Both the position numbers and the translations under genes were made by a program. The notes under the pieces were generated by a model. The model searched no databases and was not told the DNA's origin. It saw only the letters and a program-made list of their open reading frames with translations. Shown piece after piece: positions 1 to 64,000 of a stretch of DNA of 64,000 bases (position 1 is the stretch's first letter; the number at the start of each line of letters is the position of its first letter). The DNA is from Eunapius fragilis (lineage: Eukaryota > Porifera > Demospongiae > Spongillida > Spongillidae), in the NCBI GenBank assembly GCA_963681505.1, contig OY811978.1:6246586-6310585 (forward strand), written 5' to 3'.

Positions 1-2084
1 TATCTATGTGTACCTAGGTTAACAGTGCTGGTTGTAAGAGCTAATGAAATATTTATAAACAACAATGTAAACAACAATGATATCACCAAGTAGCATTCAC
101 CACATGTACATCGACAGCATTCGTTTCTATCATATTCTGTACACCAGCGTCAATGCAACTACTAGGGTTGGCAAACCTTATCCAACCATTTCTAGTGAAC
201 AAGATGAAAACTTTGTTCACTTGTTCAAGGTAGGGAAAAAAATAACCCATTTTCGCCACTGACCTCTACTGTTGGTAGCTGCGATAGTTCCAGTGAGATG
301 CTTGGCCTTACTATTCTTCCCACAGCGTGCTGCTGCAGCGTGATAGCCGATGACTTTCTCCACACGAGCAGTAACAGCAGCACCGATTTTCAAGTGCTTA
401 GCCTTGTTCTGTGTGGACAATATTAGCACGAGGGGGGCAGAAGCGAAACCACAGCATTTTAAAGGTTTTGTCCGCATTTTTCACCGCTTTGGTCTGTAAA
501 ACAAGGATGTTTACCCTGGTTAACCATGGTTAACAAAATGTTAACTGGAGATAACATCGGTAAATCTATGGGTTTGCTTGAATCTTCTGTGCTTCTTCTC
601 TTAGTTGTTAGTGTATAATACACTGCATGGACATGCTGCATCTCTTCATTTTAAAGATTGCATCTTTTTGACTTTCACTAACCTGATTGTGTTTCAAAAT
701 TTCCCCTAGCCTTCTGCAGAAAACCGACTCTAGTAAATACTATTTCCATATTTTTGCTAAGAATCGCTACATGGCGACCATACCTGCCTTTTATTTTGAT
801 ACGCATCTGAACTATTCCTTAGTATCGTCCTTAAAAGTTTCATGGCTGGGTAAAAATTGAAATGTGTTTATATGAATACGAAATTATTATGCTCATGATG
901 GAAAGAATCCACTGAGTCAGAGTGAAAGGCGTTGGGGAAAGTACAAGGGGGATTGCATGTGAAAGCTTTGAGTGTAATGTGAATGTTTACACATAAAAAC
1001 CATCTGAGTCGGTATTGTTGCATCACGCGTGATATGCTATAAACTATAAGTATGCAGATGCATGTTGGCACTCTAATACAGGTACTTAGCTAGCACTATG
1101 TTTCCTGACCAGGGGGGGGAACGCATATATGTACTCTTCTTTTGACTTGTTGCTTTTAAAATTTCTATAATGCTCATCCCATGCACATAAATTATTACTG
1201 CTCACTTTTAGAAGGAATCATTTGACATTTGCAATACTCAGGTAGAAGGAAAATTGCATGTGTATGTTGATTCGCATTCATTAGACATTGTCACTGGCCT
1301 AATGATGACACAGGCACTCTATAGTGATTGTTACAAATGGGTGAAACCTAATTGGATTGTGGTTTATCGTTGACAAATAACTACGAAGATCTTACTATAA
1401 AATTGGCAGGTGCACTAAATACAGCTTGTACAGAAGGAGGTGGGATGGTGCCAAATATAATTCATGTAATACTACAAACAAACCTTTTATCCCTAGCAGT
1501 GTGGGAGTGGTACCCTCTCTCCACCCTTGCATAATTATCACTTTTCTCCTCCCCCTCTCGCTAAACAAATACTGAATCTGTTCATGTTGTATCTGTTATC
1601 ATGCATGCGTACACATGTGAGTGTGCAGATATACATCTATGTGAATCTGCGTATGCTAGCACCTAAATATACAGTATTTTGAACCACAGAATATGCAATC
1701 ATGTAGTATAAACAACAATTGCAGCCTATACCACGCCTATCATATCACTGACACCAACATTATGCATGGGTTTTCAGGCAATTTGCAATCTTGGAGCATC
1801 TACTATAATAAAGAAGGTCAAATCCTAACAACTTTATGGCCTTTTGGGGACGATGGGTTGAATAGCACTAATGCAGGATGTGGGGAGGAGGATGTTCATT
1901 AAAACAATAAAGATGGGGGGCACCGAGGATGATGGGATGTGCCCTTTTAGAGTGCTGTAAGCTCCCCAAAAGCTTTACAAACTTGCGTGTACATGCATTG
2001 TTAATTTCCAGCTAGAACATAATGAATTTCATTTGTTCTATAAATCGCTTGATTGGACATGCTTGTACATTGCTGATACAAGTT
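1..2084. other. Intergenic stretch, no recognised gene
   Basis: AT-rich sequence without a convincing gene. The only coding-like piece is the minus-strand fragment at 217-477, listed separately. Other open frames are short, lack family resemblance and have no splice context that I could support. Confidence 0.5.
217..477 (-). other. Unrecognised coding-like fragment, 86 codons
   Basis: An open frame with Lys/Ala/Arg-rich composition and two related-looking segments, KAKHLKIGAAV and KAKHLTGTIAA, each followed by a basic stretch. I do not recognise the family. It could be one exon or a scrap of a transposon protein; no flanking exon was identified. It is listed only because the composition differs from the noise frames around it. 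Confidence 0.2.
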
Positions 2085-2088
2085 CATG

Positions 2089-4098
2089 GGGTCATTCCAT
2101 GTCCTGACACAAATGAATCGGCATGTACCCCTCAGATTTGTGTGCAATTTATCATATTTGCTTGACCTAATATGGATGTTACTTTAACGCATTAAATTTT
2201 AAAATCTCACAAGTGGTTTACGAATTAACACCATCATGAATAATTAATTGTTTTCCACTTTGAAGACTCATAACTCCCTATTCACAGAACGTGTATGGCT
2301 ATTGTTGGCATCAAATTGAAGCTCTCTTAGTGTACAATCCAACTATAATATGTTTTTGTGGGAGAGGAGAAAGGGTTAAAGAATAAACGTTTATACAGCA
2401 CGGTTTTCAATATTTAGGTCACTTGCAGGGTGATACTTAAGAATTTGGTTTTTGTATATGAAAACTGTTCATTGTCCGTACATTAAAAAAAATAATAAAA
2501 AGTTTGAGTATCAGCTAGTTCTGGGAACTGCAGAGGGTTAAAGGGCAAGACGCCATTTTTAATTTCTTCATAGTTGATTTTATCACTAATGAGAAGCAAG
2601 TGTTTGTTTAGATACGTCTCAAGGGTATTACATAATACTGTCGTCATCTATCACAACAGTAAGAAAGGGTGTTGGTAATTTTGAGATTTTTAGTACATCG
2701 AATTGCGCATTTATTGGAAACCGTTAAGCCTTCTAATGGATCGTTGCTTAGGTAAGCGACAAGCGTGCTCGTTATTACTGTCATAAGTGGTTACAGCTCA
2801 ACATTTCTTTTGATCGGAAGTAAAAAGGAACAACGAGGTTTAACTGAATCGGCGGTGGGACCCATTCATACGCCGGATGACGGCGTACCGGGGATCCCAC
2901 CCGCGGCACCACTACCCCCGGTGCCACTAATTGAACTCCCGCGGCTCCACTACCCCCGGTGCCATTAGTTGAACAACCCGCGGTACCATTACCACTTGCC
3001 GAGCCTCCTGAGCAACTACCAGAGGTCCCAGCTGCCGTAGCTGATGTACCAGTAGCATCCCCTGCCGCCCTTCCACATACAGCGCGTCGAGGGACATATC
3101 GACGCGCTGTATGTGGAAGGGCGGCAGGGGATGCTACTGGTACATCAGCTACGGCAGCTGGGACCTCTGGTAGTTGCTCAGGAGGCTCGGCAAGTGGTAG
3201 TGGTACCGCGGGTTGTTCAACTAATGGCACCGGGGGTAGTGGAGCCGCGGGAGTTCAATTAGTGGCACCGGGGGTAGTGGTGCCGCGGGTGGGATCCCCG
3301 GTACGCCGTCATCCGACGTATGAATGGGTCCCACCGCCGATTCAGTTAAACCTCGTTGTTCCTTTTTACTTCCGATCAAAAGAAATGTTGAGCTGTAACC
3401 ACTTATGACAGTAATAACGAGCACGCTTGTCGCTTACCTAAGCAACGATCCATTAGAAGGCTTAACGGTTTCCAATAAATGCGCAATTCGATGTACTAAA
3501 AATCTCAAAATTACCAACACCCTTTCTTACTGTTGTGATAGATGACGACAGTATTATGTAATACCCTTGAGACGTATCTAAACAAACACTTGCTTCTCAT
3601 TAGTGATAAAATCAACTATGAAGAAATTAAAAATGGCGTCTTGCCCTTTAACCCTCTGCAGTTCCCAGAACTAGCTGATACTCAAACTTTTTATTTTTTT
3701 TTAAATGTAAGGACAATGAACAGTTTTCATATACAAAAACAAAATTCTTAAGTATCACCCTGCAAGTGACCTAAATATTGAAAACCGTGCTGTATAAACG
3801 TTTATTCTTTAACCCTTTCTCCTCTCCCACAAAAACATATTATAGTTGGATTGTACACTTAGAGAGCTTCAATTTGATGCCAACAATAGCCATACAGTTC
3901 TGTGAGTAGGGAGTTATGAGACTTCAAAGTGGAAAACAATTAATTATTCATGATGGTGTTAATTCGTAAACCACTCGTGAGATTTTAAAAATTAATGCGT
4001 TAAAGTAACATCCATATTAGGTCAAGCAAATATGATAAATTGCACACAAATCTGAGGGGTACATGCCGATTCATTTGTGTCAGGACATGGAATGACCC
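2089..4098. mobile_element. 2.0 kb near-perfect palindromic DNA element, 4-bp TSD
   Basis: Two arms of about 1.0 kb mirror each other around a centre near 3094, where an inverted GCGTCGA/TCGACGC pair flanks an 8-base loop. The termini read GGGTCATTCCATG and its complement, and are bounded by CATG at 2085-2088 and 4099-4102, a likely 4-bp target-site duplication. The inner part of each arm is GC-rich with short repeated units (ccgcggcacc/acccccggtg). No transposase is visible, so this is a non-autonomous foldback-type element. The 4-bp duplication fits groups such as Sola or Chapaev, but the superfamily is not assigned. A second member lies at 31511-33275. Confidence 0.85.
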
Positions 4099-6219
4099 CA
4101 TGGCTCTACTATTTCTGTCCATTAATATGTGCATGTCATGACTTCATTGAACCCATTGACAAGGGGATATGCATGTTTTATTAAGACATGCGAGCTCTAG
4201 TGGTCAATTTACTTTCTATTAAATTGAGTGCTGAATAAATGGACAACTTCAGGATCTGATTATTTTGTATTCCAAATGTGACAGCACTAAATTTTAGTAG
4301 TGCTCGTTTGATGATCTCTAGCTTTTATTGTGGCACATTGCCTTGCCCTTATTTCTACACTGATAATATCATGCTTCTATCTACAGGTGCAACAGACTAT
4401 CATGGCAGGTTGTAGTCTGGGCTTGTCACCTCATTGCAAGCTACAGCTTGAAAAGTTTGGCAAGGTTATATATATGGCACATTGTGCATTCAGAAATTGT
4501 TTCCTTGTAATGATTACACGTACATGTAAAATGCCCTCATTTTAATGTTCACTCAATTTCAAATATATTCTTTCTGATTTGAGCAAATGGTATGTTGAAC
4601 AACCCGCGGTACCATTACCACTTGCCGAGCCTCCTGAGCAACTACCAGAGGTCCCAGCTGCCGTAGCTGATGTACCAGTAGCATCCCCTGCCGCCCTTCC
4701 ACATACAGCGCGTCGAGGGACATATCGACGCGCTGTATGTGGAAGGGCGGCAGGGGATGCTACTGGTACATCAGCTACGGCAGCTGGGACCTCTGGTAGT
4801 TGCTCAGGAGGCTCGGCAAGTGGTAGTGGTACCGCGGGTTGTTCAACTAATGGCACCGGGGGTAGTGGAGCCGCGGGAGTTCAATTAGTGGCACCGGGGG
4901 TAGTGGTGCCGCGGGTGGGATCCCCGGTACGCCGTCATCCGACGTATGAATGGGTCCCACCGCCGATTCAGTTAAACCTCGTTGTTCCTTTTTACTTCCG
5001 ATCAAAAGAAATGTTGAGCTGTAACCACTTATGACAGTAATAACGAGCACGCTTGTCGCTTACCTAAGCAACGATCCATTAGAAGGCTTAACGGTTTCCA
5101 ATAAATGCGCAATTCGATGTACTAAAAATCTCAAAATTACCAACACCCTTTCTTACTGTTGTGATAGATGACGACAGTATTATGTAATACCCTTGAGACG
5201 TATCTAAACAAACACTTGCTTCTCATTAGTGATAAAATCAACTATGAAGAAATTAAAAATGGCGTCTTGCCCTTTAACCCTCTGCAGTTCCCAGAACTAG
5301 CTGATACTCAAACTTTTTATTTTTTTTTAAATGTAAGGACAATGAACAGTTTTCATATACAAAAACAAAATTCTTAAGTATCACCCTGCAAGTGACCTAA
5401 ATATTGAAAACCGTGCTGTATAAACGTTTATTCTTTAACCCTTTCTCCTCTCCCACAAAAACATATTATAGTTGGATTGTACACTTAGAGAGCTTCAATT
5501 TGATGCCAACAATAGCCATACAGTTCTGTGAGTAGGGAGTTATGAGACTTCAAAGTGGAAAACAATTAATTATTCATGATGGTGTTAATTCGTAAACCAC
5601 TCGTGAGATTTTAAAAATTAATGCGTTAAAGTAACATCCATATTAGGTCAAGCAAATATGATAAATTGCACACAAATCTGAGGGGTACATGCCGATTCAT
5701 TTGTGTCAGGACATGGAATGACCCCATGGCTCTACTATTTCTGTCCATTAATATGTGCATGTCATGACTTCATTGAACCCATTGACAAGGGGATATGCAT
5801 GTTTTATTAAGACATGCGAGCTCTAGTGGTCAATTTACTTTCTATTAAATTGAGTGCTGAATAAATGGACAACTTCAGGATCTGATTATTTTGTATTCCA
5901 AATGTGACAGCACTAAATTTTAGTAGTGCTCGTTTGATGATCTCTAGCTTTTATTGTGGCACATTGCCTTGCCCTTATTTCTACACTGATAATATCATGC
6001 TTCTATCTACAGGTGCAACAGACTATCATGGCAGGTTGTAGTCTGGGCTTGTCACCTCATTGCAAGCTACAGCTTGAAAAGTTTGGCAAGGTTATATATA
6101 TGGCACATTGTGCATTCAGAAATTGTTTCCTTGTAATGATTACACGTACATGTAAAATGCCCTCATTTTAATGTTCACTCAATTTCAAATATATTCTTTC
6201 TGATTTGAGCAAATGGTAT
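2968..6219. repeat. Exact-looking tandem duplication, period 1,626 bp
   Basis: Sequence from about 2968 to 4593 is repeated directly at about 4594-6219 with no difference that I could see by eye. The unit holds the centre and right arm of the palindromic element plus about 495 bp of its right flank, including the CATG target-site copy (again at 5725-5728). The junction reads ggtatg/ttgaac. The lack of divergence implies either a very recent duplication or an assembly artefact at a palindrome. Confidence 0.85.
4594..5724. mobile_element. Second, partial copy of the palindromic element (centre + right arm)
   Basis: Part of the 1,626-bp tandem duplication. It contains about 126 bp left of the palindrome centre, the centre, and the whole right arm ending in AATGACCC followed by CATG. 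It arose by duplication of the neighbour rather than by an independent insertion, because it shares that neighbour's flank. Confidence 0.85.
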
Positions 6220-6639
6220 GTATGGTTTTCATACATTCCATAAATAGGCAATAGATTTATATATATAGACCCTTGCTACACCCACATTTAGGATTTAGGT
6301 TGTTAGCAGATGTGCTTATCAGATAGTTCATAGGGCAAAAGGAATCTTGTTATGTTGGTATCAAAATCGTAGATTTTAGCTACAACATGCAAAAAGATAT
6401 CTCAAATCTAAAGCGTTGCATTCTTTTGCAAAGCCCTTTTTATCGAGACCATATACAGGAAAGCAAAATCAATCCACAGCATAACAGAGTATGTATATTT
6501 GAGATTAGTGAACAGAAATAAAATGTACACTTTAGTACAAAGTGTCTTTGTTTCAAGAGCAGGTTTTTTGCTGTAGTATTGTATCAATTCATTGCAGACT
6601 TAGATTTTGTACCACGGTCTATATTCCGAGACAATACAC
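6220..6639. other. Intergenic sequence between repeats
   Basis: No gene seen. About 85 bp here (6347-6434) is repeated in direct orientation at 11270-11354, immediately outside the right end of the large inverted-repeat structure. Confidence 0.5.
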
Positions 6640-7309
6640 CAAGGGTTCAGGCTATTTATCTTTAATAAGCACGCATAATTAACCGCATTGAAGGGTAGCA
6701 ATATTAAGATATCAACTTTGAAACAAATTTTTTTTTCACACCACTCCAACTAGTGAACTATTATATCACTTTGCGAATGCATGCACAATGATTATTACAG
6801 TTCCATATCGGTTCATGATATCATCAAGATAACCGGGCCACGTATCCCCACCCTCGAGTAGTATGCAAACGAAAACTGCCCCAGCCCCACTCCTGACTTC
6901 TGTACAAAGGTGTCGCGTGATGGAGCCATCTTGTAAGCACTAAGTATCTCAATTGCTGCAGTTACTGTTGCTATCATCTTAGTGCGTACAGCTTGTTGAA
7001 TTCATCAGTGGTGTGCATCAATTGCAGCATGGATGAGACGCGACTAAATTTTCAAACTACCTGACCGATTTCTCAGATACTATCATATGTGATGGTATAG
7101 CTGGTAAAAACAGTCACCATGTTTGTTACCCAACACTATGATAACTATTGTGGTACCTGCTTTGTCACAGTTTGTAGCTTGTCTTGATACCCTGACTGCC
7201 TTTTACAGTGTATGTATCTTTCTTAGCACCCAACCTTGTTGCAATATGTAGATTGTGTGGCTTAAATTTTGCTTATCTTGGTACCCTGCCTTGTTACAGT
7301 ATTTAGCTA

Positions 7310-7535
7310 CAGTAGCGGTTCGCACATCAGCACTTTCATACTTTCGCATATCAGGCAAAATAATTACATTCATCGAACCTTTGCAAGCGCTATGCTATCT
7401 AGTAATTTCACCATTTACACAAAGTGAAATCATTCTATGATTTTGCTAAGAAAGCGAACAGCTTCTACAACCTTTTTAGTGAATGTAATTATTTTGTGCT
7501 GATATACAAATGTGCTGATGTGCGAGCCTCTACTG
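7310..7535. mobile_element. 226-bp MITE with TA target duplication
   Basis: Terminal inverted repeats start CAGTAG(C/A)GG(T/C)TCGCACATCAGCAC and are followed by further inverted similarity (aataattacattc / gaatgtaattatt). TA flanks both ends (7308-7309 and 7536-7537), as expected for Tc1/mariner-type non-autonomous elements. It interrupts the ~50-bp tandem repeats of the left arm of the large inverted-repeat structure, so it is younger than that structure. Confidence 0.8.
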
Positions 7536-7639
7536 TACCGAACCATCTTACAGTATGTACATGTAGCTTGTCTTGGTATCCTGCCTGATCTATCAATAGC
7601 CCCTCACACCTTAGAACCATGGCTAGGTCATCCTTGCAT

Positions 7640-8800
7640 ACACATTCATTGAGTAAGTGAGATACTGTAATCCTGCCAGGGAAGCATAGCTGGTGAGGTT
7701 ATTAGCCCCTCCCACCTTAGGATCATGGCTATGTCATCATTGCATGCACATTCATTGAGTAAGCGAGATACTGTCATGTGAATACCATTAGCACTCAATC
7801 TAGAACAGACTTTACAGAGGCCCAGCCCTTTCAATATCAGTAGTAATGATTTCACTGCCAGAGACATACATACACACATGCACATATACTCAATCTCTAT
7901 CTAAAGCACATCTGGACCTTGTGTTGCCTACGTATAAGGTGACAATCTGTACCCTAGGGTACATAGGACACAGCAACAAGTGGAAAAACACTCACCCCTC
8001 ATCAGAACAATGGTGTCATTAAACAGGTACATTTTCCTTCTTCGTGGCCTGGGCAGTCCTCCTGTGTGGTTTGGATGGTTGATGAACAGGTGTAGAGCCT
8101 GAGCCTTCCCATGTACCCAAGCTTCTGGCAATACACTGAGGTGAGCTGAGTGATGGTAATCACTCAGCCTTTTGTTCTGATGAGGGGTGAGTGTGTCTCC
8201 ACCTGTAGCTGTGCCCTATGGACCCTAGGGTACAGAGGCACCAGCTGGCCTCAGCTTGTCACCTTACATGTAGGCAATGGTACCATTGACGTGGGCTATC
8301 CATGACTAGGTCAGACAGCCTCTGGTTGAGGTCCAGAATGCATACCCTCACCAGTACTATGCTTCCCTGATAGAATTACAGTATCTAACTTACAAAATGT
8401 ATGTATGTGCAATGATGACATTGCCATACATGTACATACATGGAGGGCACCATTGACATGGGCTATCCTTGGTGAGGTCCAGAATGCCAGTACTATTCTT
8501 CCCTGATGGGATTACAGTATTTCACGTACTCAATGCATGTGTGTGTCTTGAATGGGGCTTATGCTTTAACTTTTACAGTACTATATTTAGTGCCTTGCAT
8601 GTCTGGCAGTGAAATCATTACTACCCTATCACTACGGATATTGAAAGGGCTGGCTCTGTAAAGATAGATTGAGTGCTAATGGTACTCACATCCATCTGTA
8701 TAGCGTCATGTACCATACATGTAAGCTTCTAACAATGAAGGTCTGGTGAGGTCCAGAATGCACAGCCTCACCAGGACTTAGTTTCCCTAATGGGTATAAG
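7640..8800. repeat. Nested inverted and direct repeats inside the foldback structure
   Basis: The segment around 7660-7870 (cattgagtaag..gagatactg, agcactcaatctaga, tcactgccaga) recurs inverted at about 8590-8690, and motifs such as gtgaggtccagaatgc and the ctcaccccTCATCAGAACA/TGTTCTGATGAGG pair recur several times. No coding frame with family resemblance is present. Confidence 0.5.
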
Positions 8801-8814
8801 TAGGGTAAGTGTGT

Positions 8815-9190
8815 GCTTCACATCTTCTGATCCTGATGCAATTTTTTCATCTAAGGATGAATGTTACTTGAACCAGTTATTACGTTAATAACCTAATATA
8901 CTGCACTGAATAATTAATTTTTCCAGAAAATTTGCAAATTTGCAGGCTCATACCCTTTCCATTTTTTGCCTGGTAGTGACTTCTTTAACATCAAATTGAA
9001 CGTAGAATTTGGTGATGAAAGAGTTAAATAAAATTTATCATCGTAGCGCAAATTTCTAAATCGAGATGGTTTCCGGATCGAAACACTGAAATTTTTTTCC
9101 CAGATTGAAGGGACCATTATAGTCCACGACACCATCGAGGAAGTAAAAATTATGCACTCTTTTTTTTTAAATAAAAGGTGTCTTTGGGGT
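8815..9190. repeat. Diverged relative of the palindromic-element arm
   Basis: Order-conserved landmarks of the 2089-4098 arm can be followed: aggatgaatgttact, aataattaatt, ctcatacc, acatcaaattgaa, gatgaaagagttaa. Divergence is much higher than between the two young copies, so this is an older family member. The phrase cacgacaccatcgaggaagtaaa (about 9120-9142) recurs inverted at about 10247-10270. Confidence 0.45.
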
Positions 9191-9392
9191 CTAAACAATA
9201 GATTAGGCATATTATTTTCCGCAGACCATCTCGTATTATAAAAAATTCAGTGAGTTGAATACTAATGACGAGACTATTATTCACGATAATTAACAAGTAG
9301 CGCGGCGGTCACTAATGAAATTCACATGAAAACACTTCGAAACGTTTACATAACTCAAAATGTATTACATTTCGTCCGTATCTGTAATTACC

Positions 9393-9590
9393 TTTGCCAC
9401 ACTTTCGTCCTGGACGCATCTTTTTCCTTTTCAGGTCTACAACTTGCAGAGAGCGGTATGCAACAAGAATATCAGTCTTTTGCTCTTCAGTTAATGCTCG
9501 GGGTCTTTTTTTCTTCAATTCCTCTATTTCAGCCAACAACACACTCTCATCTTCTTTATTATTGCTGCTAGTCCCCTCGAGAACTGCCGA
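9393..9590 (-). other. Possible 5' exon of an unrecognised gene or transposon protein
   Basis: On the minus strand an open frame starting MSAVLEGTSS continues through an acidic stretch and a basic stretch (LKKKRPRALTEEQKTDI, LKRKKMRPGRKCGKG) and meets a plausible splice donor, GGCAAAG/GTAATTACAG, near 9393. Composition is coding-like, but I recognise no family and found no partner exon. It lies between inverted repeat copies, so it may be the first exon of a transposon gene. Confidence 0.3.
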
Positions 9591-9654
9591 CATCCTAGAA
9601 CACACACAAAGTTGCCAAATCCGCCAAAAAAAACTGATCCAGAATGCATACAAC

Positions 9655-9850
9655 TCAGAAACATATAGGCCTACGAAAGGCCTATACAAAGGGCCTCTGG
9701 GCGCAAGAACAAACGGCGGATGGTATCACAAAAGCGCAATACAAAAGGGCCTCTGGGCGCAAGAACGAAGACAAAGGGCATCACAAAAGCGCAATAGTCA
9801 TACAAATAGGCCTCTGGGAGCAAGAACAAAGAAAGGTAACAAGGAGCGGC
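9655..9850. repeat. Three-copy minisatellite, ~60-bp unit
   Basis: The phrase gggcctctgggcgcaagaac occurs three times (the third copy carries two base changes: aggcctctgggagcaagaac), separated by related spacers containing atcacaaaagcgcaata. The frames through it stay open on the plus strand only because the unit lacks stops; no protein is claimed. Confidence 0.7.
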
Positions 9851-10334
9851 CCTTATCTAACATTAAGGCTCGAACTATGGTTGACAGTTATTTTAGTGAG
9901 AAGTGTTTGTTTACACAGTCTAATAGTGGAGCCAGTAATGAGGCTAAAAAGTAAAGAATGTATTCTTGAAAATTAAACAGACAGTGTAAAAGCAGAAGAC
10001 GAGATATTGTATGTTTAGAGGTATCAATACACGCAGAATCAAAATTTGATTCTTTATTTTGGATGCGGTACATAATCATGGTCAAATTCAATAAATATTT
10101 TTAAAGTACCCCCTGTTAACTTGAAATTTTTGACTAGATATTAACCTGCACAAGGTTCATTTGTATAGCCAACATAGCTGGTAGATTTCTACACATTGTG
10201 GTATTGTGAGCATGAATTTAATTTTATTCGTTAAGAAGCCATTAACGTTTACTTCCTCGATGGTGTCGTGGACTTTAATATTGTTGTTTTTATGAAATAA
10301 AAATTCCGTTTCTAGGGACCACATTAGTCTCTCA

Positions 10335-10419
10335 AGCCAGACGTACTTTGACGTACTGTACTATGATGTGAACTGGGGACTAGCACTAGTCCCCAATCCA
10401 CGTCATAGTACGTCTGGCT
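10335..10419. repeat. 85-bp hairpin element
   Basis: AGCCAGACGTAC at the left pairs with GTACGTCTGGCT at the right, and the arms meet at actggggactAGcactAGtccccaat. Size and symmetry fit a tiny MITE or its derivative. No target duplication was established. Confidence 0.55.
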
Positions 10420-11270
10420 TACGAGGACTAGGACCACATCGAGTTTACGAGTGTCCACCATCTTAAATGTAAGTAATGATTCTTTAGTTACCAATGTATA
10501 TGCTTTATTTTCTCTATGATCAAGCTGCTCTATGACCGAGCCGGTACTGTAAAGGTATTTTAAGTTGGTTGAGTAGCTAGATACTGTAACAAGCAAAATT
10601 TAAGCCACAAAATAAACATATTGCAACAAGGTCGGGTGCTAAGACAAGCTACATGCTACTGTAACAGGCAGTCAGGGTATCAAGACAAGCTACAAACTGT
10701 GACAAAGCAGGGTACCAAGACAAGCTAACATGGTGACTGTTTTTACCAGCTACACTACCTCACGTATGATAGTATCTGAGGGGAGTAGTTTTTATATTTA
10801 AAGATTCCTGTCTCATCCATGCTGTAATTGATGCACACCATTGATGAATTCAACAAGCTGTACATACTAAGGCGATCGTAACAGTAAACTGCAGCAATTG
10901 AGATACTTAGCACTTACAAGATGGCTCCATCACGCAACATCTTTGTACAAAAGTCAGGAGTGGGGCAATATGAAAGTGGGGCAGTTTTGTTGCATACTAC
11001 TCGAGGGTGGGAATACGTGGCCCGGTTATCTCGATGATGTCATGAACTGATATGCGACTGAAATAATCATTGCGCATGTGTTTGGGAAGTGATATATATG
11101 TTGAATCGTAGTAGTGTAAAAAAATTGCCATTATTTTTATATATTTTGGTTTAGAGTTGATATCTTAACCTTGCTACCCTTCAACGCAGTCAATTACGCG
11201 TTCTAATTAAAGCTAATTAATCTTATTCAATAAAAACTAATTTAATAAAAAGTATTTGCCTGAACCCTTG

Positions 11271-12159
11271 ATGCTTGTATCAAAATCCTAGATATTTAGC
11301 TACATTGTGTAAAAGATATTCCCATTCAAAAGTGCGTTCTTTCGCAAAGCCAAGTATTAGTAATGCAGAATTAGAATATCCAACATCATCTAATTACAAA
11401 TGCATAGGATGGACAAGACCATTAGCGTAGTGGAATAATAATTGATCAAGTTGACATAAGCTGATGAAGGAATAAGTACATCAGTGATTATAGGCATGAA
11501 AAAAGTCATCAAAAATTTTGGTGAATGCTTTACTTGAACTGGTTACTAAGGATATTTTTTATAAGAAGATGTATGCAGGTTAAATTCATCTCTGCAAATA
11601 CAAGTGAACAAGATACTTTGGTAGTGTTACCAATGCATTGATAAGGAATTCGTAAGAATGATATTGTTATCGTACCCAATTAACCTCAAGGATGCACAAT
11701 TGGGGTTGTGCATGTCTTAAACCATGTATATTGTTACATTTTGTGCCTCTAACACTATTAACATAATCATGTTTATTTAACTGAGCAGTGCAATGCAATC
11801 TAATCGGAGAAGTACATCTTTATTCCATCCTAGGGCCTGCATAATTTTGTCTAGCTTGTGATCTTATGTCATGATGCTTTGTAATGGTGTTACAAACTGA
11901 ATAAAACAGTTTTTCATGCCAATTACAAGCAGCATGGTTTCAGTGGGTTTTTAGGTCGGGTTTTTAACAATGCAATCACGAAGAAAATCTTAGTGTAGTA
12001 GGTCATATACATGTTAATATAATAACATCGTATAAACACATTAGTTGCCAGGTGCAATATATATTTGCATGTAATTGAATGGGAGTATGCTTAAATTTAC
12101 ATCTAAGTCTTATAATTGATACAACAAGGAGTATCCATTGCTCTTTTTTTGCACAATAG
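11271..12159. other. Upstream region of the ankyrin-SecA gene
   Basis: No independent gene seen. Because a splice acceptor lies at 12158-12159, one or more 5' exons and the promoter of the downstream gene may sit here or further upstream (possibly beyond the repeat block), but no exon could be pinned down from sequence alone. Confidence 0.4.
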
Positions 12160-12225
12160 GATGTTTTTGTTAAACTCAATGAAAGTGTCAAAAGGAAACA
12201 ACAAAACGATTCAAATGTTAGGGAA
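12160..12225 (+). CDS. Probable in-frame 5' extension of the ankyrin-SecA gene
   Basis: A pyrimidine-rich tract (ctcttttttt) followed by gcacaatag at 12151-12159 looks like a splice acceptor. Immediately after it the frame of the long ORF is open for 22 codons (starting DVFVKLNESVKRKQ) up to the ATG at 12226. The likely mature mRNA therefore enters here from an upstream exon, and the ATG at 12226 may be internal. RNA evidence would decide this; if the first exon is non-coding, the start at 12226 stands. Confidence 0.5.
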
Positions 12226-15200
12226 ATGCCTAGAGCATCTATTAAGCACTATGTGCCAGAAGATAAATTGGATACATGTCAGGCAAGGACCAAAGAGAAG
12301 GCAAACACATCCCATCAGGCAAGGACCAAAGAGAATGCAAACACATCCCATCAGGCAAGGACCAAAGAGAAGGCACACACATCTTCAATAAATGATTATT
12401 ACGTAACACAATGTCTCAATTACATAACACAATATTTCAGGTATATTCATCTAAACCCCCATGAGCAAAGATATCTTGGATTATTTTTATTTAATCCATC
12501 ATCATTTCCCTCATCTTCCATTCATTTTTTTTGTCCATTGGTATCACATTTGCAATCTGACATTTATTACTGGGAACTAATGAAGATGGCTCATTTTGGC
12601 TTGCTCTCACTTAAAGACAGTTCTAGCCTAAATAAACTTAGTGTAGATCAAAGAAGAAGGGTGTTACACACCTTTGGAGCAGCAATATGCCTTAAACAAA
12701 ACGGTGTGGATCAGACCATGTTTTCTACACTTCTAGCTATGCTTGGTCTTACTGACTCCTATAACTCTATGATGAGGATGTGTGTTATCCATAGGGCTGC
12801 ACAAAATGGTGTCATTGGTGGTGTTGCTACAAAGGTTGGAGAAATAAAAGGATTTAAGGACTCAGCTACATTTGCTCTGCATCGTGAAAATATATTTGTT
12901 ATAAAAGTTGCAAACGATTGTGGCACAGACCACCAGCCATTTAGTAGCGGTGAGCTCAAGCAGATTTTGCGAGAATTGGCAATTGGAATTTATCTGCATG
13001 ATACGTTTCCATTTTTCAGTCTCCATTTCAATGAGGATGGCTGCCTCTATCCGGTGATCCATCCTGCATACCAGAATACTTTGGTAGGAGAAGTGATTGG
13101 TTTCTTAGATTACTTCATGAAAGGGTTTTTAAATGGTGGTCTTTATGAAAAAAGTTTTCTGAAAGATTGGCATAAGTCAAGCAACATGGACAAGGAGTTT
13201 CTTAAAAACCACCTTATTGACTTGCAGCGTTATTGTCGAGACCATTTCCCCAACTCAGAATATATCTCATTGCGTGAAATGATGGCAAGAGAAGGATTAG
13301 AAGGTCCTGAACAAGACATGTCAGGCAACCCAGATTCAATATCTGGAAGAAGGTTCATGACATCATTTCGCATTATTTCACAAGTACGTGAGGCACGTGA
13401 ACAAGATGGGGTTTTTGTTATAGATCCTGACTTTGATGTTGAGTACACTGTTGACTTAATGCCTGATTACAAAGAATACATAGAAAGTTTTCAAAGAGAA
13501 AAAGGATCTTATCCAGCAAGTTATGAAACTCTATTGAGTGTTTATGAATCAATGAAAGACCTCATAAAAACATGGATGCCCAAAGTGCCCATATTCAAGG
13601 AATACTTTCAGATGCTTGGTGTGATTAGCTTTTGTTCTTGCTATCTGAATTCCATGAAACTGGCAGGACAGATTCCTAGTTTTAGAGAAGCCTCCAGTGT
13701 CCACAATGTTGCATTCCCAAAGGTGCTCCCTCCAATTCCAGTGCGCTATTACACATTTCACAAAATTAATTTAAGTTTAAAAGTGTTCATACAAGAATGC
13801 CAAGCTCAGGGAGTAGGCCTTGATCGGATCCTAAAGGAGTTTAGCCAGCAATCCATTCCTGAACCATCTCCCACAGCACAAATGCAAATAAAGAATGTAG
13901 TTGAGAGCCTTATCACAAAAGATGTTCCTTTGGAAGTAGTGTCTATGGGGATAAATCCAGAATTTTTGGCAAAGAATGTAAGAACAGTAACTCAGCATTT
14001 GATACAGTTCACAATGGCCTACCGTCATACTTTTAGAAAATTAGCAGAGGAATTATATTCAGTAATGCCTATGTTGGGAAAAATGGATGATTTTGATAGA
14101 AAAGCTGACCTGCAGGAACAGATTATTTTGATTAACACACTGATTGTTAGCTTTGAGAAGACACAATCTAAGTTGGCAGAACCAGCACTTCCACAGGAGA
14201 TTTTGCAGGAAATAGTTAAGAAAAGGGAGCAATCAATCATGGAATTTACTAAAAAAATAGTGCAGTCTATACAAGCTCAGGCATCTGGTGCAAAAGGTGA
14301 TTTGGATCGTACTGAAGAGTGCCTCAAAGGTAAAGCACAAGAATGTAATCAGGCAATATCCACAATGAATCAACTCTTGCACGAAGTCCCTGTCACAGAT
14401 GCACAACTGCGATCTGAATTCAGAAACCAGGTGTCCCAACATAGTAATGTAGATGTACCTGCCACAGTTGAATATAACTTACCAGGTTTTAAGCAACAAA
14501 TGCAGCAAAGATATCAAGAGATTCAAAGGGAAATTAGTAAGCTGCATGTAGCTCAACAACAAATTAAAGATAAATTGGGAGAACTTCAACAAGCACGCCA
14601 TGATCTTCCAGCCAAGATTGCTTCTTTAGAAAATGAGGCAGTACAGGAGATGAAAGTGGATGTTGGCAGACAGGTGATTGAACTTAAGAAGAAAGCTTTT
14701 GCTGAATGGATTTCTGCATCAAAGCAACGTATCAGTGAATATAAAAGTAAGCAAGACAGGCTTTCTGATGTGCTTTTTGATCAACCTTCTTCAGACATAA
14801 ATTTGGTGCCTAGTTATCCTCAGTCTACACTGACAATTGCAGATGGTGGCTATTATCGCTCAATTGGTGACAATATCAGAGTTGTTGGTGGCTGCAGTGT
14901 TCGATTGCCCACTATGAAGCTACAACCATTGTGGCAAAGTGAGCAAGGCCTGTTGTCTAAAGCCTGTTTTTTGGCACAACAACTGCAGCCAGAAACGTTC
15001 GAGATTTTGGAACATGATGGAAAAAAATATTCTATATTCAAAATTGAGACGATTCCAATGAATAATGATGTGAAAGGTTTTATGCCATTGATTTTGTCTT
15101 CAAAGCTTAACAAGGACAAGGAGTTGAATACTTTAGCAAAATTGCTGTTAAAACTTGGGGCAGATGAGGTGAAAGTTGAAGATGATTGGTTTAGTGCTAT

Positions 15201-18200
15201 TATGCAATATGGTAGAACAACTTTGGACCTAGTTGTTGAATCATGTGATACCGACACTTCTAATTTCATAATTCAACAATCTGGAGAGGATGCAGTAAAC
15301 ACTCCAACTGACAGTGGTGTTTTGCCATTGCACACTGCTTCCAGTTCAGGGAATATACTGGCTGTGAAAGCTTTGCTCATCAAACAGCCTGGCAACGTAA
15401 ATAAATGCACAAACAATGGGGAAACATCTTTAATGGCAGCAGCTTCAAGAGGTCACAATGAAACAGTTAAACTATTACTCGAGTGGTCAGCTGATGTCAA
15501 CCATCGCTTGCCATGTGGTCTAACAGCATTATGGGTAGCATTGCAGAATCATCATGAAGAAACATCTATCACTTTAATAAATCACATTGATTCAAATTTA
15601 ACATTAATACTTGACAATGGAGAGAATGTGTTGCATGAAGCAGTAAAACAGTCCTTGTTCAAAGCTGCTGAAGTACTGATAAAGCAAGGACTAAACTTGC
15701 TACAGCCACGAAAAACAGATGGGAAGACGCCATGGCATCTTGCAGCTGAGTTGGGCCAGGTTGATGTTCTGCAGGTAATGTTACAATCAGGTAGAATTAC
15801 GGATGTTAACATAACTATGGAAGTGCTGTATACTGCTGCACAGATGCCTAAAGCACTACAGAACTTAGTTGGAACAAGCGCACTGCATTGTGCAGCTGCT
15901 AAAGGTCATGTTGAAGTTGCATCTTTACTGATAGCAGCAAAAGCAGTGAATCTCACAAATAAACAGGGGTCTACTCCACTTGTTTTGGCAATGGAAAATG
16001 GATTTGAAGATTTTGCATTGATATTGGCAGACCAAAGCGGATTTGCCACTACAGCTGACCTTATCTGTGCTGCTAAGTTGAGGATGTTTAAAGTCTGTGA
16101 TGTCCTTGTAAGAAAAGGAGTATCTGGTCATGCTGGTTTTGATCTTGATTACGCTTACTATTTACTGGTCAATGGGCAATATTTCAGATATCGTTGCTTG
16201 GCAGAAGAAAATAAAGTGGATGTTAACAAACTATACAGTGGTGAGTCCAGTTTGGCACTTGCTGTGAAATATGGTCATGTACCACTAGCAAATTACCTTC
16301 TGCAGAAAGGAGTGCGTTACAAGTCCTCTCGAAACCGAGAATTGATTCATTGGCTTGTTATTGCTGATGACATTGGTTTTTTGCGAAAATGGCTAACTGA
16401 ACATTCATTGGTGGAAGGAAATATCACAAAAGGGTTGGAGAGTGGGAAAACTCTTTTTTATTTAGCAGCTGAACACGCCAGTATTCAGTGCTTGGTTTTG
16501 TTGAAAAAATGTGTGCCTACAGAGATGGTTACAAACTCTTGGAATGGCAAACATGTACTAGATGCAGTTATTCACAGTAGAAATATAAAAGTCCTTGAAA
16601 TTCTGTTACCATTAGTTGGTGACCTTAATCAAACAATAAATCCTGCAGGATATAATGCTATGACTTGGGCTGCAGAAATAGGATCAATTGCTTTTATCAA
16701 GCAGATACCATGTTGGGGTGGAAGTATTTTAAAGGAAGACTCACAAGGTCGTTCTTGTATGCAAGTTGCTTTATTGCACAATGACCTCAAGCTACTGCAT
16801 GCCATTTCTGAGATAGTTAATCCTAATGTTTGGCCCAAAGACATTTGGATAGCAGCAAACATTGGAGGTTGTAAGAAAAAAATTGTCTCTTGGTTGTTTG
16901 ATCAGTTAGCTGGTGAGCAAAAAATGGTTGATAAAGAGAAGTGTGTGATGGCACTTCACAATGCTATTTTTTCTGGAGATGGGGATCGTGTTGAAGCCAT
17001 TTTACAACTGATGAAAATGAATGACATTCTTGCATGTGTAAACAATACGGTAGTGGATGGCAGCACAGCTCTTGCACTTGCAACCAAAAATAGCCGGTGT
17101 AAAATAATTGATAATTTGCTGGCTTATGGTGCAAAGGCTGATTTTCCTTCAACTAAAGAATGTGCTCTGTTTGCAGCATGTGATTTAAATGATGTTGAAC
17201 TCCTGCGCAAATTTTTTCTCAGAAAAGCTTATTCAGTCCCCATTGCTAGTCACCTAATGCAGGATTTACAACTGCTTGCAACAAATGATTATATAAAAGA
17301 AGCCTTGTCAGGACATTTTATGATGCTTGACAGAGACAAAGAAGTACTGCTCTCTGCAATTCAAAATGAAAGGCTCAAGGATTATGAGAAAATGGTTCTG
17401 AAAGGGTTTCCAATTAATTGCACTTACATGACTATAAATGGTTCTGAATTACTATTGCCATTTGCATTGGTCCTGGTGCCTGCTCTTAAGGCTTTTTTGG
17501 AATTGAGCACTGAAAAACTGCGAATTGATGGTTTGGATAAAAATGGAAAGTCACTTGGATATTTCTTGATGATGCTGCCAGATGATGAATCAAAAGGCAC
17601 ACTGTCATACTTAAAAATGCGCTTCAAAAAGCAATTTCCATCGATGCTGAAGCTGACTGATGAGTTTTGTATACCAGCTATATCTCAAAAGAAAATCACA
17701 AGGTTGCTAAACATGCTGGAAACGACAGGAAGTGCATTGGAAACTGCTTTTGGGCCTGATGGTTGGACACTCTTACACCTAGCTGTCTGCTCTAAGAACT
17801 TGGCTGATGTTTCACATTTATTCAATAAATTTGAAAGCTTTCCTGTGGATAAACCAGATAAAAATGGTGTAACTGCACTCATGATGGCGGCAGCTAAAGA
17901 TAGTGAGTCCATCACTAGTGAATTGATGGCCAAAGGAGCAGATCCTAATGTGACAGACAGAAAAGGTAGAAATGCACTTCATCATGCATTGCGAGCCAAG
18001 GCAATGAAGACAAGTCTATTCTTGGTAAGTAAAATGCGAGACCTATCTGCTAAAGATAAGAGTGGAAAAACATTGCTGATGTATGCTGTACTGGGTACGA
18101 TGCACCCCATTATTCGCTCACTTTTAACTTACGGCGTGGATGTGTATGCTGCTGATGACAAAAATGGGTTTTCTGCTCTTCATTATGCTGCTCTGGTGGG

Positions 18201-21200
18201 AAATGTTGAAACAGTTAGAATCCTTCTCAAGCACAATAGAGTCAAGCCAGAGGATGTTAACGGTGCCTCAGCAGTAACCCCATTACATCTGGCATCTCGT
18301 CAGGGCCATGTTAGTGCTTGCATTGAGCTGTTGATTGCAGGAGCATGTCCAGCAGCAACGTATGGCGATGGAATCACACCAGCTAGTTTGTCTTTATCAC
18401 CTAAGCGTCCTGAGCTTGTACAATTGTTTCAACACACCACTGCATTTCATGTCGCTGGGCAAGATTTGCAAATGATCAAAGCGTGTTTAATGTCTGATAA
18501 TGCTGATAATTTGAGGCTTCTCATAAGTTTGAATGTAAATGTCAATGCAGTTGACCAGCATGGAATGAATGCATTACATTTTGCTGCTGTACATAATGCC
18601 CCATTATGTGCTAGTGTTCTGCTGGCAGCCAATTGCTCACCCAGTGTATCTGACTCTACTACTCTTTCAACCCCATTGCATCTGGCAGCCACTCATGGTC
18701 ATGTTGTGATCATACAAGAATTACTGGCATATGGAGCATCACCTCATGTTTTAGATAAGGAAGGAAACACTCCATTACTAAATGCTATAGCTGCAGGACA
18801 CTGTGGAGCAGTATTTGAGCTATTACACAATAATGTTGATTGCACACAATCATCTCGTGGTGGTTTGCGACCATCTGTAGCCTGTTTTATGCAGCCTAAT
18901 GAAAAAATTACTCAGGCAGTTGCTATTGTCAGCAAGGAATTACCAAGCGAGTCGGAAGTTGAAACATTACCTCAGTACATAGTTATCAAAATGAGTTTGC
19001 AAATGCCTTTACTAGAATTTATGAGAATTCACTGGAATCATTCTGTTCAATTAGGAGACACATTTTTGCATTTGGCAGTGCAAATGGGTTCTGTAGAATC
19101 AGTGCACCTACTATTGAATTCAGAGCCCCATTTGGTATGTATCAAAAACAAACAAGGGCATACAGCATTATCAGTAGCAGAGAACATTGAAAATACCAAA
19201 CCAGAACTATTGGCTGCTATGAGGAGGCATACATTACCATCACATCAACATGATGATCATTTTGATTTTGATGTCACAAAATGGTTAGTCATTGATCGTC
19301 AGCTGCATAAAACAGATGGATGTGGTATCCTGCATATACCAGAACACACAGGGAATGGGGAAGGAAATACATTGCGATTTACCCCTCCCAACATAGATGA
19401 GCTGAAATCATTTGCTCTGAGCAATATTCATCAGTGGTTCACACCTGAACAACAACCAGAGGCGAAACACTACTTGGAACTGTTATCATCAAGAGCTGTT
19501 CATAAATGGTTATCAAGCATATCCATGATAGCAAAAAAAGAGCATCCCACCTATTTCACTTCCTGGCTGAGCTGGTGTCAGGAACATTTGAGTGATGCTT
19601 CATGTGGCAAGCGTCTAGCAGAGCTCTTTCTTGACCATTATTCATGGTATCTATTACATTGTGTCCCCCAATGGAGAAGAACAGCTACAATTATTAAGAA
19701 TCTATCAAACGATAGCACACTTCTGCTCTGGGCAATGGAATATTTTAAGCCAAGTATTGTACGTGAAATTGAAATGGTTCAATGGAAAATCTATTGTCAG
19801 AATTGGATTGACTTCTATGAACTAACCAAACATGATGCTGCTTTTTTATGCCATCCACCATTTTCAGAGTCAATAAGTTGCACAATAAATTCTGACTATT
19901 TGATAAAATGTATAAAATGTTTGAAACATATACCATCATCCCAAAATGAACAAAGAAGAATACAGTACTTATTGTTAAATGAATTGCCACCTGACAAAGT
20001 CATTGATCATGTCCAAAAGAATGGTTATAAAGGGCCTGTTGCTAAACGACTTCTGATCGGAGGGTCTATATTTATACCTAAAGATGTGCCAAAGATGAGT
20101 AGAACTGGCGATTTGGGAAACTTCGCTGCCCAGACATTAGTATTCTCAATTTACCATAGTCCCTGTGCATTTCAGCACTTGTATAATTTTTTTACAATGC
20201 TGGATTGTGAACTTTCTCTTAGTCAGGAGGAAAAAAAAATTATCAGCTCTGTTGTATCCAATGGTCTTGAGGCTATATCTGAGAATTGGAAAGGCTTAAG
20301 CAGCTGGTTGGTGTTATCCAGACGATTGCGTGATGAGTTTGGCATTGAAGTACTACAAAAACTAATAGATTATGGCACCACTAAAGTGAAGCAACCAGTT
20401 GAGATGTTCACAAAATCAATACAATTGATGCTGGAACTTCTTCCGCATTTTAACAACATCATATTAGGAGAGGAGATAAACAGGAAAACTCAAAAACCAG
20501 ACAAAGCTAATGTTGCCCTACTATTGTCTAAGTGTCAATCTTTAGATTCATTTGTGGCTTGCTTACAAGATTTACTAAAACACGATTATGAGCAACGTTT
20601 TCCAGAAAAGCAAATCCAAGATGTTTGCAAACAGTTTCTAACAGCATCTCATTTTGTTCGTATCTGTTTGCCAGAAGCTGAGATGGCTAGATTTGTTAAA
20701 GATTATGAATCAATTGTGAGAATGTCTCAAACTTGTTTTGGCAAGTCCCTTGACTGCCTTGGAAAGGAAGCTCAACAATTGGGAAGTCAGCTGCTTCTGA
20801 ACAGAGATAATCAGCTGCTTCTCTTTGCTATAATCCGCCAGTCTATTCGGTTGCAATTTGGAATTTTGCCAAACAGCACCCAAATTATTACTGCATTAGC
20901 CATTTTAAGTGCGCATGATGGCCTAAAAGGACGCATTGCTCAAGTACGCACTGGAGAAGGGAAGTCAACAATCATCACAATTGTTGCAACATTTTTGGCG
21001 TGTCAAGGTCGCATTGTAGATATCATTACAGCAAATCATTACCTTGCAAATCGTGACCAGAACAAATACAAAGATTATTACAAATATTTTGGCATCAGTT
21101 GTTCACACATTTGCAAGAGGCCTCCTAAGCCAGAGCATTTTGATGCCCAAGTAGTTTTTGGAACTAACACAGACTTTGAATTCTCCATCATGTTTGATGC

Positions 21201-22905
21201 CATACAGGACACAAGATTACGTTTTATCAGCATAAATGGATTGAAACAACCAAGAATTTGTGATGCTGTTATTGTAGATGAAGTCGATAATCTTTTTATT
21301 GACACTGCGTTGAATTCTGCAAGAATTGCAAACCCTTCGTCCAGAGATGTGTCATGGGTGTATGAACCTTTGTGGTGTGCACTTCAAGAAAATCAATTTT
21401 TGTTTCTCACCTCAACACAGTATATTCGAATGGCACTGAAGAACTATCAGAATGGCAGGTTCTCCTCTCAAGTAGACACTTTTCCTGATGACATACTGAT
21501 TACCTGGAGAGACAGTGCATTAGGAGCAAGCAGAAAAAGGCTTGATCATGATTATGTGATATGTCCTTCTGAAGACAATGATGAAAAGCTTAAGGTTGTA
21601 ATAGTTGATCCAGATAACACAGGAAGATTGATGATAGGTAGTCGCTGGTCAAATGGTGTTCATGAATTTGTTGAGGTAAAGAATCATTTGAAACCTAAAA
21701 CACAAAGTGATACTGCAGCAGCTTTGTCTCATCCAGCTTTCTTTAACCTGTATAAAAATATCTATGGTTTAACTGGTACAATGGGAGAAGATATAGAAAG
21801 AAATGAAGTTGCTGACATTTACAAAGTTACTTCATTTGATGTGCCACCTCACAAGCCTTGCAACAGGAAAGAAGAGCCTTGCAAGATACTGAGTTGTCGT
21901 ATTGAGCATATTGAAGCTCTTGTTGATGAGATTAGGAAAAAACAAGTTGCTAGGCGACCAGTATTGGTGTTGTTTCCTACTATCAGGGAGAGTGAACTAT
22001 TTTCTATGTTTCTGAGGGAACGAAAAATAATTCACTTTGTTCTCAATGAAAAGCAGAAAGAGGATGAGGACTTCATCATTGCTAAAGCAGGGGAGTCTGG
22101 ACAATTGACTATAGCAACTAACCTGGCTGGCCGAGGCACTGACATCATTTTATCTTCGGAAAGCCTTGATGCTGGTGGTTTACATATTATTTTCACTTTC
22201 TTCCCTGTGAATCTGAGGGTTGAGGAACAAGGGTATGGAAGAGCAGGAAGACAGGGGCAACCTGGAACCTGCAATATGATTTTAAGTTTGGATGATCCTC
22301 TTATTTGCAGCCTTACTGCAGACCAAAAGGAAAAGAAGCAGCTTTTAGATAATCCTAATTTTCTTGCGTTCTTAAGAGAAAAACGTAGTGGCCACGTTTA
22401 TAATAAATCAGAAAAGAGAAAATTGGCATCAAAAAGGGAATCTATTATATTTGATTCAGTTTTAAAAGTTTTCTTTGATGCTCTGTGTATAATACGCACA
22501 AAAATAGAACTCATGGACTGCTCAATGATTAAAAAAGCAATCGAAACTAATTTGGAAAATTCAAGACATTGGTTGAACGACCCAACACATCCAAAGTTTG
22601 CCTACATATCAAGTGAAATTGCTCGTGTTCGAAATGGACTGAAGGGAAATATTCATTATTCAGAGTTGAAAGGGCTTCAGCCAAGATATATTGAATTATT
22701 GGTTGAAGAGTGGTCAGTGTTTTTCACTGATTTGGAGAGGTATTGTGATAATATGGACAGTGATGTTTCTTTAGCCTCATTTAAGGCAGATGTTCTTAAG
22801 AAGTTCAATGAATTCATGACCAGCAAATTAAATCAAACAGTTCAGGATCCTGTAGCAGATTTTTGTGATTGGTTGTCTGCCTTGAGCTCAGCAACTCTTC
22901 AATGA
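12226..22905 (+). CDS. Giant ankyrin-repeat / SecA-type ATPase fusion protein (3,559 aa)
   Basis: One uninterrupted exon. Residues ~15-55 are three near-identical 12-residue units (QARTKEKANTSH). Residues ~60-590 match no family I know. Residues ~600-860 are coiled-coil-like (Gln/Glu/Lys rich). Residues ~1025-2335 carry many ankyrin units (for example TPLHLASRQGHVSACIELL) with irregular spacers. Residues ~2880-3400 are a bacterial-type SecA motor: Walker A TGEGKS (2909-2914), DEVD (3018-3021), a cross-linking-like insert ending in GRLMIGSRWSNG (3133-3144), GLTGT (3181-3185), NLAGRGTDI (3299-3307) and GYGRAGRQGQ (3336-3345). All ATPase motifs look intact. In bacteria SecA drives preproteins through SecYEG; no SecY partner is visible here and eukaryotic cytosol has none, so the role is unknown. 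No signal peptide or membrane segment is obvious. Codon use is AT-rich like the surroundings, arguing against contamination. Confidence 0.95.
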   Translation: MPRASIKHYVPEDKLDTCQARTKEKANTSHQARTKENANTSHQARTKEKAHTSSINDYYVTQCLNYITQYFRYIHLNPHEQRYLGLFLFNPSSFPSSSIHFFCPLVSHLQSDIYYWELMKMAHFGLLSLKDSSSLNKLSVDQRRRVLHTFGAAICLKQNGVDQTMFSTLLAMLGLTDSYNSMMRMCVIHRAAQNGVIGGVATKVGEIKGFKDSATFALHRENIFVIKVANDCGTDHQPFSSGELKQILRELAIGIYLHDTFPFFSLHFNEDGCLYPVIHPAYQNTLVGEVIGFLDYFMKGFLNGGLYEKSFLKDWHKSSNMDKEFLKNHLIDLQRYCRDHFPNSEYISLREMMAREGLEGPEQDMSGNPDSISGRRFMTSFRIISQVREAREQDGVFVIDPDFDVEYTVDLMPDYKEYIESFQREKGSYPASYETLLSVYESMKDLIKTWMPKVPIFKEYFQMLGVISFCSCYLNSMKLAGQIPSFREASSVHNVAFPKVLPPIPVRYYTFHKINLSLKVFIQECQAQGVGLDRILKEFSQQSIPEPSPTAQMQIKNVVESLITKDVPLEVVSMGINPEFLAKNVRTVTQHLIQFTMAYRHTFRKLAEELYSVMPMLGKMDDFDRKADLQEQIILINTLIVSFEKTQSKLAEPALPQEILQEIVKKREQSIMEFTKKIVQSIQAQASGAKGDLDRTEECLKGKAQECNQAISTMNQLLHEVPVTDAQLRSEFRNQVSQHSNVDVPATVEYNLPGFKQQMQQRYQEIQREISKLHVAQQQIKDKLGELQQARHDLPAKIASLENEAVQEMKVDVGRQVIELKKKAFAEWISASKQRISEYKSKQDRLSDVLFDQPSSDINLVPSYPQSTLTIADGGYYRSIGDNIRVVGGCSVRLPTMKLQPLWQSEQGLLSKACFLAQQLQPETFEILEHDGKKYSIFKIETIPMNNDVKGFMPLILSSKLNKDKELNTLAKLLLKLGADEVKVEDDWFSAIMQYGRTTLDLVVESCDTDTSNFIIQQSGEDAVNTPTDSGVLPLHTASSSGNILAVKALLIKQPGNVNKCTNNGETSLMAAASRGHNETVKLLLEWSADVNHRLPCGLTALWVALQNHHEETSITLINHIDSNLTLILDNGENVLHEAVKQSLFKAAEVLIKQGLNLLQPRKTDGKTPWHLAAELGQVDVLQVMLQSGRITDVNITMEVLYTAAQMPKALQNLVGTSALHCAAAKGHVEVASLLIAAKAVNLTNKQGSTPLVLAMENGFEDFALILADQSGFATTADLICAAKLRMFKVCDVLVRKGVSGHAGFDLDYAYYLLVNGQYFRYRCLAEENKVDVNKLYSGESSLALAVKYGHVPLANYLLQKGVRYKSSRNRELIHWLVIADDIGFLRKWLTEHSLVEGNITKGLESGKTLFYLAAEHASIQCLVLLKKCVPTEMVTNSWNGKHVLDAVIHSRNIKVLEILLPLVGDLNQTINPAGYNAMTWAAEIGSIAFIKQIPCWGGSILKEDSQGRSCMQVALLHNDLKLLHAISEIVNPNVWPKDIWIAANIGGCKKKIVSWLFDQLAGEQKMVDKEKCVMALHNAIFSGDGDRVEAILQLMKMNDILACVNNTVVDGSTALALATKNSRCKIIDNLLAYGAKADFPSTKECALFAACDLNDVELLRKFFLRKAYSVPIASHLMQDLQLLATNDYIKEALSGHFMMLDRDKEVLLSAIQNERLKDYEKMVLKGFPINCTYMTINGSELLLPFALVLVPALKAFLELSTEKLRIDGLDKNGKSLGYFLMMLPDDESKGTLSYLKMRFKKQFPSMLKLTDEFCIPAISQKKITRLLNMLETTGSALETAFGPDGWTLLHLAVCSKNLADVSHLFNKFESFPVDKPDKNGVTALMMAAAKDSESITSELMAKGADPNVTDRKGRNALHHALRAKAMKTSLFLVSKMRDLSAKDKSGKTLLMYAVLGTMHPIIRSLLTYGVDVYAADDKNGFSALHYAALVGNVETVRILLKHNRVKPEDVNGASAVTPLHLASRQGHVSACIELLIAGACPAATYGDGITPASLSLSPKRPELVQLFQHTTAFHVAGQDLQMIKACLMSDNADNLRLLISLNVNVNAVDQHGMNALHFAAVHNAPLCASVLLAANCSPSVSDSTTLSTPLHLAATHGHVVIIQELLAYGASPHVLDKEGNTPLLNAIAAGHCGAVFELLHNNVDCTQSSRGGLRPSVACFMQPNEKITQAVAIVSKELPSESEVETLPQYIVIKMSLQMPLLEFMRIHWNHSVQLGDTFLHLAVQMGSVESVHLLLNSEPHLVCIKNKQGHTALSVAENIENTKPELLAAMRRHTLPSHQHDDHFDFDVTKWLVIDRQLHKTDGCGILHIPEHTGNGEGNTLRFTPPNIDELKSFALSNIHQWFTPEQQPEAKHYLELLSSRAVHKWLSSISMIAKKEHPTYFTSWLSWCQEHLSDASCGKRLAELFLDHYSWYLLHCVPQWRRTATIIKNLSNDSTLLLWAMEYFKPSIVREIEMVQWKIYCQNWIDFYELTKHDAAFLCHPPFSESISCTINSDYLIKCIKCLKHIPSSQNEQRRIQYLLLNELPPDKVIDHVQKNGYKGPVAKRLLIGGSIFIPKDVPKMSRTGDLGNFAAQTLVFSIYHSPCAFQHLYNFFTMLDCELSLSQEEKKIISSVVSNGLEAISENWKGLSSWLVLSRRLRDEFGIEVLQKLIDYGTTKVKQPVEMFTKSIQLMLELLPHFNNIILGEEINRKTQKPDKANVALLLSKCQSLDSFVACLQDLLKHDYEQRFPEKQIQDVCKQFLTASHFVRICLPEAEMARFVKDYESIVRMSQTCFGKSLDCLGKEAQQLGSQLLLNRDNQLLLFAIIRQSIRLQFGILPNSTQIITALAILSAHDGLKGRIAQVRTGEGKSTIITIVATFLACQGRIVDIITANHYLANRDQNKYKDYYKYFGISCSHICKRPPKPEHFDAQVVFGTNTDFEFSIMFDAIQDTRLRFISINGLKQPRICDAVIVDEVDNLFIDTALNSARIANPSSRDVSWVYEPLWCALQENQFLFLTSTQYIRMALKNYQNGRFSSQVDTFPDDILITWRDSALGASRKRLDHDYVICPSEDNDEKLKVVIVDPDNTGRLMIGSRWSNGVHEFVEVKNHLKPKTQSDTAAALSHPAFFNLYKNIYGLTGTMGEDIERNEVADIYKVTSFDVPPHKPCNRKEEPCKILSCRIEHIEALVDEIRKKQVARRPVLVLFPTIRESELFSMFLRERKIIHFVLNEKQKEDEDFIIAKAGESGQLTIATNLAGRGTDIILSSESLDAGGLHIIFTFFPVNLRVEEQGYGRAGRQGQPGTCNMILSLDDPLICSLTADQKEKKQLLDNPNFLAFLREKRSGHVYNKSEKRKLASKRESIIFDSVLKVFFDALCIIRTKIELMDCSMIKKAIETNLENSRHWLNDPTHPKFAYISSEIARVRNGLKGNIHYSELKGLQPRYIELLVEEWSVFFTDLERYCDNMDSDVSLASFKADVLKKFNEFMTSKLNQTVQDPVADFCDWLSALSSATLQ
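12279..12388 (+). repeat. 36-bp coding minisatellite, three copies
   Basis: Three tandem copies of a 36-nt unit (caggcaaggaccaaagagaa...) near the start of the long ORF. The length is a multiple of three, so copy-number change would keep the frame. The repeated peptide is basic and hydrophilic. A second frame through it is also open, simply because the unit is repeated. Confidence 0.85.
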
Positions 22906-23287
22906 CTCTTCGATGAAGGTTTAATGTAACAATTATAGAATGTAACATTATTTTGTATGTCATTGTACATTATCTGTATTTATGCTTACAGTTAAGGTCA
23001 TTCAAATACTTGCATGGAGGATTTAGCAAACTACTGTAATAGTGGTAGCTCGTCTCCAGACTCACATGATGTAATGATTATCACTGTTTACAGTGATACT
23101 TGCTATGTCATGTAGATACGTAGATTTTACTGTTTACAGCAATAATCATTACATCATGGGGATCTGGGTTGATTCTGGGGACTATACTGCTTTACAGCAG
23201 TAATTGTTACATTATATGGGTTTGGGGACAGACTAGAATCTCATACCCAGACCCAAATATACGTAAGCATTATTGCTTATATGTAGT
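22906..23287. other. 3' flank of the ankyrin-SecA gene with short inverted repeats
   Basis: No clear AATAAA signal close to the stop. Between about 23040 and 23240 a motif related to ctgtttacagcaataatcattacatcatg occurs three times in alternating orientation, forming hairpins; likely a degenerate small transposon cluster. Confidence 0.4.
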
Positions 23288-23553
23288 ACAAGATATTAAA
23301 ACGAGAAAGTTGGTGGTATATATAGAATTTGAAGGCAATGTTGTGTAAAAAGGAAGGGAACAAGAGATCAATGATGATACAAAAAAATTTTAAAGTCCTA
23401 CATTTAGCACTTCTGTATATTTTACGTTGCTAAATATAGGACTTTTAAATTTTTCATATCATCATTCATCCTTTGTTCCTTTCCTTATACAACCATTGCC
23501 TTCAAATCCTATATACCACCAGCTTTCTCAGAGAATGTTTTTTAATATCTTGT
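23288..23553. repeat. Hairpin element, ~130-bp arms
   Basis: Arms starting caagatattaaaa..gagaaagttggtggtatata are mirrored by tataccaccagctttctc..ttaatatcttg. The arms continue through ttgaaggcaatg and aaggaacaa to the centre around atttagcacttctgtat. The structure is longer than an animal pre-miRNA and fits a palindromic MITE. Confidence 0.6.
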
Positions 23554-23647
23554 TTTCTTCATTTTTTAATCATGTATGTATAACCCACACAGGAACATTT
23601 GCCACTGAGGTTGATTTGATACAAACATCCATTTGCAGGTCCCCCAT

Positions 23648-23877
23648 ATACCGTGATTACAAGCCGCAGTTTATATTCAGGACACAATTGTACCCGCACT
23701 AAAAAATGTAACTAGTACTACAGTTGTGTAGTAGTGTTTGCGCACCTTTTCGCTCAATACTCGTGCTCCGATTGGCTCTTGACTCGGGTCTGTTCATCTC
23801 GTTGTTAGTGCCGATAGATTCATCGTGAAACTGTCCTGAATAGAAGGCCACGGCTTGTAATCAAGGAAATACGGTAT
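23648..23877. mobile_element. ~230-bp MITE
   Basis: The left end reads TACCGTGATTACAAGCCGCAG and the right end is the complement of TACCGTATTTCCTTGATTACAAGCCGTGG. Both ends continue into attcaggaca. TA lies at the borders, suggesting a Tc1/mariner-type non-autonomous element. No coding sequence. Confidence 0.6.
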
Positions 23878-23946
23878 GCTTTTCAGACATAGTATTATCC
23901 ACTCAAGGTGGAGGGTATCATGAGGCCCAACCTCACTCATTGTTGC

Positions 23947-24790
23947 CTATTTTAGGCAAATGAATCGACTTGGACAATCAGCTGATAATTTGCTAGTCAG
24001 GCTATAATGCACAACACAACAGCAGATTAGAGAATTGGATACTAATGATTTCAAGTTGGACACATTTGATTTATGGGTTCTGTGACTGCTCTTAGCAGGC
24101 TGATCATGATTAAACTTCCTAAGATATCTAACAATGTGCTCTGAGTCATACTCAGCACAGCTCAAAGTAATGAAGAGGGTTGGGGAGCCCCATTCTCTCA
24201 ACATGCATTTAAGTTCACTACTTCTATGGAACCAGTATTGTTTAGTACCACGAATAGACTTGAATATTGTGGAAAGATTTGCCCCAATACATTCATCTGA
24301 TTTATTAAATGCAGCAAGGAATTCGTGCACAGGCATTTTGGCCTTAGCTGTGCTCTTCAGAACATTGTAAATGCCTGCTGAATTTGTCACATTTCTTGTT
24401 GCCACAATAAAAAGAAGACATATTGTGGATCTTTTCGAAAGCGAGAATCTCTGTTGAGTAGCCTGGATTTAGCATATTCTGATGCAGTTATGCATGGGTG
24501 GAATATTAATATTCACCATACTGTCCTGAGGGAAACAATGTTGGAAAACACATCACATCTTGCAAGGTGTCCTGCCTGTTTTCGATCAGATCATCTTTTA
24601 CATTCAGTATCTTGTACTGATCAACATCCAGCAAAGCTGATCCTTGTTTGATCATGACCGAATTGTGTACGACTGAAAATTTGCTATGTCCTCAACAGAT
24701 GCCTTTTCTAACATTTTGCTAGAGACCTTGTCAACTACTTCAACAACTTGCTTTGCTGCATCTTCAAGAGATGTATCATCTACGTTTTTG
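23947..24790 (-). pseudogene. Helitron Rep/helicase N-terminal fragment
   Basis: The minus strand encodes pieces typical of the Helitron helicase-like N-terminal domain: LQDVMCFPTLFPSGQYGEY, AKMPVHEFLAAFNKSDE, IRGTKQYWFHRSSELKCML and GSPTLFITLSCAEYDSEH. These are the conserved landmarks before and around the replication-initiator region. The reading is interrupted in places and the HUH and helicase cores were not found, so this is a broken piece. Upstream on the same strand (about 24660-24790) a further open stretch (LEKASVEDIANFQSYTI) continues it. Helitrons transpose by rolling-circle replication. Confidence 0.75.
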
Positions 24791-25312
24791 TAGTGCCAAT
24801 CTATTTGCTAGAGTTTTTTGTATGGCTATCTTATAAGAAAAACATGCAACCTTTATAGGCCTGTAGTGCATTATATGCTGGCAGTTTACCAGAACATACA
24901 ATAGTCTGAAATGCCTTTGCCCTCAGAAGCTGTTTGTATTGAGAGCATCACGTTTTGACAACTCGTTGGGTATATGGTCAGTGACCAGACCGTTACTTAA
25001 GAACACATTGAGCAGGCATAGTATTCTTATTTAGAAATGGTCTGCAATGCTTACATATGTACAGTTTAACAACCACTTTGTAAGATGTGGGCTTTCAAAG
25101 CTAACCATGTACTAGTGTTGTACTTGTGAAGATTACAAAAATCAACACAAGAAACCTATTTGCGCTGACATAACGGTTCGCAGCAGCAGCATGCAAACTC
25201 TGGATCATCACTAAACTTAGATTGTAGGTCAGCAATGAGATTGGCAAGTGTAACTAACAGGTGCCTTTCGTTACAGCCTAGACCAGGCCATGAATGGTCA
25301 TCACTGACTACG
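24791..25312 (-). other. Possible continuation of the Helitron remnant
   Basis: Low-quality coding traces on the minus strand, with no motif I can name. The same segment continues after the hAT insertion (from 26083), since the target duplication brackets it. Confidence 0.3.
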
Positions 25313-25320
25313 GCATACTG

Positions 25321-26082
25321 ACAGGGCCGCCAAGAGCCAGCCCGGGCCCGGGGCAAATTTTTTTCTCGGGCCCCTACCCTAATGAATTAATAATACATTA
25401 GTGTACAATACAGTATATTTCATGCTATGTTGTTTGCCATTTGTATTATGTACGAAGCAAGTTTTAAATAAGAAGAACATAAACATAAACATACATTACG
25501 TACAAATCATCAATTGAAGGGAGTGCAGACGGCAGCCTTGCGCGCTTTTTTATTTGCGAAGGTTTCTATTATTTCATTAAAATCTAGTTGCTTCGCCAAC
25601 TCTGACTCGACAGCCAATGCTCCTAAAGAAGTCAACAGCATCTGGCACATAGTTCATCGGAGATAGTTCTTAATTGTTTTTATAACACTAAAAGATCGTT
25701 CTGCATCAGCTACAGTAACCGGACCCTGATTATCACGAATCTCATCAATCTCATTAAATCTTTAAACGCTATCACTTACATCAAACCCATTTTGTTTTAG
25801 CGTATTCTGCCCTCTAACCCCCTCAGCACGCATTGCCTTTTCCCTTCTTTTCTGGGCGCCTGATTTGTGATGGTAGCTCATGCTTGCCGCTCGTTAAATA
25901 GAAAGTGTAAACCAAGACGCTGATTGGTTACAACGGTCTGGGCCCCGAAACTAAGCCATTCATTATCGACCAGGCCTGAGGGGGCGTGCCTAGTGACTAA
26001 TAAAGGGCGTGGCTCTAAAGGCCCGGGCCCCATTGAGGCCCGGGCCCGGGGATTTTGCCCCCCCCCCCCCCTCATTGGGGCT
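25321..26082. mobile_element. Non-autonomous hAT derivative, 762 bp, 8-bp TSD
   Basis: Flanked by GCATACTG at 25313-25320 and 26083-26090, the 8-bp duplication expected of hAT. The left end reads ACAGGGCCGCCAAGAGCC, a common hAT terminus. The interior minus strand keeps scraps of the transposase: an N-terminal SGAQKRREKAMRAEG stretch and the C-terminal dimerisation motif VADAERSFSVIKTIKNYLR. The region between them is missing and frames are broken, so it is an internally deleted copy. GC-rich blocks of gggcccggg lie near both ends. Confidence 0.8.
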
Positions 26083-26090
26083 GCATACTG

Positions 26091-26833
26091 GACCCCTTCA
26101 AATATGTCAAGCCAAGTAAGTGTAATAGGTCATCAACACTTCTATTACAAAGTGCTGCATCAAAGGCTTTAACTGCCAGGAGGCTATTTTTGAGGGTAGA
26201 ATAAAGCAGCCAGGTAAACCCCTGTAGCACTGGATAGTGAGGTGCAGCTGCCCTTATCCCCCTCAGTGGGCTGGAGCAGGTTAGAACAAATAGGATGGCC
26301 TAGCTTGCCATTCATTAAAGTCTGATTTCAAGCTGCTATCATGACACACAACTACACCCCGAATCAAGACTATCCAGCCCAACCTGGACATCATCTATGC
26401 ATTGTTGAAATAGCAACTTGGTTTCCACAACTACTTTGATTCTATTTTACCACAAGTGAGCATTCGACACTCACTTGTACATTTCCATTTCAGTGGGCGC
26501 ATACTATCATGGCCACCACTGTTCTTTATCTCCTCTGCCACAACACACTTACCAAATGTTGAGGTCTACTGGTATAGCCCCATGCTGTTTTGTGTGATTG
26601 TAAGAGGTATCATAGAATCCCAGCTGAAATATTATTGCATTAATGACACAAACATCTTTTAACTATCCCCCTGCTTTTGTCCTTTTAATGTTCAGTGCCG
26701 TAGTAATGCATCTGTACAAACTTTTCAACAGCTGCATATGCAGATCTAGTGGTAACCTTTTGTGCTAACCATGGATGGGTTTGGCAAAAGGCATCATTTA
26801 AATCATATAGTAATGTGCTATTCCGTAGCATTA
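26091..26833. other. Degraded transposon-like sequence, no gene recognised
   Basis: Short minus-strand coding traces only. It is contiguous with the sequence left of the hAT insertion and may belong to the Helitron remnant. I cannot assign it. Confidence 0.3.
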
Positions 26834-26840
26834 ATTACAC

Positions 26841-27702
26841 CAGAGATAATATATAGAGGGATTGGAAACGAATCACGTGCGCCATAGACTTCAGCAATTT
26901 TAGCGCGCCCTATCCTTGCACGCGTGAATCACACCTTCGTTGACCAAAAAAGGGGGCGGAATTGTAGACTTGAATTGAAGTCTTGAATGTCACAAGGTAA
27001 AGAAACATGCCTTCTCAAGTTTAAAAAAAGTATTCGATAGATGATCCATTAAAGATTCATTGAATACTTATACATTCCATTTTGAGCCATTTTTTAACCG
27101 AAAAAGAAAAAAAAAAGGCCATTTTTTAACTTTGCGGGGTGAATCCGGCGATCTAGAAGAACTGTTCTCGTCATTATTTGTGTATTTACTGCTCATAGTC
27201 TAGTATGTGCCTACCGCTATGTTGTTTGCGTATAGCGTCTTCAGAAACCTCGCTGTGATGTTTTGGGTACAGTACCCTTACTCTTGCGGGGAGCCACGGC
27301 TTTTTGTAACGATGGTGGCTAGTTTTGATATATTATTTTGGTAAAGCTATGTTGGTTGTGTGCCTAGCACATGTTTTTAAAGTTAAATCACGTTCCAATC
27401 GTTCTGTACATTTCTTCAAAGGTGATGGGTGGAGGTTTCGGTACATTAAGAACGCGAGAAAAAGGGGGGTTTGGTCGTGGCAATTCCTCGCGCTCAAGTA
27501 TATGTACCTGTTACAGAAGGCCTAACCTTGTCCGTGCCTGTTCCAGAGGTTATATCTGTACAACCTTCTAAACGTGTCTGTTGTATAAAAATTCTAAGTG
27601 CTATACATGCATTCGAACCGCTTGTAAGGATTCGTTCGAGGATTGTGCGCGCTAATTAGTGTTGATTGGTCCCGTTTCCAAACCCTCTATATATTATCTC
27701 TG
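26841..27702. mobile_element. 862-bp DNA transposon derivative with long TIRs
   Basis: The termini are CAGAGATAATATATAGAGGG and its complement, continuing inward as TTGGAAAC/GTTTCCAA. ATTACAC lies directly outside both ends (26834-26840 and 27703-27709), a probable 7-bp target duplication (8 bp if one mismatch is allowed). The interior has short open frames but no recognisable transposase, so it is non-autonomous. The superfamily is unassigned. Confidence 0.75.
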
Positions 27703-27779
27703 ATTACACTGTTTTGCCTTAATTCTCAAGGCAAAACTGTGTAATTAATGCACCAAACCAGGTGTTAAAAAGGCATGCA

Positions 27780-28130
27780 TGTTAAACATTGAAGCCGTAC
27801 ACATGCACTAGTAACCTCCCCAAGTGCTATTTTTGCTTTAAAATAAAAAAATTCCCCCCAGGACATGCTTCAATAAGTGCCTCCAGGACAGATATTATCC
27901 CTCTCCCCCCCCCAAGGACATACATCAGTAAGTGTCAGCCTCTTCCGCAAGACAAGCTTCAATAAGAGTCTTCTCTCCCCCAATGGAGCAGACATTATAA
28001 TGAAACACCCAGTCTATACTTGAATAAGTCTTGCCCCACTCCCCCTCCCAGGTCTTGCTTTATAATAAGTGTCCCCCCATGAAATAGAGGCTTGTTCAAT
28101 AAGTGCCCCTACCACATAGATTTTTATCTC
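27780..28130. repeat. Degenerate pyrimidine-rich tandem repeats
   Basis: Several diverged units of about 40-50 bp combining a run of C/T, ggacatgctt and caataagtg. No coding sequence. It precedes the terminal exon of the minus-strand GPR89 gene, so it lies in or beyond its 3' untranslated region. Confidence 0.45.
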
Positions 28131-28215
28131 ATTTTTTATAAAACTAAAATCAATTGAACAGACATTATGCACAGATGTAGAACCACCACAATGAGAGGCA
28201 ACTGTTCATGTTCAG

Positions 28216-31200
28216 TTATAAGTGAGTTCTCTTTTCAGATGAAAGGTGATGAGCTAGATACAAAATTCCAATGCTTGACAGTGCACTCACCTGAAAAGAA
28301 GTAAAATGCACAAAGGTCAAATTCCATGTCAGCAGGTCACCCCAAAAAACCACTCAGAAAAACAGGAAAGCATCCACACCAGCTATCTTTATCATATTGT
28401 GATGACTATTGATATTTGCAGCTATTCTTAGAGCTTGGTCCAAAGGACTTGAAAATAACAGCAGTGTATAACCATAACAATGTTTAATTTATTTGGTTGA
28501 GCTTATTAACCATAAAGGTTTAACAACCCCTCGCTTAATATATATATATAAGGACATATTTATCTTGCAGGGCTGAAGGCTGATGTGTGTGCTACTTGCT
28601 GTTACTATGGCAGTTCCAACTATGGTTTGTAGTTTTTACCAAAACACACAGAGCCTAAACTACTACAATGTGTCAATGTGTATGCATACATTAGGGCTTT
28701 ATTGCACAATTAAGCAGTATTTTTACACTGTTCATGGGAGACTAATAACGATTTCATAATATTTGTGCAACAATTAAATAGCCATGAAATCCTCAATACA
28801 TATGACAGGTACTACATTCACATATGAGGATCTACACGGAATTCTAACCCGATGGGCTGGCATATTTTGTACCCATGGCAGCAAACATGTTTAGCACATC
28901 AGAGAGAAATAACGTAGGAACACGTATTTTGAAAGAAAGAGTTTTACGCAAAGATGCACTCAAAGGTGATTTTTGTTGTCCACTGTTCCATACATTACAC
29001 ACACTAGCAAAAAAAAACATTGGTACAATTTATTATTGTTTGTGATTACACTGATTGCTGCTTGCAGTGGTTATGGTATGCAATTGACATTATAAAGTGC
29101 AAAGATTGTACGCATAAATGTTGTTGGTTGCCATTTAGCTGTCTCCACATTGTTATGTACTGCACATGATTAATGCTAATATAAAATTAAATAAAATTGA
29201 TTTTGAAGAATTAGCTACTTTGATATCTATTGAAAGCCTTTAATTTATTCATTTAAAAAAGTACTTAAAACGCTTACCAGAAATATAACATCAAACCAGC
29301 GATGGTAGAAACTAAATTCCAGATCTCCTAAGACCTTTGTAATAATAGACCTTCAAAATAAGGTAATGAATAAATAATGAGGCATAATATCAACACATAC
29401 CTGTATTCTTCAGGCATGTTCATCCTCATAAGTAACACAGACGACACAAAATACATCCCCTTGAGGTAGGAGAGAAAAATAATGCATATTATATTCTAAT
29501 ATTTAATGATGTCATACACCCATATTATATTCTAATATTTAATGTCATACACCCCACAGCCTGCCTCAAAGATATCCACAATTGAAAAGTGGGAGTGCCT
29601 TACAATTGCTATGTTACTGCACTACTGTAATGCTTTGGGGGAAAAATTCATATACCTTATTCTCTAGAGTATTCTTTTATGAACATCTACATTGAGGTGC
29701 GAAGGAGACAGTAATCATATATAGCAGGTTTAATCTCTTCAAAATACAAGCATTCAATTGGTTTCAGCTGGTACTTTCCAAAGCCGCACTAATATGTCTA
29801 CCCACAGGCCATTAATAAGGCCTTTGTAGACAGGTGGCTGCTGAACCAGAATCCTGCATTAAATGCCCAGACTGTTTGTAAAATGCTTTGATATTAATTT
29901 AAAGGTTCTATGGCAACTGTGATATTCTTTCAGCTCATGTATACATATGATAAAAGCAACATTGTGCTGCAACATAATTTGTTTGTATAGCAGTGTTTCA
30001 AGACGGAGATGTTGTTGGATATTTACTGTACAAAAAAGTGTTCCTCTGATGGTGTTAATGTTGGATGTATGAAATCACCAGAAAGGGAGGGACAGGACAG
30101 GTGAACTTGGTGTAGAAATTCTGTGCAAGTATAAGTTTCAGGGACAATCATTCTATGTTAAACAATTGAAAGAACTATTACATTATGTACATTTGTTGGC
30201 TGTTTCATTAATGTTGGGGCTAACATTATTTAGGACCATGATAATGCTATATGCATATGGCAAACAGAGGATTTGTAATTAAATGTGTTACCTATCAGGT
30301 AATTGATTGTGGTGCAGCGGTTTCCGTAGATGGGGACATAAGTGGATTCATCGTTTTGTCAATGAATTTTAATATTTCAGATGTCATTAATTGAATGTGG
30401 TGTGTAAACATGTACTACACATGCGCTATGATTAGTTGTAAATTCACTTAATTGCTTGTGGTTTTTGTGTCAACATGTGACGTTTCAACATAAGACCACA
30501 TTTTTGGAATGACGCAATTAATTGCCCGCCTAAAATATGAAGTCATTTATGTCCCATCTGAGTGTCAGTAAATGAGTGTCCTGATAAGCAGACCCCACTG
30601 CATGATGAAATACATTGTTGTCATGAACACTCAAGATTTCAAATACTTATACATGTAAAGATGCCACTATTCAGAACAAGCAAAAGGAGGCAATGCTTGC
30701 GTTCAAATATACGATTCAGTGCCTTATATAATTATTATAACTACATGTGCATGATACAATTCTCAGCACTAGAGTCATCTGTACAGACATTTCAAGATTT
30801 TGGGTCCCTCTGTCCCCAGCTACGATCCCATACAAATGTATGTAGGTAGTTTTAATGAAGCAGAAAAATAATGTGCCAAGGTTGTAAATGTATACATGTA
30901 TTATGACAAGGTACATGTACATTGTGTACATGTAAATCCCATTTGTTAAGTATGTAAAAGTACTTACCATAACCTCAGCTAAGCACAAAACAATAATATT
31001 CGATGATTTGCTGCTGGCAATAGCATAGAAGAACTGCAAGTACATGTAAGAATTACACTGAGGAAACAATTGACTGACTCACTTTTGTAAATGTCACAAG
31101 GAGTCCACGAATGGAAGTAATGACAATTATACCAACCAAAATGAATGACACGTGTTGAGACCAGAACTCAACCTATAAAAATGCAATAGTTCAGCCTCTC

Positions 31201-34200
31201 CACACTCCTGCTATTACACAAAAATATAACTCAAAACTCACATCAACTTGGATCCCTAGCCAGTTAACTGTGATCGACAATCCTCTAGTAACAGGGTCTG
31301 TGTTAAGTGATGTAAATAGCAATAGCAAGTAAACATCTTAATACATACTGATCTCGAAGCAATTATATTTTTAATCTCTATTTAGCAGGCAGCCATGAGG
31401 CTTTTAAAAGAACAGAGATGGACCTTCAGTTAATAAGAAGAAAGAATATGTTGTTCAGTGTGAACAATTATTATCTTTTCTGGCTTTATATATGTACAAA
31501 TGTTAATATCGGGTCATTCCATGGGCTGTCAGGAAGGAATTGGACAGCACCCCTCAGATTTGTGTGCAATTTATCATATTTGCTTGACCTACTATATATT
31601 ACTTTAACGCATTAATTTTTAAAATCGCACGAGTGGTTTACAAATTAACACCGTCATGAATAATTAATTGTTTTCCACTTTGAAGACTCATAACTCCCTA
31701 CTCACAGAACGTGAATGGCTATTGTTGGCATCAAATTGAAGCTCTCTTAGTGTACAATCCGACTATAATATGTTTCTGTGAGAGAGGCGAAAGGGTTAAC
31801 GAATAAATGTTTATACAGCACGGTTTTCAATATTTAGGTCACTTGCAGGGTGATACTCAAGAATTTTGTTTTTGTATATGAAAACTGTTCATTGTCCTTA
31901 CATTAAAAAAATAATAAAAAGTCTGAGTATCAGCTAGTTCTGGGAACTGCAGAGGGTTAAAGGGCAAGACGCCATTTTTAATTTCTTCATGGTTTATTTT
32001 ATCACTAATGAGAAGCAAGTGTTGTTTAGATACTTCTCAAGGGTATTACATAATGCTGTCCTCAACTATCACAACAGTAAAAAAGGGCGTTGGTAATTTA
32101 AAAAATGATTTTAAGTACATCGAATTGCGCATTTATTGGAAACCGTTACTAAGCCTTCTAATGGGATCGTTGCTTAGGTAAGCGTGCTCGTTATTACTGT
32201 CATAAGTGGTTAAAGCTCAACATGTCTTTTGATTGGAAGTAAAAAGGAACAACGAGGTTTAAATGAACCGGCGGTGAGACCTATTCAACCGGCTCAAGAA
32301 GTGGTGGTCCCTCAACCTGTTTATACGCCGGATGATGGCGTACCGGCTCAAGAAGTGGTGGTCCCTCAACCTGTTTATACGCCGGAACGCCATCAACCAG
32401 CTCAAGAAGTGGTGGTCCCTCGGTACGCTGTCATCTGGCGTATGAACAGGTTGAGGGACCACCACTTCTTGAGCCGGTTGAATCGGTCTCACCGCCGGTT
32501 CATTTAAACCTCGTTGTTCCTTTTTACTTCCAATCAAAAGAAATGTTGAGCTTTAACCACTTATGACAGTAATAACGAGCACGCTTACCTAAGCAACGAT
32601 CCTAGCAGAGATCCTAGGCTTAGTAACGGTTTCCAATAAATGCGCAATTCGATGTACTAAAAATCATTTTTTAAATTACCAACGCCCTTTCTTACTGTTG
32701 TGATAGGAGGACAGCATTATGTAATACCCTTGAGACGTATCCGTATCTAAACAACACTTGCTTCTCATTAGTGATAAAATCAACCATGAAGAAATTAAAA
32801 ATGGCGTCTTGCCTTTTAACCCTCTGCATTTCCCAGAACTAACTGATACTCAGACTTTTTATATATTTTTTTAAATGTAAGGACAATGAACAGTTTTCAT
32901 ATACAAAAACAAAATTCTTGAGTATCACCCTGCAAGTGATCTAAATATTGAAAATCGTGCCGTATAAACATTTATTCGTTAACCCTTTTGCCTCTCCCAC
33001 AGAAACATATTATAGTCGGATTGTACACTAAGAGAGCTTCAATTTGATGCCAACAATAGCCATACACGTTCTGTGAGTAGGGAGTTATGAGTCTTCAAAG
33101 TGGAAAACAATTAATTATTTATGACGGTGTTAATTTGTAAACCACTCGTGCGATTTTAAAAATTAATGCATTAAAGTAACATCCATATTAAATTTAGGTC
33201 AAGCAAATATGATAAATTGCACACAAATCTGAGGGGTGCTGTCCAATTCATTCCTGACAGCCCATGGAATGACCCTATCTTCATTCCATGCCAACCTGCA
33301 TGTTGTACATACATGTGGATGACGATCGATCTAACATAGATAGCTGTTTGGGACAATATTTTAATGTTGCATTAAGCTAATTATTATTAGTTTCTTCAAT
33401 AAATTGACTTTGAATTTAATTGATTGATAAAAGAGACAGTGCTTATAGCAACAAGGCCGATTAAAATATTTGTATTAGGTGCAGTGTCTTCTGGTTTATG
33501 TTTATATGGATGCACTCTATTGTGCAGATTAACAGGAGAAACTAGCATTCTAGCAGCAGTTGGTACTGATGTGGGAAATTTTTTGATAACTTATCTGCGG
33601 CACCTCTTAATATGAGGGCATCAGGTGTCTATGAAGGGACACCCACAACTACTACCGCCTTGTTAGCCTCCGTTCTTAAGATAGGAGTGTTTTCAATTTT
33701 AGTTCAAATAGATCCTGTGGTGTTAGTTTGTGCTGTATTATCAATAGCTTATATGGCCATGGGAGCACTCAATCAAACCAAAATATGGCTTATAGTGGAA
33801 TTGGCTATGCATATATAATTTGGTATAGTGATACAGTCTTTTGAAATAACATCATGACACCAGTAGCCAAAAGTTACTTGAAACTAGCAATAAAAAAATG
33901 ACGAAAAACATAAACGCATATAAACTATAGATATGGACCGTTGCTTCTGAAAGCGGTGATGCAAGCAAATTGAAAATTGGGTACAAATATATTAAAATGT
34001 TTGAGTTAGGCCTGGATGCTTGGGTGAAAGAACTAATGACACCGCTAATTATTAATTAAAGTCACAAAGGTGACTAGAAGTCATATGTCCAGCTGGCATT
34101 AATATCACTAGTTAGTGTAAGTACATGCAGCATCATTATAGGACCACACACATCTGACAAAACTGCATATTACTCACCAACTTTGCCTACTCTGTCAAAT

Positions 34201-37200
34201 ATTATGTTGACACTTGACTGAAACATTAAACAGTGGCTCACATTTAACAGTTCATTTAGTAAATGCTTACAATAAATATCTTGTATATGCAGTAGATTGA
34301 GAAGAAGTGGCCTACTATGTCAAAGTACCTTCCAACAAGTGTTTTGGAGTATGCTATCCGTTCCTAACATACAGAATGTAATTAAACGAACACATCATGT
34401 GCAGAGTGTGCACAATGTATGTTGTACCTTAAGTGACAGCATGTCAACATAGTCCAAAAATAGCTGCTTGCTAACTTCTTCAAGACCAGAGACCTCTTTT
34501 GTTAGAGAACCAATGTCTGCAGCGTCAGCAGGTCAACAGGTTGTAAAAATAATCAGGCGCACACACATACACATAACACACACACACATACACACACATA
34601 CACACACACGTGTATAGCGACTTACTTTCCGATGTTTCAGAACCCATACCACTGAACATACTCCACATCTTCTTCATGCTGCTCTGATGTGGTGATGATG
34701 ACAATGATTGACCTCCCTGATATCTTCCACTAGATATTAACAGAGCCACTGGAATCGTGTGCACAATTATGTTGATTATCACCTAACCTCTTCTCTGCCA
34801 GAGACATTCTGCAAGTGAAAATTTATTCTAAGCTACATACAAGTACATACATGCATGCACATTTATGCATGAGCATTGAACAATGTTAATAACAAAGAAG
34901 TAATGAGGCAGAATATTTTGGCCAGATGTGTCCTACCAACAACCTCTTGTGACTTAAATTTGCTTCATTATCATTCATGTATTCTCTTGTATTCATTTTA
35001 TTAAAATTACAATATTCTGATGTGACATGTTAATAATGTATACACACATACACAGTACAACCACACAATACAAATACTTAAAAACCATGCAATCAGTAAT
35101 AATATCACCATCACAAGCAAATGAATTGCATAAAAACGATCGTTTAAGCAGGGCTTCCATTGTCCATGCTAATTAAAATAGAATACATTCATAACATTTT
35201 ATAAACCTTACAAAAAACAAGACTTGGCAAGAATTTGGAACACATTTTATTCAAGTTTTCTGAATAAAAAAAAATTATTTTTGTTCATATTCTGATGCTG
35301 TACAATGCCATTCAACTGCACTGTCATTCCAGCACAAAAAAGCACTGAATTTATAATTAGTCAAACATTAGAAAGGAAGATGCAGTTACATGTACATGTA
35401 AATGCAACACTGTACAAAACATACCTTCTCTTTTTGGAGAGAATCATGTCCATTGTCTGCTGCAGTCTCTTCTCCAGACCCACTATGTCCGAGCTCTCAA
35501 TGTTTCTACAGTGAAACCTTTTCTCATTAATAATATTGGCTATTGGTTACAAAATGCAAAAGTACATGTAAGCATATCCAGTAGATATTTTGACCATTGA
35601 ACTTTATTACCAAAATGATAAGATAATAAGATACATGTAGTTTGCTGAAAGCACTTGCAAAGGATAAGGTACTAATGGTTTGCAAATGACCTGACCAGGA
35701 GATGAGCTTGTTAGTACCCTTCAAAAGGGATGCTAAACGTACATGTAGGAATTAACCCATCAAACAAGCCATACATGCATAGGTAAATGCATTTCCTCTA
35801 CCAATCAAGGTCCTTTAAATTCTCGACCTACCTGAGAAAATATGTCATGTATGTGTAAGGAGCATTCACAGCTCCAAATCCAGACAACACAGCCATCACA
35901 GTAACTCCAATCACACCAACTCTGCTGATCAGCTGCTCAATAGAAAATATGCCTAAAAAAAGCAATGGAATATTTTGCATCAGACATGAAACATTATCAA
36001 TAGTTAATTCATAGACTTGCACATTAATATCTGACACTGTGAACAGTTTTAAAAAGTTCTTATACTGCATACAAATCAGCTAAGTACTTTAACTACTGCT
36101 CAGCACATAGCTCACCGTGTTTTGCACTTAAGATGGGAAAAGGATCTCCCAGCTTCCAAAAAAGAGCAATAAACACAAGCCACATCCCTCCTGCTATAAG
36201 TTTGGCTACTGTGCGTCTCTGAACTTTAAAAAGATGTAACACATGAAGGTATTAAAGCCTGGTACCACGAAACACCAGTAGTGTACCTATTTTAACTGTA
36301 CATGAGTTTGCTACCAGGAGAGCAGAATATAGTGGCAGAAGGACAACCATCATGAACAAGATGAAGTATAAGTTGAGCTGCCAGTGGAAGTAGCGAGAGC
36401 TGTAGAGAGGCACATGGGAGCAGACGGTAGCAGGTACATGTACATAACCCCTCTCACCCCATACACAATATGGAGGGCTTACTATAGCAACTTGTACCCA
36501 GCCCCAACATACCTGCTATCCAACCAACCAAGGATTTCGAATATAATCAACTCAAACATTGTACAGGACAGTGTGAAGGTAGTGGAGAACAGCAGCTGCA
36601 CAATCACATTTTGCACCTGCAGAGGAAAACAGATGTGCCCAATTCAATCAGTGACAAGATGGCCAGAGGGAGGGGGGAGGGGGAGACCTAACATGACATT
36701 TAATATCAGAGTTTATGGCCCACAGCATACATTTACATTGTCATGATTAGCTAGATCAACATTGCCTTAAACGGGTATGTAATGACATATCTATTTCAAT
36801 ACACATAACAACACAGAATGTATCTGGCTCACAAGTCAATGTCCTGCAGTCATAGTCCCCATGCCCCGAATATGTACTGTTCAAAAATAGTTCAACATAC
36901 AAAGTTGGTGCACAAAGAGAGCAAGGAAACAAGGTACAGTACTGTTATTGTGGGGTTTGATAGCATTTTTAGTGCAAATACATGTAGGCTTACTTATTTG
37001 CTAATGTTAGAATCCAATCAAACTCCACTATGCAAATAGGCTTACTTATTTGCTAATGTTAGAATCCAATCAAACTCCACTATGCCTTGTTTCCTTGCTT
37101 TTAACACCACCAATAAAAATCACTTTCTCTGTAGAGAAGTTTTTTAATTTGTTTCACCAAGTTTGGGCCTTTTCGCAGACCCTCTAGTCCTCTAATTTGG

Positions 37201-37837
37201 GTCTCTTTCCCGTGCCCTCTAGTTTGGACCTCTTCCCCATGTCCTCTCCAAATCATTCTTAGGTCAACATTTATAACTGCATTCCAGCAAGGTACATACT
37301 TACACTGCAAGGGTGCAGGAGTCAAGATAAGTGGGAGGGGCGGGGCGAAGTTCCTGTGGCACCATAACAACCTTGCCATTGTAGGCTAAATATCCTTTCC
37401 CAAGTTTTGTATGATGAGCATTTGGGCATCAAAGCATACTAACAATACATATCGCTACAATACGTCTGGAGGCATGAAAGATAAGGACAGAACACATGTT
37501 GAGGTTACAAGACGTTGGCAAGCCTCTGATTATGCATGGCTCTGTAATTATGGAGGCAGTGGGTGTGTTCATTCGTGCTGGCGCTAAGATTACGACAGGG
37601 TTGGGACATGGGTAAAGGGGTCGGCTCTAGGTATATACCAGGACTGCAATGTATGGTACGCATCAAAACTTACTTCCGAGTACTTGAACAGTTCTCTCAT
37701 GAAAAACAGCCAGCCGAAGCCAAAAAACAAAAACTACATAAGGTAAAATAACACGTGTGAAATTCAAAAAGTATGTTCCCATCATTCACCTGGGTGCCGA
37801 ACATGATAGTACTGTCCACAACAAACCCCAAACCCAT
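28216..37837 (-). CDS. GPR89: GPR89 / GPHR, Golgi pH regulator (18 exons, 466 aa)
   Basis: Human GPR89 has 455 residues; this reconstruction gives 466. Exons in coding order: 37837-37790, 37733-37674, 36616-36513, 36399-36287, 36223-36116, 35952-35832, 35505-35425, 34808-34788, 34729-34626, 34516-34428, 34363-34271, 34217-34178, 31297-31242, 31172-31083, 31033-30968, 29459-29401, 29350-29278, 28290-28216. All junctions are GT-AG and phases agree. Diagnostic segments: [86 protein letters not shown]. The family are multi-pass Golgi/ER membrane proteins acting as an anion channel that helps acidify the Golgi. Exon 8 is a 21-nt micro-exon. The 2.9 kb intron after exon 12 holds a palindromic transposon and a mitochondrial DNA insert. 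The start is set by homology and the short shared promoter. Confidence 0.95.
31511..33275. mobile_element. 1.77 kb palindromic DNA element in a GPR89 intron
   Basis: Same family as 2089-4098: termini GGGTCATTCCATG and complement, near-perfect mirrored arms, and here TATC at 31507-31510 and 33276-33279 as the 4-bp target duplication. The centre near 32393 differs from the first copy: it carries repeats of ctcaagaagtggtggtccctcaacctgttta instead of the Pro/Ala-type GC-rich units. It interrupts no exon. Confidence 0.85.
33426..33830 (+). pseudogene. Nuclear mitochondrial insert: nad2 fragment
   Basis: The plus strand reads as part of NADH dehydrogenase subunit 2, a mitochondrially encoded complex I membrane subunit: [59 protein letters not shown]. 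These match the order and typical motifs (VYEG.PT, NQTK) of nad2. The frame is not continuous and the piece covers perhaps a quarter to a third of the gene. It lies inside a GPR89 intron on the opposite strand, next to the palindromic element, so it is a nuclear transfer (NUMT) and not expressed as protein. Confidence 0.8.
34557..34615. repeat. (CA)n microsatellite in a GPR89 intron
   Basis: Runs of cacaca interrupted by ta, about 59 bp, between exons 9 and 10 of the minus-strand gene. Confidence 0.9.
36985..37088. repeat. 52-bp tandem duplication in GPR89 intron 2
   Basis: The segment starting taggcttacttatttgctaa occurs twice head to tail with a period of 52 bp and almost no difference. 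A recent local duplication without coding content. Confidence 0.85.
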
Positions 37838-37911
37838 CTTCAGTTCCTAAAATAATAATCACGGTAGAAAAAAATAATCATATTAAAATTAATTGCCAAA
37901 CTGGCGTGCAC
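37838..37911. promoter_or_regulatory. Bidirectional promoter, GPR89 / POLR2H
   Basis: Only 74 bp separate the two divergent start codons, so both 5' untranslated regions and the core promoter must be contained here or overlap the coding ends. The stretch is A/T-rich (cggtagaaaaaaataatcat...) with no obvious TATA box in a fixed position. Two housekeeping genes sharing such a short spacer suggests co-regulation. Confidence 0.75.
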
Positions 37912-40900
37912 ATGGCCAGCACATTATTTGAGGACATTTTCGACGTCAAGGATATTGATCCCGATGGGAAGAAGTTCGAGAGAGGTAGGAATACTGCTAG
38001 ATGAGATGACCGCGAACGTGGTGTTTTTATTAGGTTTTATGTTACAGTTTCGCGTTTGTTCTGCGAGAGCGAAAGCTTCAAAATGGACTTGATATTGGAT
38101 GTTAACACTCAGTTATATCCAATGAATCTGGGAGACAAGTTCCGTTTGCTAATCACTACTACTCTAAGAAAGGACGAAAAGCCAGATGATGGAGATTACC
38201 TTTCATCAGGTATGGTAATTGTATACATGCTGCACTCCTAGTAGTTACAAGGCAGATTTATTTTAAAAATGATATAAAAACCATTTATTTCCGTTATGTA
38301 CGTAGGAACGGGTCAAAAAGTGGGGGGGGGGGGGGTTGAATTAATTATTCATAAGTGGGCGTGGTGTACGGGTTGTCACATGCCTGGTTTTACATTTTTT
38401 GGGGTCAAAAAAGTATTACATAATCTTACCCTCCCCATCCCCCTCCCTCGACCTGCCGTTGAATTACAGGCAGTGAAGGCAAGTGGCTAATCATGTAACC
38501 TCCTAAGCCGTTGAGCCCGTCTGGTATGCTACTGTCCAGGGTAATATAGATACCTCTGCTTCAGAAATTTAAATATAAGGCCGGCAGACCCCAATCAGAG
38601 ATGATTATCTCTGCCCCATTCGCCCATATGCACAAAATTTTGCGGCCACACCTACTATAATTGACCTCACCCTAAAAAATACGCACTTTTTAGTGAACTG
38701 ATATGGCCTGCCTGTATAACTTGTTGAATTTTTGCAGCCCCTCCTTTTGGTCTATTACATAACACGTGGAGTTACGCATTAACCAAATTCGTAAGCAAAT
38801 GTTGGGAATGGCAGCGAAAAGTGCATCTCCCTCCTTATCCTATGCCCGTGCACCACACACCCATCCCCCACCCATTGTCTGTCATTGGTGCAGCATCACC
38901 TGTGCACAACTGTAGCTAGACTGTAAATAATCACACGGTACCTGGTACAACTGGACTAACACATGCAATTGGTACACGACATATACGCAGGTGTACACAC
39001 ACCTGGGTAGGGCCTAATACCACATTTTGAGGGACTGGGCCCACACTCCCTCACTGAAAAACCCAAACTGGGGGAAAAGACCCTCTGTGAGGGAAAAAAT
39101 CCACAATTGGGAAGAATCGTGTGCATTACTCCATACACAACCGTGGACATAATGTTCATATATATCGCTAGGTTTCATGATGCTCTGGGATTGATGTCAA
39201 GGATAATCAAGCTCGAACAGCTGCTCTATGAGAAGGCACATCAACGCAATACTGAAAATAACTAGCCGAATCAAATAGCAACAAGATACTCCAATTGCCT
39301 GTGTTACATGTACATACCCATCCTTGGCAGATTCTGATTTCCAATGACATGCCTCTTGCACAACCTATCAGGGACACCCGCGTTGGCAGCTGCCGTGACC
39401 CCACCTGCCCGTAAACTATGCATCCCAAAAAAGGTGGGGACCCAGACTAGTGACCTTGTCATGCAGCAATTCCCTCGGTCTTGAATAACTAAGACCCTCA
39501 TTCTGCAGTTGTTCCCCATGCTTTGTTTAAATTATCCCCCTAAAACACTTTGTCTTGGGATTCATGCTTCATTGCAAAATAGTGCTGCATCATGCTGACA
39601 GCGCAGGTAGGAGTGTCAGTACGTGCAGTCACTAAGGAGGCCCTCCCCCCCTCCCTGTACTGATCTGCTTTGCTAGACACCTTCATTGATTACCGCAATA
39701 TCCTTGCATCTTAACTTCAACAGCTTGTCGCACCTTAGAAATCCAGCAGAAAGCAACTAAGCAAATAGCAAGCAATCCAACTTCCGTCAATGAGGGTGGT
39801 GGGCCAGCTGCCATTGCCATGTCATGCAGCATTTGAGCTGTGACTGGCTCCTTGTGTTTTTTGGGCTTAGCTAAGAGACGCTTAAGATCATGCAGTGTAT
39901 CCTGCACTATTGGTGATGCCCCTGCTGGTGGGAGGCCCGCCATTTGGTGTAACCATGCAACTGCATGCACAATCTCCTCTACTGCAGATTTTGATCGCAC
40001 AGACTCACTTCGGTTCTGCAAGTACAGCACCATGTGTATGTCCTGAACTGAACTGGGAAGCAGCTTGTGACTCCTATGGCTTCTGCTCACACTTTCCACC
40101 ATTGGAAAGCCCCCCAAGTATTTCATTGTTGTAGAATCTGCCCTGCTTTTTAGAACAGTGGTTGGTAGTGCTGCCGCCAATCTCTGCAGTTCAGGTCATC
40201 CAGGTTGACGAGCAGAGCCAAATTCTAGAGGACAAAACATCTTCCTTGAGGGTTGAGGGAAGCCTTGGCCTTCTCCAGTGCTGGTTTTCCTGCCTCCCTT
40301 ATCCCTCTGGAGATGCTAGATTGCGCTGCAGTTATATTTTCTTTGACATCTTCGCAGAACTGAAACTGATTCTCGTTCCCTTTCCTATGGAACGAGTAAG
40401 GGTTGTGCCGGGTCCCTTTTGCGAGTTTTTGGGCCGTCTCCTCCTGGCTTTCATGCAGGTGCTGCATCTCGTCCAAAAACAGCCCAAACTGCTCCTTAGA
40501 CATAGTAACAGGCTGCCTCCATCCGCACGCGGCTTACCACCCCCCTCGTGACTGCTCATCTTCTGCAGTAAGTGAAAGTCTTCTGTGTAGTAAGCAGTGT
40601 GCACAGCAACGTAGACTGATTCTTTTCCGCCTTACACATCTCATATACCCTACACCATGTAGCCACTAACTAATCGTACACATCATACCTCACATGGTCT
40701 CCAACCAGTCAAACAGAGGGAGGGTCAATCCATTATATGTCAATCACTTTTGGCCCTCACATCTTCAGATCTTGATGCAATTTCTCATACTTGTTTGCCT
40801 TGATATGGATGTTAATTATGCCTATTATCAACTTAATAACTCTAATGGTTTACAAAATATATCTTCCTTGAATAATTGATTTTTTACCAAAAATTGCAAC

Positions 40901-43900
40901 TTGGAGGGCTCACATCTTTGTCACCACAGTGCAGATGCTGGTATATCAGGCACCAAATTGAAGCTCCTCAGCACAACTGAACGATGTAAATCATTTTTCA
41001 GGGTGATGAAAGGGTTAAATATGAAACTTGTTTAATGTTTACTTTACAATGAAGAGGTCACTTGCCATATGATACTCAAGGTTTTTATTTCACCATATAG
41101 TAGTCATTGATGGTCCCACTGTTAAAAAGTTTGAGCATCAGTAACCCCTGGGCACCATGCGCAGCTAAAACCTGAAGTCGCCATTTTTTTCTTCAACTTG
41201 GTTGATTTAGCTCTAATCTAAAGTAAGTGATGTTTACGTAGTGGGGAGCAGTATTACGTAACCGTCTTACCATGGCTATCCAAATTGTGGTTTATTAGTT
41301 AACCATAGTTAGGAATCGTTGAGCGTTAAATAGAGACAAACTTGTGTGAACGCATTAATTACAGTGTACAGCCATGAGCAGTTATTGGAGTCGATACTGT
41401 TGTGATCCTTTCAAGCACCATCGGCGCCGTATATACTCGCACCTTCAAGTTGTACCAGCATCATTGATTGTATAACACCCATCTCTCTCGCTACAAAGTG
41501 GAGTCGTAGCCTGCTGCAATTGACTAAAAGCAATACATGAGTGTGCTCCTGATATACCTTTATTAGAATGTGCAGGTCCAAGCAATGAACATGCCGGTCC
41601 TAGCAACGAACGTGTTTAGACAATTGCAGCAAGCTACGACTCCACTTTGTTGCTGTAGCTCCAGCTTCTGCAGGTCATGAAGTAATGGCCAATCACCTGC
41701 AGAAAACACGTCTATATGGGGGGGGGGGGGGGGGGGGAGGGGAGGGAAAGGACAGCTAAGCCAACATAATTGAGAATTAACAATTGCTAGGTGTCTGCCC
41801 TAACCACATAGCCCAGGCCGTGCTCATCAACCCGCTTTTGATGACAAAGCCCTCCAGGCCCCTGCCTCGTCACCGCTGGTCACAACTGACCCCTGACTGC
41901 CAGGCTGTACATATCTGCGCACACACAAAGCACCCTTGTTTATCTAGTCTCGACTTCGCTGGCCCAACACCGGCCCCAGACTGCCAGACAGAGTAGCATT
42001 AACTGTAATGCTAACATGGTGCCCAGTACATGTACGTAACACTTTTGATTACCACTGAAGTCCAAATGCAATGCAAATACTGCTGGATTTGGTGCGTTTC
42101 CATTAAACAGCACTGCTCCGGATCGGCCAGGGCAAAATGTCTCTACCTCCATAGGCAATGTCAGGTAGTCTACCACAAATGTTGCCAAACCCTCCCCACT
42201 TGGACAGAGGAGCAGCCAGTAAGGTGCACTCTCCCAACCTGGGACCACCAGGCTCCCCGATGCCCTACACCACTCAGCATGCCTCAACACCCTAGTGATA
42301 AGCACAGGTGGGGGGCACCACCAGTTGTTCTCACCACTCCAATTCACAGTGAAAGCATCCACTGCCTTCCCTCTCGGGCACATAAAACGTGAGTTAAATC
42401 TAGGCAGCTGCATATTGTAGTGGCTTGCAAATCTATCTACAGTATGGGGACCCCATAGCTTGTTTACCAGGCAAACACTGCCGGCCAATCATCGTAGTCC
42501 ACTATACGGTCTGCTATCTCGTTTTGCTCCCTTGGGATCCACTTAGGCTCTATGTGTATTGCATGGCTCATACAGAGTGCAAATATATCTGTAAGGCTAC
42601 AACCCTTACCACTGCCCACTGTCAATATACGAACCACATTTTGATTGTCAGTAAATCAGCGAATGCGGGAATTGTTGAGCCTGTCCACAACTGCTTGCAA
42701 CACTCGCTTTACAGCTACTAATTCCCGCCACGTAGAGCTCTGTTTGGCCTCCTTAGGCAACCACACACCATTAGCAACATGCATCCCGTGTTCTACCATG
42801 TACCCACCATAACCTGTGCTGCTGGCATCTGAGTACACAACCCTCAACACCCCAGGGTTATGGTTGGGAATTAAAATCATGCAGCGATTCTGCCCAGAAC
42901 TGTAATTCTGTCCTAGTGCCCACTGATAACTCTAGCAAAGAGCACCATGCTGACCTAAGCGTACATGCTAGTCATGAACCTGGATATTGGGCCCAGTGCC
43001 AATCCCATTGCAATGATTTTACCTAAGGCTTGCAAGATGTCTAGCATTAAGCGTATTGGCACCTAAAGCTGCCCCCAAGTTTGTCTTTAGCGCATAAACT
43101 TTCTTAACTGGTACTGAAATGTATCCCTGTTCCAAATTCACAACAAATCTAATTGTACTTCATGCGATGGTTGCCATGACGATTTAGATTCATTTACCAC
43201 CAGCCCTGCTCTATGCAATGTGCTCTGCACCCATTGACTGGCAGTACATGCTCCCTTGCTTCCTCCCTACCCTTCACTGCACATAACCCGTCATCCAAAT
43301 ACACTACAGCCTTCAAGCCCTTACCTCGCCAATAACGAACTATAGGCCTCATTAACTTGGTGAATGCATATGGAGCAGATGATAACCCACACCAGGAGTT
43401 TGTTTACTCCTATCCATGGTGATCCAAACTACTGTCTGCTGTGGAAGCTGGAGGAGTTGGTGAACCTTGTGAAGTTTGTCAAAACTGGCCATTGGCCCCG
43501 TTCAGCATGAAAAGGTCCATTGCGACACTGCCATGGATAGTCCGGTAGAGGTGTGGGCATCAATCTCAGGACAAGGTGTAGAATGCCTTGCACACTCTGC
43601 ACAATGCTCGATGACTTCCTTTATTTGCTGCAATATACCAGGCCACCAAACAGACAGAGTTTCTTGCTCTAAGTCGGCATCTCTGAATATGATGCCCGTG
43701 GTGAAGTTTTCAGTGTCTCATGTTGAAGAGACTCTGGCACCACAATATATTTTTGGAAGAGAAGCAGGTTGTTGTGAACTGACAGTTCCCCTTGGACCTT
43801 CCAGTAAGGCTATACCACAGCCTCATCCACCAGTGAAGGTACAGAAGTTGACAAGCTGGCGTGGTAGCTTACCAGCCTAGGTGAACTGAGGCATGGACCA

Positions 43901-46900
43901 GGGTTTACAATCAATCTGTACCTCTCTCCTATTGCCTCCCACATAACCCTTGCACCCAACCCACTCCCATAACAACACATTGGTGTAACGTCGGCTGTGC
44001 ACGACACCTAACATAGATCGACACCTTACAAATTTCACCACAAAACCAACAAAACACAGCACAAATAGAAGCACACACACACAGAGCAGGGGCCAGCTAC
44101 CTATAACTAAATTTTGGCTTTAGCCTACTTTATTTAGAGTGGTGGGCCCACACCAGCTCAGGGGAAAAAACCTCAGTGAGGAAAAAGCCCAACACACACT
44201 GCTCTGAACCAGACTTCAGATCTTGTGCTTTCATCTGTGGTCATGATGTTAAGGGGCAACCTGATTCCAATATGACAAAAAACATGTCAAAATGCACTTA
44301 TTTTGAAGTTTTCCAGGTGTCACGTGCACTTATGACCTTAGACTGACCATTCTTCCCGTTCCCAAGGCTAATATACCCTCCTCCACGTGGCCATGCCCAC
44401 GTGCCTCACACTTACACAATATGTATCCAATTGCAATCGGAGAGAGCATAGTTTCTGTCTAATTCACCATGTTCAAACGACATAAACGTTTATCTCTCTC
44501 CTATTGCCTCCCACATAACCCTTGCACCCTACCCACTCCCATGACAACACATTGGTGTAGCGTCGGCTGTGCATGACACCTAACAGAGCAACAAAGAAGG
44601 CGGGTAGCACTTACAACCCAAGGTGTTTGGACACCTCGAGACGCTTTTCCACGGAGTCCTTAACATATCCATCTTTTGCTGTATCTGACCTCCAGCGGCC
44701 ATGCCGCTTGAACAACCGGTCAGGTACCCCCGCATTGGCAGCAGCTGTGGCACCTCCTGCCCTAAGACTGTGCATCCCAAACTGGGATGGATCCCAACCC
44801 ATTGCCTTTATCTTCTCCAACAAAATTTCGCGTGCCCTAGAATAACTCAGCCCCCCACTCTTTTGCAGTTTTTCACCTGTCTTGGTCTTAGTTATTCCTC
44901 TAAACACCTTCGCATGCGACATATGACATAACCCACCCATTGCAAAATATTTTTCTAACATACTCACAGGACAGGTCTCTGTTCTGGTCCTAGCCACAAT
45001 GAGGGAGGATCCCTCCCTGTACTGATCTGTCTTACTGGAGGCAACATTAATAACCATACTCTCTGAATTAATAGTTATATCGGAACACTTAAGCTTAATC
45101 AGCTCATCACACCTCAAAAATCCAGCAAATGCTATCAAACACATTGACAACAGCCTGACTTCTGTCTGTGATGGATCTGACCCCACAGACACCACCATGG
45201 CCTTCAACATATCTGCTGTAATTGGCTCCTTGCGAGTCTTGGGTTTAGCCAACACACGTCTCAGGCCACTCAGTGTAGCCTGCACTATAGGCATACTACC
45301 CACAGACTCGAGCCCAGCTACTTCATGCAACCATGACAATGCATGCACTGCCTCCTCTGCTGCAGTTTTGGGCTGCACGGACTCACTCAGATGTTGTAAG
45401 TATAGTGCCAAATGCACTGCTTGGACAGGGAATGCGGGTACTTCATGTCTGGCCTCCGCCCAGGTCTTCCATCTCTGGTACGCTCTGAGGTACTTCTTTG
45501 ATGTGGAATCCGCCCTGCTTCTCAGAACAGTGGCTGGTAGAGACTGTGCCAGGCGCCTCAACTCTGGGTCCTCCAGATCCTTGAGCAGAGGCCAGACACC
45601 TACAGACATCACATCTGGTTTAAACAGCAACATTGCCGCACGCAGATCTTCATACTTAAACTTCTGTACCGTTAGGTAGCGGTTTACATGCTTCAAATTG
45701 ACTACCAACCGCTTCTTTCCTACCCCATTGACCACCACTGAAAGTGGGCTGCAAACAGTGGGCTTCTGTTCAACCCTCTTAACATACCCCCCTGCTACAA
45801 GCTCAGCATTAACAAACTCTGCGTTGACAATAGCAGAATGTTGGTTAGTATGAAAAAATGGTGCCGGTACTGAGGTGAATGGTAACACATAACCCTGTTC
45901 CAGCGTATTTAACACCCAATGAGGGGCACATAACTCTTCCCTCCAAAAACGAATGCAACTATGCAGCCTACCCTTGACAGTAGGATACTCACCATGGTGT
46001 GGCAGTGAACTGTCACCTTTCTTTAAATCAACACCTCCATACCCTTTACATTCCCCTTTGACACCTAAGCACGTGTCCTCTGTACACTCTACACCTTTAC
46101 TCACTACCTCTGATAAAGGATACGTTGTACCTGCATCTGTACGTTTAGGACAATTGCGCCTCCAGTGGCTGAATTCACCACATTGGTGGCAGGCTCCTGG
46201 TGTGGACCCCTTGAATGGTACCAGTGGAGTCAGTTCTTTTGCCCTATGCGGGCGTTTGCTGTCCGGGTCTAGCGGTTCTGTCCACTCGTTCTGTTGTCCC
46301 GCTGTCCTCCTCGTAGCGGCATCGCACTCTCATTTGCGCTTGGCCATCTTTCTCTCCGCCGCCTGCTCCGCCTTTTCGATCCGCCTCTCGTCTTCCGAAT
46401 CCTCGGCGAGATCGTCTTCCACATATTCTTCAACGAGGGCCCAACCGGCCTTGGAGCAGTCGGCAAGCTTAATGAGCTTCTTCCTGCGGGAAAGAAGCTC
46501 AATACCTTTTTCAACAGCTTCTTTTGCACGGGAAAGAGCCTCCTTTCCCACTCCTTTTTCTGCGCGCGAAATGCTGGCTGCTGCTGACTGGAACTGGTCT
46601 TCCACGTCTTCGCAGATGATTTTGTTCCCTTTTCTGCGGAACGAGTAGGGATCACGCTTGGCGCTACGTGCTAGCTTGAGGGCCGTCTCCTCCTGCCCCG
46701 CCTTCATTTCCTCCCTCATCTGCTGCATCGCCTGGAGCATCAGATCCATGCGTGCGGTAAGGTCTGATGAGGGTCCCGCAGTGCTCTTCTCCACTGCAGT
46801 AGTACGTTCTCCATCGCTTTCGTGGTCGGACATGGTTTTCCAGGTGTCACGTGCACTTATGACCTTAGACTGACCATTCTTCCCGCTCCCAAGGCTAATA

Positions 46901-49160
46901 TACTCTCCTCCACGTGGCCATGCCCACGTGCCTCACACTTACACAATATGTATCCAATTGCAACGGAGAGAGCATAGTTTCTGTCTAATTCACTATGTTC
47001 AAACGACATAAACGTTTATGCCTCTGGGGGATTAAGTCTATATACATCCTGCTTATCTGTTACCAAATTGTAATATTAGCTGATGGACATTGTGTTACTT
47101 TGTACCACCTATGATCGAGCCACTAAGGGCACCATACTAGGCCTAGCCCTACTACCAGAAGGCAGCAATGGGATGGCCAAAACGAGATATAGCGTGGCAT
47201 TCGGTAGCGCGGTGTTGTCAGGTGTGTTGGACCACCTTTGTGGCATTGCCTAGCTGGTACTTAGTACTTAGGGTAAAAGTTTTATTAATCAACTACACAG
47301 CTGGATGTACTGGGTAGCTTTTATTGCATCATTGACATCATATTTTGGCCAATTGGCCAGCCGCAATTGATTTGATCTGGTCCTTTTATACTACATTTCC
47401 CCCTTTAAAAATAATCCCCTATGGATAATGTTTAAAAAATATTGATTAAATAACTTAATTACACTGAAATGTTTCTACTTTGCTTGCATGCTCACAAAGA
47501 TTAAGGCATGGGTGAAATGGCAAATGAACCAACCTTTTTTGAATTCCAACTGGTTGATCCATTCTAGGCCATTTTTTTTAGCAAGAATAGATAGAGGATT
47601 GTTTGTATCGTATTTTTAACTGTTGTGGATATACCTTTGGGTACCTAGTATATTTCTTTATCCAATTGCCGGACCAGTAAGCATATATCAACAAACTATG
47701 GTTCAAAAGAAGGCTACTGCTATCTATGATTTTGTCGTTTGGGAGGAGGAGGTTGACTAGTGCAGTTAAGAAACAACCGTACGTATCAGAGGCGGTATGT
47801 TGAGATGCACGTTTTCCTTTTGTCAATGTGCCTCGAGTATTATTCATTGCACCCCCCCAAACCAAAAACGCATTCACCATGGTTCAACTAATAGAATGCC
47901 TAGAAACCCCTTGGCATGTCGTCCGGCAATGCCAATATACATTTCCCTTAAGGTCCTATGCGGCCGCTTTGAGCCGTACGTGAGCCTCAGCTGCTCCAGT
48001 AACTTGGTTTTCGGAACCTTCTGGAATGTGCTGGCCTCAGTGCGTTCTGCCTCAGCTAGCCTCTCCTCCAGCAAGGTGATGTGACAGTAGTTTTACTGTA
48101 TTCGATTCTGACAAAATGCGGCGGTCGGGCAACGTTGATACACATTGTAACAACAAAAAATAGTCCTTTTAAACAACTGAACTAGTGATAGATACATATG
48201 GCGGGTAGGCTTATCTCTAGTTACATATTGATTGTTGAAATGCAACAGCTGTCATTACCAATTGAAACCAAGTAACGTATTCAAGTATGTCATGCAGTAT
48301 GTTATTGTATTGTAAGATGAAATAAAAATAAACACCCTTGCCTTAATCTACTGAGTGGTCTGCTTCTTGTCAGCATTCTGGTCCATCAGTGTGGCAGTAT
48401 ATTGATTCAGGGGCTAGAAGCGTCTTGACTGGGTGTGGGTAGCTTCTTTGCAACCTGGAGAAAGTGTGTTGTGCTTCATTTGCCCTATGGAATTTGTATT
48501 ATTGTGCTAATTATTATTCATGCATTTTAGTCGATGTCTTCACACTGTGCCTGCAAAAATAATGTCCATTCTACTAACCGCCCTGCATGTAGGATGCTAT
48601 ACTTTGTTGATTGCGAAGTTATCCAACTTTTCGTAGATTCAGAATCATATTTAACATCTGTGTCTCAATGAACATTTAGAATTGTATTATACTTCTTGCC
48701 TTTGTGGGGGCAGTTTGTAATCTACATAATTTTGTGTGCACAAATTAAGATGGCATTATCGCACCGTAATGTAATTCTAAGGAACTATTATAAAAATTGC
48801 AGAGTTGACTCCTGTGTAGTTAGCTTATAAGATGCAAGCCTTTGTGTAAATATATAATTATGCTTTTGTATTGTTTTGTCTGTAGAACAAGAGCAGACTC
48901 TTGCTGATGCGTTTGAATACGTGATGTATGGCAAGATCTACAGAATAGAGGGAGATGATGGGCCTAGTGATAGTGGAAGATTGTGAGTGGCTTGGTATAT
49001 CAAAGGTACCAAATTTACCGATTGAACTTTTTTTTTACACAGAGCTGCCTACATATCGTATGGTGGACTGCTAATGAGACTGCAAGGAGATGCCAGCAAC
49101 TTGCATGGATTTGAAGTTGACAAAAATGTATACTTACTGATGAAAAAGGTTGCATTCTAA
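37912..49160 (+). CDS. POLR2H: POLR2H, RNA polymerase subunit RPB8/RPABC3 (4 exons, 149 aa)
   Basis: Shared small subunit of RNA polymerases I, II and III; an OB-fold nuclear protein. Exons: 37912-37984, 38048-38209, 48886-48982, 49043-49160; sum 450 nt including TAA, giving 149 residues against about 150 in human. All introns are GT-AG with consistent phases. Diagnostic segments: [91 protein letters not shown]. Introns 1 and 3 are about 60 bp, but intron 2 is 10.7 kb and hosts at least four retroelement fossils. It is divergent from GPR89 with 74 bp between start codons. No coding damage is visible, so splicing across the large intron must work if this is the only copy. Confidence 0.96.
38210..38950. 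other. Start of POLR2H intron 2, no gene
   Basis: Intronic sequence with a poly-G tract (around 38325-38336) and no recognisable coding or repeat family. Confidence 0.5.
39000..40560 (-). mobile_element. Tyrosine-recombinase retroelement fossil (DIRS/Ngaro-like), copy 1
   Basis: A broken element on the minus strand inside POLR2H intron 2. Recognisable parts, in element order: a gag-like coiled-coil segment (about 40503-40225) and a tyrosine recombinase (about 40180-39300) with the box-II HSLRAGG signature. A non-coding block at about 39000-39100 resembles the one beside the repeats of copy 3. No reverse transcriptase or RNase H is seen in this copy. Several breaks; moderately old, and more decayed than copy 3. 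The family copies itself through an RNA intermediate and integrates with a recombinase rather than a DDE integrase. Confidence 0.75.
40741..41300. repeat. Old single-arm relative of the palindromic element
   Basis: Landmarks of the 2089-4098 arm recur in order: atatggatgtta, aataattgatttttt, accaaattgaagctc, aaagggttaaa, aggtcacttgcca, gatactcaagg, aaaaagtttgagcatcag, cgccattttt, tagtggggagcagtattacgtaa. Divergence is substantial and no mirrored partner arm follows. It shows that the family had at least two periods of activity. Confidence 0.6.
41490..41659. repeat. 170-bp hairpin element
   Basis: GCTACAAAGTGGAGTCGTAGC and cctgctgcaattg at the left are mirrored by caattgcagcaagctacgactccactttgttgctgtagc at the right. 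Likely a small MITE in the POLR2H intron. Confidence 0.65.
41940..43420 (-). mobile_element. Tyrosine-recombinase retroelement fossil, copy 2 (RT and RNase H part)
   Basis: A broken minus-strand fragment. Parts seen: a reverse transcriptase core with a YLDDG motif (about 43300) and an RNase H region ([13 protein letters not shown] near 42800, [14 protein letters not shown] near 42450) followed by the conserved region that precedes the recombinase in DIRS-type elements. No recombinase or gag is attached to it here. Several breaks; old. It lies upstream (in element sense) of copy 1 but is separated from it by other repeats, so it is treated as a separate insertion. Confidence 0.75.
43470..43870 (-). 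mobile_element. Ty3/gypsy-type LTR retrotransposon scrap (integrase N-terminal region)
   Basis: A short, broken minus-strand remnant carrying the zinc-binding (HHCC-type) end of an integrase, recognisable by [18 protein letters not shown] and the following LPDYPWQ stretch. No LTRs, gag or reverse transcriptase of this family were found next to it. Old. It abuts the outer repeat of the neighbouring tyrosine-recombinase element. Confidence 0.6.
43922..44013. repeat. Repeat B2 (~92 bp) of the retroelement
   Basis: Begins ctctctcctattgcctcc and ends gacacctaaca; matches B1 at about 44494-44586 with a handful of differences. Confidence 0.85.
44308..44492. repeat. Repeat A2 (185 bp) of the retroelement
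   Basis: Begins gttttccaggtgtcacgtgc and ends aaacgttta; matches 46835-47019 with only a few differences. Contains two cacgtg/acgtgg-type motifs. Confidence 0.9.
44494..44586. repeat. Repeat B1 (~92 bp) of the retroelement
   Basis: Direct repeat of 43922-44013, placed between the recombinase frame and repeat A2, as expected for the split-repeat plan. Confidence 0.85.
44611..46104 (-). CDS. Tyrosine recombinase frame of retroelement copy 3 (497 codons)
   Basis: Open frame belonging to the element fossil above. The C-terminal ~330 residues form a tyrosine recombinase: an N-terminal SAM-like region from [17 protein letters not shown], box I arginine in [11 protein letters not shown], box II HSLRAGG (His at residue 445), then RHGRWRS and the likely nucleophile Tyr 480 in KDGYV. 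The first ~170 residues include a short piece of RT-region sequence. The family resolves circular DNA intermediates into the genome by strand exchange at the split repeats. Treated as part of a broken element, not a host gene. Confidence 0.85.
   Translation of the reverse strand: MSKGVECTEDTCLGVKGECKGYGGVDLKKGDSSLPHHGEYPTVKGRLHSCIRFWREELCAPHWVLNTLEQGYVLPFTSVPAPFFHTNQHSAIVNAEFVNAELVAGGYVKRVEQKPTVCSPLSVVVNGVGKKRLVVNLKHVNRYLTVQKFKYEDLRAAMLLFKPDVMSVGVWPLLKDLEDPELRRLAQSLPATVLRSRADSTSKKYLRAYQRWKTWAEARHEVPAFPVQAVHLALYLQHLSESVQPKTAAEEAVHALSWLHEVAGLESVGSMPIVQATLSGLRRVLAKPKTRKEPITADMLKAMVVSVGSDPSQTEVRLLSMCLIAFAGFLRCDELIKLKCSDITINSESMVINVASSKTDQYREGSSLIVARTRTETCPVSMLEKYFAMGGLCHMSHAKVFRGITKTKTGEKLQKSGGLSYSRAREILLEKIKAMGWDPSQFGMHSLRAGGATAAANAGVPDRLFKRHGRWRSDTAKDGYVKDSVEKRLEVSKHLGL
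46330..46833 (-). CDS. Gag-like frame of retroelement copy 3
   Basis: Open frame of 167 codons starting [16 protein letters not shown], rich in Glu, Lys, Ala and Gln and predicted coiled-coil, with the segment [12 protein letters not shown] that recurs in copy 1 ([11 protein letters not shown]). A nucleic-acid-binding CCHC knuckle ([14 protein letters not shown]) is encoded further downstream in the element. The role would be RNA packaging. Part of a broken element. Confidence 0.7.
   Translation of the reverse strand: MSDHESDGERTTAVEKSTAGPSSDLTARMDLMLQAMQQMREEMKAGQEETALKLARSAKRDPYSFRRKGNKIICEDVEDQFQSAAASISRAEKGVGKEALSRAKEAVEKGIELLSRRKKLIKLADCSKAGWALVEEYVEDDLAEDSEDERRIEKAEQAAERKMAKRK
46835..47019. 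repeat. Repeat A1 (185 bp) of the retroelement
   Basis: Direct repeat of 44308-44492. It ends immediately before the gag-like start codon (complement of 46831-46833), so it is likely to hold the element's promoter. Confidence 0.9.
47020..48480. other. POLR2H intron 2, distal part
   Basis: No host exon. A minus-strand open frame at 47874-48074 (containing [19 protein letters not shown]) has coding-like composition and may be a transposon scrap, but I do not recognise the family. The rest shows no recognisable structure. Confidence 0.4.
48415..48850. repeat. Dispersed repeat, copy 1
   Basis: Shares phrases in order with 55060-55480: attattcatgca, cctgcaaaa.aa, atttctactaa-type, catgtaggatgctat, gtctcaatgaacatt, gactcctgtgtagtt.gcttataagatgc. 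Its left part (agcttctttgcaacctggagaaag) recurs near the window end at about 63880. Family unassigned. Confidence 0.5.
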
Positions 49161-49665
49161 ATAGCTCACTTTTTTGTGTTGCATCTGTGTTGTTATATGT
49201 AAAAAGTGTCATTGTGGTATATTATACATTTAATTCTATTTTTTTTAATTGTGTGTTGATCTGTAAGTCTGTTCCTTCTGCCACCTGCCCCCCAATTGTT
49301 ACCTCTACAGAGAACCTGGCACTGGCCGCTGAAGTACCATGGGCTGATGGGCAACCACACAATCTATTTTTATTGAACTCATTACTTTTTACATAACTAA
49401 ACTACATAACTAAACTATTATTGGTATCCTGTCGAAAAAATGCCACACAAAAATTCCGACCGTAATATGCAAAAAATGCCGGTTATATTTTTAACCGTCA
49501 CGATAGTTTAATTTGGTCCAACGCACAAGGAAGCGGTGGAAGATGAGGAAAGGCGAGACACACAAATTGGAACGCAATAACTAAGTACGACGGTTCGAGT
49601 GCAACACCCGTACGCTCTGGATTGCAAAAGACAGCAACGAATCAGCCAAGTTAGCGATGCCTGCT

Positions 49666-52474
49666 CAGTGGCGCATACAGGATTTAATGAAAGGGGGGGG
49701 GGGGGGGGGGCCCTCCCGCGCGAAGCGCGGAAGATTTTGGGGGATACAAATATATGCATGCACGACATGGATAACATGATCATGCATAAATCTTCAAAGG
49801 TAGGGGTGGATAAACTGAGGAAGAAATCGGAACTCGGAACCTGGGGATCGAAGCATGCTCTAATATCATTGGCATTGAATTGTATAGGAGAAATGTATCA
49901 TATTAAAATGCACAGTGATTTAGTCCAAAAACAATGAAACTTGATACATTCTTCCTGGATGTGCTTGGCCAAATGAAAGCTTTGCAGACTTCTTCAACTG
50001 GAATTCGTTCACAGTAGTGCATAGCTATTATTGCAAGATCACTGAGACGCTGCTCTGTCATTATGGACCTTGTGCATGTCTTGATCCTTTTCATCAAGCT
50101 GAAGGAGCGTTCAGCCTCAGCACTTGAGATTGGCAGTGTACATCCAATTAAAAGAAGACGATGGATGTTAGGAAATGAGTCTCTGTCACATGCACTTAGT
50201 GATTGAAGAAGATTATTTGGAATGGTCTGCTTTTTATTTCCATTCAACGTTTTAGTTTTCCACAATCCTTCCCATCGCCTAACTTCACTTGGAAGGGACT
50301 TTGGGAAAGGTAGATCAATTTCCCATTTTAACAGGTTATTTAAGATATTGTCAGGCTGCATGGATGTGGTGACCAGTATTGATGGCACAAGGCTAAAAAG
50401 ACAACGTGTGAGATGTGCTTCCCCTCTAAATCGCTCCTCCATCCGTCCACAGAAATAGTCTAAAAATGGAATGGCAACAGTTCTTTTGTAATGCTCCATT
50501 GGGCTGCTACTAGGTGTGTTGCTTCTATTTCTCTGAAGTGTGGTTAGTCGAGGAACAGATTCTGTAGCTCCTGCTTCATTTGCCAATTTAAGGACCTCAT
50601 CATACCATGATTCAAAAACTGTATCAATCGTTGTCCTTGTTGATTCGAGGGACTTCATTACATCATCTATCATTGCATATGCCTCTAGCACATCTTGATC
50701 GTGCTTCTGCAATTTTACTGAAAGAACCTTTACTATGTCCAAAGTGTTCTTGGTAATAATAAACACTGCAATGTATTGAAACATTGTTAGTGCAGCCATC
50801 ATTCCTTGGGCCTTTACTAATGTATCCCTATCCCAATCCCAAGTATCATTTGTGCCTAACTGAGGATGTTGATGTGGGTGAAGCATGGCATCCAAAAATG
50901 TTACAAATGCCACATACATTTCAAGAAACACCTCAAAGCAAGTGTGCCTTTCCACCCACCTTGTTTTGCACAGTCCCACTAGTTTAGTTCGTGAACATGT
51001 AGGTAAATACACTTCTAGAATTTGTTCGAAATATCTCTGCCTTTTTGCACTATTTGATAAGAAAAGAAAAGCTTCATTTATTATACCAATAAGATTGCGA
51101 ATTTCTTGAAGTTGACAAGCAGAAGCAAGTGACAGGTTTAAGCAGTGACAATAACAGTGAGTATAAAAAGCTAACATTTGGAGACACCTCTTTTATCATG
51201 GCTTGCACCCCAGCTTTTTCGGAGGACATTACTGCAGCCCCATCATAGACTTAGCCTCGGATGATTGATGGATTGAGAGAGAGAGAAACACTGGTCAGGG
51301 ATTCCAAAAGCTTACTAGCTATAACGGTGGCTGTGGCTCTTTCGAGGTGAATAAAGTCAACAAGGCATTCTTTTATGTGAGGATCGTTTGGTGTTGACAA
51401 GTTCACAAACCTCACACATACAGAGAGTATTTCCTGGTTTGAATGCCTGTCTGTGCATTCATCAGCTATAATGGTGAAAGGTAAGTTCTGACTTCGAAGC
51501 TCTCCAGTTAATTTTTCCTTTCTTTCATTGCATATATGTGAATGATATCATTTGTATGGTTTTACTTGTGTATTTTGCATTTCTTTTTGCACTGCTCAGA
51601 TGTTTTTGAAGAACACTATTCTCTTTTGCCATTAACTGCAGGGTTGCTACGAAATTTCCTCGGTTCATATCTTCATTAGTAAAATCAACTTTGTCATCCC
51701 TATGTCCTCGGAATGCTAATCCGTGCTTTGCAATGAATTCAACAGCCATTACAATTTGTCGCAGAATTTCATTATTTTCCTTCATTTGCTGGTCACTTTG
51801 TGCATTAAACGTACATCAATTCGTGAGTCAGGATTTCTGACACTAAGTAGAAATAAGTCGACTTGTTTTGTAGCATGGCAATGCATGATGCTTTTCTCAT
51901 GGCAAACAAGAATGCCATCCTTGCCAAGAGCCTTGTTGTAGGGACTCTGATATACTGTAAGAACAAGAACACCTGGTATAGCACCTTGGCTACCTCCTCT
52001 TTTTGGTTGTTCAGGGAAAAGGATGCAATGCTTACAAATTCCCCCTTCAAGGATGCTGCTGTATGAAAGCCATGGAAATTGCTCCATCCACCTGTGCTGA
52101 AATGTTACCTTCCATGTCTTTCCACCCTTAGTGACAGGGTGTGAATGAAGAGCAACACCGGTGGCAGGCTTAGTGTGACATGAAAGATATTGCATTCTTT
52201 GTGCATCTGACAACTCACTTACTAAGCGTCTCAGTGTACCCCAACAGCCTTGTGCTGCTTGCACCACTATTCCAAGGTCAACACTAGTTGCTGCAACAAC
52301 CTGCAGACCATGAGATGGACCAGCTTGTTCGTTTTGGACAGAATCGATTGAAGGAGAACTGATAGGGACAATCGCCACATGTGACTCAGCTGTTTCTATG
52401 AACTCCAAATGAGAAGGCACTACTGGCGGCTTGATCACATCCGATCGGATTTCACCATTGATTTCGCACTGCAT
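49666..52474 (-). pseudogene. Degraded hAT transposase (ZMYM1/THAP12-like type)
   Basis: Three blocks on the minus strand. 52474-51782 encodes an N-terminal TTF-type zinc finger region (WKVTFQHRWMEQFPWL, GGICKHCILFP). 51785-51180 covers the middle domain (RGHRDDKVDF, ILSVCVRFVNL, YDGAAVMSS). 51177-49903 covers the rest, ending in the hAT dimerisation motif (ISSAEAERSFSLMKRIKT). The blocks are separated by frame changes and stops, so the copy is inactive but fairly complete, roughly 800 residues. A hAT-like terminus CAGTGGCGCATACAGG lies at 49666. The matching right terminus and the 8-bp target duplication were not found. Confidence 0.8.
49693..49710. repeat. Homopolymer tract
   Basis: Poly-G run near the hAT terminus. 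Similar runs lie at 41718-41737 (G) and 53582-53602 (C). Such tracts are prone to sequencing error. Confidence 0.9.
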
Positions 52475-53168
52475 GGATTCAGCTGTAACCTTTTCTGTGG
52501 TGGGTCCACAAAATTTCTTCGCAGGGGGGTGATTGACATCTAGTGTTTCTGTCGCCCTAAAACATTATACATAGACGTAATTTATGGTGCATGGATATGG
52601 TTCCATTACAAACCACAGAAGCCACAACCTCGGCACGCAACGCATTGAGACGGATGTGTATATACGTAATGACGCTGACGTAACCTAAACAATACACTAT
52701 TACATGATTTCAAGTGGAAGGTGTAGCGGTGATGTAATCCACCCGCAGCTGTTGGGAATCTGGGTCTGGGGACGAGACTATGCAACGCCACAATTGCCAT
52801 CCCAACAGTGACAGGCAATGCTTTGTTGAACCACTGGCTACAGTAATCCTGCTTATGATGGTAAGATTTAATTCATACAGTATGAGGGTTTTTTTTACCC
52901 CCATATTACATACCCCCCTCCCAAACTTTATTATCTTGCATTACCTATAAGGACAGCTTACTCTTCCAAATTTATTGTCTGTTGTATGTAGGGGTGGTTG
53001 ACTTCCCAAACGTCATTCTTTTCCCTCCACCTCATTTCTCAAGAAAGTTGCATACAATGAAGGCATTGAAAAATCTCACTTCATTCCTAACCGTGTGAGC
53101 AAAGTCTTGGCCAAAGATTAATTATATCATAGTATTTCTGTACGTACACGTTACTGCTGACATTACAG
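52475..53168. other. Region between hAT remnant and P450 pseudogene
   Basis: No gene supported. It may include decayed upstream exons of the P450, since the first recognisable exon starts at about residue 120 of the family, but none could be identified. Confidence 0.4.
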
Positions 53169-54990
53169 GTTCATGGGGCATGGTCTGGCTACCATTGTGG
53201 ACTATGAGACATGGAAACCTCAAAAGAAACTATATAACCATACCTTCAAATGGAGGTGCTCCAATAAAACATGATGATGATGATGTAATGAGCATTTCTA
53301 AATCTGTAGCTCTCTGAAATCTTGAGTTTCTTCCCAAGTTCAATGAGTGTGTTGATACCTTCATGGAGAAGTTGAGGCCTCTTGCTGATGGGAAGACAGA
53401 AGTGGACATGAAGGAGGTATTCCATGAGGCGGCTCTGGATATCACCAGCAAGGTTGTAATGAATGTCCACTATTGGAGCCTTTTATGTACGTAGGTAAAG
53501 GAAGGGAGACCATGTTGTTGTAAGTACCTTATTAAAACACACAGCGGAGATAAAATCTTTGGGAGTTCTATTACACCACTGCCCCCCCCCCCCCCCCCCC
53601 CCTGTACTCATTTGCTTTTTTCTAGCAATAAAAGATATCATAGCGTCATTTATGTGTCACTTATTTGCCAAGAAGAATGAAATGAATGCCTTCTAAATGA
53701 GACTTCACTTTCATAGCATAGCATTGAGTGATCTAAATATCTATCATCGCTTCTTCTCCCCTCCACCCAAGGTTGCCTTTTCCTTCGACTATAAACAGGA
53801 GTGGGACTGTAAAAAGCTTGGTCTGAAGCAAGCCACCAACACCAGTTTGAGCTATCTTGCTTCTACCAGCTTTAAAGCACTCATGCGGTCTCTCTATGCT
53901 CCACTTTTCCAGGTGAATTAAAAGTACAAGGAACTGTTCAACCTTGTGTACACACTCGCCCTACACTCATACACACACCCTGCACACACACATCCTGTAC
54001 ACACACCCTGCACATGTGCACACACACACACGCACACACCTGCACATAGCTGATGCAGCATCCAGTGGAAGCAGCAATTTATCACAAGGCAATAGTGGCC
54101 ATGAGGAGGATTGGCCAGGACTGTATTGAGAAGAGGATCAAGGAAGTGACCAGTGGGAGGGGAGGAAGGTGCCCAGTGACATCCTCACGCATATACTCCA
54201 GATCTGCTGTGGGTGGGGTTATGGAGTCCATCCTACTTAACCCCCTTCCTCCACAGTGGCTGATAAAAGTGTTGAGTGGATGACTTTGTCACATTTTATG
54301 TTGCTGGTTGAACATTGGCATATACCAATTGGCATGCAAGGCTTACAATCATGTGATCCAATGCTCAGGTCAGGAGACAACAGCAAACACTCTTTCATTT
54401 GCAATAGTTCTTATTCAACAACATCCAGAGGTACTCAATCGGTATGTCTGAGTGCTTTTTTACTAGTGTTTGTTGTGCGTGTAGCATTTTTTTCTCCAAT
54501 TTTATACCACACAACACATTCAGCCTTCTCTCTGAGGTGGAGGATGTCCTTGGAAGCAGGAGGGAAGTCACAGGAGATGACCTGGACAAAATGAACAGGT
54601 GTGTACGCACCTACCATTAAATACATTAGCAAAAATTTGTTCACATGATCTTGGCCAAGATGACAAGATTTTTTATTTTGTTTATTAATAAAACTGAAAC
54701 TATAACACCTGTGTAATTGAGATTTATACATGATCAAGTTGTCCATTCTAGCTATGGGTTTTATTCAAAATGTGCTCAAATCTAATAGACAGAAATGCAT
54801 GTGGCAATGAAATTTATACCACCCATAGATTAAAATTCCTCCTGACTCTGATGGCTATGTGCTCATTGTGGGGAACTTTTCTTCTCAGACCAGGCCCATT
54901 TTTCTACTTTCCATTCAGTCTAGGCCATCGCTCCTGGATGTTACTGTGCACTTTAGCACAATCATTGGCATTTATGGCAATGCTTATGTT
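53169..54990 (+). pseudogene. CYP46A1-like cytochrome P450, decayed
   Basis: CYP46A1 is an ER haem monooxygenase that 24-hydroxylates cholesterol. Recognisable exons: ~53169-53250 (FMGHGLATIVDYETWKPQKK), ~53340-53453 (FNECVDTFMEKLRPLADGK, ALDITSK), 53773-~53912 (VAFSFDYKQEWD), ~54059-54215 (KAIVAMRRIGQDCIEKRIKE), ~54260-54292 (DDFVTFYVAG), 54369-54439 (GQETTANTLSFAIVLIQQHP) and ~54523-54598 (LSEVEDVLGSRREVTGDDL). A fragment of the haem region follows at ~54880-54970 (PFSLGHRS, then Trp where the haem-ligand Cys belongs). Frames shift within exons, the ExxR helix region is not found, and the N-terminus is missing. Splice sites are mostly intact, so the decay is fairly recent. A functional paralogue elsewhere is likely. 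Confidence 0.75.
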
Positions 54991-55059
54991 CCAGCTACTC
55001 AGCTTGAGTCGTGTAGTGTTATAGAGATTACAATAACTTTGTTCTGAACTTTCTTTCAG

Positions 55060-55480
55060 TGACGTAGTCGAGATAATGGTTATTCATGCAATTAAGTAAC
55101 GTTGAAAAAGATCATACATACATGCATGCATTAATTTATGAATTCATACTACTACGCCTGCAAAATGAACATCTATTCTACCAATCTACATGTAGGATGC
55201 TATCCTAAGATTTACAAGATATTAACTTTTATCCAAAGTAATTGGTAAACGAATCATACACACGTAGATTACTACTTCTATGTCTCAAAGAACATTACGC
55301 TTAAAACTGTCAATCTCATTTGTACATGTAATCCGCATAAAGATTGCAATTTAAACAACAGAAGCCAGACACAGTGGCCCAATGAAAGATGCGCTGTGTG
55401 TACAGAAAAATGCATGGCCAATAGTTGTACGTTTCATTGACTCCTGTGTGGTTTGCTTATAAGATGCCCTTGTATAAAAA
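55060..55480. repeat. Dispersed repeat, copy 2
   Basis: Diverged copy of the repeat at 48415-48850, in the same orientation. No coding content. Confidence 0.5.
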
Positions 55481-55584
55481 ATCCTGTTGTTATATAATTA
55501 CTATACAATTTATTATTAATTTACAAATACAACAGGGGGAGTCAAACCTAACTAGCCTACTGTTAAACAAACAAAATCAGCCAC

Positions 55585-56628
55585 TTAAAGTTTGCTTTCT
55601 TCCTGAAGGTCAACTATAACCTTTCCAATACTCTGAGATGAATACAGGTAGTCAACAGCATCAAACACAGAGTTAATACCTTTAAATGACCTCCCTGTGG
55701 AGCTTTGAGATCCCATGTCAACACATGACTGGAGTTTGTTTGCCAGGCACAGCTCAGATAGCCTGGTTACATGCTTTGGTACCATTCGGTGGTGGTTATT
55801 CAAGAAAAATCCACTAATGGTTGCTGATTTCTGCAGCAGAATTTGAAACACTGGTAGTGTTGGCCTTGACGCAAATGAAGACGACTCTTGATACCCCGAT
55901 ACAAACCCAATGATAATCAGTCTCCCTCCAACAGCAAGATTTTTAATGCATGTGTTGAGCATGTCACCACCCACCGATTCATAGACCACATCTACTCCCT
56001 GAGGGTACTCCTCCTTGAGCACTGTGGCTAAGCTTTCTGTCTTGTAGTTCACAGGGCGATCACACCCCAATTTTTTTAGGAAGTCAACTTTCGTATCAGA
56101 CGAGCAGGTTCCGATGACGTAGCAGCCGGCCAGTTTGGCCAGTTGAACCGCGAACTGCCCAGTGCCTCCAGCAGCCGCTGTGACGAGTACCTTGTCTCCT
56201 GGCTTCAGTTTCCCCATAAGTTCAAGGCTGATAGAAGCTGTGCTACCACTCACAAGCAGTGGTACAAAGTCAGGACGAAGACTTGGAAGCGGAATAAGAC
56301 GTTTGGTTGGAACCGCTATATATTCGCTGAAAGCACCATATTGCATAAAGCCAACAGGCGCCCCTAGCTTAACGTCAGTGCAGTTAGTACCCACACTGAC
56401 AACCTCACCAACGGCTTCGAAGCCAGTGTCAAATGGTGGTGTAATTCCTGCTATGTATCTTCCGGCTGTAAAGTTGATATCGGATGCATTTATACCAACA
56501 TACCGATTGCGAACAAGCACCTCGTCTGGGCCTGGTCGAGGGGTTTCAGTCATCTTTACCTGCACGCATTCTCTGAAACGGTTGCTGAGAGATACCGCTA
56601 CGAGCTTCTTGCAACTGCGTGGAATCAT
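55585..56628 (-). CDS. PTGR3: PTGR3 / ZADH2, prostaglandin reductase 3 (347 aa)
   Basis: NAD(P)H-dependent medium-chain oxidoreductase of the quinone-reductase group, which in mammals reduces 15-keto-prostaglandins. Single exon; human is about 377 residues, most of the difference probably lying in the N-terminal extension. Residues ~25-130 are the GroES-like catalytic fold (NRYVGINASDINFTAGRY, GFEAVGEVVSVG). Residues ~140-330 are the Rossmann cofactor fold with AAAGGTGQFA at 151-160 and GVDVVYESVGGDM. The structural and catalytic zinc ligands of true alcohol dehydrogenases are absent, as usual for this family. The frame is intact. It is divergent from FDXACB1 with 80 bp between start codons. 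Physiological substrate in this organism unknown. Confidence 0.95.
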   Translation of the reverse strand: MIPRSCKKLVAVSLSNRFRECVQVKMTETPRPGPDEVLVRNRYVGINASDINFTAGRYIAGITPPFDTGFEAVGEVVSVGTNCTDVKLGAPVGFMQYGAFSEYIAVPTKRLIPLPSLRPDFVPLLVSGSTASISLELMGKLKPGDKVLVTAAAGGTGQFAVQLAKLAGCYVIGTCSSDTKVDFLKKLGCDRPVNYKTESLATVLKEEYPQGVDVVYESVGGDMLNTCIKNLAVGGRLIIIGFVSGYQESSSFASRPTLPVFQILLQKSATISGFFLNNHHRMVPKHVTRLSELCLANKLQSCVDMGSQSSTGRSFKGINSVFDAVDYLYSSQSIGKVIVDLQEESKL

Positions 56629-56708
56629 GGTAGTACAATAATCGAGGTATTAATAGCCAGACTTTTTTAACCCCTTATTATGAGCTGCTTTGTGCGTGCT
56701 TATAAAGT
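56629..56708. promoter_or_regulatory. Bidirectional promoter, PTGR3 / FDXACB1
   Basis: 80 bp between two divergent start codons. The stretch contains tattaatag and ttataaagt near the two ends, possible weak TATA-like elements, but neither is proven. The spacing parallels the 74-bp GPR89/POLR2H promoter. Confidence 0.7.
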
Positions 56709-58508
56709 ATGGAAAAGAGGCAATGGTGGTTGGTGGTAGGTGATGGTAATTTCTCCTTTTCTTTGAGCTTATTAAAGACTGCTTCACACCTCAACTTGAT
56801 CACATCAACCCTCCTTTCGCGCAGCGACGATCCGGAGATTATTCAAAATGTAGCGTCACTCGAGCGAATGGGCGTGGTCGTGCTACATGAAGTTGACGGA
56901 ACGCACCTCTCACAGTGTACTTACCTCAGACAACACTGTCCTCGTTTTGATGTGATAGTTTTCAATTTTCCTCATACCGGGGGGAAAAGCAACATCAAGC
57001 AGAACAGAGAGCTAATTAGCGGGTTCTTTAAATCTGGTGCGCAGTTTTTAAACAGTGATGGTGAAATTCACGTTACTTTATGCAAAGGTCAGGGCGGTAC
57101 GTCCATGGACTGCACCAAACGTGGTTATGAAAATTCGTGGAAAATAGTCGAAATGGCTGCCTCTGCAAATCTTCTTTTGGCAGGAGTTGAACCATTTCCA
57201 AGTGCATTGTACCCTTCTTATGAACCAACAGGGTATAGAGGCCTCGGTAAAGGGTTTTCTTTGGAAGGAGCCATGAAACATGTATTCAGATTTCCACAAA
57301 TTGATCACTTGCACTGGTTTATGAGTACTCAAGGACTCCATGTATGTGAGACTTGCACTAACAGTGCATCCAGTGACGTGATTGTTCCAGCTGAATTGCA
57401 AGATGCTGTAAACTACCCACTACTGTCTCACCCTTGGCACCCTGTTGTGCAAGTAAAAAACATCTTGGTTGGTCATTTAAAAAACTCCTTGCACCATGAT
57501 GGCTGGGTTGGATGTGTTGATGTTCCACATATACAAATTCACCAAATACCATCTCCTTGTGTTCCTAATCATATGGCCAGTGCACACGAAACAGTCGTTC
57601 TGCATTGCCCCAATTGTAAGCTGGATGCATGTGACAGTCCTTGTACTGGAGCTCACAATGATGATATACACACGGGTCATGCCTTCTTCACATCACTAGA
57701 ACTGGATATTCCGAGACTTGCATCTCAGATGTGTGTCAGCGAAAAGGCTTCTCTTCCTCTTGTATGCTCACCGGTTGTTCACAATGTTGAGATTTCATTG
57801 GGTTCATCTGCTCAGCTTGTGAGCCATGAATTGATGGGTATAATTCAACTGAAGGTTGGAGAATCAAGCCAAAGATTAGAAGTGCAACTTACTAAACTTC
57901 TGGACGGGGTACTGAGGGAGTCTCCTGGGTTGCCTCAGGAAGTGGCAGCAGCACCACATGCACATCTCTGGGACTGCGTGCCGGGAACGTATGTGGATGA
58001 GTGGAAGGTACTATCAATAGGAGGCTATGGGAACATTGCTAAACTAGGCGCTCATTCAACAGGCATGAATATGTATTTCGTTTTCATTTTCCTCCTTGAA
58101 TCCCTTGCAATGTTGCACTATGGTATCAGCGATGTTCGTCTAATGAGAAGTAAAGATGTTCATTTTTCTGCTCAGTTTGTTGGACATCCAGTCCTGAAGT
58201 ATGCTCCTTTCTGCTTAAGTTGTCCGTATTATAAACATGATATAAGCTTTTGGCATATCTTCTCAGACAATTGTTTGAGCAAAGTAAGGCAGAAGCTATC
58301 CTTTGCTATCAAACAGATTGCTGGTGGTATTGTAATAGACTTGACTTGCCTTGACGTGTACCACAATCCCGATGGCAACAACATAAGCTACTGTTTTCGA
58401 GTTACCTACAATCATTATGACCAGCCACTTTCAAAGGCACAATCAAATATTTTGCAGCTCATGATCAGGGAAGCCCTGAGCCGAGATCCTGAAATTACGT
58501 TGCGCTGA
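56709..58508 (+). CDS. FDXACB1: FDXACB1, BMT5-like plus ferredoxin-fold anticodon-binding protein (599 aa)
   Basis: Single intact exon; human FDXACB1 has about 624 residues. Residues ~5-185 form the DUF2431/BMT5-like Rossmann methyltransferase-type domain, with the SAM-loop-like LVVGDGNFSFSLSLL at the start, FNFPHTGGKS, and HVTLCKGQGG. The middle (~200-480) is less conserved. Residues ~500-599 match the FDX-ACB domain found at the C-terminus of mitochondrial phenylalanyl-tRNA synthetase (HDISFWHI, YCFRVTYNHYDQPLS). BMT5 in yeast methylates 25S rRNA uridine at N3; whether FDXACB1 does so is not established. Start codon chosen as the first ATG after the short shared promoter, placing the glycine motif at the usual position. 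Confidence 0.93.
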   Translation: MEKRQWWLVVGDGNFSFSLSLLKTASHLNLITSTLLSRSDDPEIIQNVASLERMGVVVLHEVDGTHLSQCTYLRQHCPRFDVIVFNFPHTGGKSNIKQNRELISGFFKSGAQFLNSDGEIHVTLCKGQGGTSMDCTKRGYENSWKIVEMAASANLLLAGVEPFPSALYPSYEPTGYRGLGKGFSLEGAMKHVFRFPQIDHLHWFMSTQGLHVCETCTNSASSDVIVPAELQDAVNYPLLSHPWHPVVQVKNILVGHLKNSLHHDGWVGCVDVPHIQIHQIPSPCVPNHMASAHETVVLHCPNCKLDACDSPCTGAHNDDIHTGHAFFTSLELDIPRLASQMCVSEKASLPLVCSPVVHNVEISLGSSAQLVSHELMGIIQLKVGESSQRLEVQLTKLLDGVLRESPGLPQEVAAAPHAHLWDCVPGTYVDEWKVLSIGGYGNIAKLGAHSTGMNMYFVFIFLLESLAMLHYGISDVRLMRSKDVHFSAQFVGHPVLKYAPFCLSCPYYKHDISFWHIFSDNCLSKVRQKLSFAIKQIAGGIVIDLTCLDVYHNPDGNNISYCFRVTYNHYDQPLSKAQSNILQLMIREALSRDPEITLR

Positions 58509-59040
58509 ATCTTCTGTTGTAGATACTACTATTGACCTGTTTGTAAAGTTTGCTATGAGACTTTCTTGTATAACTCGATGGTAGGTACTTAAATCACTTA
58601 ATGTTTTTCATATACTTAATTTCCCTCATGTGATTGGTGGTTGCATATTGTTATGTGGTAATCAAGCCTCTCATGCGTTGTTGCTAAGTGGCAATCTAGG
58701 CAAAGCCTCCCATGCACTGTTATTCTATTGTCAATATATATGCTGTTCTTCATCTTTGCCTTCAGGACATTACAGTTCATCGAAATACTCCTTGTCTTAA
58801 TAAGGAATAATACAAGATGAGTATGATGGTGTTGCCTACATGTCAGAAGTGGTTTATATAAGGAAGTTGTAGCTTAATTACACGTCCAGAAGTAGCTTAT
58901 ATAAAATGACGTGTTATATTATTTATTTATTTATTTAAATTTTCTATTTTTTCTTTTCTTTTTAAAAAAATTATTTATTATTTATTATAATAACGTTATT
59001 AAATGTACAATAATAATAATGCTCTGCTCAGCCATTGAAG
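58509..59040. other. 3' flank of FDXACB1
   Basis: No gene. Contains an A/T-rich block with (attt)n at about 58917-58990 and an (aat)n run near 59004-59020 directly before the LINE-like fragment. The phrase agtggttata-type and agtagcttatataa repeats are short and unassigned. Confidence 0.5.
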
Positions 59041-60115
59041 TCTCAGATAACAGGCTCAGCTTAGTTTGAGATTCGGGGGCTTAGGCCTTCATCCGTTCCC
59101 TCTCTTGCCATGCCACCGCTGCCTTTATTGCCTCACTTTCCTTATCAGGCCTGGGCTAATCCAACAATCACCATCTTCAGCAGGCAGTCACAGCCTATAA
59201 CTCCAAGGTCTCCTCACATCATGCAATCATGGCTGAGTCTGCCCTCACTTCTCCCACCTACTCAGCGAGAGCTGTCCAACAAGATTGATGAGGATCAATT
59301 CAAATCTTTGTTGGGCCTGCCCAGCCGACAAAGCCAGACTCCTGTCTGTTTCAGCCCCTCATTCATCTTCATGGGTGTCAGTGGTCCCTTCCATGGGCTT
59401 TGGTCTACATATGGAGTCCAATGAGTTCCAGACTGCAGTGAGGTGGTGGCTAGGTGTGGGTGTTGGTAGGACTGTGTGCCCCTTTTGCCAGGATGTGGCT
59501 CTTGATCCCCTGGGTCACCATGCTGTAATCTGCAGGCATGGGGGAGATGTGGTGATAAGGCACAATCACTTGCGTGATGTCTTTGTGGACTTCTGTCATC
59601 TGAGTGTGAGTGTGGAGAAGGTTCATGGTCTTACAAGAGATCACAGCCACACCAGACCTGCAGATGTGCTCATTGCTGGGTGGGACAGGGGCAAGCCTGC
59701 AGCTTCTGATGTCACTGTAACATCTCCTCTTTGCCCAGCCATACTAAGGGAGTCATGCAGATCATCTGGGGCAGCGGAGACCCGCAAGCTTCTCACCAAT
59801 GGTCCCAAATGTCAGGAATTGGGGTGGACGTGCATTCCCTTAGCTGTCGAGACGTTCTGCAACTGGGGTAAGGAGGCTCACCTCACATTCTCTATGTTGG
59901 CATCCCACCTTGCCATCAGCTTGTCCTCTACCAAACCTTCCATCTTGGCAGACATGTACAGTAGGATGAACTTCACCTTAGTCAGGTCCATTGCCAGAGC
60001 CATCTTGGCAAGGGAGTTCCTGCCCTCGTGACTTGACTTTATTTGTGGGTGTATGATTAAGTATTATTTTTTATTAATAATACCCTAGACTTGCGTCTGG
60101 ATGCGGAAGTGGCTA
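59041..60115 (+). mobile_element. LINE-like retrotransposon, 3' part with endonuclease-like tail
   Basis: Two overlapping plus-strand frames (59110-59424 and 59285-60031) give the C-terminal part of a pol protein: LLSVSAPHSSSWVSVVPS, FQTAVRWWLGV, a zinc-binding cluster (CPFC..LGHHAVICRHGGD), then RPADVLIAGWDRGKPAASDV and VTSPL, which resemble a PD-(D/E)xK nuclease core, and a helical end (ELGWTCIPLAVETFCNWGK, RAILAREFL). The reverse transcriptase itself is absent, as in a 5'-truncated insertion. The frame change near 59300-59420 shows that the copy is dead. (aat)n runs lie at both ends (59004-59020 and 60117-60132), which may be tail plus target sequence. Confidence 0.75.
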
Positions 60116-62375
60116 CATAATAATAATAATCACCCTCACCTATCAAAACTTTTTTTTTAATTCACGAAGTCCATACATTGCAGCTCTATATTGGAGGCTA
60201 AACCTTACCCTTGTTAGGGCCAATTCAGGGCAATCCTTAATTAATTTCATGTTCATCGCTCTTGTATATCGTTCATATATATCAACTATGTATGGAAGTG
60301 CGCATCTATGGATAATACGTTATAAACAAAGAGAATTATAAAGAAATACATTAATGCCTAAATGGGACTGTGGAGCGAAAAGGGACCTAGCACATAGTTT
60401 TTCAAGTTTTTAAATTATTCTACGAGACAACATTCTTACGCACTTGTCAATCACGGAGTTACAGTGGCCTGAAATTTTAATTACAGGTTCATTTTAATTG
60501 CAAGTGTCAACTTTGATGCTCCTTTCTGGAAAATTTATATATATGTGGTAGGTCCCTCAACCCCCAAATGCATAAACAGCATCCTGTAACACTGTGCAAA
60601 TAGTTTGTTATACGATACTGTATACTTTGGACTATACTTGAAATATACTCCGGATCAGTACATTTGAAATATACGACGTTGTATATTTCACGAATACACA
60701 ACCGCACTTGCGTCACAGTTTACATAGGCAGCCATTAAAATGTAATGACCAAGCAATAACCCGTTGTGCGCTTATTACACTTGCAAATTCATTGGCCACA
60801 GCTAAAATGCTCTTCTCATCTTACAGGCTAGTGTAGCCACACTATAGTAAGTGCTCCGGTTATAACTATGGCCGATATGGGAGGGCCGGTTAATGCATAC
60901 GTCAGGGGGTCACAACTGTTTTTTCTTCCCTCGGGGAATAAGTGGTCGGTTAAAACCGTACCTTGTCCTATAATCATACTTGTTTACAGATGCTGACATG
61001 GTCATTTTAACATCCTTTTAGCGAACAAAAGTCAAGCTCTAGCCACTATCGGTCGACGAATGGAGCACTCTATGTATGTATACGTACTGGTTACTCGAAG
61101 CTATCCCCTATCAAATTTTTTACCACAGCCACTTGCGAGCGTGAGTATATATGTATTGTACTGGTACATGATCGCATGTTAGCTGTATACTAAATTATGT
61201 ATACATGCATTTATACAAAGATATGTACTTTAGAAGTAATTAGTTTCCACAATGTCAGATGATCCTTAGGCTAGTAAATATGATTTCGGGTTCTCCAGTA
61301 ATCTCATCGAGATGCCATCGCTTCCTTGTATGGTAACTGACATGCTATGATTCATTGTGTTGGTGATGATCTTTTTTGGTGCTCTTTCTGACATGAGCGA
61401 TGGTATAGGGCTGCTCCAATTAGGAATGTGGTTTGCTTACCGCACGTGACTTGTAAATTTTAGGCGGGCTATTCCATTGCCGCGTGTTGATTGCTTTTAA
61501 TGCGAAGACTCTGAAAATGGACTCTTGAGATCAGCGTATTGTTTGAATGGTAAGACTAAGTTAACGAGAAATAGTGTTGCTAATCACCTCTGACTATTTG
61601 CACCAGTTTGGCATGTCCCAAGTGTTCCTGTTGAGCAACCGAAACCGGCACAACGGAGCACGGTAGAAAAAGGTATGTCATTTCTTGTTTTGCGAAGTGC
61701 TGCTATACTCGTCCATTTGTCTTAAGTTGTTCGTGTAACTGGCTACGTGTTGGACGAATCCGGACACTTTGACAAGTCGGGTATTATCAGACAGTTTCAT
61801 CGTGATTTGTTGCTGACAGGTCCGGTAAGCGTTTAACCTCCTTGACCTTTCCCAACTGTTCACAATTTGCTAGATGAAACGTGACTAGAAAGGTAAGCGT
61901 TGCCAATTTCGTTTTCATTTCAATGTCTCTGTTGTATCAACACGACAGTTCGCAAGGATACATATGCGGTGAGTTAAATAATTTTGACGATAAGAATTTA
62001 CAGTTGTTGTTCTGTACAGGCGACTTGGAACGAAGTTATGCTGGATGTCACCTCGGACTGTTAGTTTGTTGTTCTGTACTTGTGCAAATTATTAAAATTT
62101 AAATTGGATTCTAAATTGGATCGGGAACGAGGGGGGAGTAGGACAAATACACGGAATATGAAGTGCTTAGTATACGGTGACCGACACAAGGTAGCCACAA
62201 AGTGAATTCAATGGCTTGCTAAGCGACCATGAATGTCACGTGATCGGTTATATTTCAATATACGCACCCGTGTATATGGTTCTATACGCAAGTGCGTATA
62301 TTTAAGGGGTGTATTCGAATATACGCTATAGAATACGCTATCGTATAACAAATCATTTGCACAGTGTAAGGAGTC
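60116..62375. other. Intergenic region bounded by an inverted repeat
   Basis: No gene recognised. At about 60586-60630 the sequence cactgtgcaaatagtttgttatacgatac is mirrored at about 62336-62372 (gctatcgtataacaaatcatttgcacagtg), and both sides are rich in tatacg/cgtata motifs. They may be the ends of a 1.8 kb element whose interior shows no recognisable coding sequence. Confidence 0.45.
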
Positions 62376-62996
62376 TGGTGCATGGTTTAATGCCTTGCCA
62401 GTTACATCACTGGGACTGTCTGGGACTACCTCCATACCTGCCAACACTGTGGGGCAGAGGTGTCTCCGTTTGCCACACATGGCTTAAGCTGCAGAAAGAG
62501 TGCAGGACGCCATCACCGCCATTCAGCTGTGAACGAGATCATACACAGAGCTTTGGTCTCAGCACATGTTCCATCACGTTTGGAGCCTTCGGGTCTGTAT
62601 CGTTCAGATGGGAAGCGACCTGATGGTGTTTCAATTGTCCCTTGGAGGTGTGGGCAACTTCTGGTGTGGGATGCAACGTGTCAGGATACTTTTGCACCTT
62701 CTTACTCCACAATTGCTGCACACCAAGTTGGAGCAGTTGCTCAACAGGCTGAAGATAAGAAGATGAATAGTTTGACTCATGCTACTTTTTCACTCCAGTG
62801 GCAATAGACAAGTGGAGTTTTTGGACCAAAGACAACGGAGTTCCTGAAAGAGTTGGGGCATCGATTGAGGCAGGTGTCTGGAGAAGCCAACTCCTTTGCA
62901 TACCTCACTCAGAGACTCTCAGTTGCCGTCCAAAGTGGCAATGCAGCTTCTGTGTTGGGAACAATTAAGATGGACAGTGAAGAGGAAGAGTTTTAG
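62376..62996 (+). mobile_element. LINE-like 3' fragment, subfamily 1
   Basis: The plus strand encodes THGLSCRKSAGRHHRHSAVN, GLYRSDGKRPDGVSIVPW, LLVWDATCQDTF and, in another frame, FLKELGHRLRQVSGEA and FAYLTQRLSVAVQSGNAA. These are order-conserved blocks of the same kind of nuclease-like tail as at 59.3-60.0 kb, with the H...HHRH zinc-binding region and RPDG as the likely catalytic P-D. The N-terminal RT is missing and the frame is broken at least once. Confidence 0.7.
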
Positions 62997-63114
62997 GTAT
63001 AAAAATTGCTGTATTGTATGAGTGAGTGAGTGAGTGCGTTAGGATAAGTATATGTTAGGTCGTGTTGTTGTTAGCCATATGTGTATGTATTCCTGTTATT
63101 AATAATTTGCATCA

Positions 63115-63455
63115 CCGCTAAACTCCAAAATTCTTTCTGAAGTGGGAGTAACTGCTGGAGCAGCTGCACATGCCACTGAACTCCAAAAACATGAGGCTAA
63201 TGATGCTAAATGTAGTGATCTTGGATGGGTCCGTATCCCTCTGGTAGTGGAATCATACGGAGCATGGGGGAAGGAGGCTTTGGAGGCATTTTCCATGTTG
63301 GCCTCTCGCCTAGCCACGTCTTCATCCAGGCCCAAATCTATGGTTCTGTCTGAACTGTATGGCCGGCTCAATCTTCATTTAGTTAGGGCAAATGTGAGGG
63401 CTATTTTGTGCCGACTTTCCTGCCCTCATCAGGAATACATGTACATTTGAGTTTG
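63115..63455 (+). mobile_element. LINE-like 3' fragment, subfamily 2
   Basis: Open plus-strand frame of about 100 codons (AAAHATELQKHEANDAKCSD, LGWVRIPLVVESYGAWGKEA, LYGRLNLHLVRANVRAILCR). It aligns with the extreme C-terminus of the element at 59.0-60.1 kb (ELGWTCIPLAVETFCNWGK, RAILARE) rather than with its immediate neighbour at 62.4-63.0 kb, so two different subfamilies lie side by side. Confidence 0.7.
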
Positions 63456-64000
63456 TATGTTGTTCTGTGACTTGTGTTTGGTTATTGTTGCATTTGTGTA
63501 TAGTGTATGTGTATTTAGTGTGATGTAATAATTAATAAAATGAAATAATTTGATGCTTTCGTTGAGATATGATTTCAGTTATAAAACTAAACTTTATAAA
63601 ATTAACAATAATGTAGCATATTTGTTAGTAGTTTTTTAAATACATGAATGTGATCCCTTCTGACTTTAATTAAATAATAATAATATGTGAATGTGAATTA
63701 TTTAAACTAGCCTAACGTAATAAAGAAATATACACATTATGGAAAACAAAATACTGAGCTACACTAAACAAATAATTATCTACTTCACATGTGGCTTTTC
63801 TTCCATAGCATTTTGGCACATCAGCATAATGCCCAGGCGGCAGGCTAACACCTCAGGCCAGAAACGACTTGTCCTATAGCTAGCTTCTTGGCAACCCTTG
63901 AGAGAGCTTCTTGTGCCTCGTTACCCCATGTTGTAAGCCTGCTAATTTGTGTTCACATGAATGACCAGTATTATACTTAAAAATTTGATTGAGTAAACAC
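63456..64000. other. Right end of the window
   Basis: A/T-rich, no gene seen. From about 63860 it resembles the left part of the dispersed repeat at 48415 (agcttcttggcaaccc, cttcttgtgcctcgtta). Confidence 0.45.

What the first reader, a model, noticed from the sequence alone, without database searches (positions are those of the whole stretch)
12226..22905. A genuine SecA export ATPase fused to an ankyrin array in an animal-like nuclear gene
Sequence shows every SecA signature in order: TGEGKS, DEVD, a ~160-residue insert ending in GRLMIGSRWSNG (the SecA cross-linking domain lies here), GLTGT, NLAGRGTDI, GRAGRQGQ. Known: SecA is the bacterial and plastid preprotein motor and is absent from typical animal proteomes. 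Inference: an ancient bacterial acquisition rebuilt as a host protein with ankyrin recognition and coiled-coil parts. It could be a polypeptide-pulling or immune-type machine. Intact motifs over 3,559 codons imply selection.
Basis: partly seen in the sequence, partly recalled or inferred. Interest (0 to 1): 0.9.

Follow-up and report, generated by a model that had tools for sequence, protein, structure and literature searches.

The report
Animal copy of bacterial SecA-ankyrin giant
An animal-like genome carries one intact 3,559-codon gene that joins a bacterial protein-pulling motor (SecA type) to a long ankyrin array, and the same whole protein occurs in a bacterium related to known cell-dwelling species, so the machine seems to have arrived ready-made and then been kept by the host.

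Summary
Window 12226-22905 is one open frame of 3,559 codons whose C-terminal part is a real SecA-type ATPase (NCBIfam SecA 1.3e-87; all named motifs; a SecA-length insert). The flanks are eukaryotic.

The reading "SecA rebuilt by the host with ankyrins" does not hold. A Rickettsiales-order genome (G243) encodes a collinear 3,780-aa protein (30% identity over 3,573 columns). In 11 of 143 genomes of a gammaproteobacterial order, N-domain and motor lie in adjacent frames. The N-domain has no clear match in Pfam, NCBIfam, PHROGs or PDB. In the trees the window protein lies among these bacterial proteins, apart from housekeeping SecA.

Contamination is unlikely: codon-boundary CpG is 28 against 141 expected, with a TpG/CpA excess absent in G243's gene and slight in G568's. 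CpG remains where its loss changes the protein (63/102) and is scarce where silent loss is possible (50/280), which suggests selection in the host.

Giant secA-like genes shared by insects and Wolbachia were published in 2013, so this is a new variant of a known kind. Direction bacteria-to-animal is favoured, not proven. Proposed function (inferred): an ATP-driven polypeptide-pulling remodeller aimed by ankyrins, working without SecYEG.

The parts
12226..22905 (+). Single ORF without intron, 3,559 aa: N-domain, coiled coil, ankyrins, helical part, SecA-type ATPase
12226..12708 (+). Residues 1-161: not aligned to the bacterial homologue in BLASTP; holds a 36-bp tandem repeat (12279-12383). The true start codon may lie downstream
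12709..13785 (+). N-terminal domain, residues 162-520, unnamed family; 33-45% identical to the 8 bacterial members aligned
   Evidence: no clear match in Pfam, NCBIfam, PHROGs or PDB
13786..15300 (+). Helical/coiled-coil region (residues 521-1025) with a conserved patch near 866-890; boundaries approximate, read from the alignment
15301..19215 (+). Ankyrin array, about residues 1026-2330 (Ank_2: 13 stretches); boundaries approximate
   Evidence: no ankyrin match in 2326-2825
19216..20820 (+). Helical region between ankyrins and motor; no Pfam family
   Evidence: its end is conserved with L116
20821..22305 (+). SecA-type motor: NBD1, cross-linking-type insert, NBD2
20950..20967 (+). TGEGKS nucleotide-binding loop (residues 2909-2914)
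21277..21288 (+). DEVD (residues 3018-3021)
21292..21618 (+). SecA-length insert at the place of the preprotein cross-linking domain (residues 3023-3131)
21766..21780 (+). GLTGT (residues 3181-3185)
22120..22146 (+). NLAGRGTDI (residues 3299-3307)
22237..22260 (+). GRAGRQGQ (residues 3338-3345)
22306..22902 (+). Helical tail in place of the helical scaffold/wing; no SecA zinc tail; no TPR extension such as L116 has
55588..56649 (-). Context: zinc-binding dehydrogenase gene (354-codon open frame)
56706..58505 (+). Context: FDXACB1-like gene (BMT5-like plus a below-cut-off FDX-ACB match)

Best explanation
The gene is a resident copy, in an animal-like nuclear genome, of a giant protein family of apparently cell-dwelling bacteria: N-domain, coiled coil, ankyrin array, helical part, SecA-type ATPase. 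Shown: the whole architecture exists in one bacterial ORF; the motor belongs to a separate SecA-like clade, not to housekeeping SecA; the window ORF has lost most silent CpGs with a TpG/CpA excess, as expected in a CpG-methylated host, while keeping CpGs whose loss would change the protein. Favoured, not proven: transfer went from bacteria to host. Inferred mechanism: the two motor domains bind and hydrolyse ATP, the SecA-length insert closes as a clamp on an unfolded polypeptide, and cycles of the motor pull or unfold it. The ankyrins and N-domain choose the client or dock the motor. Because the C-terminal wing and the zinc tail of SecA are not recognisable, it would work as a cytosolic remodeller, not as an exporter.
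For: Collinear BLASTP 1378 bits, 1080/3573 identities (30%) with L116; L116 lies on a contig of about 30% GC with resolvase, MazF-like and SSB-like genes. N-domain in 14 of 143 genomes of the order of G1078, with the motor 6.3-8.9 kb further on the same contig and strand, in the next frame, in 11 of these 14. Trees: window in a set with G243 and G1275 (94/93 on the motor; 98/99 with the N-domain added); 7-member family 97/90, apart from the SecAs (100/100). Host residence: codon-boundary CpG 28 vs 141.0, z -12.6; TG 1.32x, CA 1.75x; L116 CG 0.55x, TG 1.05x, CA 0.88x. Constraint: CpG observed/expected 0.62 at codon positions 1-2 against 0.16 and 0.20 elsewhere; no such contrast in L116 or L120. 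Motor fold: model pLDDT 72.8, best PDB match by E-value the substrate-engaged SecA-SecY 5eul, TMq 0.72.
Against: No eukaryotic protein database was available, so the animal side of the tree is one sequence. A tree holding all six bacterial members together without the window is not rejected (AU p 0.0668 on the motor; 0.139 with the N-domain). Published authors argued eukaryote-to-bacterium for related Wolbachia genes (PMC3639933). L116 itself is CpG-poor (0.39), so CpG loss alone is not diagnostic; G568's frame has a slight TG and CA excess (1.09x, 1.18x). Codon usage of the ORF correlates a little better with L116 (0.91) than with the two host genes (0.86). The fold model used an alignment of SecAs, which partly imposes the SecA fold, and its tail is poorly predicted. 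Only 95 of 163 SecA-conserved columns are kept (3 of 14 after NBD2). No expression or activity data.
Confidence: 0.66

Rival explanations
1. Opposite direction: the family arose in eukaryotes and was captured by bacteria (as argued in 2013 for the Wolbachia wBol1 secA genes).
For: PMC3639933 section 9: two Wolbachia genes with full-length matches only to insect proteins at that time; PMC5062602 section 6: phage WO SecA domains closer to invertebrates than to bacteria; PMC4256840 passage lists a Legionella fallonii SecA DEAD-like protein in its section on eukaryotic proteins transferred horizontally. AU tests do not exclude a bacterial clade without the window.
Against: The two-frame form, the basal branch of G568 and the neighbouring group of Rickettsiales giants are all bacterial; a clade of five bacterial members without the window is rejected with the N-domain added (p 0.0167), though not on the motor alone (p 0.108); motors of SecA type are bacterial (general knowledge).
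Confidence: 0.2
2. Bacterial contaminant or chimeric assembly joined to host sequence.
For: Bacterial homologues exist; no intron; codon usage correlates slightly better with L116 than with host genes (0.91 vs 0.86). A 604-nt perfect palindrome with further copies at 2487-5328 hints at assembly trouble nearby.
Against: CpG loss with TpG/CpA excess over the whole ORF, absent in L116 and slight in L120; GC3 0.32 against 0.20 in L116; none of the bacterial motor cores compared is above 54% identical to it.
Confidence: 0.03
3. Host-made fusion: a captured SecA was joined to native ankyrin and coiled-coil parts.
For: Ankyrins are common in animals (general knowledge).
Against: Collinearity of the full chain with a bacterial ORF, including the unnamed N-domain.
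Confidence: 0.03
4. A decaying insertion without function in the host.
For: No expression evidence; only 30% identical to L116 overall.
Against: 3,559 codons open although 20 CGA codons are one CpG transition from a stop; silent CpGs lost, protein-changing CpGs kept; motifs intact.
Confidence: 0.08

Closest known systems
G243 ORF (L116:3433-14772, Rickettsiales-order genome, unnamed)
   Same: Whole architecture, same order, one ORF; 30% identity over 3,573 columns, 52-54% in the motor core
   Different: About 30% GC; a hydrophobic N-terminal stretch (by eye) and C-terminal TPRs that the window ORF lacks; carries TGS where SecA has TGR
Two-frame form in the order of G1078 (unnamed gammaproteobacteria)
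   Same: Same N-domain and same motor, next to each other on one strand in 11 of 143 genomes
   Different: N-domain frame (2288-2678 aa) and motor frame (962-1349 aa) are separate; whether the N-domain frame holds ankyrins was not examined. A second locus in G1078 (frames 2794 and 2767 aa, an in-frame TGA in the N-domain match) may be a one-gene form; not examined
Giant secA genes of Wolbachia wBol1-b (wBol1_1091, wBol1_1092) and insect/Daphnia homologues (PMC3639933)
   Same: Very long secA-domain genes shared by animals and intracellular bacteria, little evidence of introns, outside the prokaryotic SecA clade (as stated in the paper for wBol1_1092)
Housekeeping SecA (e.g. B. subtilis 1tf5, E. 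coli 2fsf)
   Same: ATPase motifs, insert length, overall motor fold
   Different: Separate clade; mean core identity 33% over 103 SecA rows; no zinc tail; 3 of 14 conserved columns kept after NBD2

Membership tests
Housekeeping SecA | ATPase signature motifs in order | tested here: met
Housekeeping SecA | Preprotein cross-linking insert of SecA length | tested here: met
   109 residues vs 107-133; the profile match covers only the end of the Pfam domain
Housekeeping SecA | Conserved C-terminal part (wing/scaffold) and zinc-binding tail | tested here: not met
   3 of 14 conserved columns after NBD2 kept; zinc motif absent (found in 23 of 32 SecAs)
Housekeeping SecA | Branches with housekeeping SecA | tested here: not met
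   G243 and G568 each carry a separate SecA of housekeeping size
Housekeeping SecA | Passes NCBIfam's curated SecA cut-offs | tested here: not met
   best 294.6 bits against a cut-off of 862
Giant N-domain/ankyrin/SecA-like family (defined here) | N-domain homologous to the bacterial members | tested here: met
Giant N-domain/ankyrin/SecA-like family (defined here) | Motor in the same supported clade | tested here: met
   97/90, 98/91
Giant N-domain/ankyrin/SecA-like family (defined here) | Ankyrin array between N-domain and motor | tested here: met
   window and L116; not examined in the order of G1078
Insect/Wolbachia giant secA genes (wBol1_1091/1092 type) | Full-length sequence similarity | not tested
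   their sequences were not at hand by name; only the paper text was read
Polypeptide-translocating motor | Polypeptide-stimulated ATPase and threading | not testable with these tools
   needs purified protein

The most novel reading that the evidence does not exclude
An animal lineage has domesticated a complete giant motor of intracellular bacteria and uses it as an ankyrin-guided, ATP-driven polypeptide unfoldase in its own cytosol, for instance to dismantle proteins of the same intracellular bacteria. The adjacent-frame form in other bacteria then means that the SecA-like motor and the N-domain protein are partners.
Probability: 0.25. Interest if true: 0.88.

Novelty: new variant of a known kind. 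Interest (0 to 1): 0.62.

Why it matters
Long secA-like genes shared by insects and Wolbachia were known, but their source and make-up were open. Here a full-length bacterial homologue and an adjacent-frame bacterial form were found for an animal-like gene, which tells how the giant protein is built, suggests that its motor and its N-domain half belong together, and makes the direction of transfer testable. The CpG contrast gives selection evidence from a single sequence. If active, it would be an animal protein-pulling motor of a kind not described in the paper parts that I read.

Tried and rejected
No whole genome is held for the window, so reads, paralogues elsewhere and the species could not be checked; the phylum stays undetermined. 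Within the window no second piece of this protein, nor of the L116 protein, was found by tblastn at E up to 1. Single-sequence fold of the N-domain was useless (pLDDT 35.4) and I draw nothing from it. N-domain searches without a relative: PDB profile; Pfam (only weak scattered hits, best 0.0066); NCBIfam (only weak hits of 0.048 and 0.075) and PHROGs; plasmids and phages; viral contigs; a peptide-pattern scan of genome contigs; 240 sampled Alphaproteobacteria (without a known positive in the sample, so the blank is weak). A motor scan of viral contigs with the single sequence found nothing; with an alignment it gave 15 loci with SecA-like proteins. Weak N-domain hits: G765 (6.9e-4; not matched) and G1206 (5.9e-4); I do not take either as a member, though G1206 is one of the tool's 14 of 143. 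In the order of G243 only 1 of 343 genomes has the N-domain, so it is rare there, and the other Rickettsiales giants are linked by the motor only. Planctomycetes (199 genomes; best 250.7 bits, a 973-aa frame; the three short SecA-like proteins used in the trees 189-202 bits) were considered as source and rejected by the trees. That the one-ORF forms (window, G243) pair to the exclusion of G1275 is not supported: G1275 groups with one or the other, and tests do not decide (p 0.203, 0.314). Rows left out before trees: 17 duplicate or partial loci; thinning took 103 SecA rows to 18; one search used a hand-picked set of 28 comparison rows, without L115, L131, L134, L143 and L145, which were (L115, L131 and L143 were its long branches); L148, a duplicate of L120, was left out. 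Literature: 8 of 10 searches used; I saw no paper on this N-domain in those listings, which is no proof that none exists. PMC8195603 was opened for passages and gave nothing on this gene.

Full report
WHAT IS THERE. Window 12226-22905 (+) is one open frame of 3,559 codons. From N to C: an unnamed domain (residues 162-520), a helical/coiled-coil stretch, an ankyrin array (Ank_2 4.4e-95, 13 stretches; about 1026-2330), a helical stretch without family, and a SecA-type motor (SecA_DEAD 1.1e-44, P-loop_SecA 3.9e-34, SecA_PP_bind 9.6e-6). NCBIfam SecA models reach 1.3e-87, though below their own cut-offs (294.6 against 862 bits); 24 of the 25 PDB sequences listed are SecA. The insert at the place of the cross-linking domain has 109 residues, against 107-133 in the 30 SecAs that could be measured of 32. 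Of 163 columns conserved in those 32 SecAs the window keeps 95: 27 of 51 up to DEVD, 11 of 17 in the insert, 14 of 25 up to the GLTGT part, 40 of 56 in NBD2, but 3 of 14 after it. The zinc motif is absent (23 of 32 SecAs have it). A model made with 32 SecA sequences (mean pLDDT 72.8, pTM 0.71) matches SecA structures above all: the first 36 of the 50 rows shown are SecA, first 5eul, SecA engaged with SecY and a substrate (E 1.4e-39, TMq 0.72). The alignment consisted of SecAs, so the fold match is partly built in, and the tail is poorly predicted.

THE SURROUNDINGS ARE EUKARYOTIC. The window holds a hAT transposase (49906-51192), a Helitron-like stretch (23950-24468), a tyrosine-recombinase element (44614-46329), a zinc-binding dehydrogenase gene (55588-56649) and a gene with a BMT5-like domain and a below-cut-off FDX-ACB match (56706-58505) (4 of the 10 frames given had no Pfam match). 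The last resembles animal FDXACB1 (recalled, not tested). No tRNA gene or Rfam match was found. The organism could not be named; 'animal' is the likely reading, not a result.

THE WHOLE ARCHITECTURE IS BACTERIAL. SecAs in plasmids, phages and genome contigs are mostly 26-37% identical to the motor in local alignments (a few short phage pieces up to 53%). A search of 174 genomes of the order of a Wolbachia genome (G001) gave one outlier: G243, 571 bits, 41% over 762 of 768 motor residues. Its 14.8-kb contig (L116) is about 30% GC, carries a resolvase, a MazF-like toxin with a ribbon-helix-helix partner and an SSB-like gene, and an ORF of 3,780 aa that runs off the contig end. BLASTP of the two proteins gives 1,378 bits and 1080/3573 identities from window residue 162 onward. 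L116 goes on with TPR repeats; tblastn found no trace of these elsewhere in the window. G243 also has a SecA of housekeeping size.

THE N-DOMAIN. Profiles of the N-domain found it in 1 of 343 genomes of the order of G243, 1 of 23 of its family, 2 of 274 (one of them, G765, only at 6.9e-4) and 2 of 369 sampled Gammaproteobacteria (overlapping samples), 1 of 2 of the order of G568, 14 of 143 of the order of G1078 (one of them, G1206, only at 5.9e-4), and 0 of 240 sampled Alphaproteobacteria (no positive control). It has no clear relative in PDB, Pfam, NCBIfam or PHROGs. Nine aligned members share many invariant residues.

ONE GENE OR TWO. In the order of G1078 the motor lies 6.3-8.9 kb beyond the N-domain, on the same contig and strand, in 11 of the 14 N-domain genomes. 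G1171 has them on two contigs; G1197 and G1206 show no motor of this kind. The N-domain frames are 2288-2678 aa, the motor frames 962-1349 aa, and in all 11 the motor match begins 451-1440 nt after the end of the N-domain frame, so the frames are neighbours; in 3 of the 11 they share the same reading frame. I did not examine whether those N-domain frames contain ankyrins. A second locus of G1078 (frames 2794 and 2767 aa, an in-frame TGA in the N-domain match) may be a one-gene form; I left it unexamined. In G568 an ankyrin-like frame (by eye) ends where the motor ORF begins, while the N-domain lies on another contig. So the motor and the N-domain half travel together, as two frames or as one gene, which argues that they work together. 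All 15 genomes asked also have a SecA frame of housekeeping size (897-975 aa), and several carry further giant frames with a SecA-like stretch.

TREES. Motor core, 35 rows: the window falls with G243 and G1275 (94/93), then three other members of the order of G1078 (98/97), then G568 (97/90). Nine giant SecA-like proteins of Rickettsiales are the neighbouring group, and the SecAs are apart (100/100). With N-domain columns added the three-member set has 98/99. The N-domain alone pairs window and G1275 (95/91). A clade of all six bacterial members without the window is not rejected (p 0.0668 on the motor; 0.139 with the N-domain); a clade of the five nearest without it is rejected with the N-domain (p 0.0167) and not on the motor alone (0.108). 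So nesting inside bacteria is favoured, not proven, and the eukaryotic side is a single sequence.

RESIDENT AND CONSTRAINED. The ORF has CpG observed/expected 0.28 and TpG/CpA 1.45; the flanks have 0.50 and 1.31; L116 has 0.39 and 1.05; G568's N frame 1.01 and 1.13. With protein and codon usage held fixed, codon-boundary CpG is 28 against 141.0 expected (z -12.6), TG 1.32x and CA 1.75x; the motor part alone shows the same (4 against 31.1). The two host genes give CG 0.59x, TG 1.30x, CA 1.41x. L116 has CG 0.55x but TG 1.05x and CA 0.88x; L120 0.84x, 1.09x, 1.18x. CpG loss together with TpG and CpA gain is the mark of methylated CpG decaying in a host, not of the bacterial relatives. Against full adaptation: codon usage of the ORF correlates slightly better with L116 (0.91) than with the host genes (0.86). 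CpG at codon positions 1-2, where a transition changes the protein, is 63 of 102 expected, but 22 of 139 and 28 of 141 at the two places where a silent escape exists. L116 (0.38, 0.39, 0.51), L120 (1.13, 1.23, 0.88) and the two host genes (0.43, 0.64, 0.58) show no such contrast. The frame is open although 20 CGA codons each lie one CpG transition from a stop. I read this as purifying selection after arrival. The expectation rests on base composition by codon position; orthologues would be a better test.

WHAT IS KNOWN. In 2013 two Wolbachia wBol1-b genes of 4,488 and 11,829 nt with a secA domain were found to match insect proteins full length, with further matches in Daphnia and protists, and related genes in Amoebophilus; the authors argued for transfer from eukaryotes (PMC3639933, section 9 read). 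The 2016 phage WO paper lists SecA among domains closer to invertebrates than to bacteria (PMC5062602, section 6 read). A Legionella comparison lists a SecA DEAD-like protein of L. fallonii in its section on eukaryotic proteins transferred horizontally (PMC4256840, passage). 'Ca. Aquarickettsia' shows that Rickettsiales live in corals, sponges and placozoans (PMC6863919, passages). So an animal giant secA-like gene is not new in kind. New to me here are the unnamed N-domain, the full-length bacterial homologue, the two-frame form and the CpG evidence.

MECHANISM. Shown: the ATP-binding and hydrolysis motifs and a clamp-sized insert are there; the C-terminal part of SecA is not recognisable by conservation. 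Inferred: the motor grips an unfolded chain and pulls it, the ankyrins and N-domain select the client or place the motor, and SecYEG is not needed. In bacteria the protein may act on the host cell; in the animal it may serve proteostasis or defence against such bacteria. None of these last roles was tested.

Noticed in passing
window 2487-3702, 4594-5328: Perfect 604-nt inverted repeat with an 8-nt spacer, plus a further copy of an arm; either a fold-back element or a palindromic assembly artefact, about 7 kb from the ORF.
   Followed up: partly
G380, G270, G239, G368, G316, G350, G282, G221, G254 (Rickettsiales order); motor loci L132-L141: Nine genomes with SecA-like motors, in frames of 1,026 to 3,048 aa at the places put in the trees (one further frame in G380 has 4,932 aa), that form their own clade next to the window family and apart from SecA (G270 only): a wider set of giant SecA-like proteins.
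   Followed up: partly
order of G1078, e.g. G1231, G1259, G1206, G1213: Many additional giant frames (about 2,300-4,100 aa) with partial SecA-like matches, several per genome; architecture not examined.
   Followed up: no
L130:8582 (G568:C84): An ankyrin-like frame and the SecA-like ORF of G568 overlap at one base, suggesting translational coupling.
   Followed up: partly
G002, G206, G117 (Planctomycetes), L005 (Mesorhizobium plasmid): Short SecA-like proteins (frames of about 630-725 aa) without the usual C-terminal part; a supported clade of their own among SecAs.
   Followed up: no
window 12279-12383: 36-bp unit repeated 2.9 times in the part of the ORF that does not align to bacteria; may precede the true start.
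   Followed up: no
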